A DNA stretch of 64,000 nt, taken from NCBI GenBank assembly GCA_947561395.2, contig OX387185.1, forward strand, positions 35,878,213 through 35,942,212. The letters are read 5' to 3'. The stretch comes from Buxus sempervirens (Eukaryota > Streptophyta > Magnoliopsida > Buxales > Buxaceae). Both the position numbers and the translations under genes were made by a program. How positions within the stretch are numbered: the first letter of the stretch is position 1; every line of letters starts with the position of its first letter. Under the pieces are notes generated by a model. That model did no database searches and was not told where the DNA came from. It was given only the letters and a program-made list of their open reading frames with translations. Shown here in pieces: positions 1 to 64,000 of the stretch.

Positions 1-191
1 GGGCAGGTGGTGTCCGCATTCTCAATACGAGCACCGCATGCTCGTATAAAAATTTCGGGCGCGACCAGCCCGCAAGTACAATACGGGCACTGCTTAAATG
101 TTTAAATTTTGTGCATTTTTGAGCTGTTTCAAATCCCAATTAATATTTTCAATTATTTTCTCATTTTGTAATGCAATTTGGGGTGTTTACA
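1..191 (-). mobile_element. Terminal fragment of a Tat-type LTR (minus orientation)
   Basis: Read on the minus strand this begins with the Tat LTR terminus TGTAAACACCCC (normally TGTAGACACCCC) at 191 and aligns by eye with the corresponding end of the complete solo LTR at 18125-19934. The rest lies left of the window. It abuts sequence from the middle of another minus-strand Tat LTR, so it appears to be an insertion into that LTR. Its own left target-site duplication cannot be seen. Confidence 0.7.
12..88. repeat. Type-B palindrome array, 28-bp period
   Basis: Three 21-bp imperfect palindromes are centred at 22, 50 and 78, exactly 28 bp apart; a fourth is cut by the window edge (GGGC at 1-4). 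Each has 7-bp arms (best unit GCCCGCA/TACGGGC) around a 7-nt centre. The same plan is seen at 4644-4720 and 19727-19831. Confidence 0.7.
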
Positions 192-2002
192 TTAATAACA
201 AAAAATCATAAAAGTAACAAAAGTGTATGGCTTTTCATATGAATATCCCGATTAATTCAAAACTTTCAATATGATCACCATTCTAAGGGTTTCATGACTG
301 AAATAAAATTGAGATAAAATCAAAGAAAACCAATCTAAAGTATAACTTGAAAAACTAGCTTTAAGCTAAACCATTAAAAGGGTAAAAAACCAGATTGAAA
401 TCTCTTGATTAAAACATTGAAGAGTAAAGCTCTTTAGGGTACAGATATGATCCAAATCTCTCATTAGTGGAGAGATAGAACCCCAATCAACCCATGTTGA
501 TGAAAAAAATCAAAAGGGAGAGTTTCGACCATAGGATCCTCTCTCCAAGATTAAAACAACTTCAAAATTACATCATGAAACCCTATAGGTTACTTTCAGG
601 CTTTTGGTTTTAGATCTACCATATGGATCATGGTAGATCCAGAATCCTAGCCAAATATCACCAAAATCAAGAAAACAATGATGTAGGTGCAATATGTGTG
701 AAAAACCAAAACTGTAGGAAGTAGGAATCTCATGCTATAAACAGCATGGATCCATAGGATTCCTCCAGATTCAGAAGAAAACATTTAAAACATGAACAGA
801 GTAGTTAAAAGAAATCCATATCACAGATTACAGCATATAGGGGCCTATCCTACAGATCCACCTATTCTCTTTTCCCCTAGCTCTCTCTTCACGTTTTACG
901 GCTAGAGAGGAGTTTTGAGGTACTTGGAGATAGGTTTGGGAATACAAACACAATCAAGTGGCCTTATTCTAGCAAAAAGAAAGAACATATTATAGGGTCT
1001 ATTCTAAGGATCCATCTGTTCTCTTTTCCCCTAGCTCTCTCTTCACCTTTTACGGCTAGAGAGGAGTCTTGAGGTACTTGGAGGCAGGTTTGGGGATACA
1101 AATATAAACTAGGCCTTATTCTACAGAAATGGAGAAGATTAAACTATTCAAAACAGAAAATAAAAGAGGAAAGAGACTTACTTGGATTGAGAAAGCAGAG
1201 AAGCAGGGGATCCCTTCTTCACTTGGAGCTCTTCAAGCTTCAGATTCTTGGCCCTTTGCTTGAGAAGAGGCCCTCTATTTATAGGCAAACCTAGGTGTAA
1301 GCACCTCATTTTTGCGCTCCAGAAAAGCCAGAAATGCAACGTCCGGCTAAAAAGTCAAACCCTGAGGGGTGAAAAGTTGACCTTTCTTTCCAAATAAAAT
1401 TTGGCCACCTGGCTTTATCTCGATGGATAAAGAATCCCGACACGAGTCCAACACAACTGGGTTTGCAGGAATCGGAGTCCGGATGAAGGTTCTAAGGACG
1501 GTCAAACTTGAAGGAGAGCCGAGAGTTGACCTTTCCTCGATTTCCGTGCTGAATACCTTGATCTATACCATTGGATAAAGAATCTTGACACGGTTCCAAC
1601 GCAACTGGGTTTGCAGGAATCGGAGTCCTAATGAAGGTTCTAAGGGCAGTCAAACTTAAGGGAAGGCCAAAAGTTGACTTTTCCTCGGAATACGTGCTAA
1701 GTGATTAACCCCATGTCATTAAATAGAGGGCTCCGATACGAGTTTAACAGAATTGAGTTTGCACAAATCGGAGTTCGGATAAAGGAGATATGATCTGTCG
1801 AAGTTTCCGAGCAGCAAAGCCGAAAACTGCACACGTGGCGCAGGAACTGCACACGTGGCAGCCAACGCAGCAAAATATCTCAGGGACTAAATCTTAAATA
1901 TAAAAAATTCGTACGGGCGGTCCGTAGATATCCAAAAGGGTTAGATCGGTCAAATCGGTCGAATCGGTCAAGTCGAAGGGCAAATCCGTAATTTTTCGAT
2001 TT

Positions 2003-2248
2003 GTATCCGGTCATGTATGCCGGATACACTGCCTATCCTTCATATCCGGATTTTAAGGCTGGATACGTGAAGATATTCGCGCGAGATTCGCGCCACTTGG
2101 CCGACAAATTCGCGGCGGCATTAAATTTCGAAATGATTAAGTCATGTATCCGGCCTGAGTTGCCGGATACAAGGGGAGGCCAGTGTATCCGGACTTGAAG
2201 TCCGGATACGAAGAGGCCTTAGTGTATCCGGCCTGAGTTGCCGGATAC
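2003..2248. repeat. Palindrome array in Y LTR (39-bp period)
   Basis: 25-bp palindromes begin at 2003 and 2042, and again at 2146, 2185 and 2224, 39 bp apart within each group. Arms are GTATCCGG plus one variable base, with a 7-nt centre. The ninth arm base pairs with its partner in units 2146 (C-G), 2185 (A-T) and 2224 (C-G). The array stops 12 bp before the TATA box at 2260. Confidence 0.9.
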
Positions 2249-2259
2249 ATTAAGTTGCC

Positions 2260-2267
2260 TATAAAAA
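2260..2267 (+). promoter_or_regulatory. TATA box of the Y LTR
   Basis: TATAAAAA lies immediately after the palindrome array. The equivalent box in the reverse copy is at 49141-49150, again about 11 bp from its array. Confidence 0.6.
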
Positions 2268-3275
2268 GCCAACAGCAGCTCATATCCGAGGTTGGCATTA
2301 TTCTTTATTGTTCTCCAGCCCTTCTCCCCCGCCTGCTCCCTTACGAACTCCACTTCTTTTAGCCCCTTTGCCTCCCTACTTCACCCTAAGACCACCCAAC
2401 CTTGGTCTTCTTCTTCTTATTCATCTTCTCCATTAAGACAAGTGGAGACTCTGTTGCTGTTGTTGAGAGGAGGTGGAGTTCCCAGCTGTTCATTTGCGGC
2501 AAAGGAGTCACACACCTCCCAGGAGGAGCTAAGGAGCACAAGGTAAGGTTTCTAGACATGTTCAGTATAACATATATTAAAATTAGGTTTTTCCGTCATC
2601 TTTTCTCCTGTCTTCCCTTTTGCTTAGCATGAACACTTGCATGGTGGTGCAACCATTTTTTTTACCACCTTTCTCATAGCATGAATGCGTCCACCAGCAT
2701 GAGGGTCACGTAGGCTTTGTTAAGGAAGCATGGGGGTCTTATTTTAGCATGTTTTAATCCCTTTTAGCTACTGTCCATAGATTTACATTAAGTAGCTTCC
2801 AAAAGGAGCATGTTCCTTCTTAATATAATCTGTCGTACCCCCTTTTAAATCCCCCTCCTCTCCCCTTCGTCTGGCTTTCGTTAAGGTCAAGCTTGGATTC
2901 GTGAGTCTAAACATCGGGGTGATGCGTGGGAAATGCATGCTAGGCCATACTTTATCTCCTCATTCATGAACATACTTACCAGTGCTGATTTTAGTTATCA
3001 TACACATGCATGCTGGCTGTTCATGTTCCCACCTTGTTGATGTGTATAAATTGCCCCATTGAAATACTGATTTGTACAAGCATGATCCCCTCCCCCATTA
3101 CTTTGCATTCCTTTGCTTTTGCTGGAAAGATCCAAAGGGGAGAAGCCAAATGGGGCTTCTCCCAAATCTGAACCAAAGTGAGCCCTCACAGGGGCCCACA
3201 CAGCCCATAGAAACCTTGGAGAAACCCCTAGAAACACCCCGAATGGCAAAAAAGCCCAAAAAGGCCATTCCAGGG

Positions 3276-3417
3276 TGATCCGGTAACTCAGGCCGGATCA
3301 CCTGAGGCCTTAGCATATCCGGCCATCAAGGCCGGATAACCCATAGCCACTGTGTATCCGGCCACTCTGGCCGGATCACCTGCAGACCATGTGTATCCGG
3401 CCTGAGTTGCCGGATAC
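3276..3417. repeat. Second palindrome array in Y LTR (39-bp period)
   Basis: Four 25-bp palindromes start at 3276, 3315, 3354 and 3393, all exactly 39 bp apart. The first has the variant arm TGATCCGG in both halves (CCGGATCA on the other side), a matched change. The corresponding array in the reverse Y copy is at 44937-45039. Confidence 0.9.
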
Positions 3418-4643
3418 ACACGGAAAGTGTATTTTGCACATTGTTTGATCCTTGACCGAATTTTTGAGTGATTTGAACCAAAACCACTGAACCAACAGGG
3501 TTTCCGGGCCACCTGGAAACCCAAGATGGGACTTGGACCAACCAGTCCAACTTGGATCACTAGTGGGCCTTCCAACGGGGCCCACCAAGCCCAATGAACC
3601 TGAAGGCATGCTATTAAATAACCTAAGCTAAATGAACCATGTGTACCGGGCGGGCCAAACCCAATGCGGCCCACCCGCGCCTTGTAATGTGAATGAACGC
3701 ATAAATTGCTTGGTTTCACCGAGACCAAGGGCTAGGGCCTGTTGGGCCCGCCAAAGCCCGCCAACCGAACCGAGTTAGAGTACAAGCCCCAAACTCCAAG
3801 GAGCTGGGCTTTCAAGGCCCACAGCCTGGATCATGGGCCCCAAGCCCAATGATCAGCCCACTTTGGCAAACTAAAGAAGATAAAAGATGCAAAATCACTT
3901 GGCCACCACGTGGGCCCACCTAAGGGGCCCACAAAAGAATCCGGCCCACCACTTGCATGAAAACCACTTAAGCTCCAAACTTGAACCTTAATAAAAACCA
4001 ACTCATTATCCAAGGCCCACAGGGCCTCCTAGGGTTGGACCGAGGCCCACCAAGGGCACACGGGCTTACTTGAGCCCAACAAGGACACCGTGGGCCTTCC
4101 AACGGGGCCCACCCAATCAGACTCATACAAATTAAGTTGAGCAAAGATAAAATCAACTAAAGGGACCCACACCACTCAGGTGGTCCCGCCAAGACCTAAC
4201 TTAATTACCTACTGGATTAGGAATCGGGTGAGAACCAAGCAAGAGAGAGCTGACTCAAACCAGGGAACCCACGGGACCCGTCACCCGACGGGGTGGACTG
4301 GGGTGTCTACGGACTTCCCCAGACCACAACCGAGAACCGACTTAGAATCTCAAGCCGCAGACCAAAGGCCTTAATAGACAAGATAAGGCACCCAGGTGTC
4401 CGCCTGCACCCCATCAGGCGGTGGCGACTCCGAATCACCCCGTGCCACGTTTCCCACGCGCGCACACCAGGGGCATGGTTGGTCTAAGGGATATGCCAAA
4501 ATCTTCCAATTGAGTTAAAAAAGGATTTAATGTAAATCAAACCACAGAGCATAAACAAGAGGATTCAAATCTCCCAGAGAGAGATTTGGGTATAGATAAG
4601 GCTCAGAAATCGAAAAATGATGAATTCGCTAAAAAAAACCCGT

Positions 4644-4720
4644 GCCCGTATTGTTAATACGGTCATGGCTTGATCGTATATCAATTGCAGACACGGCCAG
4701 ACCGCAGATAAAATGCGGGC
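4644..4720. repeat. Type-B palindrome array (28-bp period)
   Basis: Palindromic 21-mers are centred at 4654, 4682 and 4710. The first and third are clear (GCCCGTA/TACGGTC and GACCGCA/TGCGGGC); the middle one is degenerate. Confidence 0.6.
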
Positions 4721-4775
4721 ATTGCATGTTTGACCAAATTTTACACTTTTTTGACCTGTTTCTACACAGGCAATA

Positions 4776-4857
4776 CTTATTTACATGTAATATCATTTAA
4801 GTAAATGTCCTCGTATTTTTTAATCTCCATTTACTTAAGATATTACATGTAAATAAG
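4776..4857. repeat. 82-bp near-perfect hairpin inside a Tat LTR
   Basis: Left and right arms of about 30 nt (starting CTTATTTACATGTAATATC) are inverted around a short AT-rich loop. An 82-bp copy is at 40552-40633 in the LTR shared by the two large elements. It resembles a miniature inverted-repeat element or an inverted duplication fixed in this LTR subfamily. Confidence 0.8.
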
Positions 4858-5484
4858 CAAACACCCCCCATTTCAATCCATTAAAAATAGTTCTAGACCC
4901 AAATTCCAAGTGAATAAAAAGTCAACTTTCCAGTTCAAGGATAAATTCCGGTTTTTCAGGTCCGGTAAAAAGATTCAACATGTTCATACCAAGGTATTCG
5001 TCAAGATTTAAAATCTCAAAAATTCATTTATGCAATAACATGGTTAAAAACCTGATTACCGGGAAAAATTATCTTGAAATCTTACCTTAAAAAATATTTT
5101 ATTTTTTGAGGTCAAAAGTCAACAAAATTCAACTGGAAAAGTTTGAATTTGTGCAAAAGATTGAATTTGGGCCTTTTCCTTTGTGGTTTTGGATTCAAAT
5201 GGGTTAAGGATTTCAAACCCCATGCTAAGAATTGAAAATTCCAATAAAATATTTCTCTCCTTCAAGATTTATCAAAAATCATGCAATTTTGGGGTGTCTA
5301 CAGGGGCTCCATATTTGAGTGATTGTTGTCATACGTGAGAAGGAGCTAGAGCCCAGAGAAGAAGTGTTCCAGCCTTGATAGTGTAGACACCCCAAATTGC
5401 ACAGTAAAAATGATCAATAATTGGCAAAAAATCATTATCTCCTTTGAAACCAACACAGAATTTGAGAAATGTGCATTTCTTCTT

Positions 5485-5626
5485 GTATTCGAAAACTTAG
5501 GTCGAATACAAGCATACCTCTTTATATCTCACATAAGTTGTCGGATACAAGTGGACCTTAATGTATCCGGCAACATATGCCAGATACGTATAGGTGCTCG
5601 TGTATTTGACCTGACATGTCGGATAC
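5485..5626. repeat. Decayed palindrome array (39-bp period)
   Basis: Units start at 5485, 5524, 5563 and 5602, 39 bp apart. Unit 1 has GTATTCGA matched by TCGAATAC, i.e. both arms changed together from the usual GTATCCGG. The other units are imperfect. Confidence 0.8.
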
Positions 5627-6133
5627 ATGCTTTTTGCTCAAAATTAGGGTTTTCCGAGAGTTTTCACTTTTTACCATCATATCCTTCATTAAATGAATGG
5701 AAATTTCGAAAATAGCCTTAGGGTTAAGGTTGGTGGGCTCTAGACATTATGTTGTGTCTACCATCTCACCAACCCTAACCTTAGCCTTTGCCTATAAATA
5801 GGAGGCTCCTCCTTAAGCAAATGACCATTTAACTCTTGCCAAGAACTTTTGCCAAGAAGTTGGAGATCAAAGAGCTCCAAGTGAAGAGGGGAACCGCTGC
5901 AATCTTGCTTCCAGAAGCCCAGGTAAGCCTCAAACCTCTCTTTATTTTTCTGTTTTTACATTCTAGATCTAGATCTCTTCTTCTACCTTTCTGTAGAATA
6001 AGGCCTCTTCTATGTGTATGAAAACCCTTCTCCTACTCAAAGTACCTCGAGACTCCCCCTAGCCGTAAAACGTGAAGGCAGGATATAGAGGAAACGAGAC
6101 TGGGGATTGATCCTAGTGCTAGAACCTTGATTG

Positions 6134-6498
6134 GAATAAGCCTTTTGATTCTATGAAAACCGTTTCATATTCAAAGTACCCCAAGATTATCTTGAAGAAC
6201 CGTGTTTAACGGGGAGAAAGAACTAAGGTAAACGATAATGGAACAAAACCCTAGGTTGTTTTAGAACCCCATTGGATTGATCTAAATGCATGCTATATGT
6301 TATTATGTAGGAATAAGCCTTTTGATTCTATGAAAACCGTTTCATAACCGTTTCATATTCAAAGTACCCCAAGATTATCTTGAAGAACCGTGTTTAACAG
6401 GGAGAAAGAACTAAGGGAAACGATAATGGAACGGAACCCTAGGTTGTTCTAGAACCCCTTTTTGATTGATATGAATGCATGCTATATGTTTTTATATT
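6134..6498 (+). repeat. 177-bp tandem duplication within the solo LTR
   Basis: Two nearly identical units start at 6134 and 6311 (GAATAAGCCTTTTGATTC...). The second has an extra short internal repeat of ATAACCGTTTC. The other Tat LTRs here have a single copy of this segment. Confidence 0.85.
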
Positions 6499-8096
6499 GT
6501 TCTTGAATGGATTTTTATACACATACACACATAGCACTTGTTTTGTCGGATTTGGCTTGTATTTCGGATCTATTACCGTCATTGTGGTAGATCTGGAATA
6601 AATAGTCCCAAGCAAATAATTCTGGAATATTTCTTGTTGGTTTTCAATATGATTTCAAGCAAGTTTTGTTGAGTATTGAAGGCCTCTAGGTCCAGCCTCT
6701 CGGTTTTGGGCATTTTTGCTCACATTTGGGGTTTTTGGCATATCCTTTCCAATCGGAGAGGATGGTGAGCCAAACTTGTGCCCCATTTCTTCTTAGAGGC
6801 TCTTCAATATCTTTTGAAAATTATTTTGATTTATCTTGCACAGAATACACACACTTGGTCACTGTTTTAAATTGGTTTTACTCAAAAAAGGCTTAACTTG
6901 ACAGCAACTGTACCCCAACTTCGGACACTTGTAACTTCATCGTCCGGATGAATTTTGGAGTGATTATAGAGCCATCGGAAAGGTGGGGCTGTATAGTTTA
7001 TGCCTGTAAAATTTCATTAATTTCTCTCAAGCGGATTTTTGACACCTCTCTATCGAAGTTGATAGGTCATTTCAGGTCTGATTACAAAACCCGTCACTTC
7101 GACTGAGCGCCATGTGTTCGTTTTAAGTCCGATTCGAGTGATTCTTGTTTTTGAGTTTTTATTTGGAAGTCTAGTTTCAAATGTAGTTAGTTTCATAATT
7201 TTTTGACTCCATTTGTGTTGTGGGTAACAGATTTACTCAGAGCTGTTCAACAGCACTTTTCTGGGTAAATGTGTGATCTTCGGGGCCTGTTTGGGAGACC
7301 ACCCAAGGCACATCCGAATGAATTTTTGTATGAGACTAGTTTCATTTGAAAGATGGTCATACAGACTTCACTCACACCAAATTTCATGGATTTATATGGA
7401 GCCGATTTTTCTAAATGATTTTCCAAAGTTGCCCACTTATCACTTTTAATTATCTCCAGCAGTAGATTTCAAAGGAGAATAACTCCTAGGATTTTAACCG
7501 GAATGGATTGAAATTTTGCATGATTCTTCTATCTATCATAATCTTTCAAATGAATTTGGTTTGATTCAATTTAAAATTGGATTTGAATGATTTCAAGACA
7601 AATGGTTCTTGCTTTTACCGAATTTTCCGGATTTAACTCAACTTGGTTTTGTGCAACTTTTGCTTTGATTTCCATCTTTTGGTGATATTCCAGAAGTGAT
7701 ATTGACATAAAAGAGGATCTAGAATTCATTTGGATTTTCATGTTAAGATATCATACATTTGTCCTTTTTCAAGGTTTTTAATGATTTTTAGCAAGCTTTC
7801 TTATTTTTTAGCATGAACAACACTTGGCAACCACCTTGTGTGGCTGAATGGGGGTGCCTAACACCTTCCCCCGTTCATAATCTAATCCCCTTACCCATCT
7901 CTGGATTTGATTTTCAAGTAGGGTTATTTTTACTCTAGTATTGGCCTTTTAGCTCTTTTTGCTTATTTTTGAATCTTTTGGTGTCCATTCACACCTTAAA
8001 ATCTGAATGGTGGCGACTCTCCCACATTTTACGTTGAGCCCGTGTGTTGACGGAGGGGGAATCATCCCGGTGATTTTTCTCATGTCTCACAGATAG

Positions 8097-9027
8097 AATG
8101 ATCCTCTCCTACGGAGAGCAGTGGTTATATCCTAGAAGATCTGGGGATCCCATCCATCCTAGGGAAGGATTTACATTATGGAAAGCAAAGAGGATCTTGT
8201 TCATCAGGTTCTCTAAAGATGTGAGTGTAATCCGGTTAATGATCCGTTGATTCTGCTGCATGTTTCAAGTTTAGATCTGTTATAGGTATGTATCTAAAAC
8301 CCTACAATATTAAATTAAAAATTATCCATTTTCTCGTAGCCATTGACTTGGATAACATGCCTAGAGTAAACAAAATCTTCTTCTTATGTGTCTTCCTCCT
8401 ACTTCTTAATCAACAATCACCAAAATGGAAGTGAAATACTAAATTTAGGCAAAAGATCATTTCTATATTCACTTGCATTTCTAGATACATTCATTTCATG
8501 ATTTTAAATATACAAGTAAATGCCATCTTTTTGGTCAAGTTATTGATGAAAACTACGTGAATAAACTCGATTTGTTTCAATATTTCTGGTCTCTAAGACC
8601 TAAGATATAGAAAAACAATAAGGTGACATCTACAGGAACCATTCTATCAAATTGACTTTGACATGCAAGAGTAGCGGCATTCCTATTTTTATTTTTTCTT
8701 TTCATTTTCGTTTGTTCCTTTTTCTTTTAGTATAAGTTCTAAAAATAATTTATAAAATCAACTATGTTATTGACTTGATAATCGTAATATATAAAGATTC
8801 CTTCTTAATATTAAACTCAAATTACATTTCAAATAAATTTGATATATCTTCATCTCTGAGCATTGTGTCTAATAATTTTTATTACTAATTCTACCACTTC
8901 TTAATTCCTTTTATGTACCTTTTAGACTTTCCGTGGAGATGTTTTTGAATCAAACCTCCTAGATATATTAATTGGTTATACTACTTCACAACCCTTTTGT
9001 CAATGTCAAAAGATGAACGTTTTTATA
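8097..9027. other. AT-rich stretch without recognised genes
   Basis: Apart from the possible exon end at 8220, I see no long reading frame, terminal repeats or other landmark here. Confidence 0.6.
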
Positions 9028-9620
9028 TGTCACGCCCCAGATCTAAGTGTACCCCACAATAGTAGACCCAAATCCGAAGAATGCAAGCAGTATATGCCCA
9101 AAAGCCTCAACCAATTTTTTTTTTCAATAATAGTAGATTAACTAACCATTTAAAACAATGCAGAAGCTAAAGAATAAACCTCAAGTTCAATATCTTTTCA
9201 TTAAATAAAATTATAATCCAAAGGGATTAAAAATAATTATGAATGCTCGGGCGGTGGCTTAGACACTGGGTCGGGCGATCAAATATAGCTCTCAGGTTTC
9301 ATATTTTTCATAAAAACCACAAGCGGATCGCTCAAAGGGATGCTTGAACGACATCATGCGTTCAGTTTAAAGCAAAAGGATGCTTGATGGGACGCTTGTT
9401 TATGGTGGAATGTCTGTCCCCATTTTGTCTCTGACCTTATTTTTTGATGAGGCCATTTTCTCTCCAACCTTGTTTTTTGATGAGGAAAGAGATATAAATT
9501 ATGTTCGTTCCTTTAGTCAATATAGTTATAGTCTGTGTTTACCAAAACAAAAAAAAAATTGATTACCTCTAAATTAAAAAAAAACACACACACACAAATA
9601 AAAGGTAAAGAGAATATTAC
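9028..9620 (-). mobile_element. Possible degenerate LTR fragment
   Basis: It begins TGTCACGCCCC followed by an AGATCTAAG-like run, resembling the reverse-complemented 3' terminus of the X LTRs (GGATCCGGGGCATTACA) and of many large plant Gypsy LTRs. The far end is not definable, so the boundary at about 9620 is a guess. Confidence 0.35.
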
Positions 9621-10027
9621 AATTCACAAGAGATGTTAATCTATTGCAAAAGAATGCATTAAGAAGAAATGTCACAAACAAGGCCCCACAAGTTCCTCTA
9701 CACAGTTATCATGCGTGCAGACATACCCCACGCTTTCCATTACTTCAACCTTTTGAGCCACAATCTCTCATTGCTCATCCCCAAGTGGATTTCTCCTGAC
9801 CTCAAATGCAAGCAATATCTTAAAGCAGCTGAAGTAGTCTGAGCAATATGTTCAGCTGCCTAGGTGCCGTCTTCTCTATCTTTTTGTGGTTTGTTAGATG
9901 CCATTTTCTCCGTGCAATAATTTTGCATCATGAATATTGTGTACCTATAACAGTGCGAACTGTCTGAAATCATTGCTGAATGAATTCAAGTGCCATGAAA
10001 TTTCCCAACCAATTTACCCATCGGGAA

Positions 10028-10238
10028 TGATATCGTCTACCGCCACTTATTGCTGCTACTCAAGCAGCAACCGTGAGATGCTGCCATGTGTAGCATCTCA
10101 CGGTTAAGCTTTTCATCAAAATTTTTTTTAATATTTTTAAAAAAGAAAAATTAAAGTTGCAACCATTGGATGTTACATGTGTCAACATCTGAATGAAGTA
10201 GCAATGACAAGTGCAATTAATGGCGGTAGATGATTTCA
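10028..10238. mobile_element. MITE-like element with terminal inverted repeats
   Basis: The ends are imperfect 25-bp inverted repeats (core ATCTACCGCCA at the right end, read inward; TCTACCGCCAC at the left). Inside is a perfect 14-bp stem (10069-10082 with 10092-10105, AACCGTGAGATGCT) with a 9-nt loop. No coding capacity and no convincing target-site duplication were found, so the superfamily is undetermined. Confidence 0.5.
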
Positions 10239-11478
10239 AACCATCAACCGCAATATCAAGGTGATCGACGAAGCCTTCTCTCCCGTTAATGGGAATTTCA
10301 ATCCGTGTTTCAACAGACCCTCCGTTCGACCTTACCCTTGTTCTTTAGGTGATTTCATGCTGCTTCGGCGTAGGTTGGACACTTTCACTCAGAACTGCAT
10401 CCTAACTGTTGGGGTTGATGTCTCCCCTGTATCCTGGCATCCTTTGCTCCTTTGCTTATTTGGGTTGAAGCAGTAGCTATTGCACCAAAAAAAAAAGGGC
10501 AATATCAAGACTAGTATAACACATGATTTATCCCTAAAGATGACACGACGCTTGCTTCCATACATGTCAATAACCTTAAGCACAAACATCTCATGTGTTC
10601 TTAAATCTTGAAAATCCTAGGTTTCCTAATCTTCTAATTTCACTCCAGAAAATCACCCTCAGAATAACTAAATACTGCATAAAACAAAACCTGTCTGAAG
10701 AACATAAACTACTTTTATGTTCTTTTTAATTCTTTTTTTGTTTTTTTTGGGTCAAGTGAAAAGCCAAAAAGATTCAGTCCTTATCATCCTCACAATATTT
10801 ACATAATGCTGCATAAAGCAAACCTGCCTCAACTGCATCTCATCGTCACATGGCTAGTCCCACTTCTTTATCCCACTTCTTAATTTATTCTCTCCCCATC
10901 AATAGGGACTTCGTGTGGGGTTGCACATGTCCGAACCCAGTGTCAGATGACAAGGAAGAACTCAAAACCAATAGTTACAAACGTGTCTAGTTTTAAATTA
11001 TATATTATTATGTGCAACATACATGACAATCTTATAATTTAAATTCATGTTCCGTGAACCCTCTTGAGGGTCAGGGACCATTTTCTATGCCAAAAGGTAA
11101 TTCTGGTACACAAGGCTTGAGTAAATAATTTGGCTATTCGCTGATACATTTTTAAAAAGTTCATTGAACACAAGACTCGTATGTAGGCTGCCATTTTCTT
11201 GAAAAGATTTTCAAATAAAATCTCTTCTTCAGGAAACCCATTTTCTTGAAGCAAGAGGAGACAAAACTGTGTGCAGGTCACTTGTCGTAATTGAAGTGAA
11301 ACTTCCAAATAAAAAATATTCTTCTATTTAATTTATTTCATACTCTTGAAGATGACAAATATTCCCTTGTCGTAACATTGTACATTAACATCTTTTTGTA
11401 ACAATATTAGTGAAATAACAAGACTTTACATATACTTGACACTCTTCCCCAAACTCTGCATAAAATATAAATTACACT
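10239..11478. other. Intergenic region downstream of the acyl-activating enzyme gene
   Basis: No gene recognised. The part from 11478 down to about 11330 is probably the 3' untranslated region of the minus-strand gene. The rest is AT-rich with only short open frames lacking family features. Confidence 0.5.
11332..11337 (-). terminator. Candidate polyadenylation signal (AATAAA)
   Basis: AATAAA on the minus strand lies about 140 bp after the stop codon of the acyl-activating enzyme gene, a typical plant 3' UTR distance. Confidence 0.4.
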
Positions 11479-13376
11479 TCAAAGACGAGACATAACAACT
11501 TCTTCATAGGGTTGATCTTGTCGGTTGGGAAGGTACTGCTGCCTCTTCCCCTGGACTGATCCTTGGCTTGAAGGGTCATCAGAGCCTGAGTCAGAGCCCG
11601 AGAATGCCTTAGCCCATGCCCTTAACTGGAACTTTTGAACCTTACCTGTGGAGGTCTTTGGGAGCTCATCAATGAACATAACTTTTCTAGGAACCATGAA
11701 GTGGGGAAGATTTGCCCGGCAGAAAGCAGTAATATCTCTTTCTTTCACTTCCTTCTTGTCTTCCAACGAGCCCCTCTTAAGGGTAACGAAAGCACAAGGT
11801 GTCTCTCCCCAGCGATGATGCGGCATTGCCACAACTGCAGCTTCTAACACCCTTGGATACTTATACAACACAGTCTCCACCTCCACACTGCTAATGTTCT
11901 CTCCACCTGATATGATCACGTCCTTGGATCTGTCCTTGATTTCCAAATACCCATCTGGGTGTATCACCCCAACATCGCCGGTGAGAAACCACCCATCCTT
12001 GAATGCTTTGGATGTAGCCTCACTGTCCTTGAAGTAGCCCTTCATGATACTGCTTCCCCGGAGGACAATTTCGCCGAGGGAGCGTCCGTCCCGGGGAACA
12101 CTAACCATTGTGTTCAAGTCCTTGGCGTCCACATCCGCAAGGGAAAGTACGCTTATGCCTTGTCTAGCCTTCAAATTTGCCTTGTTGCTCTGTGGCAAGT
12201 GATCCCACTTTGCCTGCCACTCACACACTAGTGCAGGCCCTGTAGCCTCAGTGAGTCCATAAGCATGTGTAACATGGAAACCCAGTTGTTCAATTTTCAC
12301 AAGTAGTGGCGCAGGTGGTGGTGCTCCACCAGTTAATACCCTCACCGGGGAGGATATTGGTCGTGGTTCATCGGGTTTTGCCTCAAGAAGGATGTTGAAG
12401 ATGATAGGAGCGCAGCACATGTGCGTCACCTTGTGCTCCACTATGGCTCTATACATGTCAGCTGCACAGGTATTGCGGATGCACACATTAGTGCCACCCC
12501 GGGCTGCTACCCCCCATGTGAAGGTCCACCCGTTGCAGTGGAACATGGGAAGGGACCACAGGTAAATTGGTTCAGTCCCCATGTCCCATTGGAGGGTGAG
12601 GCTGAGGGTGCTCAAGAATGCACCTCTGTGGCTGTAGACAACACCTTTAGGTGCTGAAGTGGTGCCTGATGTGTAATTCAGTGCGATCGGATCCCATTCG
12701 TCGTCGAGCCGGCATGGAACGAATCTGGGGTTGCCATTAAAGACCAGTTGCTCATACTCTAGCTCCCCTAGGCGAATCCCTGTTGGAGCATCAATGTCAT
12801 CAATGACAATAACCAAGGGAATGGATGATTCTGCTACAAGAGTCTCGCTTGGATCCGCAAAGAGTAACCTTAGAGCTTCACTTGCTAATGGCACATATTG
12901 GTAGTCCACAAAGAAAACCTTGGCTTCGGAGTGCTTGAGGATCGTTGCAACGTTTTTAGCATCTAGCCTGGTGTTAATGGTGTTGAGCACAGCTCCAGCC
13001 ATTGGCACTGCAAAGTGCATTTCATACAGTGCTGGAACGTTTGGTGCAAGTACTGAGACCTGTGATTTGAGAACATCGCAAATTTATAAGTTCAAACATA
13101 GAAGGGTTGAAGGACTATAACTTTGTATGATAAAACCATGTAGAATTTAAAAGAAAGTGGTGGACTACTTATGCCTACCACGTTGTTCTTGACAATATTA
13201 AGTGATCTAAGCGATGAAGCAAGGCGACAGCAGCGCTCATATGTTTTCTTCCATGTGAAACGGGTCTCACCATAGATGACTGAGGTGCGGTCTGCATAAC
13301 ACGATGCAGCTCGCTGCAAAAATGTGACCGGCGTAAGGGGTACGTAGTTTGCATCACATTTCAGAAGCTTATCCAT
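11479..13376 (-). CDS. Peroxisomal-type acyl-activating enzyme (AMP-forming acyl-CoA synthetase)
   Basis: Two exons on the minus strand: 13376-13179 (66 codons) and 13059-11479. The 119-bp intron (13178-13060) has GT and CAG borders, phase 0, and restores the family-conserved stretch VVSVLAPNVPALYEMHF. The product is 592 residues. The AMP/P-loop motif YTSGTTSAPKG is at about 195-206, the adenylate-binding region (TGDVGVIHPDGYLEIKDRSKD) follows, and the catalytic lysine of PKTSTGK is at about 539. The family joins a carboxylic acid to CoA through an acyl-adenylate; plant clade members act on short-chain, benzoic or cinnamic acids, and the substrate here cannot be read off. The last three residues SRL form a PTS1 peroxisomal signal, after a Gly/Ser/Asp-rich tail of about 46 residues. 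The frame is intact and looks functional. It is the only clear host gene in the window. Confidence 0.93.
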
Positions 13377-13482
13377 TGAAGAACCGATCTGGCTGCTGGA
13401 GGGTTTATACGTTATGATGGGTGCAGACTAACAGCCTTTGTTGAAGAAGATGAAGAGCGACAGAGGGAATTAGGGGTGCGGC

Positions 13483-13733
13483 TTCTGGTCTAGATTTGTG
13501 ATGGACGGTAGGCAAAATTGAGAGGCTTTATATAGAGATAGATTACAGTAAAGAGGAGTGCTATTGAACCATGAAAGTTTGTGGAAGTTGAAAGGGAAGT
13601 TGCAAACAGGTTTCTGGTCTAGATTTTTTATGGACGTTAGGCAAAATTGAGAGGCTTTATATAGAGATGGATTACAGTAATGAGGAGCACTATTGAGCCA
13701 TGAAAGTTTGTGGAAGTTGAAAGGGAAGTTGCA
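13483..13733 (-). promoter_or_regulatory. Tandemly duplicated core promoter with two TATA boxes
   Basis: A segment of about 123 bp (13483-13605) is repeated at 13612-13733, offset 129 bp, with about 90% identity by eye. Each copy carries TATATAAAG on the minus strand (13526-13534 and 13655-13663). The proximal box is about 150 bp upstream of the acyl-activating enzyme ATG, implying a 5' UTR of roughly 120 nt; the distal box would add 129 nt. Confidence 0.8.
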
Positions 13734-14735
13734 TAGAGATTACCGAGTAGATTTGAACAGACTATTGACCTAGTATCTCAGACATGCTGTTTTCACATTT
13801 TTGTGTGGACGCTTGGACGTATCATTAAATGTTTATTTCTTTATTTTTCCCTTCTTATTATTATTATTTTTTCTTGTTTTGGTCTAATTAAATAGAAGAT
13901 CCATGTGTTTTAGGGCTCCGTTGCTGTCCCAACCCATCTTACTTTTTTCCACAGCGCTTTTTCGCCCAGGGTTGGTGAAGTCCCTTGTTTGTTGACCACA
14001 AAAAAAGAAGAGGAAAAATGGTTGATCTCATAGTTTATTGTGATTTTCATTTCTAAGTTACAAGTCATGTCAATTGTCAAGTCTACCCAAAAAGCATCAA
14101 TGAACAAAAGCAGTTGAATTTCCATGAATATTGACTGGAGACACCAACTATCTCTCGTTCATGCCCCCTATTAATATCAAATACTTTTTAACGAATTTGA
14201 ACCTAGCTATATATCAATCAAATACTGTATATTTGTTAAAAAAAAAATTTTGCACCTGTGCACTACTAAAATATATGCACTAATTGATTTAAAAAAAAAA
14301 TAAACTTTTAAGTACCAGATGATAATTTAAAAAAATAGAAAACAAAAAACCTTTTACCTTATGATGAGGAACCTTGTACACAAGAATTTTGGGAGGGACA
14401 TACTTCCAAAGAATGTACAATTGGTGGTCTTCTAAGAATATGGTTTTTAAGAATTTGTTGCTAAGTGGTTCTAAGAAGGTGAAAAAGTTATAAAAAAAAT
14501 AAAAATAAAAAAAGTAAAAAACGAAAAAGGGTCAAAACTGAACCAGAAATTGTACCACAAAATTTACAGCTTTGTATCATCTTCTTTGAGTTTATCAAAT
14601 GGAGAATAATGCTACTGGAGTTGTGAAACAAGTGAGCCTTCTTTGTTTAGTATTTTCATCCTCAAGAGCAGACTTCTCGATCTCTTGATTTTTCTATCCT
14701 CATTCTTCCCTCTAGTTTGTTTCATCCCAACAAAG
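13734..14735. other. Intergenic AT-rich region
   Basis: Contains upstream sequence of the acyl-activating enzyme gene and poly-A-rich tracts near 14240-14540. The last 100-150 bp may be the end of a decayed Copia LTR, because a Copia-type primer-binding site follows at 14736. Confidence 0.5.
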
Positions 14736-15191
14736 TGATATCAAAGCCTTAATTAATATAGAACGAGGGCCTCTAGCAACATGTTGCAATCACAACTTCC
14801 TAGTTTCAATAGCAATAACTACAGTTAGTGGACCATTCAAATGAATGTGTTGTATGGATCTCAAGGTTTATGGGACAGTTTTGAGATTGGATTTGTATAG
14901 TTGGTTGATCCAACATGTCTCACCCACTCAGTAGCTTAATGAGTCAAAAGAAAATCTCGATAAGAAGGCATTGTTTTCATTATATCAAGCATGGATAAGG
15001 TTATTTTTGAAAGAATTTTGACAATGATGACTTTAGTTAAGTTATTTTTGAAAGAAATTCCTCTTAATGAATTTGAACCTATGCACATGTAGAAGAAGAT
15101 GAAAGAATGAAGAAGATGGATGAAAAATATAAAAAATATTTTTTTTTCTGTGTATAATGAAAATTTGAAGGCATACAAGTTGTATAATTCT
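14736..15191 (+). pseudogene. Decayed Ty1/Copia gag with primer-binding site
   Basis: 14736-14748 resembles the initiator-Met tRNA primer site (TGATATCAAAGCC against the usual TGGTATCAGAGCC). From the ATG at 14781 the translation shows Copia gag features: LPSFNSNNYS, then WTIQMNVLYGSQGLWD, and after a frame change NESKENLDKKALFSLYQ. There are in-frame stops after NNYS and GFV and at least one frameshift. It is cut at 15191 by the Tat LTR. The motif order (fold entry, SQ.LWD, KDKKALF.IYQ) is that of the Copia gag family. Confidence 0.75.
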
Positions 15192-15667
15192 TGTAGACAC
15201 CCCAAATTGTACTATATAAACCAATGAATGAATATATGCACAAAAGATTTTATTTGTGTTTGACCGAACTTAAATTTCAAATATGAAGATTGCAAGGGCA
15301 GCTGAAATAATTTGTCGGTCATGAAGTTTGATTGTATAACCAAAAATATATTTCCGATATATAAAATATATGTTTAACCAAATTTATGAATCGATTCAAT
15401 TAATGAGCTGGCATTTCGAATCTTCGACAATTATGCCTCATCAGCTATTGCACTTGGGCTATAACCAAATCTGATCTGACCTCATATTTCGGTTATACAT
15501 ATATTTGGTAATGACCGATATTATATTTCAATTATAAGATGATTTATGTGTAGCCAACCTGAGTTTTCAATCATAAGCAAATTAATTCAATTTGAAAGTT
15601 CACATGAGCTTTCTCTTATTTACCTTCAAACCTCTCTCTGAGAAATCTGAATTTCCCAAATTGGTCA

Positions 15668-15706
<39 letters not shown>

Positions 15707-16769
15707 TCATGCTTAAGGGCTTGAATTGGAAGGATCCAGACACATTTTTGTGTCTACCCTTGGGACTCTTCTACCCACAAGTTTGCCTATAAATAGAGGG
15801 TCTCTCCTCAAGCAAAAGGTTAGAAATTTTGTATCTAAGAGCTCTTGAAAAAGAAAGAAACTCTGGCCAATTCTCCATTCAAGTTCCAAGGCACTCAAAG
15901 TAAACCTCTAACTCTTCTCTTTACAATTCAAGCACTCTCTCATCTTCTACCTTTTTGTAGTATAAGGCTTGGGTGTGTTTGAAACCCCCAAACCATGGTT
16001 TAAAGTACCTTAAGCCACCTCTCTAGCCGTAAAATGTGAAGAAAGAGGTAGGGGAAACAAGCCATGGGATTGATCCTTAGATTTAGAACCTAATTATTAT
16101 AGTTCTTTTGACTGATTGTTGGTTTTGTATGTTTTTTGTTTCAAATTGAGAATAATTTCATAGATCTATGCTGTTTTGTAGCATTTAATCTCAATTATCT
16201 CCATAAATTTGATTTCCTACACACTTTTGTGTACACAATCACTTGTTTTCTTCAATCTAGCCATGGATCTTAGATCTCCATAATTGAAAATGCATAGCTC
16301 AACTAGCTTCTAAATGCACTAATTTTTCCAGATTTGACTTGATCTTTCCCTCTTTGATTTTTGTATTGATTTTTAATTGAATTATGAAGTCCTGAAGGTG
16401 ATAAATCTATAGAGAGAGTCCAGAATTAATTGGACTACTCATGTAGAGAATCATACATGTGCTTGCTCTCTTTTGTTCATTTTTGAATGATTTATGTATG
16501 CAAGTAAGTATGTAGCATGAATAAGTATGTGGGAATCATATTGTATGGATGAGTGAAGGTGCCTAACACCTTCCCCCACTCATAACCTAACCCCCTTACC
16601 CTATCTCTAGACTAGACCTTAAATTAAAGTTACTTTGACTCTATTTTGTTCTTTTATGCTCACTTTGGTGCCCATCCACACCAAGACTCTTGGATGGTGG
16701 CGACTCCTTGTTTTGTTGAAACCCATATGGTATTTAGGAAGTGCTCTAGGTGATTTCCATGGTCCCACA
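15192..16769 (+). mobile_element. 5' LTR of a truncated Tat element
   Basis: A 1578-bp LTR running from TGTAGACACC to CCACA, followed two bases later by the primer-binding site at 16772. TATA box near 15790, splice-donor-like GTAAAC near 15899, the CTAGCCGTAAAA block near 16024, the GTGCCTAACACCTTCCCC block near 16560 and the internal TGGCGACTCC at 16698 match the other Tat LTRs, but its U3 has diverged and lacks a clear phased palindrome array. Confidence 0.85.
15670..15703 (+). repeat. 34-nt poly-C tract in an LTR
   Basis: An uninterrupted run of 34 C lies about 90 bp upstream of the LTR TATA box. No other LTR copy in the window has it. Confidence 0.95.
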
Positions 16770-17865
16770 ACTGGCGACTCTGCTGGAGAATTTTCTAGTG
16801 GGTTTAAGCCATGATTTGTTGGTTTATGCATGCTTTACTTCAGTTTTATTTGCTTGCTGTTTTGTTGATCATGATATAATGTTTTGAATGCTTGATTAGG
16901 ACTCTTGAAATGATGTGTTAATCATAAGCATGCTTAACATGAGATGTATATGTTTTGAGCATGTTTTGAATGCTTCATCATGATCTCTATGTTAAATTGC
17001 TTTTGCTTGATCATGATAACATGTTTGTATGCTTGATTTGGATTTGTGAGATGATATGATAACCATGAGCATGCTTACATGATTTATATGCTTTGCTATG
17101 CTTGTATTTATTTTTCTTTATATATGATCTCCATATCATGCCTTGGAATGTGAATGTGAATATGCTTGGCTACAAAAAAGAGTGGCAAAGGATAGGAACA
17201 TTGTGTGAATTTGACCTATGTTTACAAATGCACTTGAGCAATTTTTTACCCCTTTGCACAGCCACCTATTACCTATAGGAAGTTGAACCCCAATGTGGGT
17301 AACTTGGCGCACTGAGGTCGTTATTTCAAAAAGTGAAAGTGAAACATTCACCCTAGATCTTTAGGCTAATGATGTGCTGATATTGTGGATCTTTGATTCT
17401 GATCATTCACTAGGCTTGAGATCTAGGTTGTCGTTAAACCAAAACCCAAAACCTCAACGCTTGAAGATGAAGTTTCATGATTTTGGCCAAAGAAAACCAA
17501 TTACATTTGGGTATTGGATTTGTAATTGAGGGAAGGCCCTATACATGCTCTAAAATGAAGGTATGATATAGAAATCATCTATAATGAAGATAAATGCAAG
17601 GTAGCATGGTAACCTCTTCTTTCTCTTTATTTAAGAATTACTTGTCAATCTTACAAATCATATTCATGGGTGTCTATTTACATGGGGATTTGATTTCCCC
17701 AAGGAAGTGTTGATCCTTAGGAATGGTGTCACCCATAAGGAGAGTTTCAAGACTCAATAGATGCCTTCCTTACCCTTGAACCATAGGAGGCAACCCAAAT
17801 AGTGCAAGTCTCATGCATTGGGTGTCCAATTTTGGAGGGATCCTATGTCCACCTTTTGTATAAAA
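16770..17865 (+). mobile_element. Leader of the truncated Tat element
   Basis: Starts with primer-binding site TGGCGACTCTGCTGGAGA (16772-16789). Blocks such as GAGTGGCAA, CCTATAGGAAGTTGAACC and TTGGCGCACTGAGGTC match the leaders of the elements at 27.9 and 43.7 kb. It is cut at 17866 by an X-family LTR, and neither tandem repeats nor gag are present, so only LTR and leader survive. Confidence 0.8.
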
Positions 17866-18124
17866 TGTAACACTCCGGACCCAAATTACGTAGTGAAATT
17901 GTAACTTTTCTCCGAAGGTTAATTTTTCACACAAGATCGATATATCAGAGTGAAGGAGAACATGAAACAAACAATAGTCTACTAAATCGGAGTCAACTAT
18001 AATCCCAAGCTCAATTATAAAATACCATATCTCAAGTCTAACTCACATAATCCAAGCATTTACCCATAAAGTATCGTCCTCTCCAAGATATGAAAACAAA
18101 ACAAAACAAAGCGGAATGAGATAC

Positions 18125-19934
18125 TGTGAGACATGGGAAAAAAATCAATTCAATGACTTCTTCATCATTACACGGGATTGGTTAAAAACAAAGAGTCGCC
18201 ACCATTTTGTTTAGGTGTGAATGGACACCAAAATATCAAATAAGCACAAAAAGGCAAATTTAAGGTAAAAATAACCCTATTAAAAAAACAACCAGAGATA
18301 GGTAAGGAGATTAGGTTATGAACAGGGGAATGTGTTAGGCACCCCTATTCATCCACACAAGGTGGTTGCCAGGTATTGTTCATGTTAAAATAAAAGGAAA
18401 AGGCTTGCTATAAAAATCATGAAAAATCATAAAAAAGACAAAAATGTATGGTTTTTCATACGAATAGCCTGATCGATCCAGAACTTTCAAATATGATCAT
18501 ACCATTCCTAGGGTTTCATGACTAAAATAAAATTGAGATAAAATCCAATAAAACCAATCTAAAGTGAAAACTTCAAAAATCTGGCTTCAAGTTAAATTCT
18601 AGAAATCTAGAAAAATATGATTTTTATAAAATATTTCAAAATTAAACCTGAATAGTCCAGGACATAGATATAGCTCAAATTTCACATTAAATCAAGAAAT
18701 TAAAACCAAAAATACCCACGTTGATGAAGAACATCAAAAGGGGAGAACTTAGACTGTAGGGTCTTCTCTCAAACATGAAAACATGACTCAAAAACCACTT
18801 CATGAAACCCTAGAAGTTACTTTCAGGCTTTTGGATCCAGATCTATCATATAGATCATGATAGATCCAGGATATTAGCCTAATATCATAAAAATCACGAA
18901 AACAGTGCTGTAGGTGCAAAGATGTGAAAAATCCAAATTTTAGAAAAAAAGTGGGGATCTCATGCCATAAACATCATGGATTCATATGATTCATTCAGAT
19001 TCAACATAAAAACCATTAAAACATGATCAGGATATTCAAAGTAGCCACATCTCACAGATTAGAGCACATGGGGATCTACCCTACGGATCCACCTGTTCTC
19101 TTTTCCCTTAGCTCTCTCTTCACGTTTTACGGCTAGAGATGATTCTTGAGGTACTTGGAGATAGGTTTGGGTATACAAACACAATCAAAGGCCTTATTCT
19201 AAAAGAAAAGAAAAGAACAGATTATGGGGTTCTATTCTAGGGATCCACCTGTTCTCTTTTCCCCTAGCTCTCTCTTCACGTTTTACGGCTAGAGAGACTC
19301 TTGAGGTACTTAGAGGCAAGTTTAGGAATATAAGATAAAAGAAGGCCTTATTCTACAGCAATGGAGAAGATCCTATTATCTCTAGAATTTAAGACAGAAA
19401 ATAAAAGGGAAAAGGGACTTACCTGGATTGAGCAAGCCAAGCAGCAGGGATTCCTCTCTTCTCTTGGAGCTCCTCGGACTTCAAATTTTCGTGGCCTTTT
19501 GCTTGAGGAGAGACCCTCTATTTATAGGCAAACTTAGGGGCATGGTTGGTCCAAGGTTTGACAAGATAGAGTTTCAGATTGAGTTAAACACAAGGATAAT
19601 GCCCATCCATGGCCAACAAGGATATTTCGAACGAATAAAAGAGATAATTCACTCATTTAAAGATATATTGGACTAAAGATAAAGCTCAGAAATCGAGAAA
19701 GGATAAAATTTGCACAAATCTAATGCGCCCGTAAATGATTTACGGGCAAGTGGTGTCCATATATGCATTACGGGCACTGTGTGCCCGTATACAAAATTCA
19801 GGCGTGCTCAGCCTGTAGATACAATACTGGCAAGGCTTAAATTATTGAATTTCATGCATTTTTGGCCTGTTTTAGATCCCAATTACATGTTTTCATTATT
19901 TTCTCATTTTGTAGTGCAATTTGGGGTGTCTACA
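18125..19934 (-). mobile_element. Tat-type solo LTR with perfect GATAC duplication
   Basis: 1810 bp, minus orientation, TGTGAGACA at 18125 to GTGTCTACA at 19934, flanked by GATAC at 18120-18124 and 19935-19939. It contains the reverse-complement landmarks: GAGTCGCCACC near 18195, the conserved block near 18335, the CTAGCCGTAAAACGTG block duplicated (near 19120 and 19280), a consensus 5' splice site (CAG/GTAAGT, near 19420), TATA near 19520 and a type-B palindrome array. It is the cleanest LTR boundary reference in the window. Confidence 0.93.
19727..19831. repeat. Type-B palindrome array, four units at 28-bp period
   Basis: 21-bp palindromes are centred at 19737, 19765, 19793 and 19821. The first is perfect in its arms (GCCCGTA/TACGGGC). 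Arms of 7 bp, centre of 7 nt and 7 nt between units. The sequence differs from the 39-bp arrays but the four-unit layout is the same. Confidence 0.85.
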
Positions 19935-20622
19935 GATACAAATATCCCAGTAAGTAGCACATGCATGCTCAAATATATTTTATTTAGTTCTAAAACATGA
20001 ATCAGATATACAACATATAGCAGTGACGATAACACGAATAATCCGAATAATTCAACAATAATCCATCAATCAATGTAAGATAAACCCAAGTAATCCAACA
20101 TGTCAAACAAATCTGTAGTATCGAATCAGAAATCGATAAGTTACAACAGGACTCATGAAATAAGACTACCTTTAACTAGGGTAATATCAATGTCCACTAT
20201 GCCACCTCCCGGCTTATGTGCGAAGCCGAGTACATGATCATCATCTTATTTCGGGAGAACCCAACCAGTATAGCGAAGGGTTGGCAGGTACTATCCAGTC
20301 ATAGTCTGAGTACACAATAAAATAAGGGAAAGCCGTAGCCCACCAATACAGAGAAGGCCTAATCGAATACATGATGGAAACGCGTGCGCAAACAAAGAAT
20401 TACAATTAGCAAAGAACAATCCTTCTCACTATCTAGCTCCTAAATGGATCCATATCAAGCTATGCCCACTAGACTCTAAAAATAAAACCAAACACGATGT
20501 CCAGCAAGCACAACTCATCTCAATCTCAATCATATCATCCTAAGTACACAGGGCATCTCTAAGTACACAGAGGCATCAACATCCCAAGTACATGGGACAT
20601 CCCCGAGTACACGGAGGTATAA

Positions 20623-21640
20623 TGTAAAACCCCTAATTTTCCTTAAATAATAAAATAAATTAATAAATAATATCCTTGATAGTTATAACTGATGGAAATA
20701 TTTTATTAATGTAGGGGATGATATAAATAGTGGAGATCCAGAGTTGGACGCAAATCCGACCGTCCGATCATGAGTTATCAAGGTATGTTTCATATTTTAA
20801 GTTGTTTTGTTCTGATTGGGCAGTGTGTGTAGGAAAATTTGTAAGTGAACTACATGGGATCAAGGGATATAAATAATATATTAATACCCTAATCGTATAC
20901 GTTTTGGAATACTCTTCGTATTCGACAACCGCAAGCAACAGTCGCACGACCAAGAGCGACTGAGAACGACCGAAGAAGAGGGTTTTCTTTATCCCAAGAG
21001 TAAAGTTTTGCATTGGTAATAGTGCTGTTTAGAGAAGAGAAGGAGAAACAACACACGACAGAGGTAGGTGACACTGTTTTCTGTTTGTTTTTGGATTTAC
21101 GTTCAATTAATCTCCAAAGCATGTTTTTGTATGATATATTTATGTATTTAGTTTGATAACCATATTATATGTATGTTAGAATGATCCTGGACGTGAAAAA
21201 TCACATTTTTACACTGTTTCTAAACGATTTCGAATGACCGTCGACCTCGACTGTGCTCGGCGATCCTTAGCGCTCTTAGGCGCTAGACCAAAATTTTAGA
21301 CCGCCTGATATCGCGAGACAACTTATTGTCGGCGATCAAAAATCAACTACCGCTTACCTTAGACCACTGGGGCGATCCTAGGCGCTCTATGTAGAAAATG
21401 CATAATTTCGTAATTTCAAACCCTAATTCAATTCCAAACTATTTTTAAACAATTTTAATCATTAATTAAGATGTTTTAAGACCAAAATAAACTATTCAAT
21501 TCACTGTTTTACAGAAAAATAAATTAGGGAGATATTTATAACATTAGTTGTCAAACTTTGAACGTAATTGAGAAATCTAGTCTTTGGAAAACTTAACTAC
21601 TATTTGATTACCAAAACATCTTTAGATGACACCATAAACC
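20623..21640 (+). mobile_element. X-like LTR fragment (plus orientation)
   Basis: Starts TGTAAAACCCCTAATTTTCC, similar to the left end of the X LTR at 45469 and to 24671. It includes GGCGATCCTAGGCGCTC-like repeats near 21260-21390, also seen near 46470-46580 in X. Cut at 21641 by a Tat LTR. Confidence 0.6.
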
Positions 21641-23590
21641 TGTGAGACATGGAAATGTCACCTAAGATGACTTCCGATATCGTCACGCGGGGATCGATAA
21701 AAATAAAGAGTCGCCACCATCCAAGTTAAGGTGTGAATGGACACCAAGGGATCATAAATGCCAAATAGAGCCAAAGTAGCTCTAATACAAGGAAAAATCC
21801 AAAGATCAGGTAAGGGGAGTTATTTATGAGCAGGGGAAGGTGTTAGGCACCCCCACTCATCTGTTTAAGACGGTTGCCACATGCTTGCTCATTCTAAGGA
21901 TTGTTTGCTAATAAAAAATAAACAAAGGATGCTTAAAATAAGCAAAATGTGTGTGATTATTCCACATGAGTAATCCAATGGATTTGGGCTCTCCTTATGG
22001 ATATATCACTTTAGAACTTCATGAGTGAAGGAAAATCCAATTAAAATTTGAAGAAAAACTAATTCAAGGCAAATCTGGAAAAATCAGATTATAACATGAA
22101 AGCTTCGATTAACCACAAATCACTCAATTTAACTTCAAATCCAATGAAACCAAAGCCATTTGAAAACTGGCATGAAGTAGAATACTCAGTAAAAAAAATC
22201 AGCTCAATCCGATTTAAAACAAGAGAGAAATCTCCTATGAAAATCTGCTGTTGTAACTCAAAGAAAAGCGACGAGTAGGTATTTTTGAAACTCTATTTGT
22301 GGAGTTTGGCTCCATATAAATTCGTAAAAATTTGCATGGATGAAGTATGTGGTGCCATCTTTCAACCAAAATCATCTTTCAACCAAAATAAACCTTGCAC
22401 CAAACTCAATCCATTTGTGACTTGTGTGTCTTCTTGAACATGCCTAGAGGATCACAGATTAACCCAGAACTCTGTTACAGAGCCACTCTAAGTCAATCAA
22501 GCACCCAAACCACAAATCAGATTAAAATCTGTTGAAACCAATTGGCATGGAAAATAGACTCCTCAAAGAAAACACAGAGATTGAAATCACTCAAAACGGA
22601 TTAAAATTGAGCAAATGGTGCACCATCAAAGCGGCAAGTTCAGCAATATGAGCTGAACTGACTTATAGACTTTGAGCAGATGGTGTCAAAAATTGGCTCC
22701 ATAAAAATGAATAAAATTTTCCAGATACAAAGTAGGCCTCCCCATCTATCACATGTCTTTGGAATCACTCAAAAATTCATCCGGAGGATGAAGTTATAGG
22801 CATTCTAAGACAGGTCACAGATGCTGCCCTTTTTTGAAGATTTTTGAATAAAAAGCCAAAATCAGTGTATTTATGCAAGTAGATTCAACCAAAACTACAT
22901 GAAATCATGAAAAACAACTCATGAAGTCCTAGAAATTCATTCTAAGGCCAGAGATCTCAGATTTTCCATATTGAGCATGGAGAATCCAAGATCTAGCCTA
23001 TTTGATGCAAAATAGTGAAAAAGTGTGTGATATTGGTAAAAACACATATTTAGGAGAAAATTAAAATCCATTGCGATTGAGAGCATGAATCATGTTGATT
23101 TCTCCAGATTCAAATAGCACAAATAATCAACATATAGAAATAACATGCAAATCATTCAAGCTAGGTTCTAGCCTAAAGGATCCATTCCATCTTCCTTTTC
23201 CCAAGGCTCTCTCTTCACATTTTACGGCTAGAGAGGATTCTCGGGTACTTTGGAAGAGGTTTGGGGCTTCAAAGAAACATCCAGGGCCTTACACTACAGA
23301 AAGATAGAAGATGGAAGTTGGAAATGTAAATAGGAAGCAAGAAAACCAAATGCAACTTTACCTTTAGTACCTTGGGCCTTGAGTAGACAATCCAGCAAAG
23401 TTTCCCTTCTTCTTGCAGAGCTTCTAAGCCTCAAATTGTCAGCCATTTGCAAGAGGAGAACCCCTCTATTTATAGGTGTAAGTGTGAAAACTCACACTCC
23501 TTTTATGACAAATGTTTGACAAATTATGTCTTCTAATAAATCTTCAAGATGTGCAGATTAAATAATGAAAATTCAGTAAATTTATAAAAG
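21641..23590 (-). mobile_element. Tat-type LTR, minus orientation, 5' end missing
   Basis: Begins TGTGAGACATGG and shows the reverse-complement landmarks GAGTCGCCACC (21709), GGGGAAGGTGTTAGGCACCCC (near 21835), CTAGCCGTAAAATGTG (near 23215), a donor-like site near 23360 and TATA near 23470. The expected GTGTCTACA terminus is not found; similarity fades near 23500-23590. Confidence 0.75.
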
Positions 23591-24670
23591 AAGAAGAAGA
23601 CGATGCTGCCACACAGCTACCACGCCGCAGGTAGCCCAATGAAATGGAAGATTTTCTAAACAGAGCATTTTATTGTAAAGGCACTTGCGAAGATCAACGC
23701 CGCTGCCACCCCGCTGGCAGCGCATAAGTGAATCAGTGCTTTCAAAGAAAGGTACGTGCACTAGCATCGTAAGGTGACGCCGACACGCCGCTGGTAGCGC
23801 AGAGCGAGATTGAAGATTACATGATCAGCCGTGCACATGCCGTGTTCTCTCCCGCTAGCAGCTCGCTGGCAGCGCGCCCTTAACTGATTCAACCTGTTCT
23901 GAGCGGGATTTGAGTTCGCTTCCAGCCGTCTACCCCGATCGCTTCACGACGCCACCAGCGCTCGACGCGATCTGAGTTTTATTCTTTAAATAGACGTGCT
24001 GTAATTTTCTGTAGTGACTTTTTTCTTTGGATCATTTTGATTTCGGATCTTGAGGTGGTTGAGATTCGATCAAATCTTCTTTAGAGAGTCGGCGATCGAG
24101 TGAGGGGGAGATCTGAGATAGATCACCTGGAATTGAAGGTAGAGGATTCTTCTTCAATTCGGAACTTCATCTGATCGTGTGATTGCCTGGACTGGTGATC
24201 GGCTTTGATTGATGCGTAGGTGGATTCCTACTGCATTGGATCGTCTCAGTGGATTCTGAGGTGATTGTTGCGATCTGGATTGATCGTGTTCTGCAGCTTA
24301 TGGATTCAAGCTGTGTTGCAGTTCGTGGATTCAAACTGTGGATCACTGGTGAGTGATTGTTTGCGATCTGGACTGATCGTGTTCTGCAGCTTGTGGATTC
24401 AAGCTGTGTTGCAGTTCGTGGATTCGAACTGTGGATTGCTGTTGAGTGAGTCCAATTGTAAAGGTTAAGTATGTACTCCTTTGTAATTGTCTTTTCATTC
24501 AATAGTGGATTTTCGAAGGGTTAGTCGCCTCATATAGACTCGAGGTTTTTCCTGGATCTAGATCCAGGTTTCCTCGTATAATTCTCTGTGTATTGTTTCC
24601 ACATTGTTAAATTCTGAATTGTTGTAGATCGTGGACCTATAAAGTAGTCCTCTACTCTTTCAATAGGCAC
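23591..24670. other. Unassigned repeat-like region, possibly a Copia LTR
   Basis: The first half is GC-richer, with degenerate repeats of CGCCGCTGGCAGCGC type (23690-23880). The second half holds a tandem duplication and ends with features of a Copia LTR U5: ATAGTGGATTTTC, then CTCGTATAATTCTCTGTGTATTG. No primer-binding site follows at 24670. Boundaries and orientation (probably plus) are uncertain. Confidence 0.4.
24262..24446. repeat. Two-copy 92-bp tandem repeat
   Basis: Units start at 24262 and 24354 (TGATTGTTGCGATCTGGA...), nearly identical. Each also contains two related GTGGATTCAA-type subrepeats. Confidence 0.85.
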
Positions 24671-24807
24671 TGTAAAACCCCAAATTTTCACCTAATAAAT
24701 AAATAAAGGAAAATATGAGTTAAGTGAAGATTTAGAGGGTAAGAAATTCAAATAAGTCATAAGTTGAAAATAAAGAAAGAATTTTAATGAAATTAGCCTA
24801 AAAGAAT
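24671..24807 (+). mobile_element. X-like LTR start, truncated
   Basis: TGTAAAACCCCAAATTTTC at 24671 matches the X-type LTR starts at 20623 and 45469. It is interrupted after 137 bp by the Tat element at 24808. Confidence 0.6.
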
Positions 24808-24897
24808 TGTAGACACCCCAAATTGCACAAACAATCATCAAAAATCATTATCTCCTCGAAAGCCAGCACAGAAATTGAAGAAAATAAACTTTTACCG

Positions 24898-25039
24898 GTA
24901 TCCGGTACCTCAGGCCGGATACAAGTACTCCTCTGTGTATCCGGTGGAACATACCGGATACAAGTGAGCCTTAGTGTATCCGGTATCATCGACCGGATAC
25001 CTTAAGGCCCTTGTGTATCCGGTCTGATATACCGGATAC
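24898..25039. repeat. Palindrome array in 5' LTR, four units, 39-bp period
   Basis: Units start at 24898, 24937, 24976 and 25015. Each is 25 bp with GTATCCGG arms, a 7-nt centre and 14 nt to the next unit. In units 2-4 the ninth arm base is T paired with A; in most Y units it is C paired with G. The array lies about 170 bp upstream of the TATA box. Confidence 0.95.
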
Positions 25040-25206
25040 ATAAGTTTTGCTCAAAATTAGGGTTTTCCGAGAACTTTTCACTTTTACCATCATGTCCTTC
25101 ATTAAATGAAGGGAAATCTCGGAAATAGCCTTAGGGTTAAGGTTGGTGGACTATAAACATTATGTTGTGTCTACCATTCTCACCAACCCTAACCCTAGCC
25201 TTTGCC

Positions 25207-25321
25207 TATAAATAGGAGGCTCCTCCTTAAGCAAATGGCAACCAACTCTTGTTTTGAATTCTCGCAAAGAAGAACTCTAAGAGAAGAAGGAAATCGCTGC
25301 GGGAGTGCTTCCAGAATCCAG
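25207..25321 (+). promoter_or_regulatory. LTR promoter, first exon and 5' splice site
   Basis: TATAAATA at 25207-25214 predicts transcription from about 25238. A 5' splice-site match (CCAG/GTAAGC) is at 25321/25322. The site recurs at the same distance after TATA in the LTRs at 5923, 41100 and, reverse, near 19420, so it is conserved. An ATG at 25235 would open 29 codons ending exactly at the donor in phase 0, but it lies at or just before the predicted start of transcription. Confidence 0.6.
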
Positions 25322-27094
25322 GTAAGCCTCAAACCTCTCTTTTATTTTCTGTATTTACATTCCTAGATCTAGATCTCTTCTTCTACCTTTCTGTAGTGTC
25401 AAGCCTTCTTTGTATGTGAAAACCCTTCCCCGGCTCAAAGTATCTCGAGACTCCCCCTAGCCGTAAAACGTGGAGGCGGGATCTAGGAGAAACGAGACTG
25501 GGGATTGACCTTAGTACTAGAACCTATGTAGAATAAGGCCTTTTGATTGATTGTAAACCGTTTCATATTCAAAGTACCCTTGATTATCTTGAAGAACCGT
25601 GTTTAACGGGGAGAGAGAATAGAGGGAAACGATAATGGAACGGAACCCTAGGTTGTTTTAGAACCTTATTTTGATGCATGCTATGTTGTTCTATTGATCT
25701 TATATGGTTTCTCACATTTGCACATACATAGCACCATTTTGACGGGATAGGCTCATATTTGGGGTTTATTACATTCATTGGGATAAATCTCAAATAAATG
25801 GCCTCAATCAATTCTGGAGTGTTTTCAAGTGATTTTTTAAGGTTTTGGATTAATCTCACACGAATCTCACACACTTTATCACAGTTTTGAGTTGGTTTTA
25901 CTCAAAAAGGGCCTAACTGGACAGCACCTGTACCCTGACTTCGGACGCTCATAACTTCATCGTCCGGATGAATTTTGGAGCGATTATAGAACCATGGGAA
26001 ATTTGAGCCTGTCTAGTTTATGTCCACCAAATTTCATAAATTTCCATCAAACGGATTTTTGACACCTCTCTGTCGAAGTTAAGTGGACAGTTCAGGTTCA
26101 AATACAGAACTTGTCACTTCGACAGAGCGCCATGTGTTCGGTTTAAGTCCGATTCGAGTGATTTTTGTTTCTGAGTACTCCTTTATGAGTCTATTTTCAA
26201 ATCCAGTTGGTTTCATAATTTTTTTGACTCCATTTGAATTATGGGTAGCCGATTTACTCAGAATTGCTCAATGACACTTTTCTGGGTAAATCTGTGATCT
26301 TCGAGGCTTGTTCGGGAGACCACCCAAGGCACATCCAAAGGGATTTTTGTATGAGGCTAGTTTTTATTGAAAGATGGCCATACAGACTTCAATCACACCA
26401 AATTTCGTGGATTTTTATGGAGTGGATTTTTCTATGCAATTTCCCAAAGTTGCCCACTCATCACTTTTAAAAATCCCTACCAGCAACTTCAAAGGAGCAT
26501 AATTCCTAGGATTTTTATCGGAATGAAGTGAAATTTTGCATGAGACTCTTATTTACTGTAATCTTTCAAATGAATTTAGTTTGGTTCAATTTAAAATTGT
26601 ATTTGAATGATTTCAAGACAAATGGCATTACTTTTCACCGAATTTTCCGGATTTGATTCAACTTGGTTTTTGAATAACTTGTGCTTTGATTTACATCTTT
26701 TGAGATATTCCAGAAATGATATTGACATAAGAGAGGATCTAGAATCCATTTAGATCTTCATGTGGAAATATCATACATTTGTCCTTTTTCAAGGTTTTCT
26801 ATGATTTTAGCAAGCTTTCTTATTTTTGCATGAACATACACTTGGCAACCAGTTTGTGTGGATGAATGGGGGTGCCTAACACCTTCCCCCGTTCATAATC
26901 TAATCCCCTTACCCATCTCTGGATTTGATTTTCAAGTAGGGTTTTTTTTACCCTAGAATTGATGATTTTTGATGATTTTGGTGTCCATTCTCACCTCAAA
27001 ATTATGAATGGTGGCGACTCTCCCATTTTTATTTCGAGCCCCGTGTGTTGACGGAGGGATGATCATTCCGGTGATTTTTTCCATGTCTCACAAC

Positions 27095-27112
27095 TGGCGA
27101 CTCTGCTGGGGA
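27095..27112 (+). promoter_or_regulatory. Primer-binding site of Tat copy 1
   Basis: TGGCGACTCTGCTGGGGA starts two bases after the LTR end. It is nearly complementary to the 3' end of plant tRNA-Arg, the primer described for Ogre/Tat elements (from memory, about two mismatches). A shorter copy, TGGCGACTCT, occurs 83 bp upstream inside the LTR (27012-27021). Confidence 0.85.
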
Positions 27113-28463
27113 CTTGTGGATTTAAGCCATTTTGTGTATATTCATGCTTTTTCTTTTGAATGCTTGTTATTTTGATTACTTTGCTTGTGTATATTTGAAT
27201 CTCAAATTTGATTTGTATGACTAGAGAATTCACATGGATAAAGGCATAAGCATGTTGCTTGATTTTTGTTGAAAAGAAAACCCATATTGTGATATGACTT
27301 GGCTATATTATGTGATAGCATGTGTTATTTTGGGGTTTGAAGGCCATGAGCTAAAAAAATGTACAATATTTGAAATCTGGAAATATTGTGTGTATTTTGG
27401 GCATTCAAGCATGTTTGCCATGAATAAAGTTTTTTTTGTGCTTAATGTTTGTATGATGCCATGCCTTTGATTTAGGGGTATAGGAGGACTTGATTTGAGC
27501 ATGAAAGCAAGAAAAAAAATCTGGAAATTTAGTGCATGTTTTGGGCATTTTCAAGCATGTTTTACCTCATTGAAACACTTTTGGTATCATGTCAAGTAGT
27601 GCTAAATTTATAGGCCTCAATTTGGGTAGAAATGGTACACTTTGAGCATGAAAAAAAAGCATGAAAATCTGGAATTTTAGGGGATGCTTTTGGGTTTCAA
27701 GCATGCTTCCATGGTTTAATTGTTGTTTGCACCAAATAACATGTTTTTATACCACTTTTTGGGCATGTAATATTTTTGTGCATATTTGGTTGCTTTGGCT
27801 CTTGCTTGCTTGTATTTAGCTTATTTATATTGTCATATGTGCCTTGGCTTGAAATTAAATGCATGGCTACGAAAAAGAGTGGCAAGGGGCTGGGACGTTG
27901 TGAATGTTACCACAATTTTAAATTGCACTTGAGCACAATAAACACTTTGCACAACCTACCCTTTTACCTATAGGAAGTTGAACCATGAATGTGTGTAGCT
28001 TGGCGCACTGAGGTCATGACTTCGGAAAGCGAAAGTGAAAACATTTACCTTAGAATTTGAGTCAATGATGTGATGACAATGGGATCTGTGATTCGATTCC
28101 GGGCATCACTAGACTTGAATTCTAAGTTGCCAATTAAGCCAAAACCCAAAAACCATACGCTTGAAGGTGGAGGAACACGTTTTCAGCTAAAAGTACACAA
28201 TTGCGTTTGGGGAATTGGGTGTAAATGTGAGAAGGCCGTTTGCATGTTCTACAGGCCAAGGTACACTATGAATGCCATATCGAAGGTAATACAAGGTGGC
28301 AAGGTAAAGCCATTTTCTTTTCATGAATTTGGGGATTCTGCAAGTATGATGTCCAAGCCCAATTTGGCGCAAGTTTTGAAGGTCAAATTAAGGTGAACAT
28401 TAAGTGGGAATTAAAAAAAACCTAATCTGGTGAAAAAATGAGTCAAAAATGGCCATTTCGGCA

Positions 28464-28605
28464 TTAACCGGCAACTCAGGCCGGTTAAGAAGAACTTTGT
28501 TCATATCCGGTATATATCACCGGATACAAAGGCTTATGCGTGTATCCGGTCATTGTGGCCGGATACAGTAAGATATGTCCTTATCCGGCCATTAATACCG
28601 CATAC
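28464..28605. repeat. Palindrome array in the leader of copy 1 (39-bp period)
   Basis: Units start at 28464, 28503, 28542 and 28581. The first has TTAACCGGC matched by GCCGGTTAA, both arms altered together from the canonical form; the last is imperfect. The array lies between the primer-binding site and the hairpin repeats, outside the LTR. Confidence 0.95.
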
Positions 28606-28881
28606 ATGCAGAAAGTGAATAAATTGGCTTTTTCAGCCCGAATTTTCAGAATAAAATGCCTAAACACTGTGGATAATCCTTAGGCACCCTAAAGAAAATA
28701 TAAAAATGTCAAAAAAAAATAAAAAATAAAAAAAAATATTCCTTTAAGATTAAACATAATGTGGAAGCTTAAAGAACGAGCTAAGGTGTCACATTTTTTT
28801 ATATCAATTCAATTCAAACATGCGTCAATCAAGCTTTAGAACTTGAAAATTGAGAAAATTCAGCAAATTTCAAAAATAAAA

Positions 28882-29882
28882 CCCTTGGTTGGTCTCCTTT
28901 TTACCAATCAAGTCAAAAAAAAAGTGGGACCTCTGGAAGCCCTAGAATATTCCATGAACCCTTGATTGGTCTCCTTTTTACCAATCAAATCAAATCAAAA
29001 ATTGGGACCTTTGGAAGCCCTAAAATATTCCATAAAAACCCTTGGTTGGTCTCCTTTTTACCAATCAAGTCAAAAAAAAGTGGGACCTCTGGAAGCCCTA
29101 GAATATTCCATGAACCCTTGATTGGTCTCATTTTTACCAATCAAATCAAATCAAAAATTGGGACCTTTGGAAGCCCTAAAATATTCCATAAAAACCCTTG
29201 GTTGGTCTCCATTTTACCAATCAAGTCAAAAAAAAGTGGGACCTCTGGAAGCCCTAGAATATTCCATGAACCCTTGATTGGTCTCCTTTTTACCAATCAA
29301 ATCAAATCAAAAAAAAAGTGGGACCTCTGGAAGCCCTAGAATATTCCATAAAAACCCTTGGTTGGTCACCTTTTTACCAATCAAGTCCAAAAAAAGTGGG
29401 ACCTCTGGAAGCCCTAAAATATTCCATTAACCCTTGGTTGGTGTTCTTTTTACCAATCAAATCAAAAATTGGGACCTTTGGAAGCCCTAGAATATTCCAT
29501 TAACCCTTGGTTGGTGTTCTTTTTACCAATCAAATCAAAACATTTGTGGGACACTTGGAAGCCCTAGAATATTCCAAGAAACCTTTGGTTGGTTATTTTT
29601 ATCAATCAAATCAAAACATTTGTGGGACACTTGGAAGCCCTAGAATATTCCAAGAAACCTTTGGTTGGTTATTTTTATCAATCAAATCAAAACATTTGTG
29701 GGACGCTTGGAAGCCCTAGAATATTCCATGAAAACCTTGGTTGGTTATTTTTATCAATCAAATCAAAAAAAAATGGGACCTTTGGAAGCCCTAAAATGTT
29801 CCATAAAAACCCTTGGTTGGTCCTTTTCGTACCAATCAAATCAAAAATCCGCGGGACCCTTGGAAGCCCTAAAATATTCCAA
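28882..29882 (+). repeat. Leader tandem repeats, 13 units of about 76 bp
   Basis: Thirteen copies of a unit containing GGAAGCCCTA(G/A)AATATTCC. Most units contain an inverted repeat, best as TTGATTGGT...ACCAATCAA, which would fold as a hairpin in the RNA. Some units are longer because of A-tract variation. The open frames in this region are by-products of the repeat: the 76-bp period cycles through all frames. Confidence 0.95.
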
Positions 29883-30003
29883 CACACAAAAAAAATAAAA
29901 ATAAAAAAAAACAAAAACAAAAGAGAAAACAAATAAATCCGGACTTGTGTTCACCTAAACCATTTATCTACATTTATAGGTGTATGACTCAGATTAAATG
30001 GGA

Positions 30004-30035
30004 ACTGACATGTTTCTTCGCTTTTCCTGATCCAG
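30004..30035 (+). promoter_or_regulatory. Candidate 3' splice site before gag
   Basis: A branch-point-like CTGAC near 30005 is followed by a pyrimidine-rich run and TGATCCAG ending at 30035. It is conserved at 51760-51791 in copy 2. Joined to the LTR donor at 25321 it would remove a 4714-nt intron with the rest of the LTR, primer-binding site and hairpin repeats, leaving the gag frame open from the junction. Confidence 0.55.
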
Positions 30036-30086
30036 GTACAATTATTTGCAACCATTGCTCCCGTGAGCAGATCCAAAACCAGAGCC

Positions 30087-31745
30087 ATGAACACTGAAGA
30101 GAACCAAGCCCAAGCCACCGTACCTGCTCAGGACTTTGCTCAGCTGCAGGAGCAAGTGGCTGGTCTGGCCAAGATGCTGGGAGACCTACTGGTGGCCCAG
30201 GCCCAACAGGCCCAGGCCCAAAATCAAGTGTCAACCTCCCATCAGGCACCACCACCTCAGGCCTACATGCCGCCTCCAGCTCAACCCATGCCTGAGCCCA
30301 TTTCTGAACCGGTCCCTGAACCAATTTTGATAAGAGAAAATACAGCAGAATCTGAGAAAGAAATTGAGAAGGAAAAGGCCAGGGAAGAGATGGAAAAGAA
30401 GATGTTACTAAGGATAGAAAGGATCCAGGAAGAGCTGAAGGAAGTGAAGGGGGGAAACAGCTATGGAGGCACCACTTTCGAGGATCTATGCATGTATCCA
30501 GACGTATGCCTACCGGCCAAGTTCAAGTGCCCGGACTTTGACAAATTCGATGGCACAGGCTGCCCTATGAGCCACTTAAAATTATACTGCGGGGCCCTAT
30601 GCCAGTTTGGCCGGGATGACAGCATATTAATCCAACTCTTCCAGAGGAGTTTGACCGGGTCAGCTCTTAGGTGGTTCGCTACAGTGGACCATGGAAGGAT
30701 CAGGAGATGGAAGGATTTAGCTGATGCTTTCCTAGACCAATATAAATTCAACTCGGAGATCGTGCCAGACCGGTACGACATGATGAGGATGAGTAAAGGG
30801 AAGGATGAGCCAGTACGGCAGTATGCCAAAAGGTGGAGAGAGGCCGCCTCCCAGGACAGGCCACCTATGCAAGAACCAGAGATGATCTCCACATTCATGG
30901 GCACACTGGGGCAGCCCTTCTACAACCATTTGGTGGGCCAGATCACCACCAACTTTGCAGCCCTGGTACAAGTGGCGGACCGAATCGAGGAAGGGGTCAA
31001 GTCAGGAAGGCTGATAGACTACTCAACTCTGACTGGGCAGTCTGATTCCTCTGCCTCCATGGCCCAGAAGAAAGGGGCTGGATTCAAAAAGACAGGGGAC
31101 CGAAAGGAAGGAGAAGTGAACCTAGTCCAGGCTCCTCCATCCAAGAAGCCGCTCCACGTGAACATCTCTGCACCCCAGCAGGCCCAACAGGCCCAGCACG
31201 CTTATCAGACCCCGCACAATGTCAATTTCTCCCCCTCCGTACCAGCAAACTCAAGGAGGGCCTTTACCAGGGAGGAAAGAGAGGCTTGGTTAGCAAATAG
31301 AAAGAACCGGGTTTTCACTCCTCTCCCAATATCTCTTTCCCAACTGCTGCCAACTTTGCTGAAGGGTGAATACCTGACTCTAAAAGAGCCCAACCCGAAT
31401 GCCACGAGGGGAAGAAATTTTGACACGTCGGTCACTTGTGATTTCCACATGGGTGCACCGGGGAATTCTACAGATACCTGCTGGGTATTGAAGCATGCGG
31501 TCCAGGACTTGTTGGACCAGAAGGCCTTAGTGTTCAACACTGCTGCACCGGCCTCGTCCGGGAATGATATTGGGCAGAACCCTCTGCCTTACCATAATGG
31601 GGCAGGCCCATCCAACTCTATCACAGCCATATCCACCACCAGAAGGGCCTTTGACCTATCTCAGCTTATAGCACCCGTGGGGACCACAGTCCAGGTCCAT
31701 TTCTTCCAAGAGGAGGAGGAAGAGGAGATCAACATGGTCTCCTAA
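30087..31745 (+). CDS. gag: Gag polyprotein of Tat copy 1
   Basis: First ATG at 30087 in a frame open from at least 30036. The N-terminal third is Gln/Pro-rich (QAQQAQAQ, PPPQAYMPPP) with a charged coiled-coil-like helix (ESEKEIEKEKAREEMEKK). The retrotransposon gag domain follows: FDKFDGTGCPMSHL, the SLTGSALRWF motif, a WKDLADAFLDQYKFN block and VRQYAKRWREAA. This is the capsid/nucleocapsid protein that would form the cytoplasmic particle. No CCHC zinc knuckle is seen; a DFHMGAPGNSTDTC region near the C-terminus is conserved in both copies. It ends at TAA 31743, where copy 2 has CAG in the same frame, so gag probably once continued into protease as one polyprotein. Confidence 0.9.
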   Translation: MNTEENQAQATVPAQDFAQLQEQVAGLAKMLGDLLVAQAQQAQAQNQVSTSHQAPPPQAYMPPPAQPMPEPISEPVPEPILIRENTAESEKEIEKEKAREEMEKKMLLRIERIQEELKEVKGGNSYGGTTFEDLCMYPDVCLPAKFKCPDFDKFDGTGCPMSHLKLYCGALCQFGRDDSILIQLFQRSLTGSALRWFATVDHGRIRRWKDLADAFLDQYKFNSEIVPDRYDMMRMSKGKDEPVRQYAKRWREAASQDRPPMQEPEMISTFMGTLGQPFYNHLVGQITTNFAALVQVADRIEEGVKSGRLIDYSTLTGQSDSSASMAQKKGAGFKKTGDRKEGEVNLVQAPPSKKPLHVNISAPQQAQQAQHAYQTPHNVNFSPSVPANSRRAFTREEREAWLANRKNRVFTPLPISLSQLLPTLLKGEYLTLKEPNPNATRGRNFDTSVTCDFHMGAPGNSTDTCWVLKHAVQDLLDQKALVFNTAAPASSGNDIGQNPLPYHNGAGPSNSITAISTTRRAFDLSQLIAPVGTTVQVHFFQEEEEEEINMVS

Positions 31746-34077
31746 AAAAATAATAATCCTGCTGCTGAGGACATAAGCTCCTCTTTAAACCGGCTCTCTT
31801 CACTCATGGCCCAAATGAATACTGCAAGGCCTCCATTGGTCTTCAATTGAAGTCCACCCGTCTATTCACCATCTAAGCCGTCCAAGGCTCCACTGGTCAT
31901 CAACCTTGACCCCACCACTGCTTCCATCACTTCTTCTGTCCCCACACAATCCAAACTTCAACCCTTGGTTGTAAATGTTCAGCCAACCAAGACTATCCCT
32001 AAACCGGCCCATACATCCCGGTCCAAACTCCAGCCACTAGTGGTTAACATCCCTAAATTAGCCTATTCTGAGGCCGCTGTACCATGGAATTACAGCGAGG
32101 GAATCACGGCTACAGTTCCAGTGGTTAGGAACCCGAACCAGGAGGAGGTGAACCTCATGACGAGGTCGGGGAGATGTGCAGGGGGTGAAGAGAAAGAGAA
32201 AGAGACAGAAGTAGAAAAAGAAAAAAAAGAAAATGAAGAAAAAAGAAAACAAAAGGGAAAAAACAAAGTAGGAGAAGACACCCCCAGGGTGCAGAGAATG
32301 AGGCAGCCGACCTCATAAAAATAATTAAGAAAAGTGAATTCAATCTTGTGGATCAGCTAAACAAGGTCCCGGCTCAGATTTCAATACTGGGCCTTTTGTT
32401 AAATTCTGAAAAGCACAGGGATGCATTGTTAAGGGTGCTACACAGTGCACACGTATCCCAGACCATTGATCCAGACCAGTTTGGCAAAATGGTTGGTCAA
32501 ATCTTGTCACATAATGTGATAAGTTTCTCTGAGGGAGAGATCAGCCCAGGTGGGTGTTATCATGTGGACCCTTTGCACATCACAGTGCTTTGTAAGGGTT
32601 GCATGATTGCACAGGTACAAATTGACAACGGGTCGGCGTTAAACGTTTGCCCGTTAATCACTTTTACCAAGCTTGGTCTGGACCAATCAAGGATCAAGAA
32701 AAATGGGCGGATAGTGAAGGCTTTTGATAGCTCCAAGACCCACTCCCTAGGGGAGATTGAACTGCCGGTCACAATTGGGCCGAATATCTTTAACATCACA
32801 TTTGAGGTGATGGATATACCCGCAGCCTTCAATCTGCTCCTAGGAAGGCTGTGGATACATTCGGCTAGGGCAATACCATCCACGCTCCACCAAAGGGTGA
32901 AATATGTAAGAGGGCAAAGGGTGATAACAGTCCTAGCCGAAAATTTGGTGCCTCCCATTGTGTCACCTGATGTACCCTTGATCAATGTGGACTTGACTGT
33001 CGACAAGATTGCATTCTACTCATTCCAATTTGAGGCGGTAAATTTCATACCTGGGGGTGTGATAAAAAGAAGGAAAAGGGGACCACTGCAGAGAAAATGA
33101 TAAAGAAAGTGATGGAGAAATACCACTTTCACCCGGGGAAAGGCCTGGGAATCAATTTGCAGGGGATGGTGGAGCCAATCACGGCTAAGAAACTGATCCC
33201 TAAAGTAGGGTTGGGCTTCAAGCCCAGAGGATGGAGGAGGATGAAGCATGAAGAAGGAGAGGAAAGAAGCAAAGGAAAACTCCCTCATTTAAGGGAAAGC
33301 TTCCCAAAACCCTCTTATACAATCCAAATATCTCCTCCCATGGACCAGTCCAAGCCTCCCTATTACAACATCAACCCATTTCAAAAGCCTTTTGTTTCGA
33401 CCTTGCAACCCTATAACCCATCTCCAATACTGGGAGCAGTGGATGGGCCTGGGCCACAACCAGAGCAGCGAACAGACTTCTCTGAAGATGTGGGGGCTTT
33501 CTTCGCCATGACTGAAGGCGATAAAACTGGTAGTGACAACGAGCTACCATTCATTGATTGGGCCGCAGTAAGGATTCCAGAGGAGGTCATATCTGGATTG
33601 GGCCCGTAGCAGAAAAGGGCAGTACCCATCCAGTGATGATGGCATCGGATGCTGGGCTTGAGGAGCAGGCTTTCCCTATTTCCCCTACTCCCCAAAATTT
33701 TATGTTGAATAATTGGGAGGAAACTCCCCTTACCTTTGAAGCAGCATTTGTTCGGCAGACTGACGCGGCTTCCAAAAAAAACTCCAATAGTGGAATGTCA
33801 TTTCCCTGAAGGTTCTAATGGGCCTTCGTCTTCAGGGGAATTATGTTTAGAAGGCCCACAAAAAACCCAAAAAGATTTTTCTATTTTTTCTAGAAAATTT
33901 AAATTTTTCAAAAAGGTCCATACCACTTATGAACCATATAATCAGACCGAATTGGACCAGGTTGAATATGACTTCGACCTTGAGCTCGACTTTGACCTCA
34001 TGGGGATCGAAGAAGAGATCGAGGTCGAAGGAGAAGATGTTCCAAAAGAAATTGAATACCAATTGGAACGTCATTAA
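31746..34077 (+). pseudogene. Protease and G-patch-like linker of Tat copy 1 (broken)
   Basis: The aspartic protease motif DNGSALNVCPL is encoded near 32625, followed by FNLLLGRLWIH; compared with copy 2 a conserved Pro is Leu (GRLW for GRPW). A G-patch-like segment (GKGLGINLQG) is near 33135. Breaks against copy 2: stop TAA at 31743 and TGA near 31850, a one-base loss in a C run near 32283, a one-base loss in a G run near 33055, and a shift near 33775. The final part (Asp/Glu-rich, DLELDFDLMG) ends at TAA 34075-34077, a stop shared with copy 2. The enzyme would cut the polyprotein into its parts. Confidence 0.85.
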
Positions 34078-35607
34078 AAAGGGGTCCAACCTAATATTGA
34101 GGAGACCATATCCATAAATCTTTGGACCGAAGAGGACCCAAAAATTGTGAAAATCGGGTCATGCTTGTCTGATGTGCAAAAAAATGAAATGTCACGGTTC
34201 TTGGCAGATTACAAGGATGTGTTTGCTTGGACGTATCGGGACATGCCAGGGTTGGACACAGACATGGTGGTGCATAAGTTGCCAATTTTGCCAGGGGTTA
34301 AGCCAATTAAGCAGAAGCTGAGAAGATTAAAGCCGGAATGGACCTTAAAGGTCAAGGACGAAGTGGTCAAACAATTTCAAGCCGGATTTTTGGCAGTCTC
34401 TACGTACCCTGAGTGGCTCGCAAACATAGTGCCGGTACCAAAGAAGGACGGGAAAGTCCGAATGTGCGTGGACTATAGAGACTTGAACAAGGCAAGCCCA
34501 AAGGACGATTTTCCGCTTCCACACATCGACATTCTGGTCGATAATACTGCGGTACATAGCCTAGTCTCCTTCATGGATGGCTTCTCAGGATATAATCAGA
34601 TCAAGATGGCTAAGGAAGATCAAGAGAAAACAGCATTTATCACACCTTGGGGCACATTCCACTATACAGTCATGCCATTTGGGCTCAAGAACGCTGGGGC
34701 AACATATCAGCGGGCCATGACAGCACTATTTCATGACATGATCCACAAGGAGATGGAGATCTATGTGGACGATATGAATGCCAAATCATGCAAAGAGGAG
34801 GACCACTTGATCAATCTGAAGAAAGTGTTTGATCGGCTCAGGAAGTACAGTCTACGGCTTAACCCGGCTAAGTGTGTCTTTGGGGCTACATCAGGGAAGT
34901 TGCTGGGGTTTATAGTGAGCCGACGAGGAATTGAAATTGACCCGGCCAAAGCCAAGGCCATAATTGAAATGCCAGCACCCAGAACCAAGAAGGAGGTTCG
35001 GGGTTTTCTTGGGAGGATTCAGTACATAAGCCGGTTCATAGCGCAGCTCACTGCTATCTGTGAACCAATTTTCAAGCTTCTGAGGAAGGATAACCAGACG
35101 GTCTGGAATGAGGATTGCCAGCAGGCCTTCGATACGATCAAGGAATATTTGCTGAACCCACCTGTGCTAGTGCCACCAACTCCAGGAAGACCACTGATCC
35201 TGTACTTGTCAGTGTTGGAAACATCGATGGGATGCGTCCTGGGGCAGCATGATGAGACTGGTAGAAAAGAAAGGGCCATTTACTATCTGAGTAAAAAATT
35301 CACAGAATATGAAGCCAAATACTCACCGTTGGAGAAGACTTGCTGTGCTCTAGTGTGGGCAACTCAGAGGCTAAGGCATTACTTCCTTAGTCACTCCACA
35401 CTATTGATATCCCGGATGGACCCGCTGAAGTATTTATTTGAGGAACCGGCACTGACTGGCAGGACGGCTAAGTGGCAACTGCTACTGTCCGAGTTTGACC
35501 TCACATACATCACCCAGAAGGCGATCAAGGGTCAAGCCATAGCTGATCACCTGGCTGCACATCCTCTGCCAGAATATCAACCCTTGAAGACCAACTTCCC
35601 AGATTAG
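34078..35607 (+). CDS. pol: Reverse transcriptase and first RNase H of Tat copy 1
   Basis: Open frame after the TAA at 34075; first ATG 34147. RT motifs in order: KLPILPGVKPIKQKLRR, KDGKVRMCVDYRDLNKAS, the FMDGFSGYNQI block, MPFGLKNAGATYQRAM, YVDD at about 34763-34774, then LGFIVSRRGIEIDPAK. RNase H follows (LYLSVLETSMGCVLGQ, AIYYLSKKFTEYEAKYSPLEKTCCALVWA). The enzyme copies element RNA to DNA and removes RNA from the hybrid. The residue after YVDDM is Asn (Ile in copy 2). It ends at TAG 35605 where copy 2 has GAG, a point mutation separating it from the second RNase H. Confidence 0.92.
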   Translation, partial: KGVQPNIEETISINLWTEEDPKIVKIGSCLSDVQKNEMSRFLADYKDVFAWTYRDMPGLDTDMVVHKLPILPGVKPIKQKLRRLKPEWTLKVKDEVVKQFQAGFLAVSTYPEWLANIVPVPKKDGKVRMCVDYRDLNKASPKDDFPLPHIDILVDNTAVHSLVSFMDGFSGYNQIKMAKEDQEKTAFITPWGTFHYTVMPFGLKNAGATYQRAMTALFHDMIHKEMEIYVDDMNAKSCKEEDHLINLKKVFDRLRKYSLRLNPAKCVFGATSGKLLGFIVSRRGIEIDPAKAKAIIEMPAPRTKKEVRGFLGRIQYISRFIAQLTAICEPIFKLLRKDNQTVWNEDCQQAFDTIKEYLLNPPVLVPPTPGRPLILYLSVLETSMGCVLGQHDETGRKERAIYYLSKKFTEYEAKYSPLEKTCCALVWATQRLRHYFLSHSTLLISRMDPLKYLFEEPALTGRTAKWQLLLSEFDLTYITQKAIKGQAIADHLAAHPLPEYQPLKTNFPD

Positions 35608-37377
35608 GCAATACTGTACACTGAAGAGGAGGACAATGAGAGTTCTTGGCAGATGTTCTTCGATGGGGCCGCCAATATGAATGGGAACGGAATAGGGGCA
35701 GTCTTGGTTAAACCAGACGGTTCACATATCCCAATTGCAGTAAAGCTGAGATTCCAGTGCACCAATAACATAGCAGAATATGAAGCATGCATAATTGGAT
35801 TGCAAGCAGCCATGGATCATGGAGTAGAGGAACTTGACGTATACGGGGATTTGAGTCTTATCATCTTCCAAACAACTGGTGAATGGAAAACCAAGGATCA
35901 TAAATTGATCCCCTATCACCAGTATTTGGAAGAAATAAGCACAAATTTCACTCGAATTTCCTTCAACTATATGCCAAGGGCCAAGAATCAGTTTGCGAAT
36001 GCTCTAGCAACCTTGGCTTCAATGGTCAGCATACCAGAAGGAGTAGACATCAGACCGCTGGAAATTGAGGTTAGAGATGAACCGGCTTACTGTCTCGTTC
36101 TAGAGGGAGCACCAGAAGAAGAAGCACCGTGGTTTCAAGATATCAAAAATTTCTTGAACAATCAGAGTCTGCCAGAAAATGTCACTGCTACTGAGAAGAG
36201 GACAATACAGAGGTTGGCGGGTCAATTTCTACTAAGTGGGGGACATGTGTACAAGAGGTCACATAACGACATTCTGCTCAGATGTGTTGCCAGGGCTGAA
36301 TCGGAAAGGCTGATTGAGACCGTACATGGAGGAGTTTGTGGGCCCCATATGAGTGGACACATGCTTGCGAAGAAAATCTTGAGGCTGGGATATTACTGAA
36401 CGACCATGGAACATGATTGCTGTATACATGTCAGGAGGTGCCACCAATGTCAAATCTATGCAGATAATAAGCATGCACCCCCGGGTGAGTTACACAACAT
36501 GACATCCCCATGGCCCTTCTCTATGTGGGGCATAGATGTTATTGGCATGATCTCCCCTAAGGCATCGAACGGGCACAGATTTATCCTGGTGGCGATTGAC
36601 TACTTCACTAAATGGGTAGAAGCAGCTTCATATGCGAACATCACAAGCAACCATGTTATTAAATTTTTAAAGCACAATATCATTTGTCGCTATGGACTGC
36701 CAAGTGCCATAGTATCAGACAATGCTTCAAATATTAAGAACAAGGACATCAAGAAAATGTGTGAGCAGTTTCAGATCACCCACCATAAGTCAGCTCTGTA
36801 CAGGCCAAAGATGAATGGGGCAGTGGAAGCAGCAAACAAGAACATAAAGAAAATCATTCAGAAGATGGTAGTAAGCTACAAGGATTGGCATGAAATGCTG
36901 CCACTTGCTCTACATGCCTACAGAACCTCGATCCGGACCTCAACCGGGGCAACCCCATATTCCCTTGTCTATGGAATGGAAGCAGTCTTGCTAGTGGAAG
37001 TAGAAATCCCATCACTCAGAGTGCTCATGGAAGCAAAATTGGAAGAAGCTGAATGGATACAGTCAAGACATGATCAACTTAACCTAATAGAAGAGAAGCG
37101 ATTGAAAGCACTATGTCATGGCCAATTGTACCAAAGGAGAATGACCCGGGCCTACAACAATAAAGTGAGGCCCAGAACTTTCCAAGAAGGAAACTTAGTG
37201 CTAAAGAAAATCTTACCATTTTTGGAAGACCCTCGTGGTAAGTTCAAGCCCAATTGGGAAGGGCCTTATGTCGTCAAGAAGGTCCTGTCAGGGGGTGCAC
37301 TCATCTTAGCAGAAATGGATGGGTCAGATTTTCCTGAGCCAATTAACTCTGATGCAGTAAAAAGGTATTTTCCTTGA
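35608..37377 (+). pseudogene. pol: Second (archaeal-type) RNase H and integrase of Tat copy 1
   Basis: aRNH begins near 35653 (FFDGAANMNGNGIGAV, then NNIAEYEAC). Two positions differ from copy 2: GDLSL for GDSSL, and NQFANAL for NQFADAL, the latter replacing a predicted catalytic Asp with Asn. Integrase follows with a zinc-binding HHCC region (HGGVCGPH..., CCIHVRRCHQCQ), the DDE core (GIDVIGM, VSDNAS, GAVEAANKN) and a C-terminal domain (FKPNWEGPYVVKKVL). A TGA at 36397-36399 (TGG Trp in copy 2) cuts the zinc domain from the core. Integrase would insert the DNA copy into the genome. Confidence 0.92.
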
Positions 37378-38357
37378 GTGAACATTACTAGGAAATGATC
37401 CGAGGCCATTTTTCTCTATTCCCTTCAAAATTTTATTCCCTAGTCGAGCCAAGTTGAGCTGGTTTGTTTCTTTGATAAACCCAAACCGGATTTACAGTCA
37501 AAATTGGGGCAAAGCGAATTAGGGCAAAGCCAATTGGGGCAAAGTTAAGGAAAAAAGAAAAAAAAGAGAAAAAAGCAATGAAAAGGGCAAATGAAAGCCA
37601 AGTGTGAAAAGAGATGCAAAGAATGCAATTTGGGGGAAAAGGGTTAAATTCATCATGACTGTAAGTCCGGTTGACCTATTTCCACATTTAAAAATATTTG
37701 GGCCTTTAATACCCTTTCTTTCATAAACCAAATCTAGCCTTTGTTTCGTCCTATTTTTAAGCCCTCGATGATCTTAGTTTGTTCATTCAAATGTCAGAGT
37801 AAGATTGGTGATGACGGAATACAGAAGCCGGCCCTAGTGAAAACCGTAACTGGCGCTAGGGGCAATATTGGCAAGAAAAAGGAAAAAAGAAAAAAAATAC
37901 AAAGGAAAAATCAGTGGTTGAGTTGATCATGGAAACCCAAGCTTGAAGAAAAATCAGCACAAGTACTGAAACTGAGCAGATTGGGTAATACGGTCAATTC
38001 TGGAAAAAAGGCATTTGGGGATGACTCTAAAGGTCCTAAGATGGACGGTTCTGATCCCTCATTATTTTCTGGACTACCCTTTTCATTATTTAACCTGGTT
38101 CTAATTCCTTTAATTATAGGTGATTAAGTGCATGGACCAAATTTCAAAAAAAAATATAAAAAGGAAAAATTATACTTTGGCCAGTGATGATAAATCAAAT
38201 ACTTTTCATAAAACCTTTGTTTTTACAAGCATCTGAGCATTCTGAGGCCAATAATATAAAAATTTTATTTTGAATTAAATCCTTTGTCTTTCCGCTATTG
38301 GAGTTTGCTTTTGTACAAAGGTAGAAAAAAAAGAAAAAATATGTGCAGGAAATAAGG
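37378..38357. other. Conserved non-coding spacer between integrase and antisense gene, copy 1
   Basis: No frame, but closely matched in copy 2 (58937-59933). Contains short repeats of GGGGCAAAG type (37505-37545) and A/G-rich tracts. It lies between convergent genes, so it would hold the sense and antisense 3' ends. Confidence 0.7.
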
Positions 38358-39250
38358 CTAATCTTTGTCTCCTAGCCGCTCCTCAAGCTCCCAAATTCGA
38401 GCTGTCTGAACTGCAATAACTCCAGAAGCCCCCTCTACAGCGGGATCACTCAAAAAGGAAATGACCTCATCTGAAAGAGTCTGCCTAATCCGCATGCTCC
38501 TAAGGTCGGCTAAGCATCCTGGTGCTTCTGCCTCAATGCTCGGACTTCAAGACAGTGGGCCTGCCTATGTTCCTCAAGTTGCTTCTCTATAGCCAAACGG
38601 CGAGATACCTGCTCTGCAAGTTGCCTCTCCATGTCAAGGCCCCGTATCCTAAGCTCCTGGGCCTCTCTTACCCATATCTGCTGAAGTCACTTGTGGGAAG
38701 CTCTTTCAGACTCTAAAATATCCTCATAAGTAGGAGCCAAGATTGCAGGAGGATCTTCGGGTGCTGGTGCTTGACTCTGTATCTGCTCCCTGATCCAGAA
38801 GAGATAGTCCTTCACATGGGACTCTGAGAAGACTGGGCCATGCATAAAGCGAACATATGACCACTCTCTCATCAACCAAGCATTCAGCTTCATAGTGGCT
38901 GGTGAAAGTGGCCCAAGGCGGTCCTCATATCCACTTGGGATTATAATCCCCTGGGTTGCTCTAAACTGACGAAGAACCCGCAAAGGAAGGTAAAGCACCG
39001 CATGTCTCAGGCCAGCCAGAACCAGAAAGTTGCGATCTCGGAAGCTGATCACAGTCTCTGCATTGGGCTGATAAGTACCAGGCCACCTCACCTGATCATC
39101 TTGGAGTGTAGCCAAGAAAGTAAACCAGCCCTGTTTACCCCCTGGAATGTCAGGACACCCCCGGTTGCTCATCAAAATGGGAACTTTCAAGCTTGGGAAG
39201 AAGTGCCGATTTATCTCCTCAATCTGACTCAGGTGGTCAAGTAGCCAAAG
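38358..39250 (-). pseudogene. Antisense PMD-type gene A, second exon only (copy 1)
   Basis: Matches exon 2 of gene A in copy 2: acceptor TAG at 39251-39252, then LWLLDHL and on to GDKD and stop at 38358. It encodes LRHAVLYLPLRVLRQFRA, EWSYVRFMHGPVF and a coiled-coil-like tail. A CGA-to-TGA stop near 38690 and a one-base loss near 38510 break it, whereas the TAG in copy 2 at 60708 is an intact CAG here. Exon 1 with the PMD core is missing: element sequence between the intron and the polypurine tract is short. Function is unknown; see the copy 2 entry. Confidence 0.8.
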
Positions 39251-40089
39251 CTACAAGGGAGGAGACATATTTCAGTGTATTGCATAAAAAAATAGCAAAA
39301 AGCAAAAAAGAAAAAATAGCAAAAAAGAAAAAAAAAAGAAAAAGTGATAAAAAAAAAAAGAAAGGGAAAAAGAAGAAAAAAGAAAAAAAGAGAAAAAAGA
39401 AAAAGAAAAAAAAAAGAAGTTTCGAAGCAGTTGCATGTTTTCTACTTTAAACAAGGGTTTCTAATTCTTCAATCATGAAGAAGGATTTTACTGGGGCAGC
39501 AAGAAGGCATGAATGAGAGGTCAGGGGTTGTAAAGGCATGAGGTTAGATCAACAGATCATGATTTTCAAATCCATCAGTCAAGAAGAACCATTCACTTGG
39601 GCAGTTGAAAAGAATGAAGGCAGGCTATGGGCAGCAATGGCACATACATCCTTATTGAGAGAGCAAGAAGATGAAGAAGCAAAAGCAAGTTGCAGAATAT
39701 TCAAGCACAGGTTTGGGCATCAAATGGCACCCAGGTAAATCAAATAAGAAAATCAATCAGGAAAATTCAATAAAATATTTCCTTCCTTATTGTTGAAAAA
39801 CATCAAAAGCAATTGAGTTTGCAGAGGTCAATTTTAAATCCACATTCTTTTCAAAATTTGCTTGTCTCAGATTTCTTTTCATAGCCACGAGAGCTCAAAG
39901 AAATCTGAGATAAGGAAGAGACGCCACCCCGTCAGACTATACACAGCAGGGGTTTCATTGGCTATCTTCAAATCCATGTTTTTTATCACTCATTTGTTTG
40001 ACCAAAGCAAGTTCAATTAATGAGATGTCTTTCGAATGTGCAATTTTGAGTTGTGTCTATTCTTTGCTGTTCATTGTACTACAACTCCA
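39251..40089. other. Remnant intron and 3' untranslated region of copy 1
   Basis: 39290-39420 is an almost pure A/G tract, the pyrimidine-rich intron of antisense gene A seen from the other strand. The rest has no recognised gene. Copy 2 carries gene A exon 1 and gene B in the comparable position, so copy 1 has probably lost several kilobases here. Confidence 0.6.
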
Positions 40090-40104
40090 GCAAAGAGGGG
40101 CAGT
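40090..40104 (+). promoter_or_regulatory. Polypurine tract of copy 1
   Basis: GCAAAGAGGGGCAGT directly precedes the LTR at 40105, the expected site and composition for plus-strand priming in Tat elements. Confidence 0.85.
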
Positions 40105-40551
40105 TGTAGACACCCCAAAATTGCACGATTTTTGATAAATCTTGAAGGAGAGAAATATTTTATTGGAATTTTCAGTTCTTTGCATTGGGTTTGAGATACT
40201 TAACCCATTTGTATCCAAAACGAAAAAGGAAAAGGCCCGAATTCAATCTTTTGTGCAAAGTCAAACTTTTTCCGGTTGAATTTTGTTGACTTTTGACCCC
40301 AGAAAATGAAATATTTTTTAAAGCCAGATTTCAAGATAATTTTTCCTGGTAATCAGGTTTTTAGCCATGTTATTACATAAAAGAATTTTTTGAGATTTTA
40401 AATCTTGGCGAATACCTTGGTTTTAACATATTGAACTTTTTTTCCAGACCTGAAAAATCAGAATTTTGCCTAGAACTGGAAAGTTGACTTTTTATTCACT
40501 TGGAATTTGGGTCTGGAACTATTTTTAATGGATTCAAATGGGGGGTGTTTG

Positions 40552-40633
40552 CTTATTTACATGTAATATCTTAAGTAAATGGAGATTAAAAAATACGAGG
40601 GCATTTACTTAATTGATATTACATGTAAATAAG
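40552..40633. repeat. 82-bp hairpin in the middle LTR
   Basis: Arms of about 30 nt with a 2-nt bulge, same length and sequence type as 4776-4857. It lies at the junction between the long-U3 part and the part shared with the 5' LTR. Confidence 0.85.
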
Positions 40634-40675
40634 TATTGCCTATGTTAAAATTCGAAAAAAAAGGCTTTTTTCCTT

Positions 40676-40817
40676 GTATCCGGCAACTCAGGCCGGATAC
40701 AAGTGTCCTTCTTTGTATCCGGTGGAAAATGCCGGATACAAGTGGACCTCAATGTATCCGGTATCATAGACCGGATACATTAAGGTACTTGTGTATCCGG
40801 CCTGACATGCCGGATAC
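40676..40817. repeat. Palindrome array in the middle LTR (39-bp period)
   Basis: Units start at 40676, 40715, 40754 and 40793. Ninth-base pairs: C-G (unit 1), T-G mismatch (unit 2), T-A (unit 3), C-G (unit 4). It aligns unit by unit with 24898-25039. Confidence 0.95.
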
Positions 40818-43800
40818 GCTAGTTTTGCTCAAAATTAGGGTTTTCCGAGAGCTTTTCACTTTTACCATCATATCCCTCATTAAATGAGGGGAAATCTCAG
40901 AAATAGCCTTAGGGTTAAGGTTGGTGGGCTATAGACATTATGTTGTGTCTACCATTCTCACAAACCCTAACCCTAGCCTTTGCCTATAAATAGGAGGCTC
41001 CTCCTTAAGCAAATGGCAACCAACTCTTGTTTTGAATTCTCGCAAAGAAGAACTCCAAGAGAAGAAGGAAATCGCTGTGGGAGTGCTTCCAGAATCCAGG
41101 TAAGCCTCAAACCTCTCTTTAATTTCTGTATTTACATTCCTAGATCTAGATCTCTTCTTCTACCTTTCTGTAGTGTAAAGCCTTCTTTGTGCGTGAAAAC
41201 CCTTCCCCGGCTCAAAGTATCTCGAGACTCCCCCTAGCCGTAAAACGTGGAGGCGGGATCTAGGAGAAACGAGACTGGGGATTGACCTTAGTGCTAGAAC
41301 CTATGTAGAATAAAGCCTTTTGATTAATTGTAAACCGTTTCATGTTCAAAGTACCCTTGATTATCTTGAAGAACCGTGTTTAACGGGGAGAGAGAACAGA
41401 GAGAAACGATAATGGAACGGAACCCTAGACTATCTTAGAACCTTATTTTGATGAATATGTATGCATGCTATTGATCTTGTTTGGTTTTTCATACTTGCAC
41501 ATACATATCACTATTTTGGCGGGATAAGCTCATGTTTGGGGATTTATTACATTCATTGTGATAAATCTCAAATAAATGGCCTCAATCAATTCTGGAATGT
41601 TTTAAAATGATTTTTTAAAGTATTTGTGTTCATCTTGCACGGATCACACATTTTTATCAATTTTCGGATTTGGTTTTCTTCAAAAGTGGCTTAGCTTGAC
41701 AACAACTGTACCCTTACTTCGGATGCTCATAACTTCATCGTCCGGATGAATTTTGGAGCGATTCTAGAACCATGGGAAAGGTGAGGCTGTCTAGTTTATT
41801 TCCACCAAATTTCAATAATTTCTATCGTGCGGATTTTTGGCACCTCTCTGTCGAAGTTGATTGGACAGTTCAGGATCAAATACAGAACTTGTCACTTCAA
41901 CGGAGCGCCATGTGTTCGTTTTAAGTCCGATTCAAATGATTTTTGTTTCTGAGTACTCCTTTATGAGTCTATTTTCAAATCCAGTTGGTTTCATAATTGT
42001 TTGACTCCATTTGAATTATTGGTAGTCAATTTACTCAGAACTGCTCAATGGCATTTTTTTGGGTAAATCTTTGATCTTCGGGGCCTGTTCGGGAGACCAC
42101 CCAAGGCACATCCGAAGGGATTTTTGTATGAGGCCAGTTTCTTTTGAAAGATGGCCATACAGACTTCAATCACACCAAATTTCGTGGATTTTTATGGAGT
42201 GGATTTTTCTAGAATATTTTCCAAAGTTGCCCATTTATCACTTTTTGATTATCCCCAACAGCAACTTTAAAGGAGCATAATTTCTAGGATTTTTATCAGA
42301 ATGGATTGAAATTTTGCATGAAACTCTTATTTACCCTAATCTTTCAAATGGATTTGGTTTGGTTCAATTTAAAATTGGATTTGAATGATTTCAAGGCAAA
42401 TGGCATACTTTTTACCGAATTTTCCGGATTTGATTTAACTTGGTTTTGAGCAACTTGAGCTTTGATTTCCATCTTTTGAGATATTCCAGAAATGATATTG
42501 ACATAAGAAAGGATCTAGAACCCATTTAGATCTTCATGTGAAAATATCATACATTGGTCCTTTTTCAAGCTTTTCTATGATTTTAGCAAGCTTTCTTATT
42601 TTTGCATGAACATACACTTGGCAACCACTTTGTGTGGATGAATGGGGGTGCCTAACACCTTCCCCCATTCATAATCTAATCCCCTTACCCATCTCTGGAT
42701 TTGATTTTCAAGTAGGGTTATTTTTACCTTAGAATTGGCATTTTTGCACTTTTTGCTTATTTTTAACTTTTGGTGTCCATTCTCACCTCAAAATTATGAA
42801 TGGTGGCGACTCTCCAACTTTTATTTCGAGCCCCGTGTGTTGACAGAGGGATGATCATTCCGGTGATTTTTTCCCATGTCTCACAACTGGCGACTCTGCT
42901 GGAGATTTGTGGATTTAAGCCATTTTGTGTATATTCATGCTTTTTCTTTTGAATGCTTGCTATTTTGATTACTTTGCTTGTGTATATTTGGATCTCAAAT
43001 TTGATTTGTATGACTAGAGAATTCACATGGATAAAGGCATAAGCATGTTGCTTGATTTTTGTTGAAAAGAAAACCCATATTGTGATATGACTTGGCTATA
43101 TTATGTGATAGCATGTGTTATTTTGGGGTTTGAAGGCCATGAGCTAAAAAAATATACAATATTTGAAATCTGGAAATTTTGTGTGTATTTTGGGTATTCA
43201 AGCATGTTTGCCATGAATAAAGTTTTTTGTGCTTAATGTTTGTATGATGCCATGCCTTTGATTTGGGGGTATAGGAGGACTTGATTTGAGCATGAAAGCG
43301 AAGAAAAAAATCTGGAAATTTAGTGCATATTTTGGGCATTTTCAAGCATGTTTTACCTCATTGAAACACTTTTGGTATCATGTCAAGTAGTGCTAAATTT
43401 ATAGGCCTCAATTTGGGTAGAAATGGTACACTTTGAGCATGAAAAAAAAAGCATGAAAATTTGGAATTTTAGGGGATGCTTTTGGGTCTCAAGCATGCTT
43501 CCATGGTTTAATTGTTGTTTGCACCAAATAACATGTTTTTATACCACTTTTTGGGCATGTAATATTTTTGTGCATATTTGGTTGCTTTGGCTCTTGCTTG
43601 CTTGTATTTAGCTTCATTATATTGTCATATGTGCCTTGGCTTGAAATTGAATGCATGGCTACGAAAAAGAGTGGCAAGGGGCTGGGACGTTGTGAATGTT
43701 ACCACAATTTTAAATTGCACTTGAGCACAATAAACACTTTGCACAACCTACCCTTTTACCTATAGGAAGTTGAACCATGAATGTGTGTAGCTTGGCGCAC

Positions 43801-44936
43801 CGAGGTCGTGACTTCGGAAAGCGAAAGTGAAAACATTTACCTTAGAATTTGAGTCAATGATGTGATGACAATGGGTGTGCGCACCCGATTTCGGTCTCAC
43901 TGTGAGGCGCACGCAAAACGATGCGTGCCTCGGGATTTGTTTGGAGTCGCCACTGCCTGATGGGGTGCAGGCAGACACCTGGGTGCCTAAGTTCTTCTAA
44001 GGCTTGGTCTGCGGCTTGAGATTCTAAGTAGGTTCTCGGTTGCGGTCTGGAGAAGTCCATAGACACCCCAGTCCACCCTGTCAAGTGACGGGTCCCATAA
44101 GTTTCCCTGGTTTGAGTCAACTCTGGTCTCTTACTCACCCGATTCCTATTCCAGAATGTAATTTGATTAAGTCTGGCGGGACCGCCAAAGTGGTGTGGGT
44201 CCCTTTACTTGGTTTTATCTTTCTTAGCTTAAAGTGGTGTGAGCCTGATTGGGCGGGCCCCGTTGGAAGGCCCGCGGATTCCTTGGTGGGCTTGGTTAAG
44301 CCCACATGTCCCTTGGTGGGCCTCAGTCTGGCCTGAGAGGCCCTTTGGGCTTCGGTTCAAGTGAATTGATTTTATTTAAATTCCAAGTTTGATTAAATTT
44401 GATTTCCATGCCAAAGATGAGTCTGGGTTGCTCTGTGGGCCCGTGGGTGGGCCACACAGTGGGTTGCCAAGTGATTTCAGTTTATCTTGATTAGCCTTTG
44501 CAAAAGTGGGCCAGGCATTGGGCTTGGGGCCCTTTACCTGGGCTTGGGCTTGAAAGCCCAAGGCTTCTAGAGTTAGGGTTTTGAAACCCTACACTTGTTT
44601 GGTTTAATGGGCTTAGTGGGCCCGACAGGCCCTGCCCGTGGTCTCGGCCAAACCACAATCTACTTTAGACATGCATGGCCCAAACAGGGCTTGGGTGGGC
44701 CTCAAATGGTCTGGCCCACTCAAATATTTTATTTATCTTAGTTAAGCAAAATAAATTGGTCGGGCTTGGTGGGCCCCGTTGGAAGGCCCACCGGAAATCA
44801 ATTTGGACCGGGTCGGTCCATGGCCCATCTTGGGTTTCCGGGTGACCCGGAAACCCTTCTGATTCACTCAGATCGATCAAACACATCAAGAAATCAACAC
44901 AAGCTCATAAAAATGGCAAAATGGTATTTTGGCAGT

Positions 44937-45039
44937 GTGGCCGGCCTGAGATGCCGGTTACACACAGGGTTCTGTGTATCCGGCATCTTTAGCCGGCTAC
45001 ACATGAGCTTCTGTTGATCCGGCCTAAGTTGCCGGATCA
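44937..45039. repeat. Palindrome array in nested Y LTR
   Basis: Units start at 44937, 44976 and 45015, 39 bp apart. Unit 3 has TGATCCGGC matched by GCCGGATCA, as in the other Y copy. Confidence 0.85.
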
Positions 45040-45468
45040 ACCTACAGAAGCCCTTTTTTTGGGTTTTTCGCATTGGGGTTGGTTTTCTGGACCTTCTAGG
45101 GTGCTCTAGGGGTTACGTGGGCTCCTGTGTGAGCCCACAGAGGTTCTGGAGATGAGGGATCACCTCATTTCAATCTCCTTTGAGATTCTTACAATAAAGC
45201 CAGACAGGGAGATGCATGCTTCTAATGGTGTGTGAAGGCCTGCCCGTGTGCATGTGCTAGAAAGAGGACAATATCATGTTGTCCATAAAATTAGCTAGGG
45301 GATATAGCAAAAGAGGATGGGGAGCATACTTTCCAAGGCATATGCATGAAATACATGACCTAGATTATCTAACCAAAGCTTATGCATTAAGTCCATAACT
45401 TCATGCTCAGCACACATGCAAAATCACTTGAATAAAACCATATAAAGAAGGGATTGAGGGGGGTTATA

Positions 45469-48400
45469 TGTAAAATCCCAAATTTTAATGGAATTAAAAT
45501 TTATTATTTTAGTAACTAAATAAGGCCAAATTTGGAAAATTATGTAGAATCGGGGATTGAGAGGGTTCGTTCAAGGTTTTGGGTGAATCAAATTAGGAAA
45601 ACTTTATTTATAAAGTTGAGGAAATATTATTTAAATTTTTCTTGGGAGTTTTAAGTTGGCTGAAGATGTGGCATTTATGGTTGAGTCGATCACATAAGTT
45701 GCTGATGTAGGGATTCTGGTAGAAGGGCATAGCATAGGATCATGTTTAAGTCAGCAACTTGGCGGCATGTATAAAAAAAGCTTAGTTTTGGGTTCAGCAG
45801 TGTTTGGTTAGTTTGTGGCACGATCAATTTGAAGGTCGGAAAGATCAGAGGAGGAGCTAGGGTGGAGAGGCTCAGATCTGAATATTTTGGAGTGATTAGA
45901 GAGAATTCAATATGATCGTTCACCTCTGTTAGTTTGTAATTTCAGAACTTTGCGACAGCAGTAAGTGATTCATCCGTGGGCTGTTGATTCAACAAGTTTA
46001 GATCGATTTGAGTAAGTAGATATTGAATTATGGTATTTTCATTTGAAGTCTAAAGCTAATTCGAATTAATTCTCAGATCTGTAATGATCTGAGCAAACTG
46101 AGATTTTTGAAGGAAAAAGTGTGCGGCAGAGTGGATTTTGGCTACTGAAATGGTGGTTATGTGATTGAGAGAGAGAGTTAGGCTACGAATGATCTTCAGC
46201 AATGTAAGTAGCACAACCTGATTTCTTTTTGGATGATTTGAAACTGTTATGTGATTTTGTTAAAGTATAGATCTGCCGAACCCTCTGTTTTGATGATAAT
46301 ATCGCTTAGAACTTTGTAGGATGTTCATGTGTTTTATTACAATGGTATGCATGCTAATTGAGTAATATTAGACTGAGAATTATGCTGGATTTGGTTTGAG
46401 CATGAAGCATTAGATAAGTTAGGAACAAATTCTAGTTGCGGCAAGTCGTGGAATGTGAAAAAGGGAGGGCGCCTAGGATGGCCTAGAATGGCCGACCTAG
46501 GAAGGTAGGCGCTAGTGCAAATATGGAGAGGGCCTAGGATTGCCTAGGATGGCCAACCTAGGAGAGCTAGGCGCTCATGCAACTTTGCTTAGCCATGTTC
46601 GGCTACCTTCTCAAAAGCAATATTTTAATGAATAAATGATTAAAACCTGTCTTATAATACCTAAATAGATGTTAGAAGTAATTTGTAAAGAGTTTTAGCT
46701 GAGGTTTCCATGCCATTTTATTATAGAAGAATTAAAGTGTAAGATTGTGAAGGAATTGTTGAAATCAGCCAGATTATTTGCAGTTATTATTAAGTGTTAT
46801 TAAAAATCCACCCTGGGAATTAATTTGGGAACTTAATTAGGGATGAACTGAAGTGTTTTCGGAAAATTGAAGATGCTGAAATGGTGGTATACTTCAGGTT
46901 CCACCTAATGGGATCAGAATTTGGTATTAAATATAAATCTAAATCTTTGAGTATAGAAATTCTAGAGTAAAGAATACATGAAAGTCTTTTGGGTAAGTTC
47001 AGACTTTATTTGGGTTACTTTGGGAGGAATTAGGAGGTTCTGATCTGTGGTTAGCTTCCAAGCTAGTAAGTAGCTTAGAAATGGAAAGTAATAGAATGCA
47101 TTTTAATGAATTGGAAGTGTTAAAAGAAGGCATTGAGGGCTTAGGTTAAATAAGAATAAAGTAAGTATAAATTATATAGGGAAGCTACTGTTTAAGCTTA
47201 ATAACAGTGGAACCAATATGAAATTATTAAAAGGTTTAAATCCTGATTTTAGCATTTGGTATTATTGGCATAATCTAACTCTTAAGGTGGTTTTATAAAA
47301 GTTAATGGAAAGAACTTGTAAAGTAAATATAAATGATAATTTGATTTTTGGAGGGTGTGCCAAGCCTCTAGAAATTACAGAAATTAATACTATTGTGTGA
47401 GGGCAAGGGAAGGCTTATTTTATAAAGCCAAATCAAGATGGAATAAGAGGGTGAACTAAAGTTAATATGTATAGAAAGAGCTACTGTTTGGGCTCAAGTT
47501 AAATAAATTAGGTCTGAATTTAGTCATCACATTTAGTTTTAGTTTTTAACATTTGGATTTGCCGGTTTAACCGAAATTGAGCAATTTCACCAAACTTTGA
47601 CTATAAAAAGGGAATTTTCTGCAATACTTTGAAAAAGGACTTAAAGTCAAATTATTTTGGATAAATGTGGTTATTTGGTTTTCTCCACGTACTCGAATGA
47701 TGTTTCGGGATTGTTGATGGATTGATGGTTATCTTACCTCCGTGTATCTCGGGGATGCCCCGTGTATCTCGGGATGCTGTTGCCTCCGTGTATCTCGGAG
47801 ATGCCCCGTGTACTCGGGATGATTTGATTGAGATTGAGATGAGTTGTGCTTGCTAGATTTCACGGTTGGTTTTGGTTTTAGAGTCTAGTGGGCATAGCTC
47901 GATATGGATCCATGTTAGGAGCTAGTTAGTGGAAAGGATTGTTCTTTGCTAGTTGTAATACTTTGTTCACGCACGCGTTTCCACTGTGTACTCAGTGAGG
48001 CCTGATCGTGTACTCGGCTGGCTGCGGCTATCCCTCATTTTATCGTGTACTCGGACTGTGACTGGATTAGTACATGCCAACCCATCACTGTACTGGGTGG
48101 GTTCTCCCGCAATAAGACGATGATCGTGTACTCGGCATATCGCACCTAAGCCGGGAGGTGGCATAGTGAACACTGGCATTACCTAGTTAAAAACAGTCTT
48201 ATTTCATGAGTCCTGCAGTGACTTATCAACTGTTGATTTGATGTTACCTATATATTTGTTGAACTGGATTATTTCTGTATTTTATACTGATTGATTGGAT
48301 TACTGTTGAATTACTCGGATTATTGGGAACTGAGGTGTTATCGCTACTGTTGCATGATTTACAACTGTATCATATTTTAGAACTGATGAACTGTATTTGA

Positions 48401-48685
48401 GCATGCATGTGCTGCTTACTGGGATATTCGTATCTCATTCTTTTCCGTTTTGTTTTGTTTTCAGATTCTAGTAAGGATGGCACCAGCGGGTATATGCTTG
48501 GTTCATGTGAGTTAGCCTTGGGTTATAGTATTTTTATTGATGAGCTTGGGTTATAGTGCACTCTGATTATCTAGTTATTGTTTTATTCATGTTTTCCTTC
48601 ACTCTGATTTGCTATCCTGGGTTATATATTAACCTTCGGTGATAAGTTACGGTTTCTCTACGTAACTTGGATCCGGGGCATTACA
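45469..48685 (+). mobile_element. X-family LTR nested in the Y LTR
   Basis: 3217 bp, TGTAAAATCCC to GGATCCGGGGCATTACA, flanked by TTATA and TTAAA (one mismatch, probable duplication). No coding frame or primer site. It is the most complete X copy: its 3' half matches 17866-18124 and 19940-20622 in reverse. Probably a solo LTR of a large Gypsy element; lineage (Del/Tekay-like) inferred only from the end sequences. Confidence 0.75.
47738..48140 (+). repeat. CGTGTACTCGG-type repeats in the X LTR
   Basis: The motif CGTGTA(C/T)CTCGG or close variants recurs about eight times, first as a tight tandem (47740-47825) and then dispersed to 48135. The reversed X copy shows matching AGTACACGG-type repeats at 20220-20620. 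Confidence 0.75.
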
Positions 48686-49160
48686 TTAAACATGGGGTAC
48701 ATTAGATGGATGACCAAAATGGGGGAACATGCTCCCCCATGCAAACAAGATAACCAAGATCAGCCAGGTGAGACATGCTTAGACAACAAAAATTATGCCA
48801 TGCTCAAGAGATGCTCATTTTAATATATGTTGAATAAATCATGTCTAGGAACAATACCTTGGGGTTTTGAAACCCCTTTGAAGCATGTAGCCTTCTCCTT
48901 GGAGCAAGAACAGGTGCTGGAGCCCTCCCTTTACACACCAACAACAGGTACTCTCCTTCTTGGTGGGATGAAGATGGAGAAGAAGAAGAAAAGGAGGAAG
49001 GGGGAGCTTTAAGATGATGCTTGGGGGGTTATAGGACCAAAGGGGGGTAGGAAGGAGGAGTTTTCGGAGCTGACACCGTGGGGGAAGAAAGGGGAGAACA
49101 GCCAAAAAGAAGCCAACCCCGGAAATGAGCTGCTGGTTTGCTATTTATAGAAAACTTAAT

Positions 49161-49406
49161 GTATCCGGCAACTCAGGCCGGATACACTAAGGCCTCCCAT
49201 TATCCGGCCTTCAAGTCCGGATACACTAAGGCTCCTTTGTATCCGGACTTGAAGTCCGGATACAAAACATAATCATTTGAAAATTAAATGCCGCCGCGAA
49301 TTTGTCGGGCGATCGGCGCGGATCTCGCACGAAAATCTTCTTGTATCCGGCCTTCAAGACCGGTCATGAAGGGTAGCTGGTGTATCTGATATATTTGACC
49401 GGATAC
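49161..49406. repeat. Palindrome arrays next to the TATA box of nested Y LTR
   Basis: Units start at 49161, 49200 and 49239 and, after a gap, at 49343 and 49382; spacing is 39 bp within each group. This mirrors 2003-2248. The TATA box on the minus strand is at 49141-49150. Confidence 0.9.
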
Positions 49407-50355
49407 AAATCGAAAAATTACGGATTTGCCCTTTGACTTGACCGATTCGACCGATTTGACCGATTTGACACTTTTTGATATCTACGGATCGCCCGTACGA
49501 ATTTTTTATATTTAAGATTTAGTCCCTGAGATATTTTGCTGCGTCAGTCGCCACGTGTGCAGTTCTTGCGCCACGTGTGCAGTTTCCGGCTTTGCTACCC
49601 GGAAACTTCGATAGATCATATCTCCTTCATCCGAACTCCGATTTGAGCAAACTCAATTGCGTTGAACTCATATCGGAGCCCTCCATTTAATGACATAGGG
49701 CTAAACACTTGGTACGGGCTTCGAGGAAAAGTCAACTTTCGGCTCTCCCTTAAGTTTGACCGGCCCACAGAACCCTCATCAGGACTCTGATTCCTGCAAA
49801 CTCAGTTGCGTTGGACTCGTGTCGGGATTCCCTATCCACTGAGATAGAGCAAGGCGGCCAATTATCCTTTGATCAAAAGGTCAAATTTCAACCCCTTAGG
49901 GTTTGACTTTCTATTTAGGGTTTGCATTTTCGGCTCTTTCGGGAGCGCAAAAATGAGGTGCTTACAATGGGATCTGTGATTCGATTCCGGGCATCACTAG
50001 ACTTGAATTCTAAGTTGCCAATTAAGCCAAAACCCAAAAACCATACGCTTGAAGGTGGAGGAACACGTTTTCAGCTAAAAGTACACAATTGCGTTTGGGG
50101 AATTGGGTGTAAATGTGGGAAGGCCGTTTGCATGTTTTACAGGCCAAGGTATAATGTGAATACCATATTGAATGAAGGTAATACAAGGTGGTAAGGTAAA
50201 GCCATGTTCTTTTCATGAATGTATGAATTGTGACAAGTATGATGTCCAAGCCCAATCTGGGGCAAGTTTTGAGGGTCAAGTTAAGGTGAACATCAAGTGG
50301 GAATGAAAAAAACCTAATCTGGTGAAAAAATGAGTCAAAAATGGCCATTTCGGCA

Positions 50356-50497
50356 TTTACCGGCAACTCAGGCCGGTTAAGAACCATTCCCTTCATATCC
50401 GGTATGAAGTACCGGATACAAAGGCTTATGCATGTATCCGGTTATTGTTACCGGATACAATAAGCCATAGCCTTATCCAGTACTTCAGGCCGGATAC
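50356..50497. repeat. Palindrome array in the leader of copy 2
   Basis: Units start at 50356, 50395, 50434 and 50473, 39 bp apart, in register with 28464-28605 of copy 1. Individual centres have changed between copies while arms and spacing are kept. Confidence 0.95.
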
Positions 50498-50810
50498 ATT
50501 CAAGAAATGCACAAATTGGCTTTTCAGCCCGAATTTTAAAATAAAGTGCCTAAAACACTGTGGATAATCCTTAGGCACTCCGAAAAGAACATAAAAATGT
50601 TCCAAAAATACAAAATCAAAAACAAACAAAAAAAGACAAAAAAAATAAAATAAAATAAAATATTCTTTCAAGATTTAACCTAATTTCGAAACTCAAAGGA
50701 GGAACCAAGGTGTCATTTTTTTTATACCGACTCAACTCAAACATGTGTCAGTCAAACTTTTGAACTTGAAAACAGAGAAAATTCAGCAAATTTGAAAAAA
50801 AAAAAAAAAG

Positions 50811-51640
50811 AAACCTTTGGTTGGTTATTTTTACCAATCAAATCAAAACATTTGTGGGACACTTGGAAGCCCTAGAATATTCCATGAAAACCTTGGTTGG
50901 TTATTTTTATCAATCAAATCAAAACATTTGTGGGACACTTGGAAGCCCTAGAATATTCCAAGAAACCTTTGGTTGGTTATTTTTACCAATCAAATCAAAA
51001 CATTTGTGGGACACTTGGAAGCCCTAGAATATTCCAAGAAACCTTTGGTTGGTTATTTTTACCAATCAAATCAAAACATTTGTAGGACACTTGGAAGCCC
51101 TAGAATATTCCAAGAAACCTTTGGTTGGTTATTTTTACCAATCAAATCAAAACATTTGTGGGACACTTGGAAGCCCTAGAATATTCCAAGAAACCTTTGG
51201 TTGGTTATTTTTATCAATCAAATCAAAACATTTGTGGGACACTTGGAAGCCCTAGAATATTCCAAGAAACCTTTGGTTGGTTATTTTTATCAATCAAATC
51301 AAAACATTTGTGGGACACTTGGAAGCCCTAGAATATTCCAAGAAACCTTTGGTTGGTTATTTTTATCAATCAAATCAAAACATGTGTGGGACGCTTGGAA
51401 GCCCTAGAATATTCCATGAAAACCTTGGTTGGTTATTTTTATCAATCAAATCAAAAAAATGGGACCTTTGGAAGCCCTAGAATATTCCATGAAAACCTTG
51501 GATGGTTATTTTTATCAATCAAATAAAAAAAAAGTGGGACCTCTTGGAAGCCCCAGAATATTCCAAGAAACCTTTGATTGGTTATTTTTATCAATCAAAT
51601 CGAAACATTTGCGGGACCCTTGGAAGCCCTAGAATATTCC
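50811..51640 (+). repeat. Leader tandem repeats of copy 2, 11 units of 76 bp
   Basis: Eleven units with an almost exact 76-bp period, more uniform than in copy 1 and differing in number (11 against 13). Each contains TTGGTTGGT...ACCAATCAA-type inverted arms and GGAAGCCCTAGAATATTCC. Confidence 0.95.
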
Positions 51641-51765
51641 AACACACCAAAAAAAATATATAAGAAAAACAAAAACAAAAAAAAATAAATAAATCCAGAC
51701 TTGTGTTCACCTAACCCATTTAGCTACATTTATAGGTGTACGACTCAGATTAAATGGGAGCTGAC

Positions 51766-51791
51766 ATGTTTCTTTGCTTTTCTTGATCCAG
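51766..51791 (+). promoter_or_regulatory. Candidate 3' splice site before gag, copy 2
   Basis: A pyrimidine-rich run ends in TGATCCAG at 51791, with CTGAC just upstream, as in copy 1. The frame after the AG is open into gag. Confidence 0.55.
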
Positions 51792-51842
51792 GTTCAATTA
51801 TTTGCAACCATTGCTCCCGTGACCAGATCTAAAGCCAGAGCC

Positions 51843-53445
51843 ATGAACATTGAAGAGAACCAAGCCCAAACCACCGTACCTGCTCAGGACTTTGCTCAGC
51901 TGCAAGAGCAGGTGGCCGGTCTGGCCAAGTTGCTGGGCGACTTATTGGCGGCTCAGGCCCAGCAGGCCCAGGCCCAAAATCAAGCCTCTACTTCCAATCC
52001 GGCACCACCACCTCAGGCCTACATGCCACCTCCGGCTCAACCCATGCCGAAGCCCATTTCTGAACCAGTCCCTGAACCCATTCTGATCAGGGAAAATACA
52101 GCAGAATCTGAGAAAGAGCTGGAAAAGGAAAAGGCCAGAGAAGAGATGGAGAAGAAAATGCTGCTCAGGATAGAAAGGATCCAGGCAGAGCTGAAGGAAG
52201 TGAAGGGGGGAGGCAGCCATGCAGGCACCACCTTCAAAAATCTGTGCATGTATCCTGACGTGTGTCTACTGACAAAGTTCAGGTGCCCGGACTTCGACAA
52301 ATTTGATGGCACGGGCTGCCCATTGAGCCATCTCAAACTATACTGCGGGGCCCTATGCCAGTCTGACCGGGTCAGCTCTTAGGTGGTTCGCTACAGTGGA
52401 CCATGGAAGGATCAGGAGGTGGAAGGATTTAGCTAATGCATTTCTGGACCAATATAAATTCAACTCTGAGATCGTATCAGACCGGTATGACATGATGAGA
52501 ATAAGCAAGGGGAAAGACGAGCCTGTACGGCAGTACGCCAAGAGGTGGAGAGAGGCCGCCTCCCAGGTCAGGCCACCTATGCAAGAACCGGAGATGATCT
52601 CAACATTTATGGGCACACTGGGCCAGCCCTTCTACAACCATCTGGTGGGTCAGATCACCACCAACTTTGCAGCCCTGGTGCAAGTGGCTGACCGGATCGA
52701 AGAAGGGGTCAAGTTAGGAAGGCTGGTAGACTACTCTACTCTGACTGGGCAGTCTGATTCCTCGGCCTCCACGGCCCAGAAGAAGGGAACCGGGTTCAAG
52801 AAGACAAGGGCCCGAAAAGAAGGGGAGGTGAACCTGGTCCAGGCTCCTCCAGCCAAGAAGCCACTTCATGTGAACATCTCGGCACCCCAACAGGCCCAGC
52901 AGGCCCAGAAATCGTACCAGACCCCGCTCAATGTCAACTTCTCTCCCTCCGTGCCAGCTAACCCAAGGAGGACTTTTTCCAAGGAATAGAGGGAGGCCTG
53001 GTTCGCAGCAAGAAAGAACCGAGTCTTTACTCCCCTTCCGGTATCTCTTTCCCAATTATTGCCAACCCTGCTGAAAGGGGAATATGTGACCTTGAAGGAA
53101 CCAAGCCCGAATGCCACTAAGGGGAGGAATTTTGATCCGGCAGTCACCTGTGACTTCCACATGGGTGCACCGGGGCACTCTACAGATGCTTGTTGGGTGT
53201 TGAAGCACGCGGTCCAGGACTTGTTGGACCAAAAGGCCTTGGTTTTTAACACTGCTGCACCCGCACCGTCCGGGAATAATATTGGGCAGAACCCTCTGCC
53301 ATACCACAATGGGGCAGGCCCATCCAACTCCATCACGGCCATATCCACCACGAGAAGGGCCTTTGACCCATCTTAGCTTATAGTACCCGTAGGGACCACT
53401 GTCCAGGTCCGTTTTTTCCAAGAAGAAGAAGAAGAGGAGATCAAC
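51843..53445 (+). pseudogene. gag: Gag of Tat copy 2 (broken)
   Basis: Same domain order as the intact gag of copy 1, first ATG at 51843. A deletion of about 50 bp near 52365 removes the segment before SLTGSALRWF and shifts the frame, giving a stop at 52379. Later stops are TAG at 52987 (KE/REAW) and TAG near 53374 (CAG in copy 1). The frame then continues without a stop into protease, showing the ancestral gag-protease fusion. Confidence 0.88.
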
Positions 53446-54933
53446 ATGGTCTCCCAGAAAAATAATCTTGCTGCTGAGGACATAAGCTCATCTTTAAACC
53501 GGGTCTCTTCACTCATGGCCCAGATAAATACTGCAAGGCCCCCATTGGTCTTCAATTGCAGTCCACCCATCTATTCACCATCTAAGCCATCCAAGGCTCC
53601 ACTGGTCATCAACCTTGACCCCACCAATGCTTCCATCACCTCTTCTGTCCCCACAAAATCCAAACTTCAACCCTTGGTTGTAAATGTTCAGCCAGCCCAG
53701 ACTATCCCTAAACCAGACCATACATCCCGGTCCAAAATCCAGCCACTAGTGGTTAACGTCCCTAAACTAGCCTACTCTGAGGCCGCTGTACCATGGAATT
53801 ACAGCGAGGGAATCACGGCTACGGTTCCAAAGGTTAGTAACCAGAACCAGGAGGATGTGAACCTCATGACGAGGTCGGGGAGATGTGCAAGGGGTGAGGA
53901 GAAAGAAAAGGAGACAGAAGCAGAAAATGAAAATGAAAAAAGAAAACAAAAAGGAAAAAACAAAGTGGGAGAAGACACCCCCCAGGGTGCAGAAAATGAG
54001 GCAGCCGACCTCATAAAAATAATCAAAAAAAGTGAATTCAATCTTGTAGATCAGTTGAACAAGGTCCCGGCCCAGATCTCAATACTGGGCCTGTTGCTGA
54101 ATTCTGAAAAGCACAGTGATGCATTGTTAAGGGTGCTACAGAGTGCACACGTATCCCAGACCATTGATCCAGACCAGCTTGGCAAAATGGTTGGTCAAAT
54201 CTTGTCACATAATGTGATAAGCTTCCCTGAAGGTGAGATCAGCCCAGGTGGGTGTTATCATGTTGACCCTTTGCACATCACAGTGCTTTGTAAGGGTTGC
54301 ATGATTGTACGGGTTTTAATTGACAACGGGTCGGCGTTAAACGTTTGCCCGTTAATCACTTTTACCAAGCTGGGTCTGTACCAATCGAGGATCAAACGAA
54401 ATGGGCGGATAGTGAGGGCCTTTGATAGCTCAAGGACCCACTCTCTAGGGGAGATTGAACTGCCGGTCACAATTGGGCCAAATATCTTTAACATCACATT
54501 TGAGGTGATGGATATACCCGCAGCCTTCAATCTGCTCCTAGGGAGGCCGTGGATACATTCGGCTAGGGCAATATCATCCACGCTCCACCAAAGGGTGAAG
54601 TACATAAGAGGGCAAAGGGTGATAACAGTCCTAGCTGAAAACTTGGTGCCGCCCATTGTGTCACCTGATGTACCCTTGATCAATGTGGACTTGACTGTCG
54701 ACAAGATTGCATTCCACTCATTCCAATTTGAAGCGGTCAATTACATACCTGGGGGGTGTGAGAAAAAGAAGGAAAAGGGGACCACTGCAGAAAAAATGGT
54801 CAAGAAAGTGATGGAGAAATACCACTTTCACCCGGGGAAAGGCCTGGGGATCAATCTGCAGGGGATGGTGGAGCCAATCACGGCTAAGAAACTGATCCCC
54901 AAGGTAGGGTTGGGCTTCAAGCCCAGAGGCTAA
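53446..54933 (+). CDS. Protease with G-patch-like tail, Tat copy 2
   Basis: 495 codons in the gag frame (the ATG at 53446 is internal to the ancestral polyprotein). The Ser/Pro-rich spacer contains a repeated LQPLVVN motif, then a Lys/Glu-rich stretch (GEEKEKETEAENENEKRKQK), then the aspartic protease with DNGSALNVCPL near 54320 and FNLLLGRPWIHSARA. The G-patch-like GKGLGINLQG segment lies near the C-terminus, as in several plant Tat and retroviral proteases. Catalytic and flap-side motifs look intact, and this is the better copy of the two. Confidence 0.88.
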   Translation: MVSQKNNLAAEDISSSLNRVSSLMAQINTARPPLVFNCSPPIYSPSKPSKAPLVINLDPTNASITSSVPTKSKLQPLVVNVQPAQTIPKPDHTSRSKIQPLVVNVPKLAYSEAAVPWNYSEGITATVPKVSNQNQEDVNLMTRSGRCARGEEKEKETEAENENEKRKQKGKNKVGEDTPQGAENEAADLIKIIKKSEFNLVDQLNKVPAQISILGLLLNSEKHSDALLRVLQSAHVSQTIDPDQLGKMVGQILSHNVISFPEGEISPGGCYHVDPLHITVLCKGCMIVRVLIDNGSALNVCPLITFTKLGLYQSRIKRNGRIVRAFDSSRTHSLGEIELPVTIGPNIFNITFEVMDIPAAFNLLLGRPWIHSARAISSTLHQRVKYIRGQRVITVLAENLVPPIVSPDVPLINVDLTVDKIAFHSFQFEAVNYIPGGCEKKKEKGTTAEKMVKKVMEKYHFHPGKGLGINLQGMVEPITAKKLIPKVGLGFKPRG

Positions 54934-55636
54934 AGAAGAATAAAACATGAAGAAAGGGAGAGCAGAAGCAAAGGAAAACTCCCGCATCTGAGGGTGAACT
55001 TTCCAAAACCCTCCTATATAATCCAACTGTCTCCTCCCATCGACCAATCCAAGCCTCTTTACCGAAACATTAACCCATTTCAAAAGCCTTTTGTTTCGGC
55101 CCTACAACCCTATAACCCATATCCAATACTGGGAGCAGCAGATGGGCCTGGGCCACAGCCCGAGCAGCAAGTGGACTTTTCTGAAGATGTTGGTGCATTC
55201 TTCGCCATGACTGAAGGCGAAAAGACAGGGGCAGACATGGAACTGCTCCAAAAAATTTTGTATTAAACAATTGGGAGGAAACTCCCCTTACCTTTGAAGC
55301 AACGTTAGTTCGGCAAACTGACGCGGCTTCCAAAAAAAAACTCCAATAGTGGAATGCCATTTCCCTGAAGGTTCTAATGGGCCTTCGTCTTCAGGGGAAT
55401 TATGTTTAGAAGGCTCACAAAAAACCCAAAAAGATTTTTCTATTTTTTCTAGAAAATTTAATTTTTTCAAAAAGGTCCAAACCACTTATGAACCATATAA
55501 TCAGACCGAATTGGACCAGGTTAAATATGACTTCGACCTTGAGCTCGACTTTGACCTCATGGGGATCGAAGAAGAGACCGAGGTCGAAGAGGAAGACGTT
55601 CCAAATGAAATTGAATACCAATTGGAACGTCATTAA
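54934..55636 (+). pseudogene. Linker between protease and RT, Tat copy 2
   Basis: Broken frames encode the PILGAADGPGPQPEQ segment, then an acidic stretch (YDFDLELDFDLMGIEEE). There are a stop at the end of the protease frame, a deletion relative to copy 1 near 55245, and a TAG near 55346. It ends in the TAA at 55634-55636, at the same codon as in copy 1. Confidence 0.75.
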
Positions 55637-56527
55637 AAGGGGGTCCAACCTAATATTGAGGAGACCATATCCATAAATCTTGGGACCGAAGAGGACCCAA
55701 AAATTGTGAAAATCGGGTCATGCTTGTCTGATGTGCAGAAAAATGAAATGTCACAGTTCTTTGCAGACTACAAAGATGTGTTCGCTTGGTCATATCGGGA
55801 CATGCCGGGGTTGGACACGGACATGGTGGTGCATAAGTTGCCAATTTTGCCAGGGGTTAAGCCGATTAAGCAGAAGCTGAGAAGATTGAAGCCGGAATGG
55901 ACCTTGAAGGTCAAGGACGAAGTGGTCAAACAATTTCAAGCCGGATTTTTGGCAGTCTCTACGTACCCTGAGTGGCTCACAAACATAGTGCCGGTACCAA
56001 AGAAGGACGGGAAAATCAGAATGTGCGTGGACTACAGAGATTTGAATAAGGCAAGCCCTAAGGATGATTTTCCGCTTCCACACATAGACATCTTAGTGGA
56101 CAATACTGCGGTACATAGCCTATTTTCCTTCATGGATGGTTTCTCGGGGTACAATCAGATCAAGATGGCTAAGGAAGATCAAGAGAAAACAGCATTTATC
56201 ACACCTTGGGGCACATTCCACTATACAATCATGCCGTTTGGGCTTAAAAATGCTGGGGCAACATACCAGCGGGCCATGACTGCACTATTCCATGACATGA
56301 TCCACAATGAGAAGGAGTTCTATGTGGACGATATGATTGCCAAATCATGCAAAGAAGAGGACCACTTGATCAATCTGAAGAAAGTGTTTGATCGACTCAG
56401 GAAATACAGTCTACGGCTTAACCCGGCTAAGTGCGTCTTTGGGGCTACATCAGGGAAGTTACTGGGGTTTATAGTGAGCCGAAGAGGAATTGAAATTGAC
56501 CCGGCTAAAGCCAAGGCCATAAGTTAA
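55637..56527 (+). CDS. pol: Reverse transcriptase (N-terminal part), Tat copy 2
   Basis: First ATG 55706. All RT motifs of copy 1 are present including MPFGLKNAGATYQRAM and YVDDMIAKSC (near 56320). The frame ends at TAA 56525-56527, where copy 1 reads ATT GAA and this copy AGT TAA; the reading frame then resumes at once as 56528-58936. The stop is therefore a late mutation between the RT palm and the connection to RNase H. Confidence 0.9.
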   Translation, partial: KGVQPNIEETISINLGTEEDPKIVKIGSCLSDVQKNEMSQFFADYKDVFAWSYRDMPGLDTDMVVHKLPILPGVKPIKQKLRRLKPEWTLKVKDEVVKQFQAGFLAVSTYPEWLTNIVPVPKKDGKIRMCVDYRDLNKASPKDDFPLPHIDILVDNTAVHSLFSFMDGFSGYNQIKMAKEDQEKTAFITPWGTFHYTIMPFGLKNAGATYQRAMTALFHDMIHNEKEFYVDDMIAKSCKEEDHLINLKKVFDRLRKYSLRLNPAKCVFGATSGKLLGFIVSRRGIEIDPAKAKAIS

Positions 56528-58936
56528 ATGCCAGCACCCAGAACTGAGAAGGAGGTCCGTGGTTTTCTCGGGAGGATTCAATATATAAGCCGGTTCATAG
56601 CGCAGCTCACTGCTATCTGTGAACCAATTTTCAAGCTTCTGAGGAAGGATAACCCGACAGTCTGGAATGAGGATTGCCAGCAGGCCTTCGATACGATCAA
56701 GGAATATTTACTGAATCCACCTGTACTAGTGCCACCAACCCCAGGAAGACCACTGATCCTGTACTTGTCAGTGTTGGAAACATCGATAGGATGCGTCTTG
56801 GGGCAGCACGATGAGACTGGTAGAAAAGAAAGGGCAATTTACTATCTGAGTAAAAAATTCACAGAATATGAAGCCAAATACTCACCACTGGAGAAGACTT
56901 GCTGTGCTCTAGTGTGGGCAACTCAGAGGCTAAGGCGTTATTTCCTTAGTCACTCCACATTATTGATATCCCGGATGGACCCGCTGAAGTATTTATTTGA
57001 GAAACCAGCACTAACTGGCAGGACGGCAAAATGGCAACTGCTACTGTCCGGGTTTGACCTCACATACATCACCCAAAAGGCGATCAAGGGGCAAGCCATA
57101 GCTGATCACCTGGCTGCACATCCTCTGCCAGAATACCAACCTCTGAAGACCAACTTTCCAGATGAGGCAATTCTGTTTACTGAAGAGGAGGAAAGTGAGA
57201 GTTCTTGGCAAATGTTCTTTGATGGGGCCGCCAATATGAATGGAAACGGAATAGGGGCAGTCTTGGTCAAGCCAGATGGGTCCCACATCCCGATTGCAGT
57301 GAAGCTGAGATTCCAATGCCCCAATAATATCGCAGAATATGAGGCATGCATAATTGGGTTGCAAGCCGCCATGGATCATGAAGTAAAGGAACTTGACGTA
57401 TACGGGGATTCGAGTCTTATCATCTTCCAAACAACTGGTGAATGGAAAACCAAGGATCACAAATTGATCCCCTATCACCAGTACTTGGAAGAAATAATTA
57501 CAAATTTCACTCGAATTTCCTTCAACTATATGCCAAGGGCCAAAAATCAGTTTGCGGATGCTCTAGCAACCTTGGCTTCAATGGTCAGCATACCAGAAGA
57601 AGTAGACATCAGACCGCTAAAAATTGAGGTTAGAGATGAACCGGCTTACTGTCTCATTCTAGAGGGAGCACCAGAAGAAGAAGCACCGTGGTTTCAAGAT
57701 ATCAAAAATTTCTTGAACAATCGGAGCTTACCAGAAAATGCCACTGCTACTGAAAAGAGGACAATACAGAGATTGGCTGGTCAGTTTCTGCTAAGTGGGG
57801 GACATGTGTACAAGAGGTCACATAACGACATTCTGCTCAGATGTGTTGCCAAGACTGAATCGGAAAGATTGATTGAAACTGTACATGGAGGAGTTTGTGG
57901 GCCCCATATAAGTGGACACATGCTGGCAAAGAAGATTTTGAGGTTGGGCTACTACTGGACGACCATGGAGCATGATTGCTGTATACATGTCAGGAGGTGC
58001 CATCAATGTCAAATATATGCAGATAATAAGCATGCACCCCCAGGTGAGTTGCACAACATGACATCACCATGGCCCTTTTCCATGTGGGGCATAGACGTCA
58101 TTGGTATGATTTCACCTAAGGCATCGAACGGGCACAGATTTATCCTGGTGGCGATTGATTACTTCACTAAATGGGTAGAAGCAGCATCATATGCGAACAT
58201 CACAAGCAACCATGTCATTAAGTTTTTGAAGCACAACATTATTTGTCGCTATGGACTGCCAAGTGCCATAGTATCAGACAATGCTTCAAATATTAAGAAC
58301 AAGGACATGAAGAAAATGTGTGAGCAGTTTCAGATCACCCATCACAAGTCAGCTCCGTACAGGCCAAAGATGAATGGGGCAGTAGAAGCAGCAAACAAGA
58401 ATATAAAGAAAATCATTCAAAAGATGGTAGTAAGCTACAAGGATTGGCACGAAATGCTGCCACTTGCTCTACATGCCTACAGAACCTCAATCCGGACTTC
58501 AACTGGGGCAACCCCGTATTGCCTAGTCTATGGAATGGAAGCAGTCTTGCCAGTGGAAGTAGAAATCCTATCACTTAGAGTGCTCATGGAGGCCGAACTG
58601 GAAGAAGCCGAATGGGTACAGTCAAGACATGATCAACTCAACCTAATAGAAGAGAAGCGATTGAAAGCACTATGTCATGGCCAATTGTACCAGAGGAGAA
58701 TGGCCCGGGCCTACAATAAGAAAGTGAGGCCCAGAACTTTCCAAGAAGGAAACCTAGTTCTAAAGAAAATTCTACCATTTTTGGAAGACCCTCGTGGTAA
58801 GTTCAAGCCCAATTGGGAAGGGCCTTTTGTCGTCAAGAAGGTCTTGTCAGGGGGTGCACTCATCTTGACAGAAATGGATGGGACAGATTTTCCTGAGCCA
58901 ATTAACTCTGATGCAGTAAAAAGGTATTTTCCTTGA
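56528..58936 (+). CDS. pol: RT connection, RNase H, archaeal-type RNase H and integrase, Tat copy 2
   Basis: 802 codons without interruption. Order: RT thumb (RGFLGRIQYISRFIAQ), RNase H (LYLSVLETSIGCVLGQ, SPLEKTCCALVWA), aRNH (MFFDGAANMNGNGIG, NIAEYEAC, GDSSLI, NQFADALATLASM, with all expected acidic residues), integrase zinc region (HGGVCGPH, CCIHVRRCHQCQ), DDE core (GIDVIGM, VSDNAS, GAVEAANKN) and C-terminal domain (FKPNWEGPFVVKKVL). The aRNH beside the ordinary RNase H is the hallmark of the Tat lineage. This is the best-preserved pol segment in the window; the only break is the stop just upstream. Confidence 0.95.
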   Translation: MPAPRTEKEVRGFLGRIQYISRFIAQLTAICEPIFKLLRKDNPTVWNEDCQQAFDTIKEYLLNPPVLVPPTPGRPLILYLSVLETSIGCVLGQHDETGRKERAIYYLSKKFTEYEAKYSPLEKTCCALVWATQRLRRYFLSHSTLLISRMDPLKYLFEKPALTGRTAKWQLLLSGFDLTYITQKAIKGQAIADHLAAHPLPEYQPLKTNFPDEAILFTEEEESESSWQMFFDGAANMNGNGIGAVLVKPDGSHIPIAVKLRFQCPNNIAEYEACIIGLQAAMDHEVKELDVYGDSSLIIFQTTGEWKTKDHKLIPYHQYLEEIITNFTRISFNYMPRAKNQFADALATLASMVSIPEEVDIRPLKIEVRDEPAYCLILEGAPEEEAPWFQDIKNFLNNRSLPENATATEKRTIQRLAGQFLLSGGHVYKRSHNDILLRCVAKTESERLIETVHGGVCGPHISGHMLAKKILRLGYYWTTMEHDCCIHVRRCHQCQIYADNKHAPPGELHNMTSPWPFSMWGIDVIGMISPKASNGHRFILVAIDYFTKWVEAASYANITSNHVIKFLKHNIICRYGLPSAIVSDNASNIKNKDMKKMCEQFQITHHKSAPYRPKMNGAVEAANKNIKKIIQKMVVSYKDWHEMLPLALHAYRTSIRTSTGATPYCLVYGMEAVLPVEVEILSLRVLMEAELEEAEWVQSRHDQLNLIEEKRLKALCHGQLYQRRMARAYNKKVRPRTFQEGNLVLKKILPFLEDPRGKFKPNWEGPFVVKKVLSGGALILTEMDGTDFPEPINSDAVKRYFP

Positions 58937-59933
58937 GTGAACATTACTAGAAAATGATCCGAGGCCATTTCTTTATTTCCTTCAAAATTTTAAATCCCTA
59001 GTCTAGCCAAGTTGAGCCAGTTCGTTTCTTTGATAAACCTAAACCGGATTTACAGTCTTATATTGGGGCAAAACAAATTGGGGCAAAGCCAATTAGGGCA
59101 AAGTTGAAAAAAAAAGAAAAAAAAGAAAAAAAAAGAAAAAAGCAATGAAAATGGCAAATGAAAGCCAAAGGTGAAAAAAGAGGCAAAAATGCAATTTGGG
59201 GGAAAAGGGTTAAATTCATCATGACTGTAAGTCCGGTTGACCTATTTCCACATTTGAAAATGTTTGGGCCTTTAATACCCTTTCTTTCATAAACCGAGCC
59301 TAGCCTTTATTTCGTCCTATTTTTAAGCCCTCGGTGATCTTAGTTTATTCATTCAAATATTAGAGTAAGATTGGTGATGACGGAATACAGAAGCCGGTCC
59401 TAGTGAAAACTGTAACTGGCGTTAGGGGCAATATTGGCAAGAAAAAAAAGAACAAAAAAAATAAAGAAAAAAATCAAGGGTTGAGTTGATCATGGAGACC
59501 CAAGCTTGAAGAAAAATCAGCACAAGTATTGAGACTGAGCAGATTGGGTAATACGGTCAATTCTGGAAAAAAGGCATTTGGGGATGACTCTAAAGGACCT
59601 AAGATGGATGGTTCTGATCCCTCATTATTTTTTGGACTACCCTTTTCATTATTTAACCTGGTTTTAATTCCTTTAATTATAGGTGATTAAGTGCATGGAC
59701 CAAATTTCAAAAAAATACAAAAAAAAAATATAAAAAGGAAAAACTATACTTTTGCCAGTGATGATAAATCAAATACTTTTCATAAAACCTTTGTTTTTAC
59801 AAGCATCTGAGCATTCTGAGGCCAATAATATAAAAAAAAAATTTTTTTTGGATTGTATACTTTGGTTTTCACTATTGGAGTTCAATTTCGTACAAAGGTA
59901 TGAAAGAAAAAAAAATGTGTGCAGGAAATAAGA
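58937..59933. other. Conserved non-coding spacer, copy 2
   Basis: Aligns along its length with 37378-38357, including GGGGCAAAG repeats (59065-59105) and the AACTGGCG(C/T)TAGGGGCAATATTGGC block. No gene seen. Confidence 0.7.
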
Positions 59934-61688
59934 CTAATCTCTGTCTCCTACCCGCTCCTCAAGCTCCCGAATCCGAGCTGCCTGAGATGCGATAACCCCA
60001 GAAGCCCCCTCTGCAGCGAGATCACTCAAGAAGGAAATGACCTCATCTGAAAGAGTTTGCCTAATCCTCATGCTCCTAAGGCTGGCTAAAGCATCCTGAT
60101 GCTTCTGCCGCAGTGCTCGGACTTCAAGACAGCGGGCCTGCCTATTTTCCTCAAGGTGCTTCTCCATAGCCAGACGGCGAGATACCTGTTCTACAAGTTG
60201 CCTTTCCATATCAAGGCCTCGTATCCTAAGCTCCTGGGCCTCTCGTACCCATATTTGCTGAAGTCGCTTATGGGAGGCCCTCTCAGACTCTAAAATATCC
60301 TCATAAGTAGGAGCCAAGACTGCAGGAGGATCTTCGGGTACTGGTGCTTGACTCTGTATCTGCTCCTTGATCCAAAAGAGATAATCTTTCACATGGGCTT
60401 CTGAGAAGACTGGGCCACGCATGAAGCGAACATATGACCACTCCCTCATCAACCAGGCATTCAGCTTCATGGTATCTAGAGAAAGGGGCCCAAGATGATC
60501 CTCATACCCACTTGGGATGATAATCCCCTGGATCGCTCGGAACTGACGAAGGACCCGCAAAGGAAGATAAAGCACTGCATGTCTCAGGCCAGCCAGAATC
60601 ATAAAGTAGAGGTCTCGGAAGCTAATCACTGTCTCCGCATTGGGCTGATAAGTACCAGGCCATCTCACCTGGTCATCCTGAAGGGAGCCCAAGAAAGTGA
60701 ACCAGCCCTATTTGCCCCCTGGAATATCGGGACACCCCCGGTTGCTCATCAAGATGGGGACTTTCAAGCCCGGGAAGAAGTGTCGATTGATTTCCTTAAT
60801 CTGACTCAAATGATCAAGTAGCCAAAGCTGCAAAGGAGAAGAGATATATCAGTACATTGTAAAAGAAAAAATGCAAAAAAGCAAGAAAAAAGCAACAAAA
60901 AAAAAGAAAGCAAGAAGAAAGCAAAAGAAAAAAAGCAAAAAAGAAAGCAAAAAAGCAAAAAAGAAAAAAAACGTTTTTACCTGCAGGATCTGTGCACATG
61001 CTAGGAAGCGTTTAGACTTCCTATTGTAGCAATCAGTCAAGGCCTGATACATCCCAGCCAAAATCATAGGGGCCAACCTCTCCCGCTCCCTAACCTGGCA
61101 TAGCATTGAAATCAAGGCCAAATCCACCTCATCATCATCTCGTGGGAAAAGCAGCTAGTTGACCACTATCAGGGTCAAGGCGTTGAACTGGGCCTCCTTA
61201 TTTTCCCCCCTCAAAAGCTTCTCAGTCAAAAAAGCCTTAGATAGGGTCAAAAGGGTGTCAGAATCCCCCAAGTCCTTCTTCCCTATGCCCAAGAATGTAG
61301 AAGCTTCCTTTTTGTAACTGGGCCTAAGAGGTGGATTCACCACCTTCTCATCAAACCTCAAGCCCAGGATGGTTTCCACCTCCTCAATGGTTGGGGTCAT
61401 TTCATGGGTCCCAAAACAGAAAAGGTTGAGGTCGGGTACCCAATGACCAATCATGGCCTCTATAATCTCCCACTTGAAGGGAACCTTGGGAATAAGCAGG
61501 GTATGGCCTAGATTAGTAGAATCCCATCTTCTTTCCTCATCTAGGGTCATAGAGTTAACCCATCTTGTGTAAAAGGAATCCATAGGGTTGTACCTAGTGA
61601 GATTTGGGGGTTTTGATCTAAAAGGTTGTTTTGCAGGGGAGGCAGTATGGACAGACAATGGCAGGGCAGAAGAAGATCCGGATTCCAT
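59934..61688 (-). pseudogene. Antisense PMD-type (MAIN-like) gene A, copy 2
   Basis: Two exons: 61688-60981 (236 codons) and 60827-59934 (298 codons with stop). The intron 60980-60828 has CAG/GTAAAA and TTTGCAG borders, phase 0, pyrimidine-rich. Exon 1 encodes the plant mobile domain: RYNPMDSFYTRWVNSMTLDE, VPFKWEIIEAMIGHWVPDLN, FGTHEMTPTIEEVETILGL, then a MILAGMYQALTDCY block. Exon 2 encodes AVLYLPLRVLRQF, EWSYVRFMRGPVF, and a long charged helix rich in R, E, Q (coiled coil). Two TAG stops (61155-61157 and 60708-60710) break it; the second is CAG in copy 1. PMD proteins (MAIN/MAIL1) are nuclear silencing factors, and PMD or gene23-like frames occur antisense in Tat elements; the role here is unknown. 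Confidence 0.85.
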
Positions 61689-61796
61689 TGGATTTTATGG
61701 GAGCAAGTTAGAACTCAAGGGGAGGAAGAAAAAGGCGAAAAAGGGGGTTTCTAAACTCAAAAACTCGTAAAAAATGCTCAAATCCCGAGGCTGGTT

Positions 61797-61807
61797 GCAT
61801 TTATAGT
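61797..61807 (-). promoter_or_regulatory. TATA box of antisense gene A
   Basis: TATAAATG on the minus strand, about 110 bp upstream of the ATG at 61688, implying a 5' UTR of roughly 80 nt. The palindrome array begins about 11-13 bp upstream, the same spacing as in the Y LTR. Confidence 0.6.
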
Positions 61808-61817
61808 ATCTTTTAAT

Positions 61818-61959
61818 GTATCCGGTAACTCAGACCGGATACAAAAGGCTTTATTAATATCCGGTTAAGTATACCGGATACAAAGGGGATCATGTGTATC
61901 CGGTATGTGATACCGAATACAAAGAGCAATCAATGTATCCAGTATATCAGACCGGATAC
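61818..61959. repeat. Palindrome array upstream of antisense gene A
   Basis: Units start at 61818, 61857, 61896 and 61935, 39 bp apart. All carry a T-A pair at the ninth arm position, as in the LTR arrays; unit 3 ends GAATAC and unit 4 starts GTATCCAG, single-arm decays. Confidence 0.95.
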
Positions 61960-62152
61960 AAAGAAAAAATGCAAAAAAAAGAGCTAAGGATGAAAATTCC
62001 GAATTTTTTACCTGTTTCACCTGTGTACAAGTTATAATTGCATAAAATTAAGAACAAAAGAAGTGCAAGACAAGATAGAATGAATAAAAATATTCTTTTA
62101 TATATGAGTCTCATTTGTACAAGTGATAATGAAAAAAAACAAAAATCCTAAT

Positions 62153-63998
62153 CTACTGCTCCTGTACAGGATCATCCCCGCGCCCTCTACCACGCGCTCT
62201 ACGGCCTCTCCCTCGAGATGGTCGGCGCCTATAATAGGACAGGAGGCGCTCCGCCATATAGCGCGGTCTCCGTCCTATGAAGGACTGAATCTGGTACTCG
62301 ATGCAGTAGTCCGACGTGTCGAGAGAAGGAACAGGAACAGAATCGGAGGAAGCCTCGGGCTCAGCAGGTACGGGCTCAACTGGACCCTCAGCTACAGCAG
62401 TCTCTGCTCCCGCATGTCCAGAAGGCTCGGCAGCAGAAGAAGGGCCAGGAGCAGAAATATCTGTACCAAATGGAGAAAAATCAGGAATTGGGATACCAAG
62501 ATGAACAAAAGAGAAGAAACTAAGGAAAACATACCAGGGACTAGGGGATCCGGATCCACTGGGTCAGCAGCAAGGACCTCTTCCGGCTCAGGAACCATCA
62601 CTGGAGATGAAGGAACAGCCGGGGCATCCGCAGGAGCAGCTGGGGCATCAGTAGGTGTAGCATCACCAGGATCAGCAGCTGGGACATCCACAGGATCCGT
62701 AGCCCGAGCAGGAGACGGGTCAGGAATAAGGAAATCAGGCTCGAAGGCAGCATCCTGATCTGGGACCGGGCCTTGCACAAGTCAAGCAAGCATATCAGAA
62801 TAGCAGAAACAAGAAAATGAAAGGAATGAAAATATAAGAAGGCCAGATACCTGTCTAGCCTGGAGCTCAGCAACCAGGGCCTCCAGCTCCCTGATCCGGG
62901 CATCCCGCTGGGCCACGACCGCATCGTGCTCAGCGATCATATCATCGATCGCGGCCCGCTGACTCTCGAACCGGTCCCGGATAGTATTCAGCTCATGTAC
63001 CTGCCAACAAGAACAGAAGTGGGGTCAGAAATGCATAAGGGAAGAAAAAGGGATGAAAATATGAAGAGTGCAAGACTTACCGTGTCCTCATGGATCCGGA
63101 TACGGATCCCGCCGATCTCTGTCACCCCGGCACAAGTGGGTCGATCCATCAAGCATCCAATAGATACCCTCTGGAACCACTCGTCATAATCTCCAGCTAC
63201 TGTAAGCCCTTCCGCATCTAGGAAATGATCGAACTGATCAGCGTCAAAACCCGGCAGGAGCGTGTCGGGACCCACAGGAGGAGGAGGAACGGGGATACAA
63301 AGTGCGCCGGTGTGCTGGAAGTACAGGCGCTCTCCCAAGTACATCACCCTACCAAGCCTCCCAAGGAAACACTGGTAGGGCTGACGTCGTCGATCTCTAT
63401 TGAAGGCATCCTGTACCGCCATCTCACGGGCCACTCCGACGTCCACGTCATCAAATCGGGACAGGAGGAGCTGCAAAAAAGAGAAATAATCAGGTACAGT
63501 CAAGATACAGAAAAAGAAATAAAAAAGGATAAAGGATAAAGGGTTTACATCAGGTCGGCGGGCACGGTCCAAGTGCACCCTAGCTGTGCGGGGCTGACTC
63601 CTATCAGCATCCCGGACCTGGGCCGACCATCGCAAAGCCACAGGGAAATCTGCGACCTCAGGTACCGGGGATGGGCGGAAGAAAGTCATATAAGTGTACA
63701 TAAACACCTGACAAAATAAAAATCAGTCAGAGATCAAGAAAATGAAGCCTAAGGAATTAAACCAGACACATGAATTCAATACCTGTAGAATCTGCCAGAA
63801 AAACTGGCTGCTAACTCCATCGCCTCTCGGGGATGCCAGGCCTCGAACCGCTCGGCACAACCCGGCCAAGATGGTCCCATAGATGAGTCGGCCCCATGCC
63901 AGCTGGCGGGTCTGACGAAGATCTCTCAAAGCGTCCAAGAAAAGTGGGCTGACACTGGTGGTATCCTCCGGGAAAAAGCAGTTCCCAAGCATCAGCAA
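62153..63998 (-). CDS. Antisense PMD-type gene B (3' part; start outside window)
   Basis: Six predicted exons, all GT-AG: 63998-63783, 63707-63549, 63470-63081, 63000-62851, 62771-62535 and 62460-62153 (stop TAG). The first encodes the C-terminal part of a plant mobile domain (LGNCFFPEDTTSVSPLFLDALRDLRQTRQLAWGRL in two stretches), paralogous to the end of gene A exon 1, with the intron at the same place (QILQ/). Later exons give FDDVDVGVAREMAVQ, YDEWFQRVSIG, a coiled-coil-like stretch (RDARIRELEALVAELQAR), an acidic Pro/Ala-rich spacer and an RG-rich basic tail (SRGRGRRARGRGRGDD). The exon 5 acceptor as read puts the proline-rich frame one base off, so there is an error or small indel there. 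Otherwise no stop is seen. Nuclear or nucleic-acid binding is suggested by the RG tail, but function is unknown. Confidence 0.72.
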
Positions 63999-64000
63999 GA

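What the first reader, a model, noticed from the sequence alone, without database searches (positions are those of the whole stretch)
24898..25039. Four-unit array of 25-bp palindromes at an exact 39-bp period in the LTR
Units start at 24898, 24937, 24976 and 25015. Each is two 9-bp inverted arms (GTATCCGG plus one base) around a 7-nt centre that varies freely. Across about ten arrays in the window the 39-bp step is kept exactly while centres and linkers change. That is unusual for ordinary tandem repeats and suggests selection for helical phasing, dimeric binding sites or RNA hairpins.
Basis: seen in the sequence. Interest (0 to 1): 0.9.

Follow-up and report, generated by a model that had tools for sequence, protein, structure and literature searches.

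The report
Self-recognition DNA arrays in giant retrotransposons
A plant's giant jumping genes carry a short mirror-image DNA motif at near-fixed 39-letter steps beside their gene switches, in thousands of copies, and the two halves of the motif have changed in step over time, as expected if one DNA-binding protein, perhaps made by the jumping gene itself, reads them all.

Summary
The array is real and exact. It lies in the U3 of a 2.3-kb LTR, 167 bp before a TATA box, in a Tat/Ogre-like element; a well-preserved neighbour copy is 22.5 kb. The genome (676.5 Mb) holds 20,444 exact units, the reversed control none. Arrays also lie beside other predicted promoters: a second LTR family (11 bp before TATA), antisense plant-mobile-domain (PMD) gene 1 (12 bp) and gene 2; and in the 5' leader.

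Arms are constrained, centres are not (23/272 against 30/119 differences). The linker is 14 nt in 11,447 of 13,009 matches.

New here: half-sites of an LTR array shift in step along the LTR tree between GTCGGATAC and GCCGGATAC. Genome-wide both arms are changed in 6,516 units, one in 3,432. The same mutation type elsewhere in the arm looks independent (813 single, 6 double, about 8 expected). This favours binding sites of one co-evolving DNA-binding protein over RNA hairpins or a plain repeat. The antisense PMD proteins are candidates (dN/dS 0.08-0.15), unproven. Closest analogue: VANC of VANDAL transposons.

The parts
24808..27092 (+). LTR of element A (TGTAGACACC...TCTCACA) that holds the finding
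   Evidence: LTR start motif and 97.5% match to a downstream LTR; LTR end from comparison of LTR pairs
24898..25039 (.). The reported array A1: four 25-bp palindromic units at step 39 in U3
25207..25214 (+). Predicted TATA box (TATAAATA) of the LTR promoter, 167 bp after the array
27095..27113 (+). Putative primer binding site TGGCGACTCTGCTGGGGAC just after the LTR (tRNA not tested)
28464..28605 (.). Array A2, four units, in the 5' leader after the LTR; unit 1 arms TTAACCGG/CCGGTTAA
30063..37377 (+). gag, RT-RNase H, second RNase H (RVT_3) and integrase of element A
   Evidence: Pfam
40676..40817 (.). Array A1 of the next LTR (starts 40105)
50356..50497 (.). Array A2 of the second element
5485..5626 (.). 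Array A1 of a third, more diverged A-type LTR (starts 5382); 6 of 8 half-sites of the GTCGG type
2003..2248 (+). Array C1 (2+3 units with a 104-bp gap) in a second LTR family, ending 11 bp before a predicted TATA
3276..3417 (+). Array C2 inside the same LTR; unit 1 arms TGATCCGG/CCGGATCA
49161..49406 (-). Array C1 of the inverted C-type solo LTR (43876-49966, TSD ATGGG), ending 11 bp before TATA on the minus strand
44937..45039 (-). Array C2 of the same solo LTR
61818..61959 (-). Array P1, 12 bp before the predicted TATA box (ACTATAAATGC) of the first antisense PMD gene
59937..61694 (-). Antisense gene 1 (pieces with DUF7745 and PMD similarity; one internal stop in this copy)
   Evidence: an uninterrupted exon in another copy hits PMD at 54.3 bits
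62156..64000 (-). Antisense gene 2 (only a weak PMD match in this copy, E 0.0085), continuing past the window end towards a two-unit array at L015:2381
   Evidence: another copy hits PMD at 51.1 bits

Best explanation
The array is a cluster of binding sites for a sequence-specific DNA-binding protein that reads a half-site of about nine bases, N[C/T]CGGATAC with G, A or T first in most, as inverted pairs, and whose neighbouring pairs need a set geometry (39-bp repeat). One shared factor reads the arrays beside the predicted promoters of these Tat/Ogre-like elements (LTR, two antisense genes), of a second LTR family whose internal genes I did not see, and in the 5' leader, and so controls the element's own transcription: activation, autoregulation or removal of silencing. 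Shown: arm constraint, near-fixed spacing, position beside TATA-like sequences, and in-step turnover of half-sites. Inferred: that a protein binds, that it is dimeric, and that it acts on transcription. Most speculative: that the factor is one of the element's two antisense PMD proteins.
For: Arms differ at 23/272 sites between homologous arrays, centres 30/119, linkers 69/238, Fisher P 2e-5 and 2e-9 (five of six pairings summed, one left out so as not to count the array 5485 comparison twice). 20,444 exact units in the genome, control 0. Linker N14 in 11,447 of 13,009 matches with N0-30. TATA 155-168 bp after A1 arrays (one array, L048, reads 79 because a stray hit was counted as its last unit), 11 bp after 5 of 5 C1 arrays, 12 bp after 9 of 9 P1 arrays. 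Of 41 A1 arrays, position 8 is A in all half-sites in 7, G in all in 21, mixed in 13, and these states follow a tree of the flanks. GTCGG arms also occur, wholly or in part, in C1 (L059, L064), P1-like (L063) and A2-like (L054) arrays. Genome: both arms changed 6,516, one arm 3,432 against about 12,000 expected if independent. Control position 5/21, same CCGG context and same transition: 813 single, 6 double, about 8 expected (my arithmetic). Both antisense PMD genes are under purifying selection: dN/dS 0.08-0.15 in five comparisons.
Against: No binding was shown; promoters are predicted from TATA-like words only. The sampled loci are not random: the window's neighbourhood plus the first listed matches on one contig, chosen for one or the other arm type. 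Subfamily descent inflates counts of both-arms-changed units. Position 9 is coupled within units (193 of 256 against 169.5 dealt, 0 of 2000 deals), position 4 (249 against 241, 4 of 2000) and position 1 (182 against 173, 12 of 2000) less so, and a few multi-base compensated arm changes exist; a half-site reading does not predict these. The A2 and C2 arrays have no nearby promoter that I could see, the P1-like array L063 has no TATAAA within 300 bp, and a second copy of the gene-2 array lacks the TATA-like word. The PMD exons hit no DNA-binding family in Pfam and the model failed (mean pLDDT 37.1).
Confidence: 0.6

Rival explanations
1. RNA (or single-stranded cDNA) hairpins: each unit forms a 9-bp stem with a 7-nt loop in the genomic RNA, for packaging, export, stability or template switching.
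For: The array sites of the A-type element would all lie within its genomic RNA (inference from the layout). Twelve compensated arm cells in the window against 2.1 in shuffles, maximum 9; 29 against 6.6, maximum 15, in 129 distinct units. Position 9 is coupled within units. One centre is inverted between orthologous units (L031 against L037/L039). Folding z-score -9.4.
Against: At position 5/21 doubles equal the independent expectation, 6 against about 8. Arms are alike across units, and the folded RNA of the array pairs arms of different units. A hairpin needs neither the same pair in all units and families nor a fixed 14-nt linker. Many arrays sit just upstream of TATA boxes. Several compensated cells come from few events inherited by homologous copies.
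Confidence: 0.18
2. Hairpin-templated mutation: palindromes are kept by strand switching inside cruciforms or during reverse transcription, with no function needed.
For: Multi-base compensated changes in single units and one centre inversion.
Against: It makes the arms of one unit match each other but does not keep eight half-sites and several array lineages on the same sequence, nor the 39-bp step; position 5/21 shows no correction. It may still explain the position-9 coupling alongside the main reading.
Confidence: 0.08
3. Binding array for a host transcription factor only (an enhancer borrowed by the LTR), with no element-encoded partner. This is a form of the main reading, not exclusive of it.
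For: LTR enhancers made of short repeated host-factor sites are common (general knowledge, recalled); arrays sit beside predicted promoters.
Against: A host factor would be expected to be conserved, so the in-step shift of half-sites in several array lineages fits it less well; the same array marks the antisense promoters too.
Confidence: 0.3
4. Methylation decay: the GTCGG arms are only old GCCGG arms after C-to-T change at methylated CCG sites.
For: GTCGG arrays sit on the more diverged LTRs.
Against: Position 5/21 has the same CCGG context and the same transition, yet 6 doubles and 813 singles against 6,516 and 3,432.
Confidence: 0.04

Closest known systems
VANC anti-silencing system of VANDAL (Mutator-like) transposons, Arabidopsis (PMC5735166, PMC10398659: passages read)
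   Same: Short motifs in tandem arrays in non-coding DNA of the element; motif units evolve together; motif versions differ between related element groups; element-encoded accessory protein.
   Different: DNA transposon, not LTR element; binding and demethylation were shown there and not here; here the motif is an inverted pair at a near-fixed 39-bp step beside predicted promoters, and the accessory proteins are PMD-like.
Retand/Tat elements with antisense accessory ORFs (PMC11963269: abstract and passages read; the Grande gene with its own promoter seen only as a title in its reference list)
   Same: Giant Tat-type elements, long pol-3'LTR region, antisense ORFs, suspected regulatory role.
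   Different: That survey reports the TRP28 domain and family-specific tandem repeats; here the antisense genes are PMD-like, no TRP28 match was found in the pieces scanned, and the repeats are palindromic arrays at predicted promoters.
PMD-bearing Ty3/gypsy elements (PMC9289625: passages read)
   Same: PMD domain encoded in Gypsy elements of several plants; Arabidopsis PMD proteins MAIN and MAIL1 act in gene regulation and TE silencing.
   Different: No cis-target is mentioned in the passages read.
Tnt1/Tto1 U3 repeats (recalled, not looked up)
   Same: Short repeated or palindromic boxes in U3 acting as enhancers.
   Different: Ty1/copia, few sites, host factors, no in-step half-site turnover known to me.

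Membership tests
Tat/Ogre-type Ty3/gypsy element | Second RNase H (RVT_3 type) after RT-RNase H | tested here: met
   RT_RNaseH, then RVT_3, then integrase in one ORF (window 56528-58936; L023:4970-8581); that this marks the Tat family is from a passage of PMC9289625
Tat/Ogre-type Ty3/gypsy element | Antisense ORFs between pol and 3' LTR | tested here: met
   PMD matches at L024:382-1167 and 3124-4098 on the minus strand
Tat/Ogre-type Ty3/gypsy element | Place in an RT phylogeny; PBS matching tRNA-Arg | not tested
   A PBS-like sequence was seen; no tRNA comparison and no RT tree were made
Retand with TRP28 accessory protein | TRP28 (PF04195) in an antisense ORF | tested here: not met
   0 of 10 antisense pieces hit PF04195 at E 0.1 (6, 4); the pieces do not cover whole genes
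VANC-type self-recognition system | Short motif arrays in non-coding DNA of the element whose units change together | tested here: met
VANC-type self-recognition system | Accessory protein of the VANC family | tested here: inconclusive
   The only antisense hits above a Pfam cut-off are PMD and DUF7745; no direct comparison with VANC was made
VANC-type self-recognition system | Protein binds the motif and removes DNA methylation | not testable with these tools
   needs binding and methylation assays
RNA hairpin array | Compensated changes above independence at stem positions | tested here: inconclusive
   Not at 5/21 (6 against about 8); yes at 9 and, from few events, at 1, 2 and 4
Ordinary tandem repeat | Arms and centres diverge alike | tested here: not met

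The most novel reading that the evidence does not exclude
Giant LTR retrotransposons encode, on their antisense strand, a PMD-family protein that binds promoter-side palindromic arrays as an ordered lattice and lifts silencing or switches on the element, and the two have co-evolved through specificity shifts (GTCGGATAC, GCCGGATAC, then ACCGGATAC or TCCGGATAC) that the genome's many copies record: a class I counterpart of VANC.
Probability: 0.25. Interest if true: 0.9.

Novelty: new variant of a known kind. Interest (0 to 1): 0.74.

Why it matters
What the antisense genes of Tat/Retand elements do is an open question stated in print (PMC11963269, passages read). If these arrays are their targets, the question becomes testable with one 25-bp probe. 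It would also show that LTR retrotransposons, the bulk of many plant genomes, can carry their own sequence-specific control systems, with a record of specificity change kept in thousands of copies.

Tried and rejected
Simple helical phasing: 39 bp is 3.71 turns. Chance: base shuffles give 0-3 window units and the reversed genome pattern gives 0. Slippage-only tandem repeat: arms against linker. Methylation decay as the source of GTCGG arms: position 5/21 control. A strand bias of G-T mismatches as a sign of RNA: by hand count it pointed opposite ways at positions 8 and 9, so I dropped it.

Led nowhere: viral contigs pattern (0 matches); homologues of the antisense proteins (1 hit at E 1.6e-8 for one, with only the 8000 candidates that share most words scored; none at E<=1e-8 among 1163 candidates for the other); PDB sequence search (0 at E<=1); PMD model (mean pLDDT 37.1, so no fold search). 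PMC6911290 (passages) deals with palindromes at insertion targets, not with this. The 8-mers occur in 674 papers, of which I saw 20 listed by title; no listed title concerns plant LTR elements. The centre-length spectrum GTATCCGGN{0,30}CCGGATAC did not complete; in 264 kb, exact half-sites up to 30 apart show offset 17 forty times, offset 4 six times (overlapped readings) and offset 30 once.

Novelty in print rests on searches only.

Full report
OBSERVATION. The four units stand at 24898, 24937, 24976 and 25015 exactly as described. A window scan with at most 4 mismatches in 16 arm bases gives 41 hits; 20 shuffles give 0-3. I used 41 units in 12 segments (two isolated hits dropped, two units added by register and later found by a looser scan). 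All 29 within-segment steps are 39 bp; the C-type LTR has a 104-bp gap between two segments in both copies.

WHERE IT IS. The window is plant DNA: in a search that listed 120 of 8000 scored proteins, the best-scoring relatives of a gene at 11479-13020 are 78% (Tetracentron) and 77% (Nelumbo, named AAE11-like) identical; the species is not known to me. Much of the rest is nested LTR elements. They have gag, RT, RNase H, a second RNase H (RVT_3) and integrase, the Tat/Ogre layout. Two LTR comparisons give an LTR of about 2.3 kb. The finding's LTR is 24808-27092; the array is in U3, 167 bp before TATAAATA at 25207. A young neighbouring copy spans 22.5 kb with 99.0% LTR identity; 4 of 5 bases of its flanking duplication match.

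OTHER ARRAY SITES. (a) A second LTR family (C), shown to be an LTR by 5-bp duplications ATGGG around a solo copy at 43876-49966, has arrays ending 11 bp before TATA in 5 of 5 C1 arrays seen; I saw no C element with internal genes. (b) An array ends 12 bp before the TATA of a first antisense gene in 9 of 9 P1 arrays; a P1-like array recognised by its centre word alone (L063) has no TATAAA within 300 bp. (c) A two-unit array lies next to a TATA-like word (TTATAAG, minus strand) upstream of a second antisense gene in the window's element (L015:2381); in another copy the array is kept and that word is not. (d) Arrays A2 lie in the 5' leader, beyond the LTR end. (e) C2 arrays lie inside the C LTR without a visible promoter. 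All promoters are predictions. Both antisense genes hit the plant mobile domain above Pfam's cut-off in the young copy (54.3 and 51.1 bits) and are under purifying selection (dN/dS 0.08-0.15 in five comparisons; RT-integrase 0.03-0.08 in four). A more diverged element nearby also has antisense relatives of both (47-63% and, over 75 residues, 51%).

ABUNDANCE. GTATCCGGN9CCGGATAC has 20,444 exact matches in 676.5 Mb and none when read backwards.

CONSTRAINT. Across homologous arrays the eight arm bases differ at 23/272, the centre at 30/119, the linker at 69/238 and base 9 at 16/34 (sum of five of six pairings). Between units of one array arms differ at 13%, centres at 63% and linkers at 63%. 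In the 24898/40676 pair the arms are 0/64 although the array lies in the most diverged 150-bp window of the aligned stretch. In the old array 5485 arms differ at 14/64, so decay does occur.

SPACING. With exact half-sites, 11,447 of 13,009 pairs have a 14-nt linker; of the 16 listed places that depart from it, 14 are 27-nt readings of the same arrays and 2 are 13 nt. In the sample 129 of 140 steps are 39 and 7 are 38. LTR alignments show 0.05-0.06 gap events per substitution. With linkers and centres that diverged I would expect, by rough arithmetic, one to two length changes per pair of neighbouring units; few are seen.

TURNOVER IN STEP. A second arm type, GTATCCGA...TCGGATAC, has 6,516 exact units; units with one arm of each type number 1,710 + 1,722, against about 12,000 if arms were independent. 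Of 41 A1 arrays, 7 have A in all half-sites at position 8, 21 have G in all and 13 are mixed. On a tree of up to 420 bp after the array, 8 mixed arrays (4-7 of 8 half-sites A) sit with the all-A group, four lie on the path between the groups (L048 5, L050 4, L052 2, L036 1) and one (L030, 1) is in the all-G group. The centre words of units 1 and 4 (AACTCAG, CTGATAT) persist through the change in most of these, so at least these units were not replaced; unit 2 has another word after it, and the youngest group has new words in units 1-3. Position 9 is C..G in 22 of 26 units of all-A arrays; in all-G arrays it is T..A 41, A..A 13, A..T 11, T..G 6, C..G 5 and others 5. The tree was rooted at the midpoint, so direction is inferred from the compact, young all-G group. 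The loci were picked from matches to one or the other arm type, so proportions are not genome frequencies. C1, P1-like and A2-like arrays with GTCGG arms, wholly or in part, exist as well.

CONTROL. Position 5/21 is in the same CCGG context with the same transition, and has 813 single (410 + 403) and 6 double changes; independence predicts about 8 (my arithmetic). So arms are not generally compensated, and methylation decay does not explain position 8.

AGAINST MY READING. Compensated cells are above shuffles (12 against 2.1; 29 against 6.6), position 9 is coupled within units even when dealt within arrays, positions 4 and 1 less so (which does not remove shared ancestry of units), and one centre is inverted between orthologous units. 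Pairing is below the dealt value at centre positions 10 and 12. These point to hairpin or cruciform intermediates at some time, as a mutational route or a second function. RNA folding is strong (z -9.4) but pairs arms of different units.

MECHANISM. Most likely a dimeric or oligomeric DNA-binding protein covers the array and contacts neighbours at a set distance. Half-sites across the linker are 22 bp apart centre to centre (2.1 turns, about one face), those within a unit 17 bp (1.6 turns), and units 39 bp (3.7 turns). Position next to predicted promoters suggests control of transcription; I cannot tell activation from anti-silencing or autorepression. The antisense PMD proteins are candidates because they travel with the arrays, are constrained and have arrays at their own predicted promoters; no DNA-binding family was recognised and the model failed.

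LITERATURE. VANC (PMC5735166, PMC10398659, passages read) is the closest analogue. Retand antisense ORFs with TRP28 (PMC11963269, abstract and passages read) are the closest structural relative. Searches listed no report of such arrays; this is not proof of absence.

Noticed in passing
window 28878-29881 and 50808-51642: 76-bp tandem repeats (about 13 and 11 copies) in the 5' leader of both elements; the first also scores with a 156-bp period.
   Followed up: no
window 53446-54933: A 495-aa ORF with a C-terminal G-patch domain in the second element.
   Followed up: no
window 43876-49966: C-type solo LTR with TSD ATGGG, itself hit by another insertion at about 45470-48690 that carries its own short repeats (CGTGTATCTCGGGG) at 47740.
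   Followed up: partly
window 24808-61700: LTR-internal-LTR-internal tandem arrangement: one LTR (from 40105) is shared by two element copies, and the first copy lacks most of its antisense region.
   Followed up: partly
window 4764-5302: Inverted piece of an A-type U3 next to a third A LTR; the A-type LTRs at 24808 and 40105 do not align in their first part, suggesting U3 exchange.
   Followed up: no
L024:6178-6200: In the 3' LTR of a young element the first unit is cut short by a deletion between TCCGGATAC repeats; its 5' LTR keeps it.
   Followed up: no
L031 against L037/L039, first unit: The centre is inverted (TACTCAA to TTGAGTA) between orthologous units with nearly the same flanks.
   Followed up: partly
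L010 and L012 arrays (positions 52225 and 74884 of the joined 264 kb), L024:1291, L028:569, L032:570: Five of nine P1 arrays, and two A1 arrays (L025, L026), have one 38-bp step, a tolerated exception to 39.
   Followed up: no
L044: An A1 array with old-type centre words on a young-type flank, as if arrays were exchanged between LTRs.
   Followed up: no
window 15670-15703: A run of 34 C.
   Followed up: no
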